Source: Jaapia argillacea MUCL 33604 (lineage: Eukaryota; Basidiomycota; Agaricomycetes; Jaapiales; Jaapiaceae). From it: a stretch of DNA of 64,000 nucleotides. The position numbers and the translations under genes were made by a program. Below the pieces are notes generated by a model. The model had not been told where the DNA came from. It worked only from the letters and a program-made list of their open reading frames with translations, and searched no databases. The stretch covers positions 84,212 through 148,211 of the forward strand of contig KL197740.1 in NCBI GenBank assembly GCA_000697665.1. Direction: 5' to 3'. This document shows, piece by piece, positions 1 through 64,000 of the stretch (position 1 is its first letter; the number at the start of each line of letters is the position of its first letter).

Positions 1-3000
1 ATGTCGTGTGGCATCGAAAATTGTACCAAGGTCGGCATCGAGGCCAATCGTGCTGAGAGCATGAAGTGCTTCTGCTCGCCCGGCGAACCAAACAGATTCT
101 AGAACAGCTGTATTTGCTCTCGCCTCACCATCCCAGGACTCAGGATTCAAGTGATCCAGCTTCTCCATCCGTGTAACCTTCAGTCGACGGTGGCCTGCAT
201 CAAGGTGTGGGTTACGGGCGAGGACCGCGTCGATGTCGACAGCTGCTCCGAGACGATCGACAAGTTGTTTGAAGTTGAAATTTGGGTTGTGGCCGCCTTG
301 CATGCGAAGTCGGCCAAATAACACCTCCAAACGATCATCTCCCATCCAGAATAGATAGATGTCCTCGTTACCATCCTCCTCTTGCTGCTTCGCAACACAG
401 AAGAATGCGTTCTTGACAGTAGTTTGCATGTCCGAGTAGAGTTGTGCAGGCATGAGGTTGGAGCGATATTTGCGAAATAGGATGAATGCCATGTGAGCAT
501 ATTTGCTCAGCGCAGTCAGCTGTTCCTTTAGGCTCCAGCAACGTGCAGGTGACAGATCACAACGTCCAATGAATGCATGGACAAAGCTGGAAAACATCTC
601 AGCGATGACACGGATAACTTTGACCTCTTGGAGGATACTGGGATTAGCATCTATCCCACCAATCTCGCGAATGGCCTGCACAAGTTCGATTGCACGTGGT
701 ACATCTTGAGCATCTGCAGGGTTCATTAGAACATCGATCTCGTGTTCGGAGTGATGTCCAGTCCGACAAAGATGACGAATCCATGTGTGGCGATTGATAA
801 TTGTATCGCCAACCAACATGCCCTGTTGGGTACGAAGAAGTCGAGCAATGCCTAATGATGACATTGTTAATTTAGAGTACCAAACATGGAATCGATGCAG
901 ACGAATGTTTAATCTCGTGTTTCCAGTCAAAATCGGCTGTAATGTCTCCATCTCCAACGTACATATTTAATCCAGGCAATCCACCAAGTCGCTTGTAAAG
1001 AGGATGTAAGGGGTCGATGGTGTACTTCATTAGCAGGAAGAAGACCATTGCTTGCCGACCTGCATCTCCATCAGATGCGATGGACCATATTGGACCATAC
1101 AGCGGTGCTCCGACCTGGTTCCACGACGAAATAACTGTTGTAAGTATCTGGGCAGACTCCTCAGGCGTCTCAGATTTACAGGTCAGAGATACGACAATCG
1201 GGAAGGCCCCACGAAGTTCGGTCCCAAACGATCCAAGAGCAATAACAGAGGCCTCTTTGCCATAGTGGATACGTCCATCAGCAAGGGCTTTTGCAATCAA
1301 CTCAGCACTCTCCAGGGTGGTGAGTTGCATGGGGACGGAGGGTCCATGCTTCCGACAAAATCCGCCTGCTGCATCAACATGGGGGAAGTAACATGCTTGT
1401 TCCTCCTGGCTAACCTCATCCCAGAAAACAGACATCCCTCGCCGAGGCAGACGAATGGGTTCGAGGGCTTGGGCCCTCTGCAGGAAGATTTCTCGCATAT
1501 TGAACTGAATTTCTTCGGCAGTTGGTATGCCCAGACTGGGCATGATACGTGTAAACGTCCGGTTACGACGGAGTGTGGTGATGGAGGGAATTGCAATGTA
1601 ATGATTGAGGGCGTAGAGTAGCTTACGTCCTCCAAGACGGGAAATAAGAACCGCCATATCAGAATCTACATGCCCATACCCTCGCGCTTGATAATTGCCG
1701 AGAAGGGAGTCCTCAAGTCTCGAGATGATCGTTGATAGGCCAACACCCTCTTTCATTGCTTGACGAATGAGCTGTTGAATGCGAGGAATATCACCCCGTG
1801 CTACAGCCATCAAGAGACTCCGAGAGGTTTGTTGCCGCTGCATGAGCGAAGCACATTTTCGACCCAGGTTTAAGCTCTGCGACGAGTCAGTAAGACTTCC
1901 TCCAAAGTGTTAGGATGATCTGGCTTACCTCACGTTTCAAAGCCAGGATTGTCTGGTCCCGCTCCTTCAAGAGATCCCGAAGCTGCTCGTGTGTGAGGTA
2001 CTTGTGGTTTGTATGAGCAGATACATGTCGAGCCATCACCGCGAGATGCTCAACCTCCTTAACAACCATCTGACATTGAGCACATGGACTGCCTTCCGAA
2101 ATGGAGAGCAGAGTGCAATGGTCGGAGCGGACATGAAAATCATGGCTGTTTCGCTCAACGGCGCAAAACCGGTAGCCAAGGCTCGATGGGTCAAATCCGT
2201 GGCGCTGGAAGGGATATGTTTCGAAGAAGTGATCCTTGGGCCAATTGAGCGGGATTCCGAGACATTCGATAAGGGAAGAGGAAACATGGGATGCTGGTGG
2301 CGAAAATGGTGGCGGAGGTGGCAGAGGTGGCGGAGGAGGTGGTGGTAGCAATGGTGGTATATCGGTCATGATGCCGTCGAAGTTCCTTAAAAATGATATG
2401 GATAAGTATCGCAGACACCAAAGATCGTGTCAAAAACCCTTACATTAATGAATCCATGTCCGACATCTGAGTGTCCCCAAAGTCGCAAGGTGCTACAGTC
2501 ACTGGTACTAGGTGGCCTTGGTTGGATATGAAAGGAATGGGGGCGGCGTGGAACAATCGGGGACCAGAGTGTGGTTGCAGAAGTGGTAATATGGGAAATA
2601 GGGCCTCTCGAGCAGCTCACGTTTGAGAAAGTGTGGCCTCCTGACCACGAACACGACACTTCAAACTCGACATATGGTTTTGAAGAGGGCCCATGTTCAT
2701 CCCACAGGAACCTGTCGTGATCCACTCAGAACAAGTAGGGCAGACAACACGGTATGTTCCATTGTTGGTATTAGTGTCCCAAGTAAGGTTCACTGCTTGA
2801 AGCGAAAAAGACGACGCGGCCGGCGCGTCGAGTTGGGTAGGAAGGGGGAGGGGTTGAGAGAATGGAGGCGGAAGATCTGGTGGGGACCAAACTGATGTGG
2901 AATCTAAGAGGGGGGAGAAATCCGGGTTTAAAGAATGACTGGTGGGAGAGATGGCGTTGCTTCGATAGGCCGAAGCACTGGAGTCATTGGGTACTGGAAT

Positions 3001-3369
3001 CGAAAGGAGTGAAGGAAAACAGCCTTGAGTGAAGGCTTCGGATGTGTGGCCAGGAAATTGGAAGGGCGTATTTTGATCGTCAACCGCCATGGCCTGACAG
3101 CTGGTGACCGGAAATGTGAGCGCGTCTTGCAATTCACGAGATCCATCAAACTCGAAATTGGTGAGGTTTTTATTTGCGTAACCATCTAGAAAGGAAGGAT
3201 CTAGTTGACCAAGACCTGGCCAAGAGGGTTGTGGAGTTCGTGGGGAATTAAAGAGCGAGGACGAGTGAGGGGGCTTCCAACCCAAACGTGGCGAACATTC
3301 GTGCAAGGGAAAGGTGTCTTCGGAGCCATTGAGAGATATGGACGAAGAGATAGGCTCATCGTCAAACAT
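1..3369 (-). pseudogene. transposase-like multicopy protein, partial, probably frameshifted
   Basis: Seen: exons 3369-2621, 2385-1929, 1876-~903 and ~851 to beyond the left edge; the first two junctions close in phase (introns 2386-2620 and 1877-1928). The N-terminus is Ser/Pro-rich with a C-x2-C...H-type motif near 2660-2750. Exon 2 opens with a poly-Pro run, then C-x2-C and H-x3-H residues and a short coiled coil. The third exon ends at DFDWKHEIK, and the downstream frame (LLRTQQGMLVGD, later DDRLEVLFGRLRMQGGHNP) is open to the edge. Known: I recognise this as a family repeated in many Agaricomycete genomes. Inference: the acidic-H-x-K block and the ExxFGxxRxxGGxNxN-like block resemble THAP9/P-element transposases. 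Odd: no GT-AG intron between 852 and 905 restores the frame without losing the conserved LLRT block, so a one-base frameshift is likely; an alternative 58-nt intron exists but deletes that block. The 3' end lies outside the window. Confidence 0.7.
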
Positions 3370-3604
3370 ATATGTTATGCGCAATGACAGCCATACGCAA
3401 TGACGCCGCCATCCACTGACAAGAGACAAACGGCGAACTACAGAGGAAAGGGCGGGATTTGCACATGGAGGCAAATTCCACGCCACCCTTCCACGTGTCA
3501 TCCACATTCCACGAAATCGTCAATTTCATCAGTTTCAGGTTGTCGAAAAGGCTCGTTATTGGACAGGTGTACACTGGGACCTCATGACCTTAGCATTACA
3601 TCTC

Positions 3605-4045
3605 CAATTTCAGCATATCTGAAGCTCAGCAAAAGTTTTGAGAAAATGGGCAAAATGTCGCGAGTGTGGCTGAAAAAAGACCCCGGGCACCACTAGGCTA
3701 TCCACCTGTCAAGAGGACGATGTACCCGATTCAGATCTTGTCCACCTCTTGTTCTGTCCACCTCTTGCTCCGAGTCATCCAAGTCCTCACGTCACGTGGT
3801 CCCTTGCACGTGCTGTCAGCGAAACTGCATTCCTGATTTTTTTCCGCTGTAGGGCTCAGATAGTTGTGTGGTTGCGCAAGCGTACATAGATGCGGCGTCA
3901 CCCCCATACAACGCTGTTACTTTGGAGACTTAGAAAGTCAACAAAAAGTTTTGGGAAAACGCAAGGAAAGGTGATGGACTAAAAGTGGCTGAAGGTTGAC
4001 CCCGGACACCACCTGGTACCCAGTGTCAGGAATGATCCCGATCCA
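3605..4045. repeat. diverged direct repeat, two copies about 315 bp apart
   Basis: Blocks near 3621-3710 and 3935-4025 share, in the same order, an A-rich stretch (AAAAGTTTTG), then GTGGCTGAA, then GACCCCGG-CACCAC, followed by CC/T-rich sequence. Spacing is 313-319 bp across the blocks. This is an old tandem duplication in non-coding DNA. Confidence 0.55.
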
Positions 4046-7000
4046 CATCTGGTCCATCTCAGCTTGGCTCTCGTTCCGCTCGGAGGTCAAAGCCATTGTC
4101 GCCCTAGTTGCGCACCTGCTGGGACTATCTTTGTTTTCCCTACGCAGTCACGACCGTCGTCCATGTCCTTCGTCTCTCCAGCCTCGTCCGCCTGTCGCCA
4201 GCTCCGCGCCCGAACATGGGTTTGTCACTAGAATCATCTCTCTCGCGTCTCAACGTTCACAGGAGCCAACATTTCCGTCGCCGAGAGGTACAGTTCGGAC
4301 TTAGGGAATCAATTCCAGCCGAGGATCAGGTGCCTAGAAAGGCGTTGGAATGACTGCCACTGAACTCATGGCAAGCGAAGTTGAGAAGGAAAAGTCGTCG
4401 CTACTGCCGCTGTCGGGAAAACACCAAGACCACTAGATCATTATGATCACGCCACCATATCGTGGCCTGTGTTGGTTTAGTTCCTATCGGTATATCGGAT
4501 CAACTGTAGTGAGTCCAAGTCTCAAGACCTCGGAGAATATGCCGAACTTCCTCTTTCAAGGATTCCAGCCATGCCTCTCATTCTCCCAAGGCCTGATGAT
4601 ACCAGCCGGCTACGTGATAGCACGATGTACGTATTTTTCCTTATCGCCGCCTGGTGAACCTTGACCTGATGGTTTCAACCGCCGTAGCTTTTCTCTAGTT
4701 TTCTCCGTTATCCCCTGATTTCTCAGCCCAAGGGAGCCGCCGCCTCTAGTGAGTCCTACCTCTACAACCTGGATTCATCGTGGGCAGAATCTCGGGGCCT
4801 ATCCAAATGTCTCGTCGTGGATTGCGTCCTGGCGTCATGACTGACAGTAACAACGCCTCAGAGTCGCCGGTCTTTCTTGTTCAAGTCAGCCGCCGGGCCG
4901 AGTTGGGGACTCTCAGTGGCACATCAAGGATTCCGCACATTTCCCGAAGATTCCGGTCCTCGCCCATTGAGCGTGTCTCAATATTGAATCCACTATTAAG
5001 GGAGCTATGGGCGTCCCACGAGCCCTCCCTATATTACCCTCGGTATGTGCATCTTCCTCGTCGTCCGCGGGCTTCATCCATTCTTCTCAGACATGAATGC
5101 AAACTCATCGCATGAATGTTGATAACGTTCTTGTTTAGTGATCGACTAGTCACCCACCCAGCCATGACCAACGCCAACAACGACCCCAATTTTAGATCCA
5201 GCTGGTATCCTCAATTTACTCTATGGATCTTACGTGGTTTCTCAACCTTCTTGCTCCGTTTCACTTGCTGCGTCGGTAATCGCCTTGAAATCAGTTGAAA
5301 ACTCGGCAAGATCCTTATGTATGTGTCGGGCCTGTGGCTTTCACTTTGCGGCAGGTTCAATTTTTCCATCTGTGGCTGCTACACTATCTGATCCTCGGAC
5401 GCCATGTCACCTTGCTCTGCGAAATGCTATTTCCACGCAGTTTGGTCATCCGCCTACACGTTCTGTTCATCCCCCCCAAAAACGGTACTCACGGTGTTGA
5501 GAGTCTTCCGGTGCTAAATCAATACGCGCCTAGATACCTCTCTCCACTTTATGCTATGAGCCCTTATCGTCATTCCTCGGAGTTTGCACCATAACCCTCT
5601 CCGCGGGCGAGTGGTCTGTCTGCACGGCACGCTCGGAGTTCCTCGCCCGCTGGTCAGCCATCAGCTACCGTCATGTATCACTGTTGACCTACTCGAGAGT
5701 TGCCCTGCCCTGCTAGGTTTCGATGCAGCGGAGATCTTCGAAACTCTCCCGCGGATATTACAAGGCTGAAGCTCTGCACCAACCCTCCCCTCGGTAACAC
5801 CCTCCGGGAATCTCTTTGCGCCATTCTGGAGCTCATGGCCTTGGCATGCCCATCGCTGAGCGTCTCGCGAATTTCAAATTTCTTCACTCGTAACTATATG
5901 CTAGCCTTGTCCTCGGGATCGTGACCTGTGGATGGATGGACGACCTCGAGGAACACACGACCATATCGGTTTTGTTCTGAACCAGCACCAGTGCGACGAC
6001 GTCCCAGTGCATATGTCATTTTCATCCCTCGTGCTTGAAACCAATTTCAACACTCGCGGCTGTCTACATCCGTGATGAATCGAACTCGTGTTTTCCAAGT
6101 CCTTTTCGTTCCGGCCGCTTATTTGTCATTTTCTACGAAATCGCTGCACACGAGAATGCATTTCCCCTGAACTCTCAGAGCCCGATGCCTGTATCCGCGG
6201 CTGCGAGGGCGGTTTGGGATTGTAGGCTAGTCGCCATAATCGTTCTACAAAGTCTCATGTATGGGCGAGTTCAACTCATACCCGCGGCGCTTTATCCCTC
6301 GGCATTCTGACTGCTCACTGAGCAACTGAACTTGCTACTTCTAAGCTCCTCGGAAGTCAGCCTTTCGCCATTCCATGGCTGCGCGGTCGTCGAGACCTAT
6401 CCTTGCCAAACCATTCTCGTCGGGGTTAACTTTTGCTCCCTGGACTTTTCTTGCACTGGGAACCACGGAATCCGAGCTCAATCTCCCATTCACCCGAGGC
6501 CTCGAGGACGTCCGACTCTGGCCAGTTCAAGACATAGGACACCATCCACGACTTTACTCAAATCGTTATTGTCTCGACAAACGTTGTACTATACATCCTT
6601 CTCCTGTCGGACATCATCCAACACCGCGGTCAGCGTGAGCCCTCGGGGTATGTGCATTCTTCACTTATCCGCGGGCTGCGAGGGTGGTTTTGTAGGGCTC
6701 ATCGCCACAGCATACCAATCGTTCGCCGGAACATTAGTGTTTTAGCAGCGTTTGTGATCGAGTAATCCTCGTCTCGGTACGTTTTGTCTGATCTATGACG
6801 TTCAACGATCCTTCTCCTCAAGATTGGATCTATGCTTGAGGTTATGTTCATTCACTCGAATGGTAGCTTATTTGAGTCCGAAGGCTAACTCTAATTGTTC
6901 CTTATTGTTGTCTCGCCGTTGCGTAGACATGTTATTGTTTCGACAGCAGTCCCAATTTGCATTTGCAGCCCAGATCAGTACCACTGCTGTCACTGGTTCC

Positions 7001-8587
7001 TTCACTGACCTGACGAAGCTATTTGATCCTCGGAATGCTGAATCCACCTTGTCCTCGGCCGCGAGGGCCCTTGTCTCTCTGCAGTTCACACCGCCACACA
7101 ACAAGATTCAGTATCGCGGGAAGCCTTATTGTTATGAGTTGGGTTTCTGAACTGACACCTCCTCGTCCCGGTGCGTTTTGCCCGATCCTAGCGTTGGCCT
7201 CCCATTTGATCCTCGGAAATGAAGGCTACAATAACTCTACCCTCCTTCAGGTGGTGGGTGTGGTTGGGGTTATGTACAGTCATCCGATCGCTACCCTACA
7301 CGAGGACTGTTACCTCCGAGTCGCCCCATCTCTCATTGTCAAGGCTTATTGTTTCGACACTGGTCTTACCACCCCTCCGGCCAGACTCACAACCACCTCG
7401 ACTATCTGATCCTCGCCTCCCTCGGCTGCGACAGCTCAACCCTCGTTCCTACTATGAGGTCATCCAGATTGAGACCACATCTATGAATCATCCATGCGAA
7501 GCCAAGGTAACACGTCAAGTTTCGAAAATACCAAATACTAGTGCTATAATGTTCCGCGGATAGGTATGCGAGGCAATTCACTCAGGAGCACGGTTTCCAC
7601 TAGTTATGAGCTCCTTATTGTTCTGCACAAGCGTGCACGCCCCATCGACTCAGTTATTCTAGATGACCGGGATGCTCTTACCAAGTTGGGTTCGACTCGG
7701 CCGCGGGAGAAGCAAGCTCCCTCCTCATTGTCTAGCACACGGCGGCACTTTTGCGATTCATCCCGAGGGCAATGTATGTTATCTTGGGAAGTTCAGGCTC
7801 GTGTACCTTACAGCCGAGTAGCTTGCGGGGTGGCGTTGAGCATGTGTACGAAGGATGGAGAAATAGACTTGACCTCTTTGCTCCTAGTAGGCGGACAGTA
7901 CATTAGTCATGGTTGTCGCTGGGTTTGGGGTTTTACGCACCATCCCCGGCCATCGGCCGACGCATGCGTGTTGTTCGTTACGCTATGGTATCGTTTAGAG
8001 GCCGAAGGTGAGCAGCAATCTCATTTGGGGAAGTCCGAGTCGGAGTCCTGCCAATAGAGAGCTTCTGTCGATACAGTGATGTTTGGCTTTAGCCGTTGTT
8101 CGCTCGAGAGACATCGAGCTCACCCGAATATTTTGGGTTTTCAGATTACTCTCTGTGATGCACGAGGCAAAACCTGTCTCACAAAAGAAACAAAAAGAAA
8201 CAAAAAGGAGAAGAGATGTCGGGTAGATATGGAGAAGCTGCTAGCGGCGATTTCCTGCCACGTGTACGCGAGATATGTGAATGCCCTTATACTTCCTCGG
8301 AGTTGATCCATGCTATCCGCGGATATGGAACCAGATTGGCACCATTTGCGAACTGAGTTTGGCCAGGGCGACGGCAACGCTCTCAGCGGCCGTCCCGCAT
8401 GACTGGCACGCATGCACTGCTTTCCCGCCAACTCTCATTTGCGAGTGAGAAAGCCGAGGACATGAACTTCCGAACCTTGTCTTTCCTTGCCCTTTTGCAG
8501 CGGTCCGATCACCTTCTGGACAGTTATAAACCCCTCGTCCCTCGCTCCATTCCTCACTTCATCCCCCTTACGACCAGCGAAACCAAC
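4046..8587. other. gene-poor stretch with recurring degenerate motifs
   Basis: No open frame here has recognisable content or a plausible exon structure. Several motifs recur in diverged form: TTATTGTTTCGACA-like sequence (6565, 6931, 7344, shorter versions at 6901, 7125, 7612), GATCCTCGG (7025, 7209 and neighbours), CCGCGG-CTGCGAGGG (about 6197, 6670, 7058), and a pair reading CCTCGTC-CGGT-CGTTTTG (about 6768 and 7160). It looks like decayed repetitive DNA; no terminal repeats or transposase were found. Confidence 0.45.
8525..8530 (+). promoter_or_regulatory. TATA box
   Basis: TATAAA lies 58 bp before the ATG of the ICMT-family gene, a spacing that leaves a short 5' leader. Confidence 0.5.
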
Positions 8588-9326
8588 ATGACAGCCACTC
8601 GAGCTATTCTCATCCTCGTCCAAGCCATTGCTAACCAGCTGGCTACGACCTCACCCAACAAGAGCCATTCTCATACGAAATACTACACGAACCAGAACTG
8701 GCTGCTTCAAATGGCACCGTTATTCTTTGTGGTAAGTCTCATAAGCTCTGCTACACCACTTTACCTGATTGCCGCCCTTATAGCTGCAACAACCCGCTGT
8801 ATGGATCCTCACGTTGTTAGAGATCCTGACGGCGTTCCCTGGTCTCACCACACCGACGACACCGGCCACCATCTGTCCCGCCAAACCCATGCCATCCCTC
8901 CTCCCCACCCCTTTCTTCTACGCCGGAATTGCCTTGTCCGTCATCGGCGCCCTCATCCGAGTCACTTGCTACCGAACCCTCGGTTCACAATTCACCTTCG
9001 ACCTCTCCATCGCAGAGAACCATAAACTCATCCAGTCAGATTTATACGGCTGGGTCCGTCACCCATCTTACACGGGCTCGATGTGCCTTATCTCCGGTCT
9101 CACTCTCGTCCACTTGACGAACGGAGGCTGGTTGGTGCAGTGCGGTTGGGTTCAGCCGTGGAGTATCGGCGTTTTGGCTTGGTGGGCGATTTGGTGGTCG
9201 TATTATATCGCTGTTGCGATTACCAGGGGACACGCTGAGGACGATCAATTGAGGAAGGTGTTCAAGAAGGAGTGGGAGGAGTATGCCAGCAGGGTGCCTT
9301 GGTGGTTTGTCCCCGGGCTCGTTTGA
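8588..9326 (+). CDS. isoprenylcysteine carboxyl methyltransferase-family protein
   Basis: Two exons, 8588-8731 and 8784-9326, joined by a 52-nt intron in phase, give 228 aa. Known: ICMT enzymes are ER-membrane methyltransferases that use S-adenosylmethionine to methylate the carboxyl group of prenylated C-terminal cysteines. Seen: a hydrophobic N-terminal segment, a segment around FYAGIALSVIGALIRV, the signature RHPSYTGS, a further hydrophobic pair, and the C-terminal block with R-x3-ED-x2-L-x3-F-x3-W-x2-Y ending VPWWFVPGLV; the RHP and E/W/Y residues are those expected to build the cofactor and substrate site. The length matches the short fungal members of the family. The ATG follows a TATA box by 58 bp, and the upstream in-frame region is not needed for the fold. 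Whether the substrate is really a prenylated protein cannot be told from sequence, as Agaricomycetes have several paralogues. Confidence 0.88.
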
Positions 9327-9670
9327 GTGGGAAAAATGGTCTGAGGGGTTCTCTGCCGTTCGAACAGTCATTGTACATAGGCTCCTCTTGTTCGATTTTC
9401 GATGAAGGCGGGTGCAAGTTGTCGTAGATATGTGCAACTACCGAAGTTTTTTTTTTTTTGCTTTGTCATCATTGGGGGGTCGCTTTCAAATTATGGGTGC
9501 TTCAGAAGAAAATAAAGAAAATATGAGCACCGAGCATTAGCGAGTGTTTTATGTGATACAACTCGGGCAGACTGGCAGGGAAGCAAGAGGAAAGGGTCCA
9601 GCGGGAGACCGGTCCATCAGAAGGTCCAAGGCTGGGTCCATCGTCCCACCGGCAAATTTATCAGATAACA
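9327..9670. other. intergenic spacer with a T-tract
   Basis: The spacer between two plus-strand genes has a run of T at about 9448-9460 and an A-rich stretch around 9508-9530. No gene or clear promoter motif was seen. Confidence 0.5.
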
Positions 9671-11999
9671 ATGTTGAACGATGCAGATCACCAAGGTCCC
9701 GACCCCGACCCTCGTTCCCTCTTGATTCTCTACGCTACAGAAACCGGAACTGCTCAAGATGCTGCAGATCGTATCGCTCGAAATTGTCGCAGGATACATT
9801 TTCAATGTCGGGTCGTCAATATGGATGACTATCCTCTCGTGAGTATTTTTCTCGCTTTCCGACTCACGTCTTCAAAATTCTGAGTGGGACGGTTAATCTT
9901 TATTATTTTGGAATTAGGAAGAACTAGTTTCTGAAGATTTGATTGTCTTCGTCGTTTCTACCACTGGAACGGGTATCGAGCCTCGTTCAATGACTCCCCT
10001 TTGGACTATGCTCCTTCGGTCGGACCTCCCAACCGATCTCTTTGAGGATATGCAGTTTGCAGTTTTCGGGTTGGGAGACACATCGTACGAAAAATTTTGT
10101 TGGCCTGCGAAGAAGTTGAGTAGACGGCTGGAGAGTCTTGGAGCCGTGGAGATTTGTGCGAGAGGGGAAGGGGATGAGCAACATGACCTTGGGTGAGTTT
10201 CTTAGTGTCTTTTCACCTGGGAACAGAATATTTATGTGTTCGTTTCTGCGTAGGATAGACGGAGCTCTCCTTCCTTGGATATCAAAGTTGATTGACGCCC
10301 TTCTCACGATCTATCCCCTCCCGCCAGGGCTAGAGATCGACCGTCCAGACGTCCTCCCCCCAGCTCGAGTCTCACTGACAGTGGTCCCAGCTTCCGCCCT
10401 TCACGAAGCATCTGACCCACTTCAACTCGACGATGGATATCACACCGCTACCCTCACCTCCAACTTCCGGATCACTGCGGAAGATTGGTGGCAAGATGTC
10501 CGACATTTCGAATTCGATTTCGAAGATGACATCAAGTGAGTTCATTTCGTAGCCGATCAACTGCGAGCCGACCTCAAGTGCCTGTTAGGTACAGACCTGG
10601 AGATGTTGCTGTGATACACCCTGAGGTGTCACACTCGGACGTGGAGAAGTCTTTGGTTAGTCTTGGTTGGGAGGCTATCGCCGATGAGCCGTTTCAGGTT
10701 CAGCAGACGCTAGGAGGTGAGAATGTTTTTAGTCGGTCTTGGTATATGCTGATATTTGAACCGTCCAGACCAAACGTTACCTGACCATTTACCGAAAGTC
10801 ACTACTCTCCGAGCCATTCTAATTCGCCACATCAACGTTAACGACGTCCCGCGCCGTTCGTTTTTTGAGTTTCTACGACATTTCGTTACAGATGAACTGG
10901 AACGGGAGAAATTAGACGATTTTCTCTCGGATGAGGGTGCTGTGAGTCCCATACAATGTGTTCGTTTAGAATTCGAAGCTGATCATATCGCGACTTCCAT
11001 AGGATGATTTATACGATTATTGCCATAGAGTTCGACGAACGATTAGAGAAGTGCTCGAAGAATTTCGGTCGGCGAAGATACCTAGGGAATATGTATTCGA
11101 CGTGTTCCCACCTATGAGGCCTAGGGAGTTCTCCATAGCCAGCTCCGTGAAGGTATGTCATTCAATAGGTTCACCTTCTAATGCATCGCCTGACCTATTC
11201 TGCAGAGACACCCCAAGAAAATCCAGCTATGTGTCGCGATAGTACGATACAAGACCAGGTTAAAGATTCCAAGGAAGGGAGTGGCTACGTCTTATTTGGC
11301 GTCCCTGCGACTCGGTGAGCCATAGCGGAGTACCAGACTTTCTTTCTTTCTTATATGTTGTTTGTTAGGCGATCGGATACGAATAGGTCTACGGCGAGGC
11401 TTGATATCCCTCCCGTCGGAGCCCCATATACCTGTCATATGCGTTGGTCCAGGCACTGGTGTCGCTCCAATGCGCGCTGTTATAGAGGAGCGAATAGAGT
11501 TAGGCTCGACTGGTACATTCCTGGTCCCCTCGAATTCTTCGTTAGTGTCGCTGACGTTTCTGGCAGAAAATACCTTGTATTTTGGTTGTCGTTCAGCATC
11601 GAAAGATCAGCACTACGCTTCGGAGTGGTCGGGCTATGTCGATGGGCAAAATTTGAGGTATCGTTCTGCGTGTTCTCGGGATGGGCCTGAAGGAGTGGCG
11701 AGGGTGTATGTTCAGGACCTTATTTTGCGCGATTCCAAGCGTGTATGGGAGATTTTATATGAGAGGGAGGGATATCTATACATCTCTGGGTACGTGACTC
11801 CGTATTGTGTTGGTGCTGGGGAAAGTAGGAGGCTGATGATATTTGTTTTGAAAGGTCGTCCAATAAGATGCCTGCTGCTATTAGGGCTGCTGTGAGAAGT
11901 ATTGCTCAAGTGGAAGGTGGAATGAGTGGGGATGATGTGAAGGAGTTTGTTGAAAATTTGGAGAGGGAGGGGAGGCTTGTTGAGGAATGTTGGAGTTAG
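9671..11999 (+). CDS. TAH18: NADPH-dependent diflavin oxidoreductase Tah18
   Basis: Nine exons: 9671-9838, 9918-10192, 10254-10535, 10589-10716, 10769-10941, 11003-11152, 11206-11314, 11369-11789, 11855-11999. All phases close, giving 616 aa, the usual size. Known: Tah18 passes electrons from NADPH through FAD and FMN to Dre2, feeding cytosolic Fe-S cluster assembly. Seen, in order: flavodoxin-like FMN domain (LYATETGTAQDAADRIAR near residue 20; VSTTGTG; FGLGDTSYEKFCWPAKKL), a linker, an FAD-binding domain (YRPGD; RPREFSIASS), NADPH-binding GPGTGVAPMR and FGCRSASKDQHYASEW, and the C-terminal YISGSSNKMP block. Domain order and the absence of a membrane anchor separate it from cytochrome P450 reductase. 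No missing key residue was noticed. Confidence 0.95.
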
Positions 12000-12283
12000 A
12001 TGCTTTGAGCTTTTTGGAGTACTTACCTGGTCAAATGTTTGAGGGACGACCAGCGGCCTCGTTGAGCTCTCAACTCTGTGACCTACTGAATGATGTATCA
12101 TGAGATTTGGCCCAAGTCATTTCGCTTTCGAACAGGCGGCGAGAAACCCTCAAGTTTTTAGAGTGACAGGAACAGTGTGACTCAGCGTGATCACTGGCAT
12201 TTCGCGTTAACATTCCCTGGCTTCAGCCACCGTCCGCAACCCCATTACTTTCCCAATTCTCTCGTAGTATCTGACTGTGCAAC

Positions 12284-14152
12284 ATGGATTCCCAACGAGC
12301 ACCAAAGTACGATCTCTACCACTCCCTTCCCTCGCATATATCTGAACTGAGGCGATACATCTGGCGCCCAGGAAACGCAAACTTACGGACAAGACCATCC
12401 CGAACTCCATCCTCCAATCCCCCGAGTTTTCGGTGGACTCGAAGATGTATCAAGATTTATTGGATATGGAGAGGAAACTTGATTGGACGTTGACGAGGAA
12501 GAAAGTCGAGGTTCAGGATGCATTAGGGCGGGGCGTTGCTGTGCGTGTTTTCCCAGTTATCCTACGTCTTCTTCCACCATCTCCCTCTATCCATTGGACT
12601 CTACCCCTTTTCCTGCTTTTAAAATCTACATTTTTTATATACCAAAACCCACAGACGTTGACGCGCGATATAGACCACACGAACCCTCCGACTCTTCCTC
12701 TCCCATACCGTCTCAGGTCAACCATGGCAAAGTGATTCCAACCCTTTAGGTGACGGTACCGAAGGTGTGAATTTCGAGACTGGAGCTGGGATACCAGCTT
12801 GGCAGCTTAAGATTGAAGGGCGGTTACTTGAGGTGAGTCTGAAACACGCGAGGTTTTGTGATCGAGTAGTTGATTTTGTGGGCGGGTAGCTACCAAATGT
12901 TCGAGCAAAAGATAAAGTTCCGTTGAAGAAATTCTCGACGTTTATCAAGAGTATGGTTGTTGAACTTGATCGGGATCCGAGTTTGTATCCGGATGGGAAT
13001 ATTATTGAGGTTCGTTTCTATCTCCTTCATTTCGCCCATTCCTCTCTAGGTTTCCGCTTTCCGCCCCTTCCCTATCTTCATATCTACATTCCTTCTAACC
13101 CCTCTTCTCGGCCTCCATTCCCACTTCCCTTCCAACCTCATCACCCAACTAACCCCATTTGGCACTTCATTTAGTGGCATAGAGCACCAGGAAACGCACC
13201 ACAGGATGGGTTCACTATACGACGTACGGGAGATACGCCTACCAAGGTCAGAGTGTTGATGTATCTTGAACATCAGCCAGAACAGTATAAAGTTAAAGCT
13301 GAGTTGGGTGCGTCTCTTTCACCAGTTGTATTGTGTTTGAATGAGTCTGACTTGGCTATTCGAATGGTTCCTTACACAGCCAACGTCTTGGGATTGAAAG
13401 AAGAGAGTAGAACGGGGGTTATCCAAGCGCTGTGGAATTATATCAAGATTAACGGGCTGCAGGACAAGGTTGATAGGAAGGTGGTCAAGGCAGACGCGTA
13501 TCTCAGACCTGTGCGTATTCCTCACCCCCCTTTCCGATCCTACCACTGACTCTGAGCCTCGTTCCTCTCCTCTCCAGATATTGAATGCCGATCAAGTACT
13601 CTTCCAACAACTCCCTGAACTAGTCAATCACTACCTCACACCTCCCGATCCTATTGTATTGCACTACACGATCAATCCTGGCGCGACGCCACCAGAGAGA
13701 CCCAGCGCTTGGGATGTCGAGGTCAAGGTGGACGATGTACAGATGAAGGGGAGGATGAGTGGGGTTGTGGTAAGTATGAATGCGGAGAGTACGAGGGAGT
13801 TGGGGAAGTTGGATGAGGAGGTATGCATTCCTCCCTACCTTTCCACTTGTTAATTTGTTTGGATTGACGGGATCGAATATGCGCACAGATCGCCCAACTA
13901 GCAGCGTCCCTCCAAAATTCCCACCTCAAACGTACCTTTCTCCTCTCCTTCGCTTCTTCTCCCTCGGAATTTATTCAGAATTGGCTTTCGTCGCAATCGA
14001 GAGACTTGGAGAGTGTGCTTGGGAGTGGGCCTAGTGAGGGCGCGACTGTTAGGCAGGAGGAGTTGAAGAGGAGTGAGTTTTGGAGGTTGGGGTGGGTTGA
14101 GGAGGCTGTTGCTGTGCAGGAGGGGATGAGGTTGGCTGCTCGGGTTGGGTAG
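12284..14152 (+). CDS. SNF12: SWI/SNF chromatin-remodelling subunit Snf12/SMARCD (SWIB domain)
   Basis: Eight exons: 12284-12306, 12372-12540, 12674-12832, 12890-13009, 13175-13307, 13380-13510, 13578-13820, 13889-14152; phases close to give 413 aa. Known: the SMARCD/Snf12/Rsc6 family are core scaffolding subunits of SWI/SNF-class remodellers in the nucleus. Seen: a basic KKRKL motif created by the first splice, the YQDLLDMERKLDWT helix, the TRTLRLFLSHT strand, WQLKIEGRLLE, the FIKSMVVELDRD block, EWHRAP, then a SWIB domain (VLGLKEESRTGVIQALWNYIK ... QLPELVNHYLTPPDPIVLHY), and a C-terminal QSRDLE helix. Introns two and four are long (133 and 165 nt). Unspliced reading breaks the TRTLR strand, so the 12673 acceptor was chosen over the earlier AG at 12653. 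Snf12 and Rsc6 cannot be told apart with certainty. Confidence 0.93.
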
Positions 14153-14651
14153 GGACCGTTGGGGGGCCGACACTGGGTCGTTATCGGAGTGTAACTGTTC
14201 ATGTGCAAGGCTTATCGTCTTTCTACGTCCCTCCCGTCCGCGATACATGATGAAAGTATACATCGTGACCTCTCCCAGAATATATAGAAGGGTCTATCTC
14301 GGGAGTAACTCGGTCATGAGAAAGATGTTGTGTACCTTTACGGCGCCCCCACACCTTCCAAATTCTCTTGTCAACTTCCTTATTTTACAATCATACTTCC
14401 ACCCTACGCAAATCGTCCAGCAGCAAGTGATGATGGCCGCGAAACACGAGGAACTAGAGGGGAGACTGACAGGAGCCCGATGTCGATCTTTGAATTGATG
14501 GGATGTCACGTTTCTGTTTACCCTATTTATGAAATTTGGATATGAGGCCACTTGGCGGAACTGAACTCCTTTCGAGTCTTGCCACTGCGTTGTCCTCCTT
14601 CGTTTCGTTGCCAGGTCATCGATATTTTCGTCGTCCGTATTCTTGTTTTGA
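14153..14651. other. intergenic spacer
   Basis: Spacer between two plus-strand genes. Nothing recognisable as a gene or repeat was seen; it presumably holds the promoter of the BAR-SH3 gene. Confidence 0.5.
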
Positions 14652-17601
14652 ATGGCGGGCAAACAGGTTTGTGTTTTCGATGGTTCATGTGCTTGGGCGT
14701 CTATATGGCTGATGGTGATCCTCGCTGTAGCTTGGAAAGTTTAGACAGGTGCGTTCCTTCAAGCGCTGGTGCCGTGCCGGACATTTGCTGATCACTTCTT
14801 CTCCGTATGTTGATGGACATAGTGGGCTGGGGAGGTCATCTCGTCAAGAGAGAGGACTGTCGTTACGGAGGAGTTTAAAGAGTTGGAAGAGGATATTGAC
14901 CTGAGGAAGGATGGTATTCGCCGGTGCGTACTTTCATCTTTGCGCCCTCCTTTCTATCCTAAAAATTCACGAATTTCACCTTTGTAGAGTACTGCTCGCC
15001 TCCGGAGCTTACCACCACCAACTATCAAAGAAGAAAGAGTCTGAAGCTCTTGACGAACCTGACAAGTTGCTCCCTATTGACGCACTTGGTATCGTCATGA
15101 TCACTCATGGAGAGGCTTTGGGGGAGAGTTCTACTTTTGGTACGTTGCTTTACGTTGTATTACGCTCCCTTGTCCGCGGTCTTCTTCTCCATGCTTCGAT
15201 TCATTGGTACCTTTCACAGTATTACCTATTTTTACTTGATCGTTACACCCACCCATCCCTTCATACACTCACCTTCACCACCCCTTCTAGGTTCAGCTCT
15301 CGTCAAACTCGGCCGAGCGCATTGTAAAGCAGCCACTATCCAAGAAGCGTTTGCTTTGACGTTACAGGATACGTTCTTAACTGCATGGCAAAGATACGAG
15401 GACGAGATCAAGGATTATCAAACGCAGAGGAAGAAGTTGGAGAGTCGGAGGTCAGTCCTTCGTATCCTTCGAGAGGCTCCTCTCCAAACATGCTAATGAC
15501 CTTCTGTTGTGAACTTGTAGGTTGAGTTATGATGCTGCTATATCCAAGTTCGAGAAATTGAAGGGTGGGAAGAAGGAGAAAGAGAAGGAGAAGAATGAGG
15601 CGGAGGATGAGATGGAGAAGGCTAGGTCTCGATAGTGAGTTCTTTTCGCCGTTCACCCTCCCGTTTTGCTCCCCTACCTCTTTCCTTCTGCCATCCGACT
15701 TGATTTCTTCTTTCCGAACCCCTTTGTATTCTCCTCTCCCGTTTTTTTTCCCCTTCACCTTGTTGATGTCCCTCCTCCGCATACTTCCCATGCCTCTTTA
15801 CATTCCTCCCCCTCATCGTCATTCGCATGCCGATGGGCTAACAAACACATAATCACAGCGAAGAGACCCTGGAAGATGTTCGAGCCATCATGGTCGCCAT
15901 CCAAGAAAACGAGATGCAACAAATCCGAGAGTTGACTTCTTTCTTGGACGTGGAGAGGAACTATGTAGAGCAGTATCGAGACCTTCTACAAGATACGAAG
16001 GATAATTGGGTTGATGTGTACGTATCACACTCGCTCCTCACTTACCTGTCCTTCTCCCCATAACCCCATCTCTTGTGTCCCGTTCTGACTATCATGCATA
16101 TAGTCCAAGTGTCACTCGCACGCGATCAAAAGAGTCTTCAACACCAAGTCGTCCAACCAAAGAACCTAAATCCCGAACGAATTCCGTCAAATCTAACAAA
16201 TCTGCGAAGTCTAAACCGTCTCGCTCTGAAGTCGACGAAGAGGGGAGGATGGATAGTGATGCGGATTCTGACGCCCCTACTCCTGCTCCCTCTCAACGTT
16301 CGACTTTTCTTCGAAGAAAGAGTGATGGGGGTAGCAAAGCTCCTTCGCGAGCACCCTCGAGGAGTTCGAGGAAGAGAACTGATAGTGGGGCTACGCAGGG
16401 GAGTGGGACCGAGAAGGATGTCGAGAAGGAGAAGGAGAAAGAGAAGAGGGAGAAGGAGTTGGAAAAGACTCCTTCGAAGAGGATTAGCGTCACTGGGTGG
16501 GCTTCGAGTGCTGTCGGTTCCATCATGGGCAAGAGAGACAAAGACAAGTTCGCCACTCTCAATGGGCAAGACATGGACGAGGAAGATGAGGACGGGGGTG
16601 ATGGTGGTGGTGGGTCTGTGGATAAGAGGACTCGCTCCCCAAGTGTCACGGCCAAAATCCTCAAGAACCGGAATGCCGATACACCTCCTACATCCGGATC
16701 GCCCAAGATCACCGCTCGTGCCCTCTCGCGTACTTCGACTCAGGAGAAGAAGATGGTGAAAGCATTGTATGACTTTTCCGGGAGTTCGGATGAGCTGAGT
16801 TTTAAGGCTGGGGATAAGATTGTTGTGGTCAATGAGGTTTTAGATGGTTGGTGGATGGGTGAACTTGGTGGGAAGACTGGGTTGTTCCCTACCACTTATA
16901 CCGAACCGGTTTCGTCGTCGCCTCCTCGATCTACACCACCCATCCCTCCACGAACCTTGGGGAAAGGCTGGTTATCATCTGCTAGGATCTCACCACCTGC
17001 TATGTCGGATGACGAGGAGAGCAAACAAACGCTCGTAGAACCTGATGCGGACGAAGAATATGCCACTGCTAGTGATCACGAACAACATGTATTTGGCGAT
17101 CATTATGTGGTGGGGAATAGTCGGAGTCCGATGTATGGGAATTTCGATGCCGCGAGTGTGCAGAGTAGCGAGGCGGAGGATCAGGAGGAGGAGAGGTTGA
17201 TGCCTGTGAGAGGGGTAACGCCTGTGGTCAAGAATATCTTACCTCCCGCGCTGGGTAAGCGGACGCCAACGGACCCACTACCAATCACGAGTACTTCGGG
17301 GAAGAAGGCTCCTCCACCTCCGCCACCTCGCCGTGCAACGAACTCGAACTCGGTCCCGCCCTCTATCGCCGCTCAATCTGTGCCTTCGACGCCGGAACGT
17401 CGTCCTGCCACCCTTCGCTCCAACTCGTCTGCTAGTTCGCCCCTATCCGCGCTGGCACATGCTACCCGCGTCAACAATGGATTCGAGGCGTCGCCGTTCG
17501 ACAGTCCGGTGGATTCTTCATTTGGACCTTGTCGTGACTTTAGGCAGAACCCGTTCAAGCCTCTAGGGATGTGTAGCAATTGCTTTGAGAGACATGGGTA
17601 G
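14652..17601 (+). CDS. BAR domain and SH3 domain adaptor protein
   Basis: Eight exons: 14652-14666, 14731-14748, 14823-14923, 14988-15139, 15291-15450, 15521-15634, 15859-16017, 16104-17601; 738 aa. Known: BAR domains are dimeric curved helical bundles that bind membranes, and SH3 domains bind Pro-rich partners; fungal BAR-SH3 proteins act in endocytosis and cortical actin. Seen: a helical region from residue ~10 to ~255 with the BAR-type stretch DYQTQRKKLESRR and a Lys/Glu coiled coil, a basic and acidic disordered region, an SH3 domain (ALYDFSGSSDELSFKAGD ... WWMGELGGKTGLFP) near residues 460-515, Pro-rich motifs such as KKAPPPPPPRR, and a C-terminal tail with CRDF ... NPFKPLGMCSNCFERHG. 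Odd: exons 1 and 2 are only 15 and 18 nt, needed to supply a start and the MAGKQLGKFRQWAGE amphipathic N-terminus. The large last exon is compositionally low-complexity. Confidence 0.9.
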
Positions 17602-17993
17602 GGGAGCTTATCTGGTCGTTTGCGGTGAGGCCTTCGTTCGTTTGTAATATACTTATGTTCTCCTTGGCTTGCATACGGAGTGTACCATACATTTGCATCT
17701 TCTCTCCTCCTCTCATCCCCTTCTCATATATATCGTAGCCCTGTCAGGGTCGCCTTCGTTAATCGTGCCTATCTGTGCATCTATGTATGGTACTATAGAT
17801 CTTCAAGATTGTCATATTCATCCTCCTCACCTTGCCGAAGTCGCTCCAAAAATAACCGCATCTCTCGAGTCCGGACTCCGGAATGCGAACGGAATGGCTT
17901 TGAGACGGACTTCCGAATATCTTTGCTGAACTGAAGGTAAGCATTGTGTCCCCTCCCCACTTCTATTTATCCTTCCAGTGAAGATTCAAAACA
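17602..17993. other. intergenic spacer, possible 5'-UTR intron
   Basis: Between 17939 and 17978 a GTAAGC donor and a CCTTCCAG acceptor bracket a 40-nt stretch just before the next ATG, so a small leader intron is possible. Nothing else was recognised. Confidence 0.35.
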
Positions 17994-19260
17994 ATGTCTA
18001 CTACGACTGTCATCTTGGGAGGGGGGATCATCGGGCTCTCCACTGCCTACTACCTATCTCTCCAGTCCCCATCAGAGAAGATCCACCTCGTCGAATCCTC
18101 TCCAGTTCTCTTCTCAAGCGCTTCAGGCAAAGCAGCTGGATTCCTTGCTAAAGACTGGTTCGTCCCAGCCAGCTCCGAACTAGGGGGGCTCTCCTTCAAT
18201 CTCCATCGAAGACTCGCCGAAGAGTTTGGAGGGAGGGAGAAATGGGGTTACAGTCCGAGCGTGAGTTATTCCTTGGATCAGAGTGCTACCCCGAGTCCGG
18301 GAAGTGAGAGGGGGGAGGACTGGTTGTTCAATGGGACGAGCAGAGCACAAGTCGCCAAGGATGACGGGTCGAATGTGGCTTCAAAGCCCAAGGGACCTAC
18401 TTGGATCACTCACAAGGGGGCCATAAGGAAGATTTCAGATCTGGAGTCCACAGCGCAGGTGTACGTCCTACCACCTAAGTTGGAGATGCTGGAATGGACT
18501 AACAAACTGGTAACTTAGAGATCCGTACCGCCTCTGCCAATTTCTGCTTGAGCAATCTCAAGCTCAAGGACTGCAGCTTCACCAGCCAGCCAAAGCGACC
18601 AAGATCATCGCCGCCGACGATGTGACCATCACAGGTATCAAGATCGTCTCCGACGATTCAATCGAACTGGATATCCCTTGTGACAGCCTTTTAATCGCCT
18701 GCGGGGCCTGGACGACCCTCGTCTACGACACATTGTTCCCCAAAGCCACTCGTACTCCCAAAATCATCTCACTCGCTGGTCACTCAGTAGTGATGAAATC
18801 GGATAAATGGGCCACTCCCGCGGACGAGGAAGGAGGATGTCATGCCGTATTCACCACCCATCCGCTAGGGTTCAGCCCAGAGATCTTCAGTAGAATCGGA
18901 GGGGAGATCTGGCTTGGTGGGCTGAATAGCTCGACCATCCCCGTTCCTGAGTTAGCGACTGGAGTAGAGATCGACGAGAAATCGATAAAAGACCTTGTGC
19001 AAGTCGGTAAGGAATTGTGCGGAGACGATGTTGAGGTGATGAGGGAAGGATTGTGCCACAGACCCGTGACGCGAACTGGGATACCATTGGTCGCGAGGGT
19101 AGAGGAAAAGTGGCTGGGTGGTGTGAAGGGGAAGGTCTACGTTGCTTCGGGTCACGGTCCGTGGGGGATTAGTATGAGCTTAGGTACAGGATGGGTCGTT
19201 AGTGAGATGATCCAGGGAAAGAAGCCGAGTGCTGATATCAAGGGGCTGGGAAGGTTTTAG
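17994..19260 (+). CDS. FAD-dependent oxidoreductase, DAO family (Tda3-like)
   Basis: Two exons, 17994-18460 and 18519-19260, with a 58-nt intron; 402 aa. Known: DAO-family flavoproteins oxidise amines or amino acids using a non-covalent or covalent FAD; yeast Tda3 is a poorly understood member linked to endosome-Golgi traffic. Seen: the N-terminal dinucleotide-binding motif VILGGGIIGLSTAYYLS with GxGxxG-type glycines, the ESSPVLFSSASGKAAGFLA second block, the DPYRLCQFLLEQ block after the intron, LLIACGAWTT, and the C-terminal FAD-contacting region CHRPVTRTGIPLV followed by VYVASGHGPWGISMSLGTG. Lacks a signal peptide, so cytosolic. The ATG has a good context (A at -3). The substrate is unknown; assignment to the Tda3 subgroup rests on overall pattern and is less sure than the superfamily. 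Confidence 0.88.
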
Positions 19261-19982
19261 CAGGTCGTTGAATATGTACATCAGAATCTGAGAGTTTGTG
19301 GAACTCACCTCTGAGATTCATTGTGTAGTCAGCGAATGGTAGGGGTGAAGTTGTGGAGAGTGAGATCCGGCGCTCCTGCACGTTTTCTGACCCTTCGGCG
19401 ACATATCAGTCTTCACAGCCCCCGCGTGAATGAGCGATAAAGCATCATTGAGGGGTTAACGACTGCGCTCCAAACCATACAACTCGCGATGGAATACGAT
19501 CCTGATCCCTCCCACTGCCTAGAGGGCGTTCTTCAGATCAGCGATCCAATGGTATGGGGTATGAGCATCGAGAAAACATTGATTCATCGCCAATTGTTCA
19601 CTTGATACACTTCCATCCAAATCCCTCCCGCCCGAGCAGGGAAGAGTTTCGTATCATCCAAACCCCGAACGAATGCAGACCTTCCACATGGCTTTCTCGA
19701 GTCTTCGCAAGCGGGAGACGCACCATGGGCTAAAAAAATCAGAACAGAATTGGGCAAGTGACCACTCAAGAGTGGCTGCACAATCTCGACTTCAGATCCA
19801 TGTGAATTCCTTGGTAGGGTTGAAAGGCGTCCAATGAGATCACGGTCCTTCGATCCTGCCAGGGCGTTTCGTGGGTTGTGGGAGAGGACAACCCTGAAGT
19901 TCGTTGATATGATGGTACAATGATTAGCGATTCTTTGGGCCACTTCAGGCAAGGACAATGTGAGAGTCTAATGAACCTGTCA
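19261..19982. other. intergenic spacer between convergent genes
   Basis: Lies between the 3' ends of a plus-strand and a minus-strand gene. A 124-codon minus-strand frame at 19584-19958 has no recognisable content and no supporting splice partners, so no gene is called. Confidence 0.5.
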
Positions 19983-20629
19983 TCAAACAGTTTTCCTATC
20001 GGTCATAGTCCTGACGATGCACCCAATGCCCGCAGCCTCCGTTAACTACAGGGACCGAGTTAGACTTGGCAGAGGAGCATAATCAACGGAACGTACTTTC
20101 TCATGCCAACCTAACAGCACACTACCGCTCAAATCGCCCCAGCCAGGCATCCCCATCCCCTTGTACAAATACTTCATCAGAGTATCCTGTCTATCCTGCG
20201 ATAGCGACTTGACAACACCTGGGATGTCGGTTGACTTTGTACTGTTCAGTATCGTCACCAGTGTTTGCAACGTCAAGGTCTGTGTTACAGAGTTGATGAA
20301 CATTTGAGACTCCAAGAACACGCCAACGACCGCACCTTGGCATCCTCGACGTTCGGTCCATAAGGTGCTTCGTCAAGGATATTTCCCAGTGCTCCAGGTA
20401 CGTCACCTCTGTTCCCCAAATTTAATCTCGATCGTTCACCTCCGCAATCCCGGATACGTTGATGAAAGGATACGCACTTCGCTAAAGAACTCCTCACCGC
20501 CGCAGCTCGCTGTTTCGCCTGATCCAGTGCGGTCGCCGGATCATACGGGTATGGCTCATAGAGTTCTGTTTCTAAGAGAACGTCCTCGTCGTATGCATCG
20601 ATGTCGATTTTGCGGAATTCCCGATCCAT
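19983..20629 (-). CDS. ARPC5: Arp2/3 complex subunit 5 (p16-Arc)
   Basis: Four exons: 20629-20478, 20408-20336, 20279-20097, 20045-19983; introns 69, 56 and 51 nt; 156 aa, the normal length. Known: ARPC5 is a structural subunit of the Arp2/3 complex that nucleates branched actin filaments. Seen: the acidic N-terminus starting MDREFRKIDIDAYDEDV, a helical stretch ending SLAKGDVPGALGNIL, then TLQTLVTILNSTKSTDIP, the MKYLYKGM motif, GWHEKLTE, and the C-terminal end GCIVRTMTDRKTV, all in family order. The start is fixed by the conserved N-terminal block. It is divergent from the plus-strand gene beginning at 21330, with about 700 bp between starts. Confidence 0.95.
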
Positions 20630-21329
20630 GTGTTGGTGGCGAAACTAGTGATAGCGGGATACTTGATGGCTGTGGCTGATGCACGAAGTTGCAACGGCGC
20701 GAGGAATTCAAACTCCGCTGGTGTTCTTGGTTCAATACTTGACCGTACTTGATGCACACATCTGCGATTTGTTCTACCGATATATGCACCAGGCTAGCTA
20801 GGGACAATTTTGGTGCTTCATGTTAAAATGGAAAGCATGCTTGTGGGGCTATCCATTCTTGGGCAAAGCTCCAGCGTTCCAGGGTCCGTGCTCAACTGTC
20901 CCCTCCTTGATTCCGAACATATCTGCCTCGCAGAAACCTCATGTGGACCTTAAATCTCATGATACCCGCTTCCATCGCCGATCCGAGTACCATGATCCAG
21001 ACCTTTTCTTATGTCTTCTCGGCGCTTCTGATTAAACGTTGCAAGACGTGACCCGATTTCACTCTGATACCTCAGGTGGTGAAACTTGCCGGATTCCAGT
21101 TTGACTTGGAATGCTGAAAAACTACGTTCATATGTCGACGTGCCTGCATCCTGCAAGGCCGCGCGGAATCCATGAGGCGCTACTATTGCTAGTTAAAATC
21201 TGGCGAAAGGCATCCTGCTTGATCCCCTACCCATTCGACATCTACAACATCGTCCCCCAACTTCTCCGTTGAAGCGTATCCCTCATACCACCTCACCAAC
21301 CGCTCAGTTACCAACCCACACCACTCACC
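20630..21329. other. divergent intergenic region
   Basis: Separates the starts of ARPC5 (minus) and the 21330 gene (plus), so it should hold both promoters. No TATA box, repeat or extra gene could be supported. Confidence 0.5.
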
Positions 21330-22642
21330 ATGTCCGTCCTCTCCGCCTTCAAACTCAAGGAATTCGACCTCGAGCCCGTCTACGCATCCTGGGAGTCTCC
21401 CCCTACCTTCAACGGCAATCCAAAAACCGACCTTCCCGTTGAAACATGGCTGGATCAGATCAAAGCCGGCTGTGTTGAACACAAAGTCCCAGAAGAATAC
21501 TGGCATAAGGTCGCCCAACATTATATGGGACCTAAAGCCATCGCTCGGCTAGAGGAGTTCAAGAGGGTGCTCTATCAGATGAATGGGGGTAGTTATAGGT
21601 GGTCCTGGAAGAAGTTTAGGCTCGCCATGACTAGCATGGGCTGTGAGTGATTCAATCTCACTCGGTGAGTATGATTCAACTGATTAATTCTACCTATAGG
21701 GGATATCGAAGTTCAAGCTACGGAACCTGTCGAGGTGAAGAGTAAACCCTCAGGTTCGTGGTGGGTAGTCCGCAAGAAGTCCGATAAGAAAGTGCCAGAG
21801 AAACAGACCACCATCGACGACACCCCTCCTCCCACCCCTCCGAAGTCCCCCGTCCGCTCCAAATCCGCTCCGTCTCTCAAGCGCTCGCTTTCACGACACA
21901 GATCTTCTTCCACGCTCTCCGGAGCCTCAATCACAGCCGAGCCAGAGGAGATTCCCCCTGTCCCGTCGGTCACGAAATCAGCTTTCTGGACTCGGAACAA
22001 GGATGACAGTCCATTGAAACCTGAGCTCATGAAGGCGATGTCGGAGCCTATCGTTCAGACTTGCAGTGCCGCCGCCGCCGCCACTAAACCAAAACCGCCA
22101 GTCCGGTCTAATACGGTAGCCGACCTGTCTCCAACCTCGACAGGTACGTTCATTCGCTTCCTCTTTTTAGGGGACACATATCGTTGACGCTGACGTTCAT
22201 GTGTTTAGTTGCGACCAAACCTCGCGCGCCCACCCGTTCAAACACCATGGAGAGCACCTCAACCGACTCAGAAGGTACGTCACGACTCTCACTCCTCCTT
22301 TCACCCAAACTTACCCCTTCTCATCCTCACACAGCTGTGACAACAATCGCCCAAGCACCCGCCTGGCTCCTCCAAGCCTGTCACGCCCTAGACATCCTAA
22401 CCCAAGAACACCCCAAAGTGATGTCAACCCTCTCCGCCATCCTTATAACAGCCGGTAGCATCCCTTCCATACCTGCCATCAGCGCCGGGGCCGGTGGAGC
22501 CTTCTTGGCGAGCTCGGCCGCTCATGCTATCGGCAGTATATGTGTGGGGATTGGCAGTATTATCAAGGCGCAACAGGGTGGACAGGTTCAGACTACTACG
22601 GGTGCGCCTGCGGCGGGAGGGGCTGTCACGGCGACGAAGTAA
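21330..22642 (+). CDS. lineage-specific protein: globular N-domain, disordered middle, hydrophobic tail
   Basis: Four exons: 21330-21642, 21700-22143, 22209-22274, 22335-22642; 376 aa. Known: I recognise the first ~105 residues as a domain common in Agaricomycete uncharacterised proteins; its function is not known to me. Seen: conserved positions WLDQIKAGC, EEYWHKVAQHYMG and YRWSWKKF ... MGW, the last tryptophan completed by splicing; a long Ser/Pro/Lys-rich region with several short Pro motifs (PPPTPPKSP, KPRAPTRSN) and duplicated phrases around exon joints; then a C-terminal helix pair whose end (ITAGSIPSIPAISAGAGGA onward) is rich in Gly, Ala, Ile and long enough to cross or insert in a membrane. 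No signal peptide. The N-domain loosely resembles retroelement gag proteins, but no protease, RT or zinc knuckle is nearby. A membrane-active tail is an inference only. Confidence 0.75.
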
Positions 22643-23202
22643 CGACGGGAAGTTTTCGGAGGATATTTATTATCTTCATATGACACATCCCTTGGCTAGA
22701 AAGATGTCGACTGCTTTCTGGAAGAGTGGTCGAGCGGACTCCTGTAGCGCATATTTTTTCGACGCGTTGTTTATCCACCTGTATAAGTAAACCATCGGGA
22801 CTTATGATAGCCATGTACATTGTAACGACTTTGCAACAGCATATCTTATCGCAGAAACATCCTGCAGTTACCACCACGAATCCCACACGCACACTACACG
22901 AATCGTGACATAGGCTGTCCGCAGTCATGTCAAATTCACTCATCCTCAAGGATTCCAGGTCTCTAGGGCAAACCTTGGAGCTTAGCCGTCCTGGACGATG
23001 AGGCATGTCCTCGGATGACGAGCCGGAGGGAGGGCGTCATGGTAGGTTGGGCGTCGTGGTAGGTTGGGCGTCGTGACCTATAGGGTGCACAGTCATGGCA
23101 TCATAGAACACCGCGCACCGAATATTATTTCTGTCAGAATGAACGCCAAGCGAAGTTAACTATGACATACACACCATTCGCATCGACTTCGACGTCCCGA
23201 GA
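22643..23202. other. intergenic spacer between convergent genes
   Basis: Two imperfect copies of GGTAGGTTGGGCGTCGTG lie at about 23041-23076. Nothing else was recognised. Confidence 0.45.
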
Positions 23203-24840
23203 TTAACTCGATCTGTGCACCCACCTCCCCTCGAGCCCTTGGACCACCCCATCAAACACCCTCACACCGTCAACAAACACACCTCCTTTGACCAAGCCAC
23301 CTCCTTGATCACCCGGAAGGAAGGGTATCTCTATTCCTAGTTCTTCGCAAAGGCGCACGAAATCTTGTGGGAGGGGTGCAGTTATACCGAGGCGAAGTCG
23401 TTTGCCTTGACGAGTGTATCTCTGTTAGTCCGATAGTATGAGAGTTAGGTCAATGAGAGTATCGGGATAGAAAGAACCTAGAGAAGGATTGAGAGATAGT
23501 AAAGCTAGGACGTACGAAGAAAGATACATGAGAAGCGTGTAAGAACATCCTGTCATCCGCTATACCCAAACATTCCATGGCCGATACGATTTTTGGGTGA
23601 GGTGTTGAGGAAGAGTGGAGTTTATCTCCGAGAATTGGAGCTGGAACAAGGGGGCAGGAAATTGTCACGATATCAATGAAAGGCAAAAGGACGGGTATGA
23701 TTAACGGACACACCATGAAGACACTCAGCCATATGAACTCTCAACTGATGTTTCAAGCCCGAATGTAAAGTTAGCTTCATGAGAGACACAGGTGCCTTTG
23801 TCTATTGAATGAACAAAGTAAATCGACGTCAGAGAATGGTCTTTCCCAGAGGACTGATAATATTGAACTCAACTGATGATCCCAAAACCTCCCAATCTGT
23901 CTCCGCGGCAGACGCAATTTTGATATCCTTAATTCCACGAGCAACTGACATTCGACCATCATGTGATACAAGCCTGTTTCTGATCTCACCGGACGGTCTG
24001 CTCGTGAGTTCGGTGGACGACACCCTGGGTGCGGATTCAGGAATAGTGCCGCCTGGGGCAGGGTCGACGTTGGTGTCCCGCGAAGGGGATATTGACCACT
24101 CGATACTCGTATTATCCGACTGATTATCCGTGCCTCCGAATTCAAGTTGCTTGGTCGACTCGTCCGGAGAAAGGGTGGTTTGGGATTTTCTGTCTCCTCT
24201 TCCGTCCCTCTTCATATACCTCCTCGACTCGGCAAGTTTCTTGAAAGACTCAGCCCCACCCCGAACAAGCGCGAGGTATGTCTTGGAAACACTCCGTGAC
24301 TGGAATTGACGATAGAGTTCACGGGTTGCGGGCCCTGTACAGCCCAGGAGGAGGCAACCTGTTGTTGGCTGTGCTTACTCTTGTGTCAGTAATTTGACGG
24401 ATGAAGGGCGTGGAGATGATAGCTTCGAGGATGGTTTGGGTGAAGGTGGTTCGTACTTACTTTGTCTAATCGGTGGACAGGTTGGGGGACCGTAGTGGTT
24501 TTATACGTGGAGCGCAAGACTGGTGAGGAGTTACATGAGGCCCGAGGGTCAGTTGACGGTCCTTAAAAAATGTCACGCACGCTCTAGCAACATTCTGAAT
24601 TCCTTGTATCCTCGATCATCATAGACACGCTACAAAACCAATCCCGAAGCTAATCAACGCTGGCTATCACGCCAAAAGCAATGGTATTGGGCTTACCTTC
24701 GTCACCGAAGGTTGTGTTTCAAACCCTGGGGGTTTGTTGAGGACCATGACACTTCTGTCGACGTAGAGAACATGTTGAGAGAGGTCTTGAAAAAGTCGTG
24801 ATTTTGTTTCAAATGCTAGGCGGCGGGCGCGAGTTGACAT
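23203..24840 (-). CDS. RluA-family RNA pseudouridine synthase
   Basis: Seven exons: 24840-24697, 24629-24581, 24519-24461, 24368-23874, 23801-23714, 23640-23528, 23421-23203; 388 aa, all phases closing. Known: RluA-type enzymes isomerise uridine to pseudouridine in rRNA or tRNA, using a catalytic Asp. Seen: the opening VLYVDRSVMVLNKPPGFETQ block near residue 25, the catalytic motif HRLDKPTTGCLLLG (Asp about residue 82, created across the 24461/24368 junction), SVSKTYLALVRG, then an insert of about 70 Ser/Thr/acidic residues not typical of bacterial members, the LTLHSGLKHQLRVHMAE RNA-contact block and APILGDKLH. The C-terminal ~70 residues are an eukaryotic extension. No S4 domain was seen. 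Mitochondrial versus cytosolic action and the target site cannot be read from sequence. Confidence 0.9.
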
Positions 24841-25879
24841 CAATTAGAGCTTGAGAGATGGCGCATCCTCCTGGAGGTACAGAGAGGGAGCGTATGGTTC
24901 GAACCAAGCAGTATGAAGCTCAGTTCCCGTTCAAACCAAGTGGCAACTAGAAGCAGAATTTCGACCCCGGGCCGATCCGATCCGTGGTGGCGAGTTAGTC
25001 AGGTGAAGCCAAAGTGGCCCAAGTTCGTTAAACTTATTCTGCTTAGATCTGACCGCCGATACTCGTCGATCAACCACTAGCCTCGTTGCTAATGGTGATA
25101 TTCGACTCTTCGAATCCCTCAGTCTGCCTCGTCGTTGAGCCCGACAATACCTTGTCGTATACTTACAGCGGCAGGCTGCCAGTCCTCAGGCTACCTACCC
25201 ATACAGAGTGCCTTCGAATCTGGCTGATGTCTGTTAATATCTCGTCCATCAACAAGCTGGAACTATGGGGAAATTTGGCGTGCTCTTCGTGCCGATGATC
25301 CCCCGTCGCCGATGCTCGTCCATTAGCCTCTATCGCGTTACCCAAGCCACAACCGAACAAGCAGACAGGACTCGTTTCCTCCGGTAGTAGGGATGGACTT
25401 GGAAGCAAAACGTCACGTATGTCGTCCAGAGATCTGCCTTCCTCTCCAACTTCAAGTTATCCCAGATTACTTTATGCTGGCGCCTGGTCACATGCTCTCA
25501 AAGCTCCTCTCTATATCCACCAACAATCAGATGTGATGCCACGGAATCCTCTTCACGATCAGGCTTCCTCCAAGAGGTCTCCCCCTTGCCTATCTTCACG
25601 ATCAGGTTTTCTCCAACGGGTCCCCTCTTGCCTATCTGAATGCTGTATTCTAGCCAAAGAGGGCGTTCCATGGGTAAACCCCCAGAAACGGCGATTTAAT
25701 GGGGATGGCGAAGTCTCTGGGTCAGGCTTGCTTATCCTCGCCCGTGGTGGTGCACCCCTCTGGATTAATAGAGCCAAGCTTGGTTCGCGATAAGGATAAA
25801 GGACCTTTGCTCAGGACTTTAGATGCCAGCACTCTATCCCATTGTGCACCACAGTAGTTGACTCTAACCTTTGGTGGAC
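24841..25879. other. intergenic region with a 43-bp tandem duplication
   Basis: Separates the start of the pseudouridine synthase gene (minus) from the start of the GMC gene (plus). A tandem duplication at 25551-25593 and 25594-25635 begins CTTCACGATCAGG and ends TTGCCTAT in both copies. No gene could be supported. Confidence 0.5.
25551..25635. repeat. 43-bp tandem duplication
   Basis: Two adjacent copies with a few substitutions and a one-base length difference; it lies 245 bp before the GMC start codon. Confidence 0.7.
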
Positions 25880-28878
25880 ATGATTAACGTCGAGGAGGTC
25901 GTCGGCGAGACCTTTGACTATGTCATTTGTGGTGGTGGGGTACGTCGCCTCACCGCCGTCCCACTCTGACCTCCCACTAACTTCTAACCTTGTTTACAAA
26001 AGACCGCTGGCCTAACATTGGCAGCCCGTCTCACCGAAAATCCCTCCACCTCCGTTCTAGTCCTCGAAGCAGGCCTACCACACATAAACGATCCCAAAAT
26101 TCTGGTCCCATGCCAGTTTGGCGTGACTTTTGGTGACCCTAAGGTGTGTTGTATGACATGAGAATTGCGGGAAGAATGCTAAAAGGGGTCAAATTAGTAC
26201 GACTGGTTCTTCCCGACGTTGCCGCAGAAGTATTCGAAGGATAAAGAATATTTTTGGTCGAGGGGGAAAGGTCTAGGTATGCACCTCCCTTTTCGTTGCT
26301 CGTCATTTCTTCCTGCTATATCGCTACTTCACCCTCCACCCCGCGTGCACCGTCTCGCTCATGATTCCTGCGAGACTCACGACTTCCATTATTTTGGCAA
26401 CGAAACGACAGGTGGCAGCTCCATCATGAACTTCTACGCCTGGATCCGGCCTCCGGCAGGAGACATCGACGCTTTCGAGAAGTTGGGTAACCCAGGCTGG
26501 AATTGGGAGGATTATGCGAAATACGCTAACAGGAGTGAGACGTACGTCCCTCCCTCTTCCCTGCATCCCCCTCTTCTAAACATGGTTTCACGTGTTCAAA
26601 CGAGCTGCATTTACACCGATCTCACCTAGATTCCACGAACCCTCTGAATCCCAAAAATCTCTCTACCCCCATACGTTTGAACCTTCTTATCACGGTTTCT
26701 CCGGCCCAATCCAAACAACGATCCCGCATCACGTTCATACAGTCGACGAACTTTTTCAAGCGACGATGTTGAATAAGGGAGCGAAAGCGGTGAAGGATCC
26801 TTTTGGTGGTGATGTGAGTACAAGTTTGCGATGTGGTTTGATCCCGGGCCACTATATCGAGTTCAATTTCCACAACGAAAGGCTGGATTGGAGGTGTCGG
26901 GTTTTCGGTACTAACTGGCCTTGTTGATGTAGACTACCGGTTCTTGGATTGCGTCTGCTAATCTCGACCCGAGGACGTGGACACGTTCATACGCTACCAC
27001 GGCTTATTACCTCCCCAACAAGGATCGCCCCAACTTCAAGGTCAGGGATTGGGCGTTTATTCCTTTTTTCAAAGTCACAAATTGATTGAGACTATAGGTC
27101 CTCACGGAAGCCCTTGTTGCCAAAGTATTATTCGCAGACGCCCCGGCTGATGCGGAATTGACAGCAACTGGAGTGGAGTTCATCCACGAAGGCAAGACGC
27201 TCGTGGTACATGCTTCGAAAGAAGTGATATTGAGCACTGGGTACGTTATCTACTCTCCTCTACCTTCTGTAACTTCCGTTCGTGCACACGCTCATCTTCT
27301 TCTCTAGTGCGATCAAATCCCCCCAAATCCTCGAATTGTCTGGTATTGGTACCAAAGAAGTTCTTGATAAGATTGGTGTCGCACAAAAAGTCGAACTTCC
27401 AGTGGGCGAGAACGTACAAGAACATACGTTCCTGGGAACGTCGTTTGAGTTGAACCCGAATATCCATCACGAAACATATGATTTGATGAGGGGCCCTGCC
27501 TTCGCTGCTGAACAACTCAAACTACAGTTCGTACTTTGTTCCTCCTTCCACTTGCCCTTGGAATACACCAACTAATGGATTTGGGCCTTTTGCAGTACGG
27601 AGCTAAAGGGCATGCACCGACTCGGGATCACATCTTTCGCCTATATTCCTCTCTCACTTGCCAATCCCTCCGAATCGCCGTCTCTGATTGCTTCCGTCGA
27701 AAGTCGAGTAGAAGAGGCGAAGAAGAGTGGAAATCTTCCTCCCGGGTTGGCGGAACAGTGGGATATCCAGTTGGAGACCCTCAAAGACGATACGCTCCCA
27801 GATCTCGAAATCGTTGCGTTTCCCGGCTTCTTTACCACTGTTTGTGAGTTTATCCTTAATAGAATCCATGAAATCACCCCGCTGATGCGAACGTAGCCAC
27901 ACCTGAGCCGGGGAAGAGCTATGTGTCGATTTTGTTTGTATTGAATCACCCGTTTTCGAGAGGATCGATCGTCAGTCGCTTCTCTTATTTGTGATCGATT
28001 ATAGTGTTGATGGTTTAGGTCTCTGTAGCATGCAAAGAGCAGTGGTATGTATTCATGCTCGCACTCATTCCATGACCACAATTTATCAGCCACTCATCTG
28101 ATAGATCCACTCGACCAACCTGCCATCGACCCTAATTATTTCGAGAATGACTTCGGTACGTTGCGTTGGATTCGAATATAGTGGCACTTGGGCTGATCTG
28201 GGCGGTGGTCTGGTAGATTTGGAGATGTTGGTTCAGCATGTGAAGTTCATCAAAAGCATGCTTGATACTGAACCGTTCAAGTCGGGTGTCATACGAGAGC
28301 TTGACCCAGGCCCGGAGTGCACAACAGATGAAGAGATACGCGGTGGGTGGTCGTGACCCAACGCCTCGTTTAACCTCGCTCAACATCGATTGTCGTTGCT
28401 TTTAGAATATATCTACGCAACCCATGTTTCTAGTTGGCGTATGCGTTTATACTTCAACTCTGTCCGCACATCATTTATATTGATGATGGCTGCAGATACG
28501 ATCGGGAGCTGCTCGATGCTCCCAAGAGCTAAAGGTGGTGTTGTCGACCCCAAGTTGAAGGTGCATATCAGCGACCTTTTTCAAGGCGTGCCAGCGAAGA
28601 CTGATCTCAACCCAGGTGTATGGGACCACCAACCTCCGTGTCGTTGACCTGTCAATCGTCCCCCTTCATATCGCTGCCCACACCCAAGGTACGCTCCTTG
28701 TTCGATACTCATAGCTTCCCACCTTCCTGACCGGTGGAACTCTCTTCGATAACGGTGTTCTGTTCGATTAGCCACGGCGTATGTTATTGGGGAGAAAGGT
28801 GTGGTATCATTTTCTGGTCTCAATTCGTTGTCACTTATCGACACTTCAGCTGCGGACATTATCAAAGGAGAGGCGTAG
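25880..28878 (+). CDS. GMC (glucose-methanol-choline) flavin oxidoreductase
   Basis: Eighteen exons from 25880-25939 to 28850-28878 (others: 26003, 26198, 26412, 26630, 26933, 27098, 27308, 27596, 27897, 28029-28044, 28105, 28217, 28406, 28496, 28616, 28772 as starts); 601 aa. Known: GMC enzymes (aryl-alcohol oxidases, methanol oxidases, choline dehydrogenases, glucose oxidases) oxidise alcohols with FAD and release H2O2 or reduce quinones. Seen: FAD motif DYVICGGGTAGLTLAARL split by intron 1, GKGLGGSSIMN with NFYAWIRP, STGAIKSPQILELSGIG (second GMC signature), and the C-terminal active-site WHTIGSCSML and DPKLKVYGTTNLRVVD ... IAAHTQATAYVIGEKAAD. No signal peptide, so an intracellular enzyme unlike secreted lignin-active oxidases. 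One exon is only 16 nt (28029-28044) and is required for frame. The substrate is unknown. Very high intron density is typical of Agaricomycete GMC genes. Confidence 0.93.
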
Positions 28879-29156
28879 GATAGCACTCATGTTCCGGAGC
28901 GATGGGAATGTATTTGTAGGATATCAAACCTCGGAATTGGCGAGAAGTGCCCTCCCTACTCGACGAGGACGTCGCCCAGGTTCCCGCTAAATAACTACAT
29001 AACTGCATAAGCTTATAGGACGGAATACTTGTCGAGGACCTCATGGACGCGAGAACATGATAAAATATTTGACTGTTTTCCCCGGAATCAATTATCAAAA
29101 CTGATCGCCCTCCGTGTTCATGGTATCTGACTTGTATCCGACCTCACATTTCTGAT

Positions 29157-30639
29157 CTACTGAACGACAGTCTGGCTTAACGACTCCAGGGCAACCTCCG
29201 GCTTGAGCAACAACGTTGTCAAAACTTGAACTCTTCCTTCCACTCGCGTCTCGCCATCTTTGGTCAAGCTTTCGCCGCTCCTGCTGGGATCCGCCTCCGT
29301 ATCATCCATTCTCGCCGACTCAAAGATACTGCCTGGTACCACAATCGCTAGTTCCATATCGCAAGACGTCGTTTCCTGTTTGATGACTGTGTGTATCTGG
29401 GCCACTGCCTCTGCGATTCGGCCCAAGTCGTCCTGGACTTCCTGCTCGATTCGTGCCCTGATTTGTGTCGAGCTGCTTCCGCACCCCGCGAGGAACGTCA
29501 CGCCAACTAGGTTGTTGAGGACGTCGGAGACGAAATTCTGAGGATGGGATTGTTCCGGAAGTAGCCTTGCATGTCGAGAGGTATAGGAGCGCCATCTACC
29601 GGCTATGGGTTGAGGTTCTATCAAACAAGTTAGGGGCGGTGAATTTTGATTTCGCCATAGCTGTATCGATCTACGACTCACCACTATGCCGCAGACTCTC
29701 ATACAAGTCTGACAAAGCTTGATTTACCTCCCGTCTTTGTGCATGACCGCCCGGGAACCAAGTAGTAATGACGTCAAACGCTGCCGACGTCAACACGGCT
29801 TGAATCGCGGGCTGCACCAACACGGGGTCATCTTCCAATGATATCAAGCCCACTGCCATTCCACCACCCAAGACAGCTGCAAGCCTCTCCTGCGCTTTGG
29901 AAAACTCATCTCCCTCTCGCCGCGAATTACCATACTCGGAATCGAAGGCGTCTTCAATGGTTGCCGCGACTTGGAAGATGTTATTGTTGAGGTCTTTGAC
30001 CAGACGAGTGATCTCAGACCCAGAGTACGGATCAGCCCTTGTCAAGAATTGTTCTGCGGCTCGTAAATCCGAAGTCTTCTGGCGATAAAGCGACTGGAGA
30101 TCGGTATGCGCTTTCTCTCTTTCCTGAATCTCTTGCTCAAGATCTTGAATCTTTTGAAGCTGTTCGGCGTTTGTCTCCTTCGCAACTCGCAGGCTTTCGC
30201 TCAGCTCCTGGAGGATGCCCTGCTTCTCTGCGAGGTCTCTTCGGATCTCGTCGTCCCGGTGCTGGTCCTGACTGCTGGTGAGGTCCTATCAGATGGTTGA
30301 TATTACTACGTTGCGTACCTCGTGCATGAATTCTTCCCGCCATTTCCTTCCACCATTCTCCCGTATTTCTTCCAATGGTATTAGACTTCCTTCCTCCGCT
30401 ACAGTCTCCTCGCTTTTGTGTTTGCCCTCGTTGCTATCAACTGGCGTGCTATCCCATTGTGCTTCGAGGTCGGTGGGTTTGGGGACGTCTCGAGTCGTAG
30501 TTTCCTGCCGCTTCCCCCCTCTCACCCTTCTGATGGCGGCAAGAATTCGTGCGACGATGTAGTACTTTACGAATGCAGAGAAACGGCTGATGAAGCTGAT
30601 TATCCTGTGCCAGATGGCACGAGCGATGCGCTCAGCCAT
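29157..30639 (-). CDS. membrane-anchored coiled-coil protein, copy 1 (partner of Hsp70-like gene)
   Basis: Three exons: 30639-30319, 30261-29682, 29617-29157; 453 aa. Function unknown. Seen: a hydrophobic/amphipathic N-terminal stretch (residues ~8-35, ending in a basic RRVRGGKR patch) that could be a membrane anchor; an acidic linker with the conserved EAQWD-TP motif; a heptad-like coiled coil (~110-165, e.g. QDLEQEIQEREKAH); a conserved block YRQKTSDLRAAEQFLT, DPYSGSEITRL, QVAATIED and DDPVLVQPAIQAVLT; and after the last intron GRWRS-T-RHAR, a hydrophobic stretch, HTVIKQETTS and LLLKPEVALESL. Every one of these is also in the copy at 34452-35977, which fixes the start at 30639 rather than an earlier ATG. 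The first intron (30262-30318) is the least certain boundary. It is divergent from the Hsp70-like gene starting 287 bp away. Membrane insertion and any chaperone link are inferences. Confidence 0.75.
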
Positions 30640-30775
30640 CATGGTCGCTGGCGTCGGCCCTCCGTTGGAGAATTTGCTAACCATTAGAGTTCATCCAAGT
30701 TTATCTGGACAACCCCCATCCCGTGGTTGTAAGGTTTGTTGGCGGACTCATTTTATTTCGGTGTCTTGGATGATT

Positions 30776-30788
30776 GGATCGATCATTC
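30776..30788. promoter_or_regulatory. conserved GGATCGATCATTC element, module 1
   Basis: Thirteen bases sharing a GATCGATC palindrome core with elements at 36085-36097 and 38539-38551. The element ends 138 bp before the Hsp70-like ATG and about 137 bp from the divergent gene's ATG, so it sits centrally in a shared promoter. Confidence 0.5.
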
Positions 30789-30925
30789 CGCTCTGGCTTC
30801 CAGATGCAGCCGCGAAGATGCTTTTCCAGCTGCAAGGTGTCCACGCACCAGCGCCTATACTAAGGCATATAACCGCCAAAACATTCAGTCACTTGGCATC
30901 ACACGTCTTCTTCAGCCTGATTGAA

Positions 30926-33353
30926 ATGCTCTCCAAAATTCCCAAGAAAGAGTACAACGGCTCTTATCGAAAACTCCTCATCGCTTTCGATGTGGGCACG
31001 ACATTCAGCGGGGTATCTTACAGCATTTTGGACCCAGGAACCGTTCCTCAACCGCGCGGCGTTAATAGGTATGTTCATCACACGAATCTCCGCTACCTTA
31101 CCCTGATCGTGCAACAGCTTTCCTGGTCAGAGCGAAGTCGGCGGTGACTGCAAAATCCCGTCCGTTATACTCTACAACGGTGATGGCTCCGTAAGAGCCG
31201 TTGGGTCTGAGGTATCGCAGGCGAAGGAGGATCTAGAGGAAGAAGAACAGGACGCTGTTGTGGAAGTCCGACGGTATCTCACTTACACTTATCACTGGCT
31301 ACTATAAGTCTCATCACCGCCATCGATATAGATTCAAGCTTCATCTTGCTCCCGAAAACATCAAATCCGCTTGGATCAACGACGCCAGCGTCCCACCCCT
31401 ACCTCCGGGAAAGACGGCCGTTGATGTCCTTGCGGACTTCTTGACCTATCTATACCGCTGCGCTCGCAAATACATTCGCGGGTCGGAGCCCAATGGTCCC
31501 GCCATGCTCGAGACTATCGAAGACAACATCGAATTTGTCTTGTCCCATCCTAATGGCTGGCGAGGCCCGCAACATAACGACATGCGTCAAGCGGCTATTA
31601 TGGCGGGCCTCATCCCCGCAACGGAAGCAGGACACGCTCGGTTGCAGTTTGTCACTGAAGGGGAAGCGAGCCTTCATTACTGCCTGGACTTCGTCAAGGA
31701 TTTCGGTAACATCGAGGTCGGATTTGTATTGATCTGTCCGAATTTCACCCTGACCTGACCTACAGGAGGGTTCTTCGGTACTCGTCATTGACGCCGGCGG
31801 AGGTACTATCGACTGCAGCTCCTACAAATTTATATCCCTGTCCCCCATAACCATTACGGAGATAGCGCAGCCTGGGTGTAAGTTCCGCTTCAACCCCAAC
31901 AATATGATGTTGACTTTTGCTTTAGGTCGCCTTGAAGGCTCCGAATCTGTCACCGCTCGGGCGGTTACATTCCTAAACGGTAATTATGGAGTCGATTTCC
32001 TGTAATCTGACTCTGAAGTTACCTTTGGCGATGCAGAAAAACTCAAGGGTTCCCCGTTTATCGCGGATGTAGGCACAATTGCAAGCAGATTCGATGAAAC
32101 CGTTAAGCGAACATTCAAAGACTCGAATAAAGCCCAACATGTCGATTTCGGACGAAAGGGTGACCACCGTCCTGATCTTGGGATCACTCGTGGAAAGTTG
32201 AAACTCTCAGGGTTGGTCTGTGATCCATTCCTGAGTTCCTCGTCACCGATCCTTTCCTTAGGGCCGAGGTAGAGTCTTTCTTCCAACCTTCTCTCGCGGG
32301 TGCGAGCGACGAGATCAAAAAGCAGCGAAAGTCTGCTCATCCCACCCATATTCAGGTATTTGCTTCTTCCGTCGAGTAAGGCTGATTGCTTACGTTATTA
32401 TCTAAGACGGCCTTTATGGTTGGGGGTTTCGCAGCGAACGACTGGCTGTTCTATCGTCTACGCGAAGAGCTTGAACAACGTGGAACCGAGTTGTTTCGAC
32501 CTCACCTGTATACGTACGTTTTGCTTTTCATTTCGCCATCTTGTCCTTGTTTCATGTGGTCTATAGAAATAAGGCTGTTGCCCACGGAGCGGTTTCTTCG
32601 TATTTAGATCATTTTGTGACATCTCGAGTCACTCGAGAAACCTTTGGCACCATAATCGGGGTTCTCTTCGACGACAGGAAGGCCGCTCACCGCGCAAGGG
32701 AAGACCAGGTATTCATCTCCCCTGTTGGAATGCCGCTTCTACCTGGCGCCTTCCGGGCGATTATAAACAAGGTGACTTAGTTCTTCCTGTCCAGAAATAC
32801 TACTTACCGAGCACACCCTCTCATCACAGGGTACCGTTGTTCGCGAGGATTGCGAATATGATACCCGCTGCTCCCTCTCGAGCCATCACCCATCCCGCCT
32901 GAACGAGGTAACCGCCGACATCACGTGTTATAGAGGGGACAAGACGGAAGTCGATTTCATTGATGAGGATCCGGGTTCGTCTCCTCGCCTTGGCTGGTGG
33001 TTGCCGCGGCCATATTGAATCTGCTACAGAAAACTTCCACCTGCTTGGCATTGTCAAGGCTGACACGTCGAATCTCCGGCATATGCTTCGCCCTCAACTT
33101 GGATTATTTGGCATCCCCTTCTTCGAAGTCGAGTTCCGTGTTGTCTTCCTTTGTGGCCAAACGGAGCTCAAGGCTTTCCTTTGTTGGATGGAAAATGTGC
33201 GTTTGTTTTCTTCATTTTCGTTCGTATTGTCCTTACGGGTTCGATTCGCCTCCAGGGTGTTGAGAAAAGGTTCGATCCTTACGATTGTCACTCCGATGAT
33301 TTTATGACATTTTATTCAGGAGCCCCGCCACCATCGTCTACACTGAGGTGTAG
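30926..33353 (+). CDS. atypical Hsp70/actin-fold ATPase (HSPA12-like), copy 1
   Basis: Thirteen exons: 30926-31068, 31118-31273, 31332-31716, 31766-31877, 31926-31979, 32037-32211, 32262-32355, 32407-32513, 32567-32771, 32830-32974, 33030-33196, 33256-33269, 33320-33353; 596 aa. Known: these proteins share the Hsp70 actin-like ATPase fold but have a divergent substrate domain; they are expanded in Agaricomycetes and most are uncharacterised. Seen: phosphate-1 loop AFDVGTTFSGVSYS (Asp22), connect motif VTEGEASLHYCLDF (~207), phosphate-2 DAGGGTID (237-244), and adenosine-site VGGFAANDWL (378-387). The C-terminal third (CYRGDK, LGIVKADTSNLRH, FFEVEFRVVFLCGQTELKA) matches copy 3 and replaces the canonical peptide-binding domain. 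Intact. A 14-nt penultimate exon (GVEKR) is shared with copy 3. Confidence 0.9.
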
Positions 33354-34451
33354 CTCCATCAGAAAAGCGTCTGAGTAATATGGAATCGGTATGGACCAGT
33401 ACAGACCTGTCCATACCATCTCATACCACCTCATCCGCTTCTCCGATGTCGTTCTCCCGTACAACCCACCAGCGGTGTGCGTTGATTGGTCTGGCTTCTA
33501 CTTTCCCTTGTCTTGAAGTTCTTGCATGTTTGCCTGTCAATATATATTCCCTTTTTCATTTCCCTGCAAAAGCATATCTTGAACGTACGCATCGCCACTT
33601 GTTAATGATATAAGACTGTAGTCGAACTGCCCGCATGTACGATGCAATATTGGTCACGATAACATCGATTAGTTCTCCAATCGTGTGCATCCGGCGGGCG
33701 ATTTTCCGCCTACTTATTACAGTATAGTACTTGGCTTCATGGTCTCTTTCCTCTCCCACACGCTTATCTGCAACTGCCCTCAACTCTAACTCGGAAGTAT
33801 GATCGGTGGTTCAAGGTACTATATTGCGCAAGTATCCAGGAACTTCTGAGGAGCATTTTCATCGTGGAGGACTCTGAAGCGTCTGGGTGAGTTATCCGTG
33901 CTCCCTCCAATCCCCGTCCGTTCTTTCTCCGATCGTGCTTGGCGTATCCTTCTACCATCTCCTCTGTCCATGACCTTGTGAGACTAACCGGAACCTGACC
34001 TTTAGGTGATATTTCGTGCATGAATCTTCATGCCTGGAGTCAACCTCGAGTAGCAAACAGCGAGAAGTTGGGCAATCCGGGATGGCGTTGGGCAGATTGT
34101 GGGATGTGTTCTAAGAAGGGCCGGATGTACGTTCCTTTATGTTTTCACTGCCTTCCTCCCATGACTCAGTCTTCACCGACTTCTCCATCTTCACTTCCTA
34201 TCTTGTTCTTCGCTGCCTACTCATCGCTCTCCTTCTTATGTCCTATTCCCTTCTTACGTATCGGATACAGTGCTGTCATGCCAATGTTAAGGAGAGCGAT
34301 GGTGGGCAGCCATTTCCAGCGACTAACCTCCGCGATATCAGCGACGTGGTCAATCCTCTCGCCATCTAGCCCCTCCCTGGCAAAATACGTCAGGTCGCCT
34401 CATTCATGATACGTGCAAGCGCGTATTCCCGTGACTTTAAGAGGATTCTCG
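33354..34451. other. spacer between modules 1 and 2
   Basis: The first ~130 bp after the stop resemble the 3' flank of the third ATPase copy (GAGT-ATATG then paired TACCACCTC blocks), so the duplicated unit included 3' flanking DNA. Apart from the GMC exon remnant listed separately, nothing was recognised. Confidence 0.55.
34006..34126 (+). pseudogene. decayed GMC oxidoreductase exon
   Basis: The stretch matches the GMC exon at 26412-26541: both carry M-N-(F/L)-(Y/H)-AW, then EKLGNPGW-W followed by AD/ED, and both are flanked by an acceptor (TTTAG here) and a donor GTACGT. About nine bases are missing relative to the intact exon and the residues between are degraded. No adjoining GMC exons were convincingly found, so this is a fragment left from duplication of the 26-41 kb segment. 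Confidence 0.75.
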
Positions 34452-35977
34452 CTATACAATCCCCATCAACGACTCCAGGGCAACCTCAGGTTTGAGCAAC
34501 AACCTCGTCTCGTCCTCAACCCCTCCTACGGACCTTTGAATTCGCCTCAGGCCGAGTCGAGTGGTACATAAGATTGGCGTCTCGACTTTTGCTCCTTCAT
34601 CGCTCTGGTTGGGATCCGCCTCCATATCATCCATCCTCGCCGATACAAAAGTAGAGCCCGGCGTCTCAGACACGAGTTCCATATCGCTCGAAGTCGTTTC
34701 TTGTTTGATGACCAAGTGGATTTGCACCACCGACTGTGCGATTCGGCTCAAGTCCCCCCGGACCTCTTCTTCGATTCGATCCTTAATTTGCGTCTGGCTA
34801 TGTCCCCCCCCTGCAAGAACTACCACGTCGGCTATTCGGTGGAGGATGTTCAACACGAAAGTTTCTTCAGCATCGGAACTCTCTGCGATCGACCTTGCAT
34901 GTCGATGCGTCAAGGAGCGCCATCTGCCGGCGACGGGTTGAGGCTCTGTCAACCAAGCAAGTTGGTGAGTTATCTTATCCAATAATCTTGGCCGATGGAT
35001 GACAAACCATCTCGTCGCAGACTTTCATACAGGTCTGACAATACCCGATTAACTTCCCATCTCTCCATAGTGTAGTTCGGGAACCAAGCATTAATGGCGC
35101 CGGATGCCTCCCACGTTAAAACTCCTTGAATCGCGGGCTGTACCAGGACAGGGTCATCTCTCAGTGACTTCAAGCCACCAACCATGTTGACCCCAAGGAT
35201 AGTCGAAAGGCTTTCCTCGGCGGCCCTAAGGCCATCCCCGCCTTCTCGCGGTTGACCAAACTCGGAATTGAAGGTATCTTCAATCGTCGCTGCAACTTGA
35301 TAAATGAGGGTATTTAGATCTTTGATCAGGCGAGTGATCTCGGACCCCGAGTACGGATCGGCCTTTGTCAAGAATTGCTCTGCAGCTCGTAAATCAGAGG
35401 TCTTTTGACGATATAGCGACTGTAGATCGGCATGAGCCTTCTCTCTGTCCTTCAACTTCGCCTCGAGGCCTTGTATTTGCCGGAGTTGCTCCGAGTTTGC
35501 GTCCTTCGCGGCTCGCAGGTCTCGAGTCAACCCCTGGATTATCGCGTCATTCGCCAAGAGACCTCTCCGTTGCTCTTCCTCCAGAGCTTGTTTCTAATTT
35601 TCAGGTGAGTTCCTATGACGATGGACCTTTCCATCATTGTTGCGCACCTCGATTTTGGTTTCCTCTGGTGATTTCCTATCCCCTTTCTCATCTGTCACTT
35701 CAGTCTCGTCAAGCAACGCTGGACCTCCAGTCTCCTCGACCTCCTTAGCTCTGTTGATTTTAATGTCGTTCTCATGACGGGGTGTCTCGTCCCATTGCGC
35801 TTCGACGTCTCGGGATTTGGGTGTATCTTGAGTAGGCCCTCCCCGGGTATTTCGCCTTCTGATCGCTCTTAGGACAGAAAGAACGGGTGCGACGAGGTAG
35901 CGCTTAAGAGGTGCACAGAGCCAACTGACGGCGAGAGTTATCCAGAGCCAGGCGGTGCGAATAATGTGCTCGAGCAT
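34452..35977 (-). CDS. membrane-anchored coiled-coil protein, copy 2
   Basis: Three exons: 35977-35648, 35593-35008, 34945-34452; introns 54 and 62 nt; 469 aa. Same architecture as the 29157-30639 gene, with a more clearly hydrophobic N-terminal segment (LWITLAVSWLCAPLKRYLVA) followed by a basic RAIRRR patch, which favours an N-terminal membrane anchor. Conserved blocks in order: EAQWDETP, coiled coil with LKDREKAHADLQSLYRQKT, DPYSGSEITRLIKDL, YQVAATIEDTF, DDPVLVQPAIQGVLT, GRWRSLTHRHAR, HLVIKQETTSSDME, LLLKPEVALESL. About 15 extra residues precede the last block compared with copy 1. Intact, in contrast to its truncated ATPase neighbour. Divergent from the ATPase gene at 36223 with 245 bp between starts. 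Confidence 0.77.
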
Positions 35978-36084
35978 GGTGCATCAAACTACTTGAGAGT
36001 GATTGTTGGCAGAGGTTGCGACATGCCCGTCACACAGGGTCATAAGATTTACTCATGTACTCCTCGTGTTTTTGGTGATTTGTG

Positions 36085-36097
36085 TGATCGATCGTTC
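36085..36097. promoter_or_regulatory. conserved TGATCGATCGTTC element, module 2
   Basis: Second copy of the shared element; ends 126 bp before the ATPase ATG. Differs from the other two at the first base and at one base before TTC. Confidence 0.5.
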
Positions 36098-36222
36098 CGC
36101 AACACGCTAGTAGGTCGAAGCTTGCCCCATTGTGGAGGTAGCGCGGACTCCGCATACTTATTACTCCAGTCTATCTAGGCCTCCGAGACAGAAACTTTCG
36201 CTTTCAAGAAACTCTCCCTAAG

Positions 36223-38064
36223 ATGCCACAACTCTCCGACATCCCCGAGTGGTACGATGGCCCTTGTCGGAAACTCGTCCTTGCTTTCGATGTCGGCACT
36301 ACCTTTAGCGGTGTATCTTACAGTATCATGAACCCAGGAACTATTCCACAAGTGCGTGGTGTCAGCAGGTATGAATCACTCGTTCTTCGGGCTCTCACCC
36401 ACTGATGGCACAACAGCTTTCCGGGTCAGAGCGAAGTTGGTGGTGGCTGTAAGGTCCCGTCTGTTGTCCTCTACAATCGTGATGGCTCCGTGCGAGCGGT
36501 TGGCTCGGAGGCGAAGTTAGCGACAGATAACCTAGATGAGGAAGATGAAGACGAAGTCGTGGAAGTCAGGCGGTACGTCTTCCGTCAATTCGCAACTACC
36601 ACAAGATTCAACTCATCCTTGATTGAATCACAGATTCAAACTTCACTTTGCCCCCAATAGCATGAAATCCGCCTGGATCAGTGACACCAGCATCCCAGCC
36701 TTGCCTCCAGGGAAGACGGCGGTCGACGTGCTTTCGGTTATCTTCGAGTACCTATACCGTTGTGCCCGAAAATACATTCGAGCGTCCGAACCCAACGGTC
36801 CTGCGATTCTGGAGACTCTCGAAGACAATATCGATTTTATCTTGTCCCACCCAAACCAATGGGGGAGCCAAGAAGAAGCCGATATGCATCGAGCCGCGAT
36901 TACGGCGGGTCTCGTCCCAGATACAAAGGAAGGTCATGTTCGTTTGCACCTAGTAACGGAGGGTGTGGCGAACCTGCATTACTGTCTTGATTTTGTCAAG
37001 GACTTTGGTGATTTCGAGGTCGGGTTTTTACTATCTGCCAAGGATTGCCAGCTAATATGCGTCATAGGTGGATTCGTCTGTGGTGATTATCGATGCTGGC
37101 GGAAGTACGATCCAATGTAGTTCTTACAAATTTACGAACCTTTCCCCTTATTCCATCACGGAGTTAGCCCATCCCGGATGTGGGTGTTTTGTTACTCCTA
37201 CGAGGCGCCTCTGACAGTTTCTTCAGGTCATCTGGAAGGCTCCGAATTCGTCACTACCCGCGTGGTGACCTTCTTGAACGGTCAGCATCCCCCTTTGCTC
37301 CGTGATCTGGCCTTGAAGTCTTGCTTTTGGATGTAGAAAAATTCAAAGGATCGCCTTACGTAGCTGATGTAGACACGATCGCAAGCCGCTTCGATGAAAC
37401 CATCAAGCGAACGTTCAAAGACTCGAATAAAGCTCAATCCATCGATTTTGGGCGAAAGGGCGATCATCAGCCCAGCCTCAGCATCATCCGCGGGAAGCTG
37501 AAACTCACAGGGTTAGTCGGTGACTCTGAAGTCCAGTGACGAGTTACTCAGCTTTATCCTAGCGCTGAGGTAGACGCCTTTTTCAGGCCTTCTCTGATGG
37601 GCGTTATCGACGAGGTCAAGAAGCAACAAATTTCTGCTCATCCCACACATATTCAGGTGGGCGCAGTAATTCCCTTCAAGCGAAGCGAGCTCATGTCGTT
37701 CAGACGGCTTGCCTGGTAGGAGGTTTTGCCGCAAACGATTGGCTTTTTTGGCAACTACGCCGGGAGTTGGAGCAATATGGAATCAAGTTGTTACGCCCTC
37801 ATTTATACCCGTCCGTTCCTACGTTCCATTGCCACATCTGGCGGCTCATCTTGCGGTGTAAACAGGAAACAGGCCGTTGCCCACGGAGCCATTTCTTCAT
37901 ACCTCAATCCCAAAACGGTCACCCGTATCGAAACACAGGACCAACTTTTCATAAGCCCCTTCGGAGAGGGACCTCCCCGGGGTGCATTCCAAAGACGCTG
38001 GGTTCCTTGGATGTGCTTTGCATTCGTTTCCTGCATGCTCGTCAAGATCTGGTTCAGGTTTTAA
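36223..38064 (+). pseudogene. atypical Hsp70/actin-fold ATPase, copy 2, C-terminally truncated
   Basis: Nine exons: 36223-36368, 36417-36572, 36634-37018, 37068-37179, 37227-37280, 37337-37511, 37563-37656, 37704-37810, 37866-38064; 475 aa if read to the first stop. Seen: phosphate-1 FDVGTTFSGVSYS is intact. Odd: the phosphate-2 loop reads DAGGSTIQ instead of DAGGGTID, replacing a Gly and the last Asp; about 25 codons are missing after AHGAISSYL; the frame then leaves the family sequence after GAFQ and ends in an unrelated tail with the last four exons of the other copies absent. The open frame up to that point and conserved splice sites suggest recent decay, or a retained shortened protein. 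Labelled pseudogene on the loss of the C-terminal third. Confidence 0.75.
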
Positions 38065-38694
38065 ACGGTCGCCTCAGTCTACGCTGTGGCTCGATGTAGT
38101 TCACCTTCCTGGGATCGACACAAATCTACACGTGAGTATCCTACCATCTCATCTGGTGCTTCCGCTCTGGTTCTTCTCGCTTACCCTTCACTGATAAGTT
38201 TCTTCTCCCGGTACTTCTCGTCCCTCTCTGACATATACTCGCTTTCGCCACTTGTTGCACCATGTCGTTGTACCTCGGAGTGTGGGATGGGGTTCTTGTT
38301 CGTTGATCTGTCAGCATTTCTTGGGATTGCTGTAATGGCTCGTATGGCAACGCATTGGGTCGAAGGGCAGAGTTTATCATCCTCAACCAGACGACGGGGA
38401 CGGTTGTGCCCAGGAATATCTGGGGCCTCCAGGCCCCTGAGAGACTTCATTAATCATAGAGGTGTTCCTGGCACCCTCATTCCATGCTCTTGTGGTTTGC
38501 TGGAATGCCTCGTTGAAGTCGTGGAGTTTGTGGTGATTGGATCGATCATTCTACTTTGGTCCAACCATGGCTGTGATGCTTCATTTCCAGCTACGAAGAT
38601 TCATTTTTTACATCGTGTATTCCACACTTTGCCTATCTCAGCCGATATACACCTGGCACCATGCAATTGGTTGTGCATCCAGACATCCTCCAGC
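38065..38694. other. spacer before ATPase copy 3; partner gene absent
   Basis: Holds the conserved element at 38539 and T/C-rich sequence, but no trace of the coiled-coil partner's conserved blocks on either strand. The third unit therefore lacks its divergent partner within this window. Confidence 0.5.
38539..38551. promoter_or_regulatory. conserved GGATCGATCATTC element, module 3
   Basis: Identical over 13 bases to the module 1 element and embedded in a longer match (TGATTGGATCGATCATTC). Ends 144 bp before the ATPase ATG. Confidence 0.5.
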
Positions 38695-41144
38695 ATGGTT
38701 ACGACGCTTTCCAAGATCCCCAAGAAAGAATACGATGGCACTTGTCGAAAACTGTTGCTTGCTCTCGATATTGGTACAACGTTCAGCGGCGTATCTTACA
38801 GTATACTGGACCCAGGAACTATTCCGCAAGCGCGCGGCGTTAATAGGTGTGCACCACTCCTCTACTCTTTGTTATCGTCTACTGATCGCGCTATAGCTTC
38901 CCTGGTCAGAGCGAAGTCGGCGGCGACTGCAAGATCCCTTCCGTTGTCCTCTATAACGGTGATGGCACCGTTCGTGCTGTTGGTTCCGAGGTGAAGCTGG
39001 CAAAAGCGGATCTCGATGAAGAGGAACAAGATACTGTCGTTGAAGTCAGACGGTGTGCCTTTTCTGGCAGCTCACTCCTGTCTGACTTTTCTCATTGCAT
39101 TCATCAAACATAGATTCAAGCTTCATCTCGCTCCTGAGAGCATGAGATCGGCATGGATCGACGACGCTAGCGTCCCACCCTTACCTCTCGGGAAAACGGC
39201 AGTCGACGTGGTTTCGGACTTCCTAGTTTACCTTTACCAGTGTGCGAGAAAATATATCCGCGCATCCGAACCCAATGGTCCTGCTATAATGGAAACTATC
39301 GAGGACAACATCGACTTCATCCTATCCCACCCAAATGGATGGCGAGGTCAACAACAAGCCGACATGCGTCGAGCCGCGATCAAGGCTGGCCTTATTCCTG
39401 AAACCGAAACAGGAGATTCTCGGTTGCAGTTTGTCACCGAAGGAGAGGCCAGCTTACATTATTGCCTGGACTTCGTTAAGGATTTTGGCAACATCAAGGT
39501 CGGGCCTTTCTAACCCTGCTCATCCCCCCCGCTCATATCTATCACATGTCATAGGTCGATTCGTCCGTGCTTATCATCGATGCAGGAGGAGGCACCATCG
39601 ACTGTAGCGCCTACAAATTTACAGATCTCTCCCCCGTTTCAATCACAGAGATAGCCCAACCGGGGTGTAGGAATCGCTTTCAAGTTCTCTAAGTCGATGC
39701 TGACCCTTCCACCAGGTCGTCTTGAAGGATCTGAATCTGTCACCGCCCGAGCCATCACATTCTTGAAAGGTAATAGTGGAATCTTTGTCCTGCGAGCTTA
39801 GACTGAAGTCTTATTTGACGAGGTAGAAAAGTTCAAAGGTTCTCCATACGTAGCCGACGTCGCCGTCATCGGCAACCGCTTCGACGAAACCGTCAAGAGG
39901 ACGTTCAAAGACTCAAATAAAGCTCAACATGTCGATTTTGGACGCAGGAGTGATCATCAGCCTGACCTCGGAATCACACGTGGAAACCTGAAACTCACAG
40001 GGTCAGTCGTGGATCGAACGTCCAACATCTCGATGCTAATTTGGGACCTAGTGCCGAAGTGGAATCTTTTTTCAAGCCTTCTCTCGTGGCTGCTATCGAC
40101 GAGGTCAAGAAGCAGCGAGATTCTGCTCATCCCACCCATATTCAGGTAGGTACGAGCGCTTTTCAAGCGAACAGAGCAACTTATACGTGGTATTGAGATC
40201 GCTTTCATGGTCGGAGGGTTTGCGGCCAACGATTGGCTCTTCTATCAGTTGCGCGAAGCGATGGAACAGGAAGGAATCAAATTATTTCGTCCCCACCTGT
40301 ATACGTGCGTCTCTCAATCCGGGCGCCCTATCATGACTGGCCACTCATCCATGGATCACAGGAACAAGGCTGTCGCCCATGGATCGGTGTCTTCCTATTT
40401 TGATCACTTTGTGACTGCTCGCATCACCCGGGAAACGTTTGGCACCATCGTGGCAACCCCGTTCGATCCCACAAACGTTACCCACATTTTGAGAAAGAAC
40501 CAGCTCTATATCAGTCCTTCCGGCGAGGCGCTTCTGCCTGGTGCATTTCAAGTCATCATCAAAAAGGTGAGCCGCTCTGAGTTTGATGTCACTGAGGCCC
40601 CACCTCATATCACCCTAGGGCACCGTTGTAACAGAGGACGCTGAATTTTCTGAATATTGCGTGTGTACACGCCACGACCCGTCTACTCTCGACAAGTTGG
40701 CCGCGCCCATCACCTGCTACAGAGGAGGGAAACGCGACATCGAGTGGGTCGATGACGATATTGGTTCACCTCACGCTCTCGACTACCCATACGTTTGTGT
40801 GCTGATTGTTTTCCAGATAACTTCAACATTCTTGGCGTTGTCACGGCCGATACGTCAAACTTGCGCTACCTCCTTACCCCCCAGATTGGCATGTTTGGCT
40901 TGCCCTTCTATCAAGTCGTCTTCCGAATTATCTTTCTCTGCGGGAAGAGAGAAATGAAGGCATATATATGTTGGAAGGAGAATGTCCGTTTTTTTTTCCA
41001 ATGACGACCTTTCCTGTGTTCTGACGGCTTCTGATTACATACAGGGAGTGGAGAAAAGGTTTGGCACTTGGTTATCTTTGTGGACAAATGCACTGACATT
41101 TATCATGTAGGAGCCCCGCTACTATTGTCTATACTGCTGAGTAG
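38695..41144 (+). CDS. atypical Hsp70/actin-fold ATPase (HSPA12-like), copy 3
   Basis: Thirteen exons: 38695-38846, 38897-39052, 39114-39498, 39555-39666, 39716-39769, 39827-40001, 40052-40145, 40198-40304, 40362-40566, 40619-40763, 40817-40983, 41045-41058, 41111-41144; 599 aa. Exon lengths 2 to 13 are identical to those of copy 1, which strongly supports both models. Seen: LDIGTTFSGVSYS, TEGEASLHYCLDF, intact phosphate-2 DAGGGTID, VGGFAANDWLF, then LGVVTADTSNLRYLL and VFRIIFLCGKREMKA in the C-terminal third. The phosphate-1 loop has Ile in place of Val, a conservative change. No sign of decay. Roughly 80% identical to copy 1 by eye. Confidence 0.9.
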
Positions 41145-41892
41145 CCTCGTCAGAAAACGCCTGAGTGATATGCAATTGGTATAGCCCAGTCTGTACCACC
41201 TCGTACCACTTCGCTGCTTCTCTGGTGTTGCTCCCATCACTCTCGCCGACCCATTCGGGTGAACTGCCATATCTTGCTATCCTGTACTTTTGACTGTAAT
41301 GACCTTTTCTCGGCGAGATGCGAATCACTGATTCTATATATGCAAGACATTGATGCATTTAGTTGTCATGTATCGTGGCCGCTGGTAAGGCAGATTGGTG
41401 CAGGTTGTTTACCCCTCTTGACCCTCCAAACAAACATCATGGTCCGTGCGCGTGAGCATGGCGTATAAATTCCGCCCTTCGACACCTTAACACCTCATAC
41501 TTACCTTGCGGGCGTGTTCCCCTTCACGTACCTGGGAGTACGGGCCGTGGGGACTTTCCATAGCACGGCGACCCTGTCCTCAGAGGGTGTCCGCGGTTTG
41601 TATGGGCTTCGGCTCATGCACTCGCTCAATATTTCCCTGTCCTGCTTCGGCCCTCGGGCTGGGCAGGCCTTTTTTGCGTTTCCTATAAAGGCTAACCCTA
41701 ACCCTGTTTGCTTTGATAACCTCCCAGAAAAGGTTATAGACGTTAGTTAAGTCAATTCCATGTACAAGTTACCAGCCAAAACATATTTCTATTTGTTTGG
41801 TTTCATATGAAACATAACTAAAACATAAGCATAACGGCACAAGGCCTCTAATGGTTCGCAGTTCTATCAAGAAAAAGTCTCTTCCACACCCT
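41145..41892. other. intergenic region after the ATPase array
   Basis: Starts with a 3' flank similar to that after copy 1. At 41690-41705 the sequence CTAACCCTAACCC gives two telomere-type hexamers, too few to call an interstitial telomere. No gene was recognised. Confidence 0.45.
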
Positions 41893-44800
41893 TCAAACAT
41901 CCTTCCCCCGACTCCTCGCCTCAGCAAGGCTAATCTCGATAGCAAACCTCAACTCCTCCTCCTCAATCTCCTCTGGAGTCCTCTCCATCCCACTCCTCTC
42001 ATGTCTCGCAATATCAACACTCAAAAGGGACATCCCTGCACCACGTCCTCGCGAAGGGGAAGTAGCGACGGATCCGCTGTGAGGTGACATCGAAGCGGTA
42101 GCAGGCGACGACGAGCCAAGGACCGGATCGGAAGACGAAGAAGACACGGAACGTGAAAGAGGCGTAGCCCACGCATTGGCGCTCCTAGTAGACTCAGGAC
42201 TGCTCCCAACACTCACTCCTCCCCCTACTCTAGTTCCCACTCCACCGTTGCTCGGCCTGATCAACCCCGCCCTTGAACCAACCGAAACAGACAGTGACGT
42301 CCCAGTACCTGGGGTAGACCCTCCGCTCTCTGACCCAATCGATGGGAAATGGTCCTCGTTTGTAATCGCCGGAACCGACACGCGCACTGGAGTCCCCGCC
42401 CTTCCAATACTGAGTGGCGTGATACTCGGTCCAGCTTCCATGGCTTCAGGCACAAACCTGGGAGACACTTGTACTTTGGTACTCGAACCACTCCGACTGG
42501 CTTGAGGATCGGTCCTTGGCCAAACCCTCCCATTGATTAACGACGTGGAGTTCCAAGATGAAGGCGGTGAAGAAGCGCCGCTCGACGAGGTCCGAGAGAT
42601 GACCGAAGTCCTAGACGCGGTGCGTGAAATCGGTGCGGAGCCACCGAGAACGTCGAACGGGAAGCCTGCACCCGACGTTGCAGGAATCGTGGGTGTTTCT
42701 ACCATCGGTGTGGCCAAATCGTCAAAGTCACCCTCAAACACTCCTTCCTCAAGAGCTCCAGGGCTAGCAATTTCCTGGGTAGGCGTCCCAACCCCAACGC
42801 CTTCAGCCCACCTTCTCTCTTCCTCATCTCTACTAACCATCAAAACATACTCAACCGCTTCCCTCTCACTCAGCCCAAGACCTTCCAATACACCTCTCTG
42901 TTCTCTTTCCCTTCCGAATGCATGTCTAATCTCACTTTGTTCAAATGAGAGCGACGAGAGGGACTCGGAAATGTCTGCGTGCATTTCGGCTTGGACTAGA
43001 TGAAGAGCGATCAGCATACGATACAGGATCATCATCCAACAAAGGGGTCGGGGTTGCGTGTCAGAGAAGAAGCATAGCAAGGAGAAACTTACCATGCCAC
43101 TTCGCAACATCCCCTCTTCTCCCGCCACCAACTCTTCTCCTCTTCCCCGCACCTCGACCCTTCTCCTCCCTCCCAACCTCTCCCGCCCTCCAAGCAACAA
43201 CCTTCCCACCAACAGCACTCACGACCAAATCCCTCCCTTCTCCAAGTACAACCTCCGACACCTCCTCACCTTCCCCGGCCCTACCAGTGCCAACGTTCAA
43301 CCCACCAAAACTTCGCAACAAAGCAAAGGTGAGGGAATCGTAAATGAGTATGCCACCTAGCGAGGTACCGATTGCGAGAATTTGGGAAGAGGTGGTTAGG
43401 GATGTTGGAGGGGACGGAGTTTGGATTATACGGAGAGGTGCGACGCTTGAAATTGGTGCCCGAGATTGAGTTAGGCTCGGGGTGGTAGGAGGTGGGATGG
43501 ATAGAGTAGGAAGGGAATCCCAATCATATATCCCAATACACCCGCCATCGTCCCCACCAACGACAAAGCTCCTCTCTCCATCCCTTCCCTTGGAAGTGAC
43601 GAACGAAGAGTGAACACAAGTGACCCGCCCACTGGATCCATCACCGAACGCGATGCGCTCAATAGTGCCTATCGTAAAGTTAACATTGAAACGATAGAAA
43701 TAAGGGCTGGCATCATGGAGGATGAGAATGGAGACTTTGCCGGGTATGGTGGTCATGTTTGGATCGATGGTAAGATATTTGGGTTCGTGCGAAGTTTGAG
43801 AAACGTCTGTGAACGGCGAAGGGATGCGTATGTGTTTGATATCGACGAGTGATATGGGAAGGTCGGATTGACTATCGAGCAAGTTTGGCAACCCACTCCA
43901 AACACCAACCTCTCCACTCCTGAACGCTCCCACAACGACTCCCCCTTCCGCATCGCAAGCGACCCTTACGACAGGATCAGCTCTCACAAGATCTCCCTCC
44001 CCGTTCTTCCTGGAGCTCCAAACGCATTTCAGACCCAATCCATCACGTTCATCCCTTCTATCAACAACCCAAACCTTAACCCCTCCATCCGCACCTCCAC
44101 TAACGATCACATCCCTCTTCTCATCCCACTCAACCTTCTCAACCACACTCTCATGCCTCTCTCCAAACGCACATCTCACCATCCTCCCACCCCCTCCACC
44201 CCTACCACCCCCATTTACATCCATAACCTTGAGCGCAATCGTAACCCCAACTTCTCCATTCGTATAACCCCAAGCTATCTTGGCTGTTCCACCGGAAGAA
44301 GCGATGGAAGTAGCAGATACGTTGGGCGAGAATTCTGCGTTGGGGTTTCCGATGCCTGCGCCATTGGCTGTGCCGGATGCGTCGAGGAAACCGCGGAGAA
44401 TCTTGCCAGTTAGGGGGTAAGAACGGGAGATGATACCGTATTGGAGCGAGGAAGTTAAGAGGGCCGGTTCGGGCGCAGTTAGCGGTTGGGAGAGTGTCGA
44501 TGGGGAAGGAGTTGGAGGTGGGAGGGAGAGGAGGTGGAGTGAAGAAACCGGGGAATGATGAGGCGTATGAGTTATAGTTGTGTTGCGGGACCTTTCCCAG
44601 CGTCTATCACACCCAAGCAAGTCAGCTCGATACTTGACGATGTGCGAGGGTTTGGGGGCGCACCGTCTGAGATTATACCGAACGATAAACTCTTTCTTCC
44701 AAGTACTTTCCGTCCTTCTCAACATGATCCCCCTCCCACTCTCCCTCTTCAACTCACTCTCGGGACCAACGTTCAAGAACTGAGCTAGGAAAGCACGATG

Positions 44801-45073
44801 CCAAGTGTTATCATCCTTTACGTGTTCATGCAAATATTGATTAGATTTCGATAGTTGGATAAGACTGAGTGGGTCGAGGAACGACGTGATGTGGGTGAGC
44901 GATTCGGATGGGAGTTCCAATAAGATCGAGAACCCTTCTTTGCGAACAACTTTTGGTTGTTTTGGTTGATGAGTGAGCGATGATTCATGCTGGGCGAGGT
45001 GATAAGGTTTCTTGGCTTGATGAGTATTTGTTCTGCGGGTTTTTGGATTATCTTCTGTAGGGCGATTGTGCAT
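41893..45073 (-). CDS. UFO1: F-box / WD40 / UIM protein, Ufo1-like
   Basis: Three exons: 45073-44664, 44603-43093, 42995-41893; introns of 60 and 97 nt; 1007 aa. Known: yeast Ufo1 and S. pombe Pof10 are F-box substrate receptors of SCF ubiquitin ligases, with WD40 repeats and C-terminal ubiquitin-interacting motifs. Seen: an F-box near residues 50-95 (LELPSESLTHITSFLDP ... WHRAFLAQF), RRWERSRN created when the first intron (in frame, otherwise silent) is removed, WD-like blades with short signatures (GGADGGVKVWVVD; GGDDGGCIGIYDW; AVGGKVVAWRAG), a long Ser/Pro/Gly-rich segment, and near the C-terminus EEEELRFAIEISLAEA, a UIM-type helix. An internal helix DEEERRWAEG ... may be a degenerate UIM. 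The first exon has a basic His/Lys-rich leader, so a later start cannot be excluded. Confidence 0.87.
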
Positions 45074-45572
45074 AAAACTGGGGGATGTGTGAAGGGGGGG
45101 TTGCGAGGAAAGCAGACACTCTAAGGTGTTGCTTGATGGTGGTTCTTGTTGAAGAGTCCCTGAGCTCGCCGAGTTGGGGTTGATGAGGAGATGGCGTTGT
45201 ATATGTTTGGTTCTCGTGGCTATGAAATATCTTGAGCGCTTACTTGTTCGTCGGAAGCAAATGGACTAGGATGGAGAATTCGATCTATGACATTGGACTG
45301 CTGGTATCAGAGTAGCATGGTATGGAAAATAAGGGATGGGGTAGCAGAATGTGCGATGGAAGATAACAATGTGGGGTAATGATGCGAGGGACAGATGGAA
45401 AATGCAAGAAAGACTCAGACAAAACAGACTGCGCCACAGCGACAACAACTCGATGAGACACCACGGCGGCGGTCTCCTACAACCGTCACACGACGCCACA
45501 AAACAAGGATCACGATGAACACGACGACGACGACGGCGACACAACGCCGCCCGGTCCCTCCACTCAAATTCC
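45074..45572. other. intergenic spacer
   Basis: Between two minus-strand genes. A run of ACGACGACGACGG-like triplets lies at about 45521-45540. No gene was supported. Confidence 0.45.
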
Positions 45573-46079
45573 TCACCTCCTTCTCTGCGGACTCCCCTTA
45601 AAATAAATCGGATTATAACCCTGCCTCACAGCTCTCTGGGTAGCCGTCACGACAGGTGGAGGCGGAGGCGGAGGATTAAGCTCCGCCTCAATACAATCAT
45701 CACATTTCCCAATGAATCGTCTATACTCCTTGAATTTGCCGAGGGTCTGGGGGCGGGGTGATCAGTATCAGGATTGTTTAGAGAAGAGGAAGGGAGGGGA
45801 GGGGAGACGTACATTTGGACAGTTACAAGCGGATTGATGTCGATGCATCGAGCTCAGTTGGCAATATGGGCTGTGACAGTTCACTTGTTGGACTTTTTCG
45901 GTTATGCCTTCGTGCTAGCAGGGGTGTGGGTTAGTGGCGAGATGTGGCGAGAGGGAGGGGAGGGAGAGGGAGAGACGTACGCCACATGTCATATGCAGAT
46001 CAACGTGTCTACGTTCAGCTCAATAAGTACCAAGCGCCTAGCCGGAAGCGAAAGAAACTCACAAGACAGAATAACACAT
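45573..46079 (-). CDS. small cysteine-rich protein
   Basis: Four exons: 46079-46063, 46008-45981, 45914-45813, 45746-45573; introns 54, 66 and 66 nt; 106 aa. Function unknown. Seen: an N-terminus MCYSV...CGHEG, then C-x4-C (NCHSPYC), a second pair in SACNC, and CDDC after the last intron, about eight cysteines with histidines between them (SSMHRHQ), which suggests metal binding. The tail is Pro-rich (seven prolines in a row) and ends in a basic RQGYNP...RRR stretch. Known: short proteins beginning MC with a CGH and C-x4-C pattern are common in Agaricomycetes; I know of no assigned role. No signal peptide. The gene was found only by joining exons, the first of which is 17 nt; its start is the least certain part. 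Confidence 0.68.
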
Positions 46080-47404
46080 TTTGATGGACACAAATCTCCA
46101 AGAGAAATCGTAGAATGAAAGGTGTTGAACGCTCCAAAGTTAAAGGCAGATCAACCAAGACAAGAAGCGGTCACTGCAACGGTAATCCAACGGTCCTCCC
46201 AAGCGGGTTTTATACCCACCCCCGAATCAAAGCGCAAGAAATCCACACATCCACAAGAAGGAAGGAAGACCAATGGGGTTCATCCACCCATTCTTCACGG
46301 GGATCAAAAGACGAGAAAGACAATGCAGTGCAACGAACATACTGTGGGAAGCAAGTGCTGTGGACCGCGACCAAACCACAGCGCGGTGGACGATCCACAG
46401 TGCACGAAGGACTGGGCCGGCCGATGTGGACGAGCCACTGAGTCACTCTGAGGGCTACAGCCACAGAATGACATGGAAAAGTAAAGACGAAAGGGATCGT
46501 TGAACCCATTTCGTCGTCTTCAGTGCGAGAGGCACTTGGGTCTTTCGTCCGACTCGGACGGTAGGGCTGCGGGGGTCTGTGGGAGGCTGTGTGGCTGACG
46601 AGTTGGGGGTGATTGCTCCGTAAGACTCAGAGAGGACCCAAATCCGAGGATCTGCTCAGCCAAGGTAGGAGGGAAGAGGTTGAACACCGGGCCGGCGGGG
46701 TGATCGGGACGATCTCACGGAAACCAATCATCGATAATGCCAAAATCAAAAAGTAGCATCTGAAGAAAGGTGTTCAAAATCCATGATCTATCGTAGTATG
46801 CACATCTATAAGAACGTACAAGGGGTACAACAACAAAGTGACACGTCCGAAACCACCGTCCACGGAGGAAGGTTTTAGGTGCATACAACGAGAGGTGTGG
46901 GTTCGTGGTCGTGATAGATGAGGATCGTGATGTTCGAGTCCGCCAACAGAAGACGCTCAAGTCATCATCGGAAGACGCTCGGGTTTGCAATCCGAAGACG
47001 TTTGAGTGGCCATCGGAACGATGCTCGAGGTCCATCAGCTGAGACATCCCAATGCGCCATCGGAGACGCTCGAGTGGCAGCGATGGCCAAGACGTTCGAG
47101 GCGAACGAACGTCGTCGAGTAAAGAAGCTGCGGAGAGCTTCCGAAGTACAAGTGTACAATGGTGACACCCGCCTGCGGAGACCCTTGTGTGTAATATCGT
47201 GGGAGATCGTGAGGGTCTTGGCTTCGTAAAGGGCTTGTAGGATGGTGGTGAAAGTGCATCGGTCAACCGAGCGAAAGAATTGGGTAGGGGCGGGGTCGAA
47301 GAGGTATAAACCAAACAGTTTGGAATCGAGGTATCGCGAAGGGGTCATGAGGGGTGACGTAGAGTGGTGGTGGTCGCTTGCAGGAAGAGGGAGGTAGATG
47401 GCGA
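46080..47404. other. intergenic region with a short degenerate minisatellite
   Basis: Between 46925 and 47105 variants of GAAGACGCTCGAGTGGCCATC recur about six times with irregular spacing of ~28-35 bp. Open frames across it are by-products of the repeat and of C/T-rich composition. No gene was supported. Confidence 0.5.
46925..47105. repeat. degenerate minisatellite, ~30-bp unit
   Basis: Repeated core CGGA-(A)GACG(C/T)T(C)GAG with CATCGG between units. About six imperfect units. Confidence 0.55.
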
Positions 47405-48017
47405 TCATGCGAACTTGGCGATCACGATAGCCAGGACAATAACCAAGATGATAGCGACCAAGGCAACCAAAGCCCAAAGACATCTCTTCGCCCAAACCAT
47501 CTCAACCTCCCTCATCTTCTCCATCATCTCCCTTCTCTCCTCTTCTGGTTTCTCGGGGTGCCAATCCGATGTTAACTGTAAGGGGGAACGAAGGATGACG
47601 ACGCCCATGATCCAGAATAATGGGAATGCTAGCATATCGCGAAGAATGTTAGCTCTGAGTGGGTTGGAAGGGAGGAAGGGAGGACATACCGAAACCATAC
47701 ATGAACATATACTTCGTCATGGGTGTTTCGTCAAGAGGCGACTTCGCCTCATACGGAGGTAACTTCTCAACATCGGTGGTAGGTGCGTATGGAGGAGGAG
47801 CAGCGTTGTCTCGATGGAGACGCTCGACTCTACCGCCAAAGAATTCCGAGATTAGATCGTGTTGGTGTTGGAGGAGTGAGTAGTGTGCTTGTGGAGGGGG
47901 AGTGACGACCGGCGTTGTGGGTGGGAGATCGGGTGCGGCGCCCATTGGGATTGGGCGGGTGGGTGAGGGCGAGGGCCTTGGGGCGTCGTGGTACATGTGT
48001 GTTGCGAATGAGAACAT
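47405..48017 (-). CDS. Pro-rich single-pass or double-pass membrane protein
   Basis: Two exons: 48017-47690 and 47628-47405, intron 61 nt in phase; 183 aa. Function unknown. Seen: a Pro-rich cytosol-like N-terminus with PPPYAP and LPPYEAKSPLDE (PY-type motifs that WW-domain ubiquitin ligases recognise), the block MTKYMFMYGFAFPLFWIMG spanning the splice joint as a first hydrophobic segment, a charged loop HPEKPEEERREMMEKMREVE, and a strong second transmembrane helix (LWALVALVAIILVIVLAIV) ending IAKFA. Known: fungal plasma-membrane or ER proteins of this layout exist; no role is assigned. The ATG at 48017 lies in the coding frame; another ATG at 48087 is in a different frame and only ~25 bp from a TATA box, so it is probably outside the transcript. 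Confidence 0.78.
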
Positions 48018-48650
48018 ATCGGGATTTGGGGGTGAATCGCGAAGATCCGGAGGTGATGGAGAGGGTGGGTGGTAAGGTGGGGAGCATTTTGCGAGGCTGG
48101 AGGGGAGGGACTATATAGAGAGGTTCGTTATTGTTAAAGCTACGGTGGGACGGACGCGGTTAACCTTGCGCTTGACAATAAGAAAGAAAAGAAGCGACGT
48201 CACGTGGTTGCCGCATTTGGCAGGGGGGAAATGGAGAGGGAGGTTTGACATTGCACGACGATCGCGAGCAATGGATCATGATTTGGTTCGAGGTTGAGCT
48301 GGATCTGTGCATGTCGAGTTCGGATTGGAATCGAGAGATTTGGAGTTGGCGTTGGGAATTTGTGCAGTCAGATTAAGCAAGAAATTGTTGGCCGTGGTCG
48401 ATGCAGGATGTCTCGATCCCGAAGGTGGTCGACAGGCAGACGGTTACGGTGTCGCTGAGGATGTCGACGTTCATGTAACCTCCATACCCGAAGAAGAGAT
48501 ACTACTCCATCTTCGTTGTGAGCGAAGTCGATGCTAGTCGATGTTCCAGTTTCTTGAAGTGAGCGACCCACGTGGACTCGGACAACAGTTCGTAAGTCAG
48601 GCGCGCCATACACTGAAGCTCGACCAGTACAACAAAACATCAGGTGGAAA
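48018..48650. other. divergent intergenic region
   Basis: Holds the promoters of the membrane-protein gene (minus) and the F-box/LRR gene (plus). Apart from the TATA box at 48111, nothing was recognised. Confidence 0.5.
48111..48118 (-). promoter_or_regulatory. TATA box
   Basis: CTATATAG lies 94 bp before the chosen ATG at 48017 of the membrane-protein gene. Confidence 0.45.
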
Positions 48651-50543
48651 ATGTCAGAAGAGCCTATCGTGCACCCATCCCTCCTCTCATCCTCTCTCGA
48701 CATCCTCCCCCTCGTATTCGCCCACTTGGACAGACCAACTCTCCTCTCAGCCTCCCAAGCAAACAAAACCTTCAATACTTTCTCAAACAAGCTACTTTAT
48801 TCCTCTGTAATCTTATCTCCCGAGTGGAGGAACCCCGCTTATCCTCGGAAAGACGAAGGATTACTTGTACGTGAGCACGAGGAGCATCTCGATCCTCGCT
48901 TCCAGCATTGACGCTGGGCCTCGACATAGCAATGTCAATTTCAATCCGCACTCAAGCCCCATATATCTCCCCACGTCCAACGACTCACAATAACAGGTCC
49001 GTTCACCCCAGACCATCCACGAAATCGCACTGACCACGAACTTGTTCCACAGGCCACCTCGGCTCCTACTCATCAGTCCCCACCACCCTCCTCTCCTCAC
49101 TCCACACCTCAATCCTCTCCTTCGCTTCCCTCCAATCGCTCTCAATAACACCTACCGATCACCTCCCTGACCAATTCGTTCCCCTCCTCCTTGGGTTGGC
49201 AAATGGCAGTTTGCAGAGGCTGAGTGAGCTGGAAGTGAATACGAGTTGTTTTGTCGAGAGTGGGGAGTTTGAGTATAGGCCGAGGGTCCCGCTTGGCGGT
49301 GCAATCATGGAGGAAGATGAGGATGAAGATCGGGTTGAGGAAGAACGGAATAGGGAAGCTGAGACGAAGAAAGAGAGCAAAGTCGAGATCTTAATCCGAA
49401 TACAGGGATTAACATCCCTCACCCTCGTTGATCCCAAAGGCACCATCATCCAATCCCTCCCAACTTGGTTAACTCACTTATCACCCACTCTTCGTGAATT
49501 CCACCTCAAGGTGCCCCGTCTCGCCTCACGTGCATTTATATTCGCTAACTGAAGTGTACACTTACAGGGTAATTGTGGTTCGATCACACCGGGGATCCTT
49601 CGCTCCTTATCAACCTCTCTCCTCACCCTCCACCAACCACTCCGAAGTTTCTCGATCGGGATATCATACTCCCTCACCGACACGGACATTTTTGGGTTTT
49701 TAGATGGGAGTCCGAATGGTCCCATGCGAGAACTCGAGGAGTTGACTGTCTGCTATTACATGGTAACTCCCCATCCCATCCTCATCTCCTACTAACACCC
49801 TTACTCACGGAAGCGCAGCAACTCAAACCCCCCACCGTAATCCCCAACCTCCCCTCCCTCCGCAAACTAACAATCAAACACACCGGGACCCCGATCTCAT
49901 GCACAACCCAAGCATCCCTCTTCACCTCATTCATCCTCCGATTAATCAAAAAATCTCGGTGCCTTCGTGAACTCAATATCATTCATGATGGGGTTGGAGG
50001 GGGAGTGAAGATGGATGGGTTGGTGAGCAGTTTGGTTGCACGGGAGGGTAGAGGTGTGGAGTTGAGAGAGGTTAGGCTGTGGTTCGTTGGTAGAGCCGCT
50101 TTCGAGGAACTTTGTAGAAGTTGTACATCATTGGAAGTTTTGGTTGCCGGAGTTAGTCCGGGGACTTTCGTAAGCGTTACCATTACCCTCCTCTTCTGGT
50201 GCTCCTTATCAATATTTATGATCCCCTTCAGCGAGATTTACCAACCCTAATTGCTCCATTGAAGCGCCTTCACAAGCTCTCCCTCAAAACACATTTTGTG
50301 AAACAGTCGAAACAGTCAAATCTGTTCAATACTGAGGCTGCTCGAGATCTTATGAGCACATCTCGAGTTCAAAGGTTAAGTGTGGATGGTGGAGCTTGGG
50401 AGGTAAGGTTTTCCTTGATCCTACAATTGGGATTTTGGCTGATTACATTATGTGTGGGGTAGGGAAGGTGGGAGGTTTGTGAAGGCAAGGTGGAGTTTAG
50501 TGTGGTTGAAGTTGGCAAGGCTGGGGAGCAGTGGGGATGTTAA
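48651..50543 (+). CDS. F-box / leucine-rich-repeat-like protein
   Basis: Seven exons: 48651-48866, 48930-48996, 49053-49510, 49568-49762, 49819-50169, 50232-50402, 50463-50543; all introns 56-63 nt; 512 aa. Known: F-box proteins of this kind are numerous in Agaricomycetes and are thought to be SCF substrate receptors. Seen: an F-box-like N-terminus (LDILPLVFAHLDRPTLLSASQANKTF), the strand-like HVQRLTITGHLG, repeated Leu-rich segments (SLQSLSIT; GLTSLTLVD; LRKLTIKHTG; LRELNIIHD; LEVLVAG; LHKLSLKTHF), and an acidic insertion (EEDEDEDRVEEE). No clear catalytic motif. A broken paralogue lies in opposite orientation at 58870-60575. Removing the small introns is required: unspliced reading meets stops in the second exon. 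Confidence 0.85.
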
Positions 50544-51357
50544 GTGGGGTTGTTTTGGTGAGTTGTCCTGTTGATCCTCTGTGTGCTGTACTGACCACTA
50601 TGTCCTTCTTGTCAGATTATCTAAATGAGTATATAGGGTTTTTGAGAGCTGAGGGAGGGTCTCAATGGGGTTCAGTATGTTGTTTGGTCAGTTGTCCTTC
50701 CATCAGCTTTTGACTATCATTCAATTTTGTTGATTGCAACATGGTAGGGACAGGTGCTTTGCTGGCTTCTCCATTTAATGCTGATCCTGAGTCCATTAAC
50801 CAAATCAAATCACATACAACTGCATGTACCTGATCAATGGATTATGATTCACTGAACAGCTCCTATGTTTTTCTTGGCCATGAATGAATGGTATGCTTCA
50901 AATGCTGATTGAGAGTTCAGTGTTAGTTGTGGTAGGGTCATTGTTCTCATGGATGTAGAGAGTGGTGGTGATAATTCTTGAGAAGGATTTGGAAATGTAA
51001 AAGGTGGTATGATGTTGTTGAGAGGAGGTTGGTGAAGGGTTCAAAAACTGATGTTTGTGTTGAGATGTATAGGTACATTGCTTTGAATAGCAACATTGTA
51101 TCACACTAACAATGATCAAGTCAATGTGTCTGTGCCCACATTCCTTCTGCATTGTAACCACTAAAATTGTATATGTGCTGCAAGTAACAATCTTGGGGGG
51201 ACTCAGTATTAAAGGTTGTATATCACAGGCTTAAAGAGTATAAGGAGTGCATAGATGAGTTTCAGCTGATACAAGTACATGATTTTGCAGTGAGACAACA
51301 AGATAAAAGATGTGAAACAATTTTAGGCTGGGCTAGCAAGGTCTTTAGGCCAGGTTA
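50544..51357. other. AT-richer spacer
   Basis: Base composition shifts to AT-rich after about 50750. Nothing recognisable as a gene. It lies between the 3' end of the F-box gene and the putative 3' part of the GTPase transcription unit. Confidence 0.45.
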
Positions 51358-51813
51358 CTAGATAGTAAAGCATGAGCATAGCTTAAGAATGAGACAAGAA
51401 CACCTACTTTGAGTGTACTTCATACAGATTTCCAGGAGGTCATCAGCATAGGATGCAATGACTTGTTTATCTTTCTTCACCCTCTCTCCAAAATATAACC
51501 TCCCAGAAAACTTTGATTCCACATCTTTCATCAGCATGCTGTACTGGTTGCTGCTGTGAAATGCTGTAGCAACATGGATAATGGAGGCCCAAATCTTCAC
51601 TTGATGATTAAATTTTCTGAAATAAAGGCTATCATGCATAATGATTGTAAGGCCTGTTGAAAATACAAATATAGTCAGGTGGTAGAGTAGTTGAAATAAA
51701 GAGAAAAACGAGCCAGCAAGGAAAGAAACCATATGAAATATGTTTTGTGTTTGAACAGGAGGCTGAAGAAGATCATTAATTGATTGGCTAAAGGGAGACC
51801 AGTACTCAAACAT
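51358..51813 (-). CDS. open frame, possible 3' part of the GTPase gene
   Basis: An open frame of 151 codons on the same strand as the GTPase gene upstream, with AT-rich composition matching that gene. It reads as hydrophobic N-terminal half, then charged helix-forming sequence (QYSMLMKDVESKF, DKQVIASYADDLLEI). A GTTTCT...ACAG segment inside it could be an intron. I do not recognise it as a domain. Placing it in the GTPase transcript is inferred from strand, composition and the splice-like repeat array between them; it could equally be a random frame in AT-rich DNA. Confidence 0.3.
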   Translation of the reverse strand: MFEYWSPFSQSINDLLQPPVQTQNIFHMVSFLAGSFFSLFQLLYHLTIFVFSTGLTIIMHDSLYFRKFNHQVKIWASIIHVATAFHSSNQYSMLMKDVESKFSGRLYFGERVKKDKQVIASYADDLLEICMKYTQSRCSCLILKLCSCFTI

Positions 51814-51919
51814 ACAAAAGCATTCAAAGGAACCTCAACCATGGATTCAAACATCTAAGGGCATAAAATATATCATTATGGAAGATCCTGGCAAAAAATG
51901 GAAGAAATAAGCATAAGTA

Positions 51920-54900
51920 CTTACATCCTAACATAACAAAAGAATGGAAAAAAAACATAGTGAGTAGAAGACACAAGCCCAGGGATGTTAATGGCATGTA
52001 CTTACAACCCTAGCATCATGAAGGATATAGAAATAGCTGGTTAGCAGAACATATAGGCCCACAGATGTAGATATGATGTACTCACATGCTAAGCATCATG
52101 AAGGATAGAGAAACAACCAGTCAGCAGAATGCACTGGACCAGGGATGTAAATGGCATGTACTCACACACTAGTATCATGAAGGATAGAGAAACACCTGGT
52201 CAGCAGAATGCACAGGCCCAGGGATGTAAAATGTATGTACTCACATACTGGCATCATGAAGGATAGAGAAACAGCTGGTCAGCAGAATGCACAGGCCCAC
52301 GGATATATATAAATGACATGTACTCACACCCTGGCATCATGAAGGATAGAGAAACAGCTGGTTAGCAGAATACAGGTCTAGAGATGTAAATGGCATATAC
52401 TCACATTCTGGCATCATGAAGGATAGAGAAATAGCTGGTCAGCAGAATGCACAGGCCCACAGATGTAAATGACATGTAATCACAGCCTGGCATCATGAAG
52501 GATAGAGAAATTGCTGGTTAGTAGAATACAGGCCCAGAGATGTAAATGGCATGTACTCACATACTGGCATCATAAAGGATAGAGAAACAGCTGATCAGCA
52601 GAATACACAGACTCAGAGATGTAAATGACATGTACTNNNNNNNNNNNNNNNNNNNNCATCATGAAGGATAGAGAAACAACTAGTCAGCAGAATGCACAGG
52701 CCTAGAGATGTAAACGGTATGTACTCACAGCCTCATGAAGGATAGAGACAGCTGGTCAGCAGAATACACAGGCCCACAGATGTAAATGACATGTACTTAC
52801 ATACTAGCATCATGAAGGATAGAGAAACAGCTGGTCAGCAGAATGCACAGGCCCAGAGATGTAAATGCCATATACTTACATCCTGGCATCATGAAGGATA
52901 GAGAAACAGTGGTCAGCAGAATGCACAGGCCCACAGATGTAAACGGCATGTACTCACAGGCTGGCATTATGAAGGATAGAGAAGCAGCTGGTCAGCAGAA
53001 TGCACAGGCCCAGAGATATGAATGGCATATACTCACACACTAGCATCATGAAGGATAGAGAAACAGCTGGTCAGCATGCACAGGTCCACAGATGTAAATG
53101 CCATGTACTCACATACTGGCATCATGAAGCATAGAGAAACAGCTGGTCAGCAGAATACACAGGCCCACAGATGTAAATGCCATGTACTCACATACTGGCA
53201 TCATAAAGGATAGAGAAACAGCTGGTCAGCAGAATACAGGTCCAGAGATGTAAATGGCATATACTCACATCCTGGCATCATGAAGGATAGAGAAACAGCT
53301 GGTCAGCAGAATGCACAGGCCCAGAGATGTAAATGCCATGTACTCACATACTAGCATAATGAAGGATAGAGAAACAGCTGGTCAGCAGAATGCACAGGCC
53401 CACAGATGTAAATGACATGTACTCACATTCTGGCATCATGAAGGAGAGAGAAACAGCTGGTCAGCAGAATGCATAGGCCCAGAGATGTAAATGGCATGTA
53501 CTTACATACTGGCATCATGAAGGATAGAGAAACAGCTGGTCAGCAGAATGCACAGGTCCAGAGATTTAATGGTATGTACTCACAGCCTGGCATCATAAAG
53601 GATAGAGAAACAGCTGGTCAGCAGAATTCACAGGCCCAGATATATAAATGCCATGTACTCACATCCTGGCATTATGAAGAACAGAGAAACAGCTGGTCAG
53701 CAGAATGCACAGGTCCAGAGATATAAATGGCATGTACTCACACCCTGGCATCATGAAGGATGGAGAAACAGCTGGTCAGCAGAATGCACAAGCCCAGGGA
53801 TGTTAATGGCATGTACTTACAACCTAGCATCATGAAGGATAGAGAAACAGCTGGTCAGCAGAATACACATGCCCAGAGATGTAAATGGCATGTACTCACA
53901 AACTGGCATCATGAAGAATAGAGACACAGCTGGTCAGCAGAATGCACAGGCCCAGAGATGTAAATAGCATATACTCACACGCTAGCATTATGAAGGATAG
54001 AGAAACAGCTGGTCAGCAGAATGCACTGGCCCAGAGATATAAATGCCATGTAGTTACACCCTGGCATCGTGAAGGATAGAGAAACAGCTGGTCAGCAGAA
54101 TGCACAGGCCCAGAGATGTAAATGCCATGTACTCACACCCTGGCATCATGAAGGATAGAGAAACAGCTGGTCAGCAGAATGCATAGGCCCACAGATGTAA
54201 ATGACATGTACTCACATGCTGGCACCATGAAGGATAGAGAAATAGCTGGTCAGCAGAATGCACAGGTCCAGAGATTCAATGGCATATACTCACAGGCTGG
54301 CATCATAAAGAATAGAGAAACAGCTGGTCAGCAGAATTCACAGGCCCAGATATGTAAATGGCATGTACTCACAGTCTGGCATCATGAAGCATAGAGAAAC
54401 AGCTGGTCAGCAGAATACACAGGCCCAGAGAGGTAAATGTCATGTACTCACACCCTGGCATCATGAAGGATAGAGAAACATCTGGTCAGCAGAATGCACA
54501 GGCCCACAGATGTAAATGACATGTACTCACATACTGGCACCATGAAGGATAGAGAAATAGCTGGTTAGCAGAATGCACAGGTCCAGAGATTTAATGGCAT
54601 GTACTCACAGGCTGGCATCATAAAAGATAGAGAAACAGCTGGTCAGCAGAATTCACAGGCCTAGATATGTAAATGTCATGTACTCACATCCTGGCATCAT
54701 GAAGGATAGAGAAACAGCTTGTCAGCAGAATGCACAGGCCCAGAGATATAAATGGCATGTACTCACAGTCTGGCATCATGAAGGAGAGAGAAACAGCTGG
54801 TCAGCAGAATGCACAGGCCCAGAGATGTAAATGCCATGTACTCACACCCTGGCATCATGAAGGATAGAGAAACAGCTGGTCAGCAGAATACATAGGCCCA

Positions 54901-55505
54901 CAGATGTAAATGGCATGTACTCACAGGCTGGCATTATGAAGGGTAGAGAAACAGCTGGTCAGCAGAATGCACAGGCCCAGGGATGTTAATGGCATGTACT
55001 TACAACCTAGCATTATGAAGGTGAGAGAAACAGCTGGTCAGCAGAATACACAGGCCCAGATATATAAATGGCATGTACTCACAGTCTGGCATCATGGAGC
55101 ATAGAGAAACAGCTGGTCAGCAGAATGCACAGGTCCACAGATGTAAATGGCATGTGCTCACAAACTGGCATCATGAAGGATAAAGAACAGCTGGTCAGCA
55201 GAATGCACAGGCCCAGAGATGTAAATGGCATGTACTCACACCCTGGCATCATGAAGGATAGAGAAACAGCTGGTCAGCAGAATGCATAGGCCTCCGGATA
55301 TAAATGACATATACTCACATACTGGCATCATGAAGGATAGAGAAACAGCTGGTCAGCAGAATACAGGTCCAGAGATGTAAATGGCATATACTTACATCCT
55401 GGCATCATGAAGGATAGAGGACCAGCTGGTCAGCAGAATGCATAAGCTCAGATATGTAAAAAGCATGTGCTCACATTCTGGCATCAGGCAGGATGTACAT
55501 TTAGC
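51920..55505 (-). repeat. 79-bp tandem repeat array with exon/intron-like units
   Basis: About 45 units, spaced 77-79 bp when measured between successive GCTGGTCAGC positions (53298, 53377, 53456, 53535, 53613, 53692). Read on the minus strand, a typical unit is a 30-nt segment (CTGTTTCTCTATCCTTCATG, then ATGCCAGNNT), then GTGAGTACATGG, 20 further bases, and TTCTGCTGACCAG, i.e. donor, CTGAC branch-site-like sequence and acceptor of a 49-nt intron. Variants in the donor are mainly GTGAGT versus GTAAGT, and in the branch CTGAC versus CTAAC, all functional in principle. Thirty nt keeps the frame, and two frames of the 30-mer lack stops. The array contains an assembly gap, so the copy number is a minimum. 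Confidence 0.92.
52637..52656. other. assembly gap (20 N) inside the array
   Basis: Twenty unspecified bases within the tandem array. The true length of the missing DNA is unknown. Confidence 1.
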
Positions 55506-55571
55506 ACATACAGCTTCTCTGGTGAGTAGTTATGATAATTACCTAGATTATTGATAAAATTTGCACTTTCT

Positions 55572-56974
55572 TCACTGCAGCAGAGATTCTAGTTCATAAA
55601 ACTCACCCATAGGTGTGGGAACCATTTCACAAGTCTCTTGATTATACTTTTCCCATTCCATCCCAAATGCAATAGTGTGAACACATCTATGAACCACCAT
55701 GTTAGTAAATGCACGTAGTAAGTATGTATAAGTTAACATTGTTTCATAATGTCTCTGCATATTAGTTAGTCAGGGCTATTCTTCTAATCAGCATAATCAC
55801 TTACTGAATGCCATACTTCATAGCTAGCTGCATATTGTTTGACTGTACTAAGACAAATAACTTTTGCAAATTCGAAGAACTTTTTAGTGCCTTGGCAGTT
55901 TTTTCTGACAGTCTGGTGCAGGTAGCATCCACTTTATGCATATCTACAACAGTATACTTCAAGTCAATCTCCAATTAACTGTCAATCACCTACCACTAAG
56001 ATACAGATACTCTGTTGGTGGAAATGGCTTTGAATTGACTGCAGAAAGATAGTGTTCTTCAAATTCTTGAATTGCCAGTGCAGGAGCCTTCTGCCTTGCC
56101 TCTCATATCTTCATACCATGATTTCGGAGTTCATTGCATGCTTTGAGAACTAGACCATCCCATTTTGTGAAAACTGCAATGACAGGCACTACTTGCAAAC
56201 TAATGAACTAGTATAAGCTGATTCATAGTGTCAGATCTCACCATTGCCTGTGCCATGGTTGAAAAAGGCAGCCTCTGCTGGAGACAGGACTCGGGCCCCA
56301 TCTGTTGGAATGCAGTACCTAGATAGACATATATTGTGTTATATCATAGATGAGACCACCACTACCAAGCATGTTCTTACCAAATTATGTGCAATTGCTT
56401 CTCGAGATCACCACTCTTTCTTCGAGACTCAATGAAGTCATGCACTGCCTGAATTTCACCAGTAGACCCAGCTTCAAACCCCCTGGAGTCATGGAATACA
56501 AAGGCAGGATTGCTTGCAAATGTAACCTCGTACTCTACATGATGATGACCACGCTGTTCAGCAGGGTTCCGATGATCAATGCTCTGGATAAAAATGAGGG
56601 TTGGAAGAGGTGTACCAGGGCAGTGGGACCCTCTAACAAAGAAGTATCAATCTGAGATGAACTTAATGGGTGTAACATGATTGTAGAGAACTGGGGCTCA
56701 CCACATTTCCGTCCTGATCTCGAACGACGGGCTGCTCTGTCGTGTCACAGATCTTTTGCAGGATAGTAGTCTTGCCTGAGTTTGCTTTCCCTATGATGAG
56801 GACACGGAATCGACGGTACTGCTGCCTTATCTCGACGATATCAGGATCGTCGTCGTCGGGAGGATTGGACAACACGTTATCGTCGGTGGGTGCGCTGGTT
56901 AGGTTGATCTCTTGATCATCGAGTTGCTTCGTCAGATTGGCGCTGTCGGTAGGAGGGAGTGATGTCTGAGACAT
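55572..56974 (-). pseudogene. P-loop GTPase of an expanded Agaricomycete family, with premature stop
   Basis: Exons can be followed from ATG 56974 (exon 1 ends 56702; exon 2 56651-56616; exon 3 from 56583; further exons to about 55572), with AT-rich composition. Known: this family (G-domain proteins with RFRVLIIG-x-x-x-x-GKT) is repeated in Agaricomycetes; roles unknown. Seen: an acidic leader (DDDDPDIVE), then G1 RVLIIGKANSGKTTILQ, G3 VFHDSRGFEAG (DxxG), G4 VFTKWD, and YLYLSDMHKVD, with conserved spacing. Odd: an in-frame TGA at 56103-56105 interrupts the helix after G4 (between GMKI and EARQKAPALAIQEF), consistent with a CGA to TGA change; the sequence beyond it stays recognisable. The intron 56584-56615 would be 32 nt, short for this genome. 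The 3' end merges into the tandem array. Pseudogene, or a gene with a sequencing error. Confidence 0.7.
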
Positions 56975-58869
56975 TGTGCAGCTAGATGGATGAAGGACGA
57001 TGAGAGCCTGAGAATGTGTTGAAAGATCCAGATAGGACGTGCAGGTGGCCCGCCGCGGCTGCTGTGATTGCGTCTCCACACTTACCTTAACCTACGCAAC
57101 AATGGAACATTACCTCTCACATCTGGTCATGACGCTAACACTGTCCATTTCTTCCCTCGTTCGGTTCATAACTTACAGCATCGCAGTCTGGCATGGATTT
57201 CTCGACACTCCCAACCGTCGTTAGCAGAGCAAGTTACTTTCTGACCTCATCTTGGGCTGTACGTCGGGAGTATGTACACCGCCCACAGTACAACCTTGGA
57301 CAAGTGTACCTTTCATCATCATGCCCCATCTGGAGGTTGCGCCGGATCATGTGAGGGGCGAGTAGTTCGACGGGAATGCTATGACAGGCGTTCGTGAGTC
57401 CTATCGCCACTGTTTCGACTCTTCCATCGACGGAATTTGTCCCGTCATCTACCAGACAGACGGACGACACCAAACACATGAATACTACATTCTCCCCCCG
57501 GAAATCACGACCTACGCCAAACGAACAAGCACTCGATTGATTCAAATCTCGGATGATGGCGAGTTTGTACTCCTATCAGCACGGAGGTGACCGACGAGCG
57601 AGGACTTTCAAACCTGAGGTAAGCTCGCATCATCCACCGTGGGCGTTGCATCTGCTGACGGAACTATCTCGCGCCCATCTCAAAGGATACCCGTAGTGCG
57701 ACTGCTTTCACGATTCGGCAATTCTCTCTCCAACGCTGGGCAGCCCCTGGTGTAAGATCGCTGGACGGTTGAGGTTCTCGGCGAGACTTGTGGTGAGCTC
57801 TGCGAACGAAATAATGGGCTGATATATCTCTGTGTCCACTCGTTGTGCGCATCTCTATGTACTGATGCTGCCGGGTAATCTGATCTTGTAGTCGCCTAGT
57901 CTTGATCAATGTGATGCAGTTCTCCCCACCGAAGTCTTGGAGGTTTCAAACTGGAGCGGAGCTGATGCTCAAGACAATTTCAGATGATGAAGGGTAGACA
58001 AGTGGATATATATCTCCAATGCTACTTGATGTACAAGAGGGGGAGAGGTGCACAACTGGAATGCACATGAAAATGTCATCAGGATTAAGAAAGACCCCTC
58101 CTTCCACGATACGGCACGATTCAACCCAACGAGACATCCGAAACTTGAATCATAAGGTGTAGTTTGAGTAGTCTGCAACGATGATAACCGTCAGTATGAT
58201 ACAATGGCGATATGAGGAACGACGTACCGAATACGTTTCAACGCAAATAACAGTTTCGAACTTTGCTGACCTCCTCTCGACCACATCACCAACCTCTTCA
58301 TGACCCGATCGCGTCTCAAGAACCATGACCGCCATCCTCCACGAACAGGCGAACGACAACCCAAAGTACCACCCTCCGCAGTGCGCTCCCAACAAGCACT
58401 TGAAGAGCCGGGTGCGACATCTTCTCGAAGCGTCAAGTAAGAAGTGACGGTATTCGTCGACCAGGGTACATAGTCGGTTTTTGTTGTGTACGAGCCCGGG
58501 ATCGGGATCGAATGGAGCGCCTGGTACTCCCGCAATACACACGCCTACCATTTTCTTAATCAATAATGAAATCGATCCCCAGAAGCGATACGGAACAACA
58601 TACCAAACCCCGTCTAGTCCTCACCTTCCCACTCGAGAGACCATTTATGCGCATTCAATTACTCTATCGAGCTGGATATGACGTTCAGTATGCTCACTAT
58701 CGCCAGCCGGGGAGAAAAAACTCACCGAAACGCCACCGTCTGACATCCCCACCACTCCCGAGTCACACCAGCTCCACCTCGCCTTCACAAACCTCCCGAG
58801 TTCCTTACCACACACACCAAAAAACATCAGTCAAAAAGTGAAGCGTAAACCGTAGGATCAATGATGAAC
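56975..58869. other. region without a supportable gene
   Basis: Open frames on both strands (for instance minus 58150-58563, plus 57381-57590) have no recognisable content and no clear splice partners. The start flank of the GTPase gene probably contains its promoter. No repeat was seen. Confidence 0.4.
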
Positions 58870-60575
58870 TCACCTCCCAACGAACACCATCCAAGTCGAC
58901 CTCCTAACACTAGACGTTCCCATCACCTCTCGCGCGGCCGTAATGTTCAACAAGTTGGGACGTCTCCCCGGTTTCACGAAATGGACTTGGAGGTCGAGGT
59001 GGTGAAGATCCTCTAGTGGGACGATGAGGCTCGGCAAATCTCGCTGAGGGGATCGTAGATATGGATAACGAGAGTCGGAAGAGGAGGGAAACGGCATCAC
59101 TCACCAAAGTCTCCACCCCATTCTCGCAAGCAAAATTCCCTCCCCGCACAATCTCTATAAAGCTCCTCAACAGCGGCTCTACCAACGAACCGCAACCTAA
59201 CATCTTTCAAACCACCATCCCCACCCTCCCGTGAAACCAAACGGCTAACTGATTCATCCATCTTCCCCCTCCATCATGGACGATATCGAGTATCTGACGA
59301 CGCCGAGAGTTCTTGATGATTCGGATTATGAATGATGCGAGGAGTGAAGCTCGAGTCGCGGATGTGATTGGTATGCCGCCACGTTTAATTGTGAGTTTGC
59401 GATGGGAGGTGAGGGACGGTGTTAAGGAGGGCGATTTGAGTCGCTGGATCTCCGTGAGTAACTGGCAGGGAAGAGGAGGGAGGTAGGATTTACCATGTGA
59501 CAGCATACAGTCAATTCCTCGAGCCCTGTCATGGAACCATTAGGACTCCCATCCAAAATCCAATATGTCGGCATCAGATATCGAATACGATCTCCCAGTC
59601 GAGAAGCATTACAGAGGTCGGCGTAGCACGAGAAGAGCGGTTGATTGTGAATGGAGGATCTCGAAGTGATCGAACGGGAGTTACCTGTGCAAACCCCCTC
59701 GTCAGCGCATATTCGCACGCGAGGCAAAATGGGTACGTTACCTGGAGTTGAGAATCACGGAGGGTGGGTGAGAGACGAGTGAACCAGTGGGTAGGCAATG
59801 GACGAGACTGCGTTTAGGACGAAGAGGGTGAGGGGTGCTAGCCCGCGTATTCGGAGTTAGGGTATTGATTTTGTTCTCTTCGTCTCCGCCTGCCCCGTTG
59901 CTTCATCGACAACCTTCACCCGCCTCATCTTCGTCTTTCTCAAGCATCGCACCACCAAGTGGCGCCCTCGGCCTGTAATCCAACTCCCAGCTCTCAATGA
60001 AACACCTCGTGGTAACTTTCACTTGCCTCAACTTCTGCGCATCACCAGAGACGAACACGAGGACGAAACGAGCGACTCGGTCTGGGAGATAGTCGGCGTG
60101 TGTTGTTGAAAGGATATGAAGGGAGTGGAAAGAGACGAATGAGGATTGAGGTGTGGAGGGAGGGGGAATGATGAGCAAATGCCTATGAATCTTTGGGGTA
60201 TCGTGTTAGGTGGGGCTGATACTTTGAGAAGGGAGAGGACAAACCGGTTATTGTGAGGGTGTGGACGTGGGGAGATATGTGAGGTTAGAGCGCAGTAAAA
60301 ATTGATATTCCTAGGAAAAAATGAGGGATAATGTTAGTGATTGGAAGGGGTCAGCACGGGAGGTACGCACTGGTTCAAATTCGGCCCCCCTAGCAGGGAC
60401 CCGGGGTTCCTCCGTGTAGGAGAAAATGCTGCAGAAGCAGAAAGGAGCTTATTCGGGGATGTCTCGATGGTTGTTGACGAGGGAGGACTACTCGAGTATC
60501 CAGGGATGGAGTGTACATGGGCGAAGAGGACGATGACGTTGAGTGAGGGGGGGGGGAGATTAGAGAGAAGGTAAC
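58870..60575 (-). pseudogene. decayed F-box/LRR paralogue, inverted relative to 48651-50543
   Basis: Successive blocks match the intact gene: near 60540-60390 an F-box remnant ending in RRNP; near 60270 the exon reading ISPHVHTLTITG; 60180-59903 with SFHSLHILSTTHADYLPD, RCFIESWELDYRPRAPLGG and an acidic insert; 59700-59480 matching the IFGFLDGSPNGPM region; 59500-59220 with LTIKRGGIPI; and 59060-58870 with DLPSLIVPLEDLHHLDLQVHFVKPG. Broken: the acidic insert is followed by a stop in frame and then continues in another frame, and the F-box and central exons are frameshifted. Together with the intact gene it forms widely separated inverted copies about 8-10 kb apart. Confidence 0.78.
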
Positions 60576-61525
60576 ATCGGTCCTTGCAATTGTGGGGTGG
60601 GTGTGAGTGTTCGTGAGGGTTCGTTGACACCTTTGAGATCGGTGAAGGAAGGGTGGATACTTGTACAGTGCACACTGTCGATCATTGGCGTCAAGCTGGC
60701 GTCCACGTGGCACAAGCATTTGTATGATATTCTGCGTCGGCCTCCAGTCTGTTCCGCACAACATCAGGCATCGATTCTTGGCTTATACTGTGGAGACTAT
60801 GTCCTCGCCATCGTCAATGGCACGTCACGCCACTGAACGGGCGGTTCACTAAGTTACTTATCAAATTAACTTTTTCCTTACAAAAGTAACTTAACATCAC
60901 TTTTGGCGGGGCAAGTGAAATTGCTACGCTAACTTACAGCTAGCTTGGCTCACTTGGCGGAGGAACTTGCTCGTTCACTTCGAGTAACTTACACTAACTT
61001 GTGCTCACTGGAGGGCTTTCCGCTGCTCATAGCCTTGCAGACCAATAATGAATCATGTTCCTTGGCACCTATAGCACTCATTGAACTCTATACATCACGC
61101 TACAGAAGTGAAAATTAGATGACGAAGGTTTTACACACACTCCATCGGGAAAAACCTCCCGCTTTAATTAGACCTGATTATATCTAAATAGCACTAATAA
61201 GTCGTATTTTAATTGTATTTAATTCAGTCTAATCTGCGAGCCTTCCGACTCCAGATAGGGCCTACCACTCGCGGTATTCGCACATATCTGCCACATCTGA
61301 TGTCGCTGCATGCGGCATTGTGATACTCATTCAGACAAGGACTATATACCTGGAGGACAGTCGAGGAGACCATATCACTCTCTCTCTCCTCAAAACTCAC
61401 TGTCCTCCCAGGTATGTATTTGCCCTGGCAATCCTCGCTCCTGTCTGATGAGAAACTCACTGTGCTCACAGTGACTGAGATCAGCATCATTATTATTATC
61501 TCACTTCGTTCCCATCATTTCATTC
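60576..61525. other. spacer with TAACTT-rich stretch
   Basis: Between 60850 and 61010 the words TAACTT and AAGTTA occur about seven times together with two CACTT-TGGCGG-like blocks. From 61085 the DNA is AT-rich, then two copies of AAACTCACTGT at about 61393 and 61451. No gene is supported; it may be the 5' flank of the gag-like element. Confidence 0.45.
60850..61010. repeat. cluster of TAACTT / AAGTTA words
   Basis: Seven or so occurrences in 160 bp on both strands, with GTAACTTACACTAACTTG at about 60983-61000 giving two in tandem. Possibly a degenerate repeat or terminal region of an element. Confidence 0.45.
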
Positions 61526-62569
61526 ATGTCTGATGGAGCAGCAACTGGTACGCAGTCTACTGGATCGGCTGAAGCCCAGCCTGCTGGAATGAATCAACTT
61601 GACGTCAGAGTCATTGCTGCTTGTCGAAAGATTGTTGACAATTACAAGAGGCAACCCTCCTCTGAATGGAATAGGGCTGATACCCTCATCAACCTCGTCA
61701 GCACCTTACCTGCTGAGTTGGCTGAGCAGCCCAACTACCGACGATCTCTTACCCTTGGTGTCTACCTCGGAATACTTGATGGTGTGGATAAGGAAGCACC
61801 AGGAGCAGGACACGATGATGATGAGAGAGACCGATCAGGAGATGGAGATAACGGCGACAAAGAGATTCCTAGGGGAGATAGAAGGGGGAAAAGACGATCC
61901 CGGTCCATCACAGACAGTTCACGAGATTCCAGTCCGGAACCTTATTGGAAATGGAGGGTTAACCCTTCAAAGTTTGCATGGAACAAACACCGTAATACCT
62001 CAGCTGCAGGACTCAACCCTATCCTCCTGGAAACTCTTGTGTACCTTCAGGAATACTTCGTCGACCCAAAGGCATCAAAACGAGACCTCTTACTCAAAGC
62101 TGACTGCCCAGAGTTCCCAGAAAGCGAGTGGACATCTATCCTTGCCAGTGGAGCAGTTGACCTCGACAAAGTGTACACCGGAATTTATGCGACCAAATGA
62201 GACAACATCATGCTTGCCACCCTTGGTGATTTCCGATTGGAGCACTGAGACTCTGCCCCATTGCATCGAGTTGAGAAGGAACATCATTGGACCACTGCTT
62301 AGCGTAGAATGGTGGCAGCCACAACATTTGCCTTCCCACACCGGGAGGATGAGCTCCGAGACTATGGGGTATGGCTCAGGAATTTGTTCATGTCACTCAA
62401 CGAATCTGCACACTACAGAGTTATCAACCTCGACAAAGCCATCAGGAAGTGAACTGGACTTCGTCATAACATCCTCCTCACTGACACAGTGCAGTTCGAG
62501 GATCTCAAGATCTCCCACTTATCCGACCAAGGAGCTGCATTGTCATTGTGGGGTACTTGGGGTTCGTAA
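61526..62569 (+). pseudogene. gag-like retroelement ORF with three internal stops
   Basis: Reading one frame from ATG 61526 gives 224 codons to a TGA at 62198; the same frame continues with recognisable sequence past TGA 62246, TAG 62300 and TGA 62450 to a final TAA at 62567. Known: the N-terminal region with WNKHRNTSAAGLNPILLETL, ADCPEFPESEW and the later ATTFAFPHREDELRDYG block matches a family widespread in Agaricomycetes, found next to retroelement reverse transcriptases; I infer a gag-like role. Seen: an N-terminal helical part, a Ser/Arg/Asp-rich linker, then the conserved core. All premature stops can arise from C-to-T or G-to-A changes (CGA, CAG, CAA or TGG). No reverse transcriptase is seen downstream in the window. 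Confidence 0.72.
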
Positions 62570-64000
62570 GTTCCGAGTGAGGGGTAGTTGTTCGTCTTCA
62601 ATGGAAATCGAAGAACGGGAGGGATCAGTGTTTCGGGATGTGGGAATGTGTAGGACAGACTAGGTAGGGTCCGGAAATGATGTGTCCAGTAATCGGAACA
62701 CAAAGGGAAACTCAACTCGACACAGCGATAGTGGAGGAGTAATCCCGAGGGGAGGGTGCGCTACGGCGAGTACTTGTGCAGGTGTCCGAAACGTCGGGAA
62801 TCGGGTCGGACTGCTCGGAAATCTAAGGACGCGATACGACGAAACTAACTGTAAGACGTGTGACGAAAACAAACTAAAACGAAAGGAAAACGAAGAAATC
62901 GAATTGAAACGAACTGAAACTAATATGTCGGGATAGGAACGAAAGGGAAAACACTAATCGGAACGAAATAAGATCAGAACTAATCGAAAAGAAAGCGTTG
63001 AGATAGAACGTGAATGCCGGGAAACGTCAACACAAGTCGAAAGTAAGAAATACCGGAAATCCCGAAGGTAAAGAAGTCCGAAGCCCGAGACAGTTAGATT
63101 CCAACAGGACACTAGAGAGCGACACAAGGACAAGCTTAGATTGAGAGCACAAGGGTGAACGACATCCGAGAGCAACTCAGGATGAGAGAGATCACGAAAG
63201 ATTGTTTTTGGGAAAGTAGCTACGGACAGGTTTTTATACCTAAGTACATGAGGTAGCTACGGAATAGGAAAGGATAAAGGGAATAGTGAATTCAGGACAA
63301 CATGAGGGCGAATCAAGTGAAGGAGTGCACAACAAAAGAGGGGGACAAGTCGGAAGTCAAGTAACTGAGGTAAAACATACTGAGTATTCCTCAGAAGCGA
63401 GTGAAGTCCTATCGGAGGTGTATCGGACCGAAAGAGGAAGTGCACAGAAGCCTCGGGATGAGCAGGATCTATAGTAGTTAATCTCGGAAACCCAAAGCGA
63501 GTATCTTCCTGATCGAGGACTCAGCACAAGAGCACAGACATAAGGTGGAGAAGTCGATAAGCGATGGTGTGGAGAGTGATGTAAGTGTTTTGTAAATCCC
63601 GGAGTATCGGATCATCGGAACGCGATGTGGCAGTGTATCGGGGACTCGGATCATCGAGATAAAGAACTTCCTGGTAAGATTGTCGAGATTCCGGGGACGT
63701 GCAAGGTCGTAAGTCCAAGGTGGTGAAGGAGGAGTTCTGCGTCGAATCGGATGTCTCGGAGTCCTAGGAACGTTCGCATCGGGTGCATCAGAGTTGTATC
63801 GTCGGGACGAATACGGTCCTAACTTGATAACGTCGGAATTCCCGATACTGAATGACGTGGAGGCGAGATGGTGAACAACTAGTCTTGAGTCGAATTCCGA
63901 TGTTCCGGACTCCTATGAACGTTTGCATCGGGTGCATCGGAATCGTATCGTCGGTCGAATACAGTCCTAATCGTAGACATCGGAAATCCCGATACTGAGC
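62570..64000. other. purine-rich, repeat-containing flank of the gag-like element
   Basis: The plus strand is strongly purine-rich (many GGAAA, GAAACGAA and CCCGA words), with GTAGCTACGGA repeated at about 63217 and 63252. Long open frames on the minus strand come from this composition. A TTTTTATACC box at 63231 might be part of a promoter or LTR, but LTR boundaries could not be found. Confidence 0.4.
63741..64000. repeat. diverged direct repeat of ~112 bp, period 148 bp
   Basis: Copies at 63741-63853 and 63889-64000 share, in order, GTCGAAT-CGATGT, GGA-TCCTA-GAACGTT-GCATC, GGGTGCATC, GTATCGTCGG, CGAATAC-GTCCTAA and CCCGATACTGA. The array may continue past the window edge. Confidence 0.8.

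Follow-up and report, generated by a model that had tools for sequence, protein, structure and literature searches.

A tandem array in the genome of Jaapia argillacea likely forms coding sequence of a GTPase-like gene that would assemble a hypervariable protein stretch from consecutive one-codon exons. The array is located on the minus strand of the window (the whole stretch of DNA analysed, 64,000 nucleotides), at positions 51972-55494. Here, Tandem Repeats Finder indicates 44.7 copies with a period of 79 bp and 85% matches, together with a second period of 473 bp. The first result bears out the roughly 45 tandem 79-bp units described in an earlier note. HMM segmentation divides the same region into units that each join a 76-nt intron to a 3-nt exon of the form NNT. 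Together with the spliced reading frame, it places 46 one-codon exons at 51925-55477 (minus strand), the first being AAT (55475-55477) and the last GAT (51925-51927). Forty-four of these are exactly 3 nt long, one reads GGTT (52006-52009) and one is hidden by a 20-base N gap (52637-52656, no strand). A donor, a branch-like site and an acceptor had been reported on the minus strand of nearly every unit, and this is upheld in the 46 HMM units. The donors are GTGAGT (33), GTAAGT (8), GTGAGC (2), GTAACT (1) and GTGATT (1), the acceptors CAG (34), TAG (10) and GAG (1), with the N gap taking the place of one donor and one acceptor. AG and GT are kept in all 45 readable units. An RNA gene in the array introns was ruled out, since an Rfam scan of 51000-57500 gave zero matches at gathering score.

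The units of the window belong to a family, 79a, which was aligned over 137 units from six paralogous loci (one match outside an array was dropped). Its consensus junction is YAG/NNT/GTRAGT, with the donor GT three bases past the acceptor AG. This AG (columns 40-41) is invariant (137/137) and lies about 30 nt past the branch-like A, itself present in 131/131 units. Column 39 holds only C or T, and the donor GT is missing in 2/138 units. The splice signals are thus conserved, in keeping with the earlier note, and the NN of the exon are among the most variable columns of the alignment. Donor, branch-like site and acceptor are all present within each unit, so the idea of a micro-exon joined to an intron holds in kind; as read from the sequence, the unit is a 76-nt intron followed by a 3-nt exon, i.e. 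a single codon in phase 0. Across 16 loci, the HMM alignment gives an exon length of 3 nt in 293 of the 294 units with both AG and GT, a count to be read with the training of the HMMs on 3-nt-exon units, which biases them toward that length, and with an unconditioned profile that covers the 79a family alone. The remaining 8 of the 302 HMM matches comprise one N gap, four without a left AG (three upstream exon ends and one in L044) and three with GC or AT at the donor. A spacing of 3 nt leaves no room for simultaneous binding at both splice sites of an exon; therefore, the introns would have to leave one after another. The array does have the tandem unit of 10-100 bp of a minisatellite, but not a unit free of coding constraint, as AG is invariant and GT near-invariant alongside hypervariable codon bases.

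The array shares its polarity with the GTPase gene upstream, as had been noted, and moreover sits inside that gene, between two phase-0 exons. All exons of this gene lie on the minus strand and, up to the array, follow from the spliced reading frame. Exon 1 (56702-56974), also based on the open frame and the paralog alignment, contains the P-loop GKANSGKTT. It is followed by exon 2 (56616-56651), exon 3 with the G-domain (FVFHDSRGFEAGS; 56381-56553), exon 4 (56242-56318), exon 5 (VPVIAVFTKWDG; 55994-56188, also read from the paralogs), exon 6 (55805-55943) and a 17-nt exon 7 with donor GTTAAC (55738-55754). The final ordinary exon 5' of the array (55607-55686; paralog alignment and spliced frame) ends in ...KRLVKWFPHLW at TGG/GTGAGT, in phase 0. 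A phase-1 reading of this exon, which would place stops in the codon string, was rejected on alignment with paralog copy F. Phase 0 here rests on that alignment and on the intron GTTARN...CATAG; the genes with 77-nt units yield phase 0 independently of this intron. At 55534-55551 (minus strand; paralog alignment and spliced reading frame), an acceptor directly abuts a donor (ATAATCTAG/GTAATTATC). These bases are identical in all five paralogs readable there and are a possible zero-length exon ahead of the first one-codon exon. On the 3' side of the array, a 39-nt exon (MFESMVEVPLNAF; 51816-51854) has phase 0 at both ends and a GTATGT donor. A C-terminal coding region (51358-51675; open frame, genome search and alignment) is common to the six array-bearing paralogs and has six matches in the genome and no others. 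A Pfam search with the GTPase-like protein gave no family above its cut-off.

All six paralogs contain the array at the same gene position, and in these genes the phase is 0 on either side of it. Copies D and E have an open frame that starts at the ATG and reaches the last exon 5' of the array. The C3 GTPase-like locus is a further relative with an open frame. In copy D the frame stays open through the five single-codon exons present there and the 39-nt exon as well, with A-Y-Y-D-D as the predicted string, flanked by ...WFPHIW and IFAAVAKDLLNAS. In the window copy, a TGA interrupts the frame of exon 5 (56103-56105), as it also does in copies B and F, and one exon is the 4-nt GGTT; copy C no longer has its ATG and contains a TAG. 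Thus, four of the six subfamily members may be dead genes. The 3' alignment of the paralogs covers the copies other than F, and a search for an intronless retrocopy found none. Whether the window copy itself is a dead gene with a relic array, with working members elsewhere in the family, is an even call. The TGA and the 4-nt exon speak for it. However, its reading frame is otherwise uninterrupted across eight exons and AG and GT are intact in the 45 readable units, so any loss must be recent. This question bears on the window copy and not on the nature of the array.

Diversity along the unit was compared in eight arrays. In all of them, exon positions 1 and 2 rank between first and fifth among the 70-79 columns, and the values for AG and GT are zero or close to it. 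The pi of exon positions 1 and 2 is 0.53-0.73, versus intron means of 0.11-0.24, and a very variable intron column is also found in each of the eight (largest pi 0.50-0.68). When units are paired with their nearest relative, 4.7-15.3% of intron sites are different, compared with 41-72% of pairs for codon positions 1 and 2; within copied units, a difference at these codon bases is 3.4-11.5 times as frequent as at intron bases. Outside copies A and B, the third codon base is variable as well (31-85% of nearest pairs), and therefore the contrast between replacing and silent changes rests on copies A and B. This third base is T in 129/140 codons of 79a and G in 6/6 codons of the one array of 78-nt units, with T 46, A 14, G 13 and C 3 in the 77-nt arrays and T 32, A 21 and G 7 in the 70-nt arrays. 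Among the 153 codons with a free third base (arrays outside 79a), there is one stop against a permutation mean of 5.96 (P(<=1) = 0.0067). This sole stop is found in L046, inside the array and beside an LTR-like insertion. Reading all 293 codons at offset 2 yields 60 stops. Periodicity in codon order, examined in six arrays over up to 14 lags each, reached P<0.02 at just two lags, 5 in the window and 4 in L039.

These data also bear on other explanations of the array. Near-identical introns might have entered a pre-existing exon at each codon boundary, in the manner of introners, so that the codons are old and diverse and the introns young. Such an origin would give a direct reason for codons differing more than introns and for the almost complete lack of repetition in codon order. 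We nevertheless consider it improbable: the third base tends to follow the array, as if unit and codon had been copied together (mixed in the 77-nt and 70-nt arrays), the window array has its 473-bp period as well, and introners are near-identical introns across many unrelated genes, whereas genome searches, which give lower bounds, located the 79a unit and its intron in six paralogous loci only. With the same lower bounds, the latter result runs against the self-propagating satellite that had been suggested, as the six loci share one gene position. A free-standing satellite was likewise rejected, the 79a copies found being in paralogous genes.

It is also unlikely that the entire array is one long intron, with the flanking exons joined and the YAG NNT GTRAGT sites idle or used for stepwise removal. 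Dropping all single codons would likewise keep phase 0, and 55534-55551 resembles a zero-length ratchet point. A true ratchet point, however, has AG and GT without intervening bases, and a single intron leaves unexplained the codon-base diversity above that of the introns in 8/8 arrays, the exact spacing of 3 in 293/294 and the scarcity of codon-frame stops. Hardly credible is the 49-nt intron with a 30-nt exon, giving a ten-residue repeat, of the earlier note: although 35 of the 42 window segments from CTGACCAG to the donor are 30 nt long, five measure 29, 29, 31, 31 and 23 nt and two spanned two units when split, the branch-like A would lie just four bases ahead of the acceptor G, the 3-nt spacing is common to other arrays, and the claimed acceptor, the CAG within CTGACCAG, varies (column 13: 126 A, 6 other; column 14: 127 G, 4 other) while the AG 27 bases further is invariant, which sets the intron at 76 nt and the exon at 3 nt.

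Arrays of one-codon exons extend beyond this gene. Genome-wide, the chained pattern has 317 matches, versus 5 for the reversed control (positions are those of the first 100 of the 317), and a further genome count gave 53 versus 0. At least 21 of 42 G-domain loci bear a same-strand array 3' of the G exon, and these arrays are built from several distinct introns. In the 77-nt genes, both sides of the array are in phase 0: the upstream side reads ...WYPW or WYLW plus one residue in 5/5 loci, and a 51-nt exon follows downstream in 4/4 loci (two by script, two by eye). L039 stops within its array, and lengths are approximate in the arrays with N gaps (window, copies B, C and E, L041, L043-L045 and L047). 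On contig C22, NACHT/STAND (NLR-like) genes have arrays as well. A piece of L047 matches PF24883 (8.5e-24) and NACHT (4.7e-07), and 3 of 55 NPHP3_N matches share the strand of a C22 array and are positioned 5' of it; the two arrays at 522.7k and 597.7k on this contig have no adjoining NPHP3_N match among the matches listed. Five intron families had been judged by eye to be unrelated. This view was dropped when their consensus sequences were compared with shuffles, as 10/10 pairs scored above the shuffle mean (P 0.008-0.258, with 5/10 below 0.05). The families are distinct but may go back to a common ancient source or have splicing signals in common.

For the preferred reading, consecutive one-codon exons, we propose intron definition on the introns of about 76 nt, leading from the exon ending in ...WFPHxW through a string of single codons to the conserved post-array exon. 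Pattern, phase, length and rarity of stops suggest that the spliceosome would use the array sites. The unit of intron and codon would multiply via tandem duplication. Splice signals are retained and codon bases 1 and 2 differ, which suggests selection for different amino acids. Since each exon is 3 nt long and in phase 0, omission of any one keeps the frame, and one gene could give many protein variants through skipping, by analogy with Tuber. The occurrence of arrays in both GTPase-like and NACHT/STAND genes suggests that the segment is a variable sensor part used in recognition. More tentatively, the arrays could act as combinatorial codon decks, with each one-codon exon optional and 45 of them allowing a very large set of variants; both receptor-like families, GTPase-like and NACHT, would then vary their recognition surfaces in this way, having recruited five or more distinct introns for it, either convergently or from a single ancient source. 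If so, fungal receptors would be diversified through splicing alone, at single-residue resolution. If the codons do enter the mRNA, the protein segment flanked by the two conserved exons would be spelled residue by residue. This would be an extreme gene structure, probably overlooked by standard annotation and detectable in any genome by a simple search for such junctions. The signature of constant splice letters and hypervariable codon bases also offers a numerical test of whether fungi diversify their sensors by splicing.

Tuber is an ascomycete and Jaapia argillacea a basidiomycete, in line with matches in its genome to PF20151, a family that marks basidiomycetes. According to Iotti et al. 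(2012), as cited in excerpts of PMC4986451, PMC3689799 and PMC10197012, the NLR-like NACHT-ANK (nank) genes of Tuber melanosporum have tens of 3-bp exons and are linked to nonself recognition, and alternative splicing of these microexons is cited too. The earlier statement that such arrays were undescribed in fungi can therefore not be maintained for the codon-sized microexons themselves. As far as these excerpts go, the two systems share runs of 3-nt exons, many of them consecutive in one gene at the sequence level (293/294 exons, 16 loci), and NACHT/STAND hosts in the case of the C22 genes, which were read up to their arrays; they differ in that the window host is GTPase-like rather than NACHT. 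New with respect to Tuber are the basidiomycete host, the GTPase genes, the tandem intron arrays and the diversity signature, the last two being features described here for J. argillacea in a comparison that concerned exon size and host gene. The truffle NACHT-ANK mechanism would thereby reach another gene family and, probably, another fungal phylum.

Other systems resemble the array in part, as judged from excerpts of the papers cited. The Podospora HNWD/nwd NLRs, nonself-recognition genes, have hypervariable repeats with certain codons diversified (PMC4986451). The array is similarly composed of like units with diversified codons. However, those are protein repeats (WD, ANK, TPR), whereas the present unit is mostly intron and would contribute a single codon to the protein. 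Schistosome micro-exon genes and aphid bicycle genes are protein families of many small exons, with rapid evolution described for the bicycle genes (PMC5825161, PMC9168663). They differ from the single-codon exons, tandem-copy introns and GTPase-like and NACHT hosts seen here. In insect recursive splicing at zero-nucleotide exons, acceptor and donor are likewise almost back to back, but with 0 nt between AG and GT, whereas a codon of three bases separates them here in 293/294 cases. Finally, stwintrons are likewise unusual groupings of short introns within fungal genes, and two 3-nt exons are described in lipS of Dactylellina haptotyla (PMC5639578). A stwintron is an intron inside the splice signal of another, an arrangement not seen in the 79a units, where whole introns follow one another, separated by a codon.

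The tandem array of a 79-bp unit described in the earlier note was recovered by Tandem Repeats Finder at 51972-55494 (period 79, 44.7 copies, 85% matches; a period of 473 is also given), with an N gap of 20 bases at 52637-52656. A unit profile was built from the window units on the minus strand, without any exon assumption, and aligned across the window and L009-L014, loci fetched from the same genome (six paralogs); a weak match at another place in the window was left out. Column 10 is A in 131/131 units, columns 40-41 are AG in 137/137, column 39 is only C or T, columns 45-46 are GT, each with a single deviating unit among 138, and column 47 is G or A apart from two C. The splice signals are kept across the units, as the earlier note had it. 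AG and GT are separated by three bases: the first and second have an entropy of 1.5 to 1.9 bits in every group, and the third is T in 128 of the 138 units. By the general branch and splice consensus, the unit reads YAG/NNT/GTRAGT, with a branch-like CTRAY about 30 nt upstream of the acceptor, and is a predicted 76-nt intron plus one codon. The 49-nt intron with a 30-nt exon proposed previously does not hold: its acceptor was the CAG in CTGACCAG, of which the A varies in 6/132 and the G in 4/131.

Across 16 loci, 302 HMM matches were obtained, 294 of them with both AG and GT. Exactly three bases separate the two in 293/294, an exon length partly conditioned by training the HMMs on units with 3-nt exons, from which the profile of the window's unit family (79a) is free. 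The other eight matches comprise one N gap, three units with GC or AT for GT, and four without a left AG, three at ends of upstream exons (L040, L041 and L048) and one in L044. Outside 79a, one of 153 codons is a stop, where permutation gives 5.96 on average (P=0.0067 for at most one); 79a was excluded because its mostly constant third T leaves stops nearly impossible in phase 0. The sole stop lies in L046, next to its 435-bp insertion. When all 293 codons are concatenated, offset 1 gives 3 stops and offset 2 gives 60 (26 in 79a). The single-codon exon reading is well supported at the sequence level.

Next, the genome (43.7 Mb, 95 contigs) was searched with two array pieces as DNA queries, giving results that are lower bounds. 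The spread of the unit, raised in the earlier note, extends to contigs C32 (four places), C18 and C50, and this search found no further place. When the units are masked, the sequences around these places can be aligned with one another over hundreds to thousands of bases, at about 69-91% identity in the paralogous stretches. A GTPase-type (G-domain) exon is located on one side of the array in 6/6 loci; it has 42 matches in the genome, six at 82-100% identity. On the other side lies a C-terminal exon, again in 6/6 loci, with six genomic matches and no others. Copy D (C32) has an array without N gap and five single codons. Copies A (the window's own), B, C, E and F have 46, 36, 4, 7 and 46, counts which hold as assembled only, since several arrays are interrupted by N gaps.

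The introns of the aligned paralogs are GT-AG. Once spliced, copy D has an open frame of 348 residues from the ATG to exon IFAAVAKDLLNAS, in the order ATG, P-loop, G-domain, exon ...IIKRLIGWFPHIW, codons A-Y-Y-D-D and that final exon; copy E is open as far as the array. The exon upstream of the array ends exactly at a codon end and the 39-nt exon downstream starts with a whole codon, so that a 3-nt phase-0 exon fits both sides. By eye, both alternative frames of the 39-nt exon contain stops in copies A and E. In copy A, eight exons are open apart from a TGA at 56103-56105, and one exon has 4 nt (GGTT, 52006-52009). Copies B and F share TGA with A at this codon of exon 5, where D and E read CGA; the TGA might stem from repeated C-to-T mutation at a CpG, or from something more unusual. 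Copy C has lost its ATG and has a TAG within exon 1. Copy A, that of the window, may be inactive. Single codons number 5 and 7 in the open-frame copies D and E versus 36 to 46 in the TGA copies A, B and F, a contrast seen as assembled and uncertain owing to N gaps, above all in E. At 55534-55551, ATAATCTAGGTAATTATC is the same in the five readable paralogs amid intron-like sequence, with acceptor and donor juxtaposed.

The window host protein has a P-loop, and based on this and a TKWD motif we presume it to be GTPase-like. The copy D protein matched no Pfam family above the cut-off (best Arf, 0.0043, and MMR_HSR1, 0.0061), and a shorter window protein piece gave NACHT at 0.00068, below the cut-off.

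Codon diversity was compared with that of the introns in the eight arrays with at least 15 units (A, B, F, L039, L042, L048, L046 and L047). In that order, codon position 1 ranks 1, 1, 1, 1, 5, 1, 1 and 1, and position 2 ranks 2, 3, 2, 2, 2, 2, 3 and 2, of 70-79 columns. Pi at these two positions is 0.53-0.73, versus intron means of 0.11-0.24. Individual columns within the introns are highly variable too, in 8/8 arrays (largest pi 0.50-0.68). In 79a, variability at intron position +12 (column 56) is near that of the codon bases, with a pi of 0.62 in the window and 0.68 in copy B; the 70-nt arrays likewise peak at +12 or +14. Each unit was also paired with the one whose intron sequence is closest to its own; after incomplete units were removed, 17 to 44 remained per array. 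Paired units show differences at 4.7-15.3% of intron sites; their first codon base differs in 41-72% of pairs and their second in 48-72%, a codon-to-intron ratio of 3.4 to 11.5 for positions 1-2. The third codon base, despite T to C being a silent change, differs in 0% of the window's pairs and 9% of those of copy B, but in 31-85% in the remaining six arrays. The leading residues are Y, A, D, G and T in 79a, D, F, E, L and V in the 77-nt arrays, and E, L, Q, D and A in the 70-nt arrays. Genes with 77-nt arrays become variable directly behind a conserved WYPW (WYLW in L041): the codon that follows it, the last of the pre-array exon, is M, G, K, R or D across the five loci examined, in an open frame. 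A 51-nt phase-0 exon (...NFC(N/T)WL...) follows the array in 4/4 loci read to the end, identified by script in L041 and L048 and by eye in L040 and L042.

Genome-wide, the chained pattern GTRAGT-N(50-80)-YAG-NNN-GTRAGT-N(50-80)-YAG-NNN-GTRAGT has 317 matches versus 5 for its reversal, and another pattern, which contains a single GAT exon, has 53 versus 0. When the listed places (100 of the 317 for the first pattern) were compared with the 42 G-domain matches, at least 21 G-domain loci had an array 3' of the G exon on the same strand, a lower bound because only 100 were listed for the first pattern and the second is limited to GAT exons. Among the matches listed, they are on C1 (two), C3, C4, C6, C8, C12, C13, C18, C24 (three), C26, C30, C32 (four), C50, C52 and C53; only the C22 arrays and one on C48 have no G-domain match nearby. 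The latter, at C48:222981-223069 (minus strand), is of the 77-nt type, and no G-domain match is listed on C48. At least five distinct intron families occur, with units of 79, 77, 79, 78 and 70 nt, and their consensus introns are dissimilar by eye. Family-versus-family alignment scores of these consensus introns exceed the shuffle mean in 10/10 pairs (P 0.008-0.258), which makes one old common origin possible.

The 70-nt arrays on C22 lie after NACHT/STAND genes in three places. Of 55 NPHP3_N matches in the genome, three lie on the 5' side of a C22 array and share its strand, at C22:372191 (minus), C22:508167 (plus) and C22:573671 (plus); the arrays at 522.7k and 597.7k have no NPHP3_N match close by among those listed. 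The L047 gene matches NPHP3_N (8.5e-24) and NACHT (4.7e-07), and carries an in-frame TGA further upstream. One of its exons ends in ...DILCGVRLMK/GTGAGT in phase 0, and the codons of its 70-nt units then spell KILQEKHVVIEQTLDQIAAAHEEEPEAKQAALCLDE as far as an N gap. In L046 (C22:367500-373500), an insertion of 435 bp (reverse-complement positions 2901-3335) interrupts the array of single-codon exons in a NACHT gene; it has TG...CA termini and a target duplication of 5 bp (ATGGT).

Most probably the spliceosome removes the array introns one by one via intron definition, and the protein bears a hypervariable segment with as many residues as the array has codons. Since every subset of 3-nt exons preserves the frame, skipping would yield a large repertoire. 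According to PMC4986451, PMC3689799 and PMC10197012, NLR-type genes of the expanded NACHT-ANK family of Tuber melanosporum have codon-sized microexons of 3 bp, their number given as multiple or tens, and are diversified through alternative splicing of these (source, Iotti et al. 2012), so the earlier statement that no such array is described in fungi was too broad. Alternative splicing of the microexons is cited for Tuber; exon skipping as a source of variants is a proposal here. In the open literature, which leaves most subscription journals outside, we recognised no paper on such arrays in GTPase genes or basidiomycetes. The genome studied here contains 46 matches to PF20151, a basidiomycete family. 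The smallest exon characterised before the single-nucleotide exon of PMC4674806 is, according to that paper, 3 nt, and intron definition with recursive splicing is proposed there; the lipS genes of Dactylellina haptotyla have two 3-nt exons (PMC5639578), and the term microexons is used for P450 genes of a basidiomycete (PMC1184071).

Elsewhere in the window, at about 30700-40600 on the plus strand, similar ORFs are repeated (KKEYxGxxRKLLxAxDxGTTFSGVSYSILDPGT...). These resemble copies of an Hsp70-like gene.
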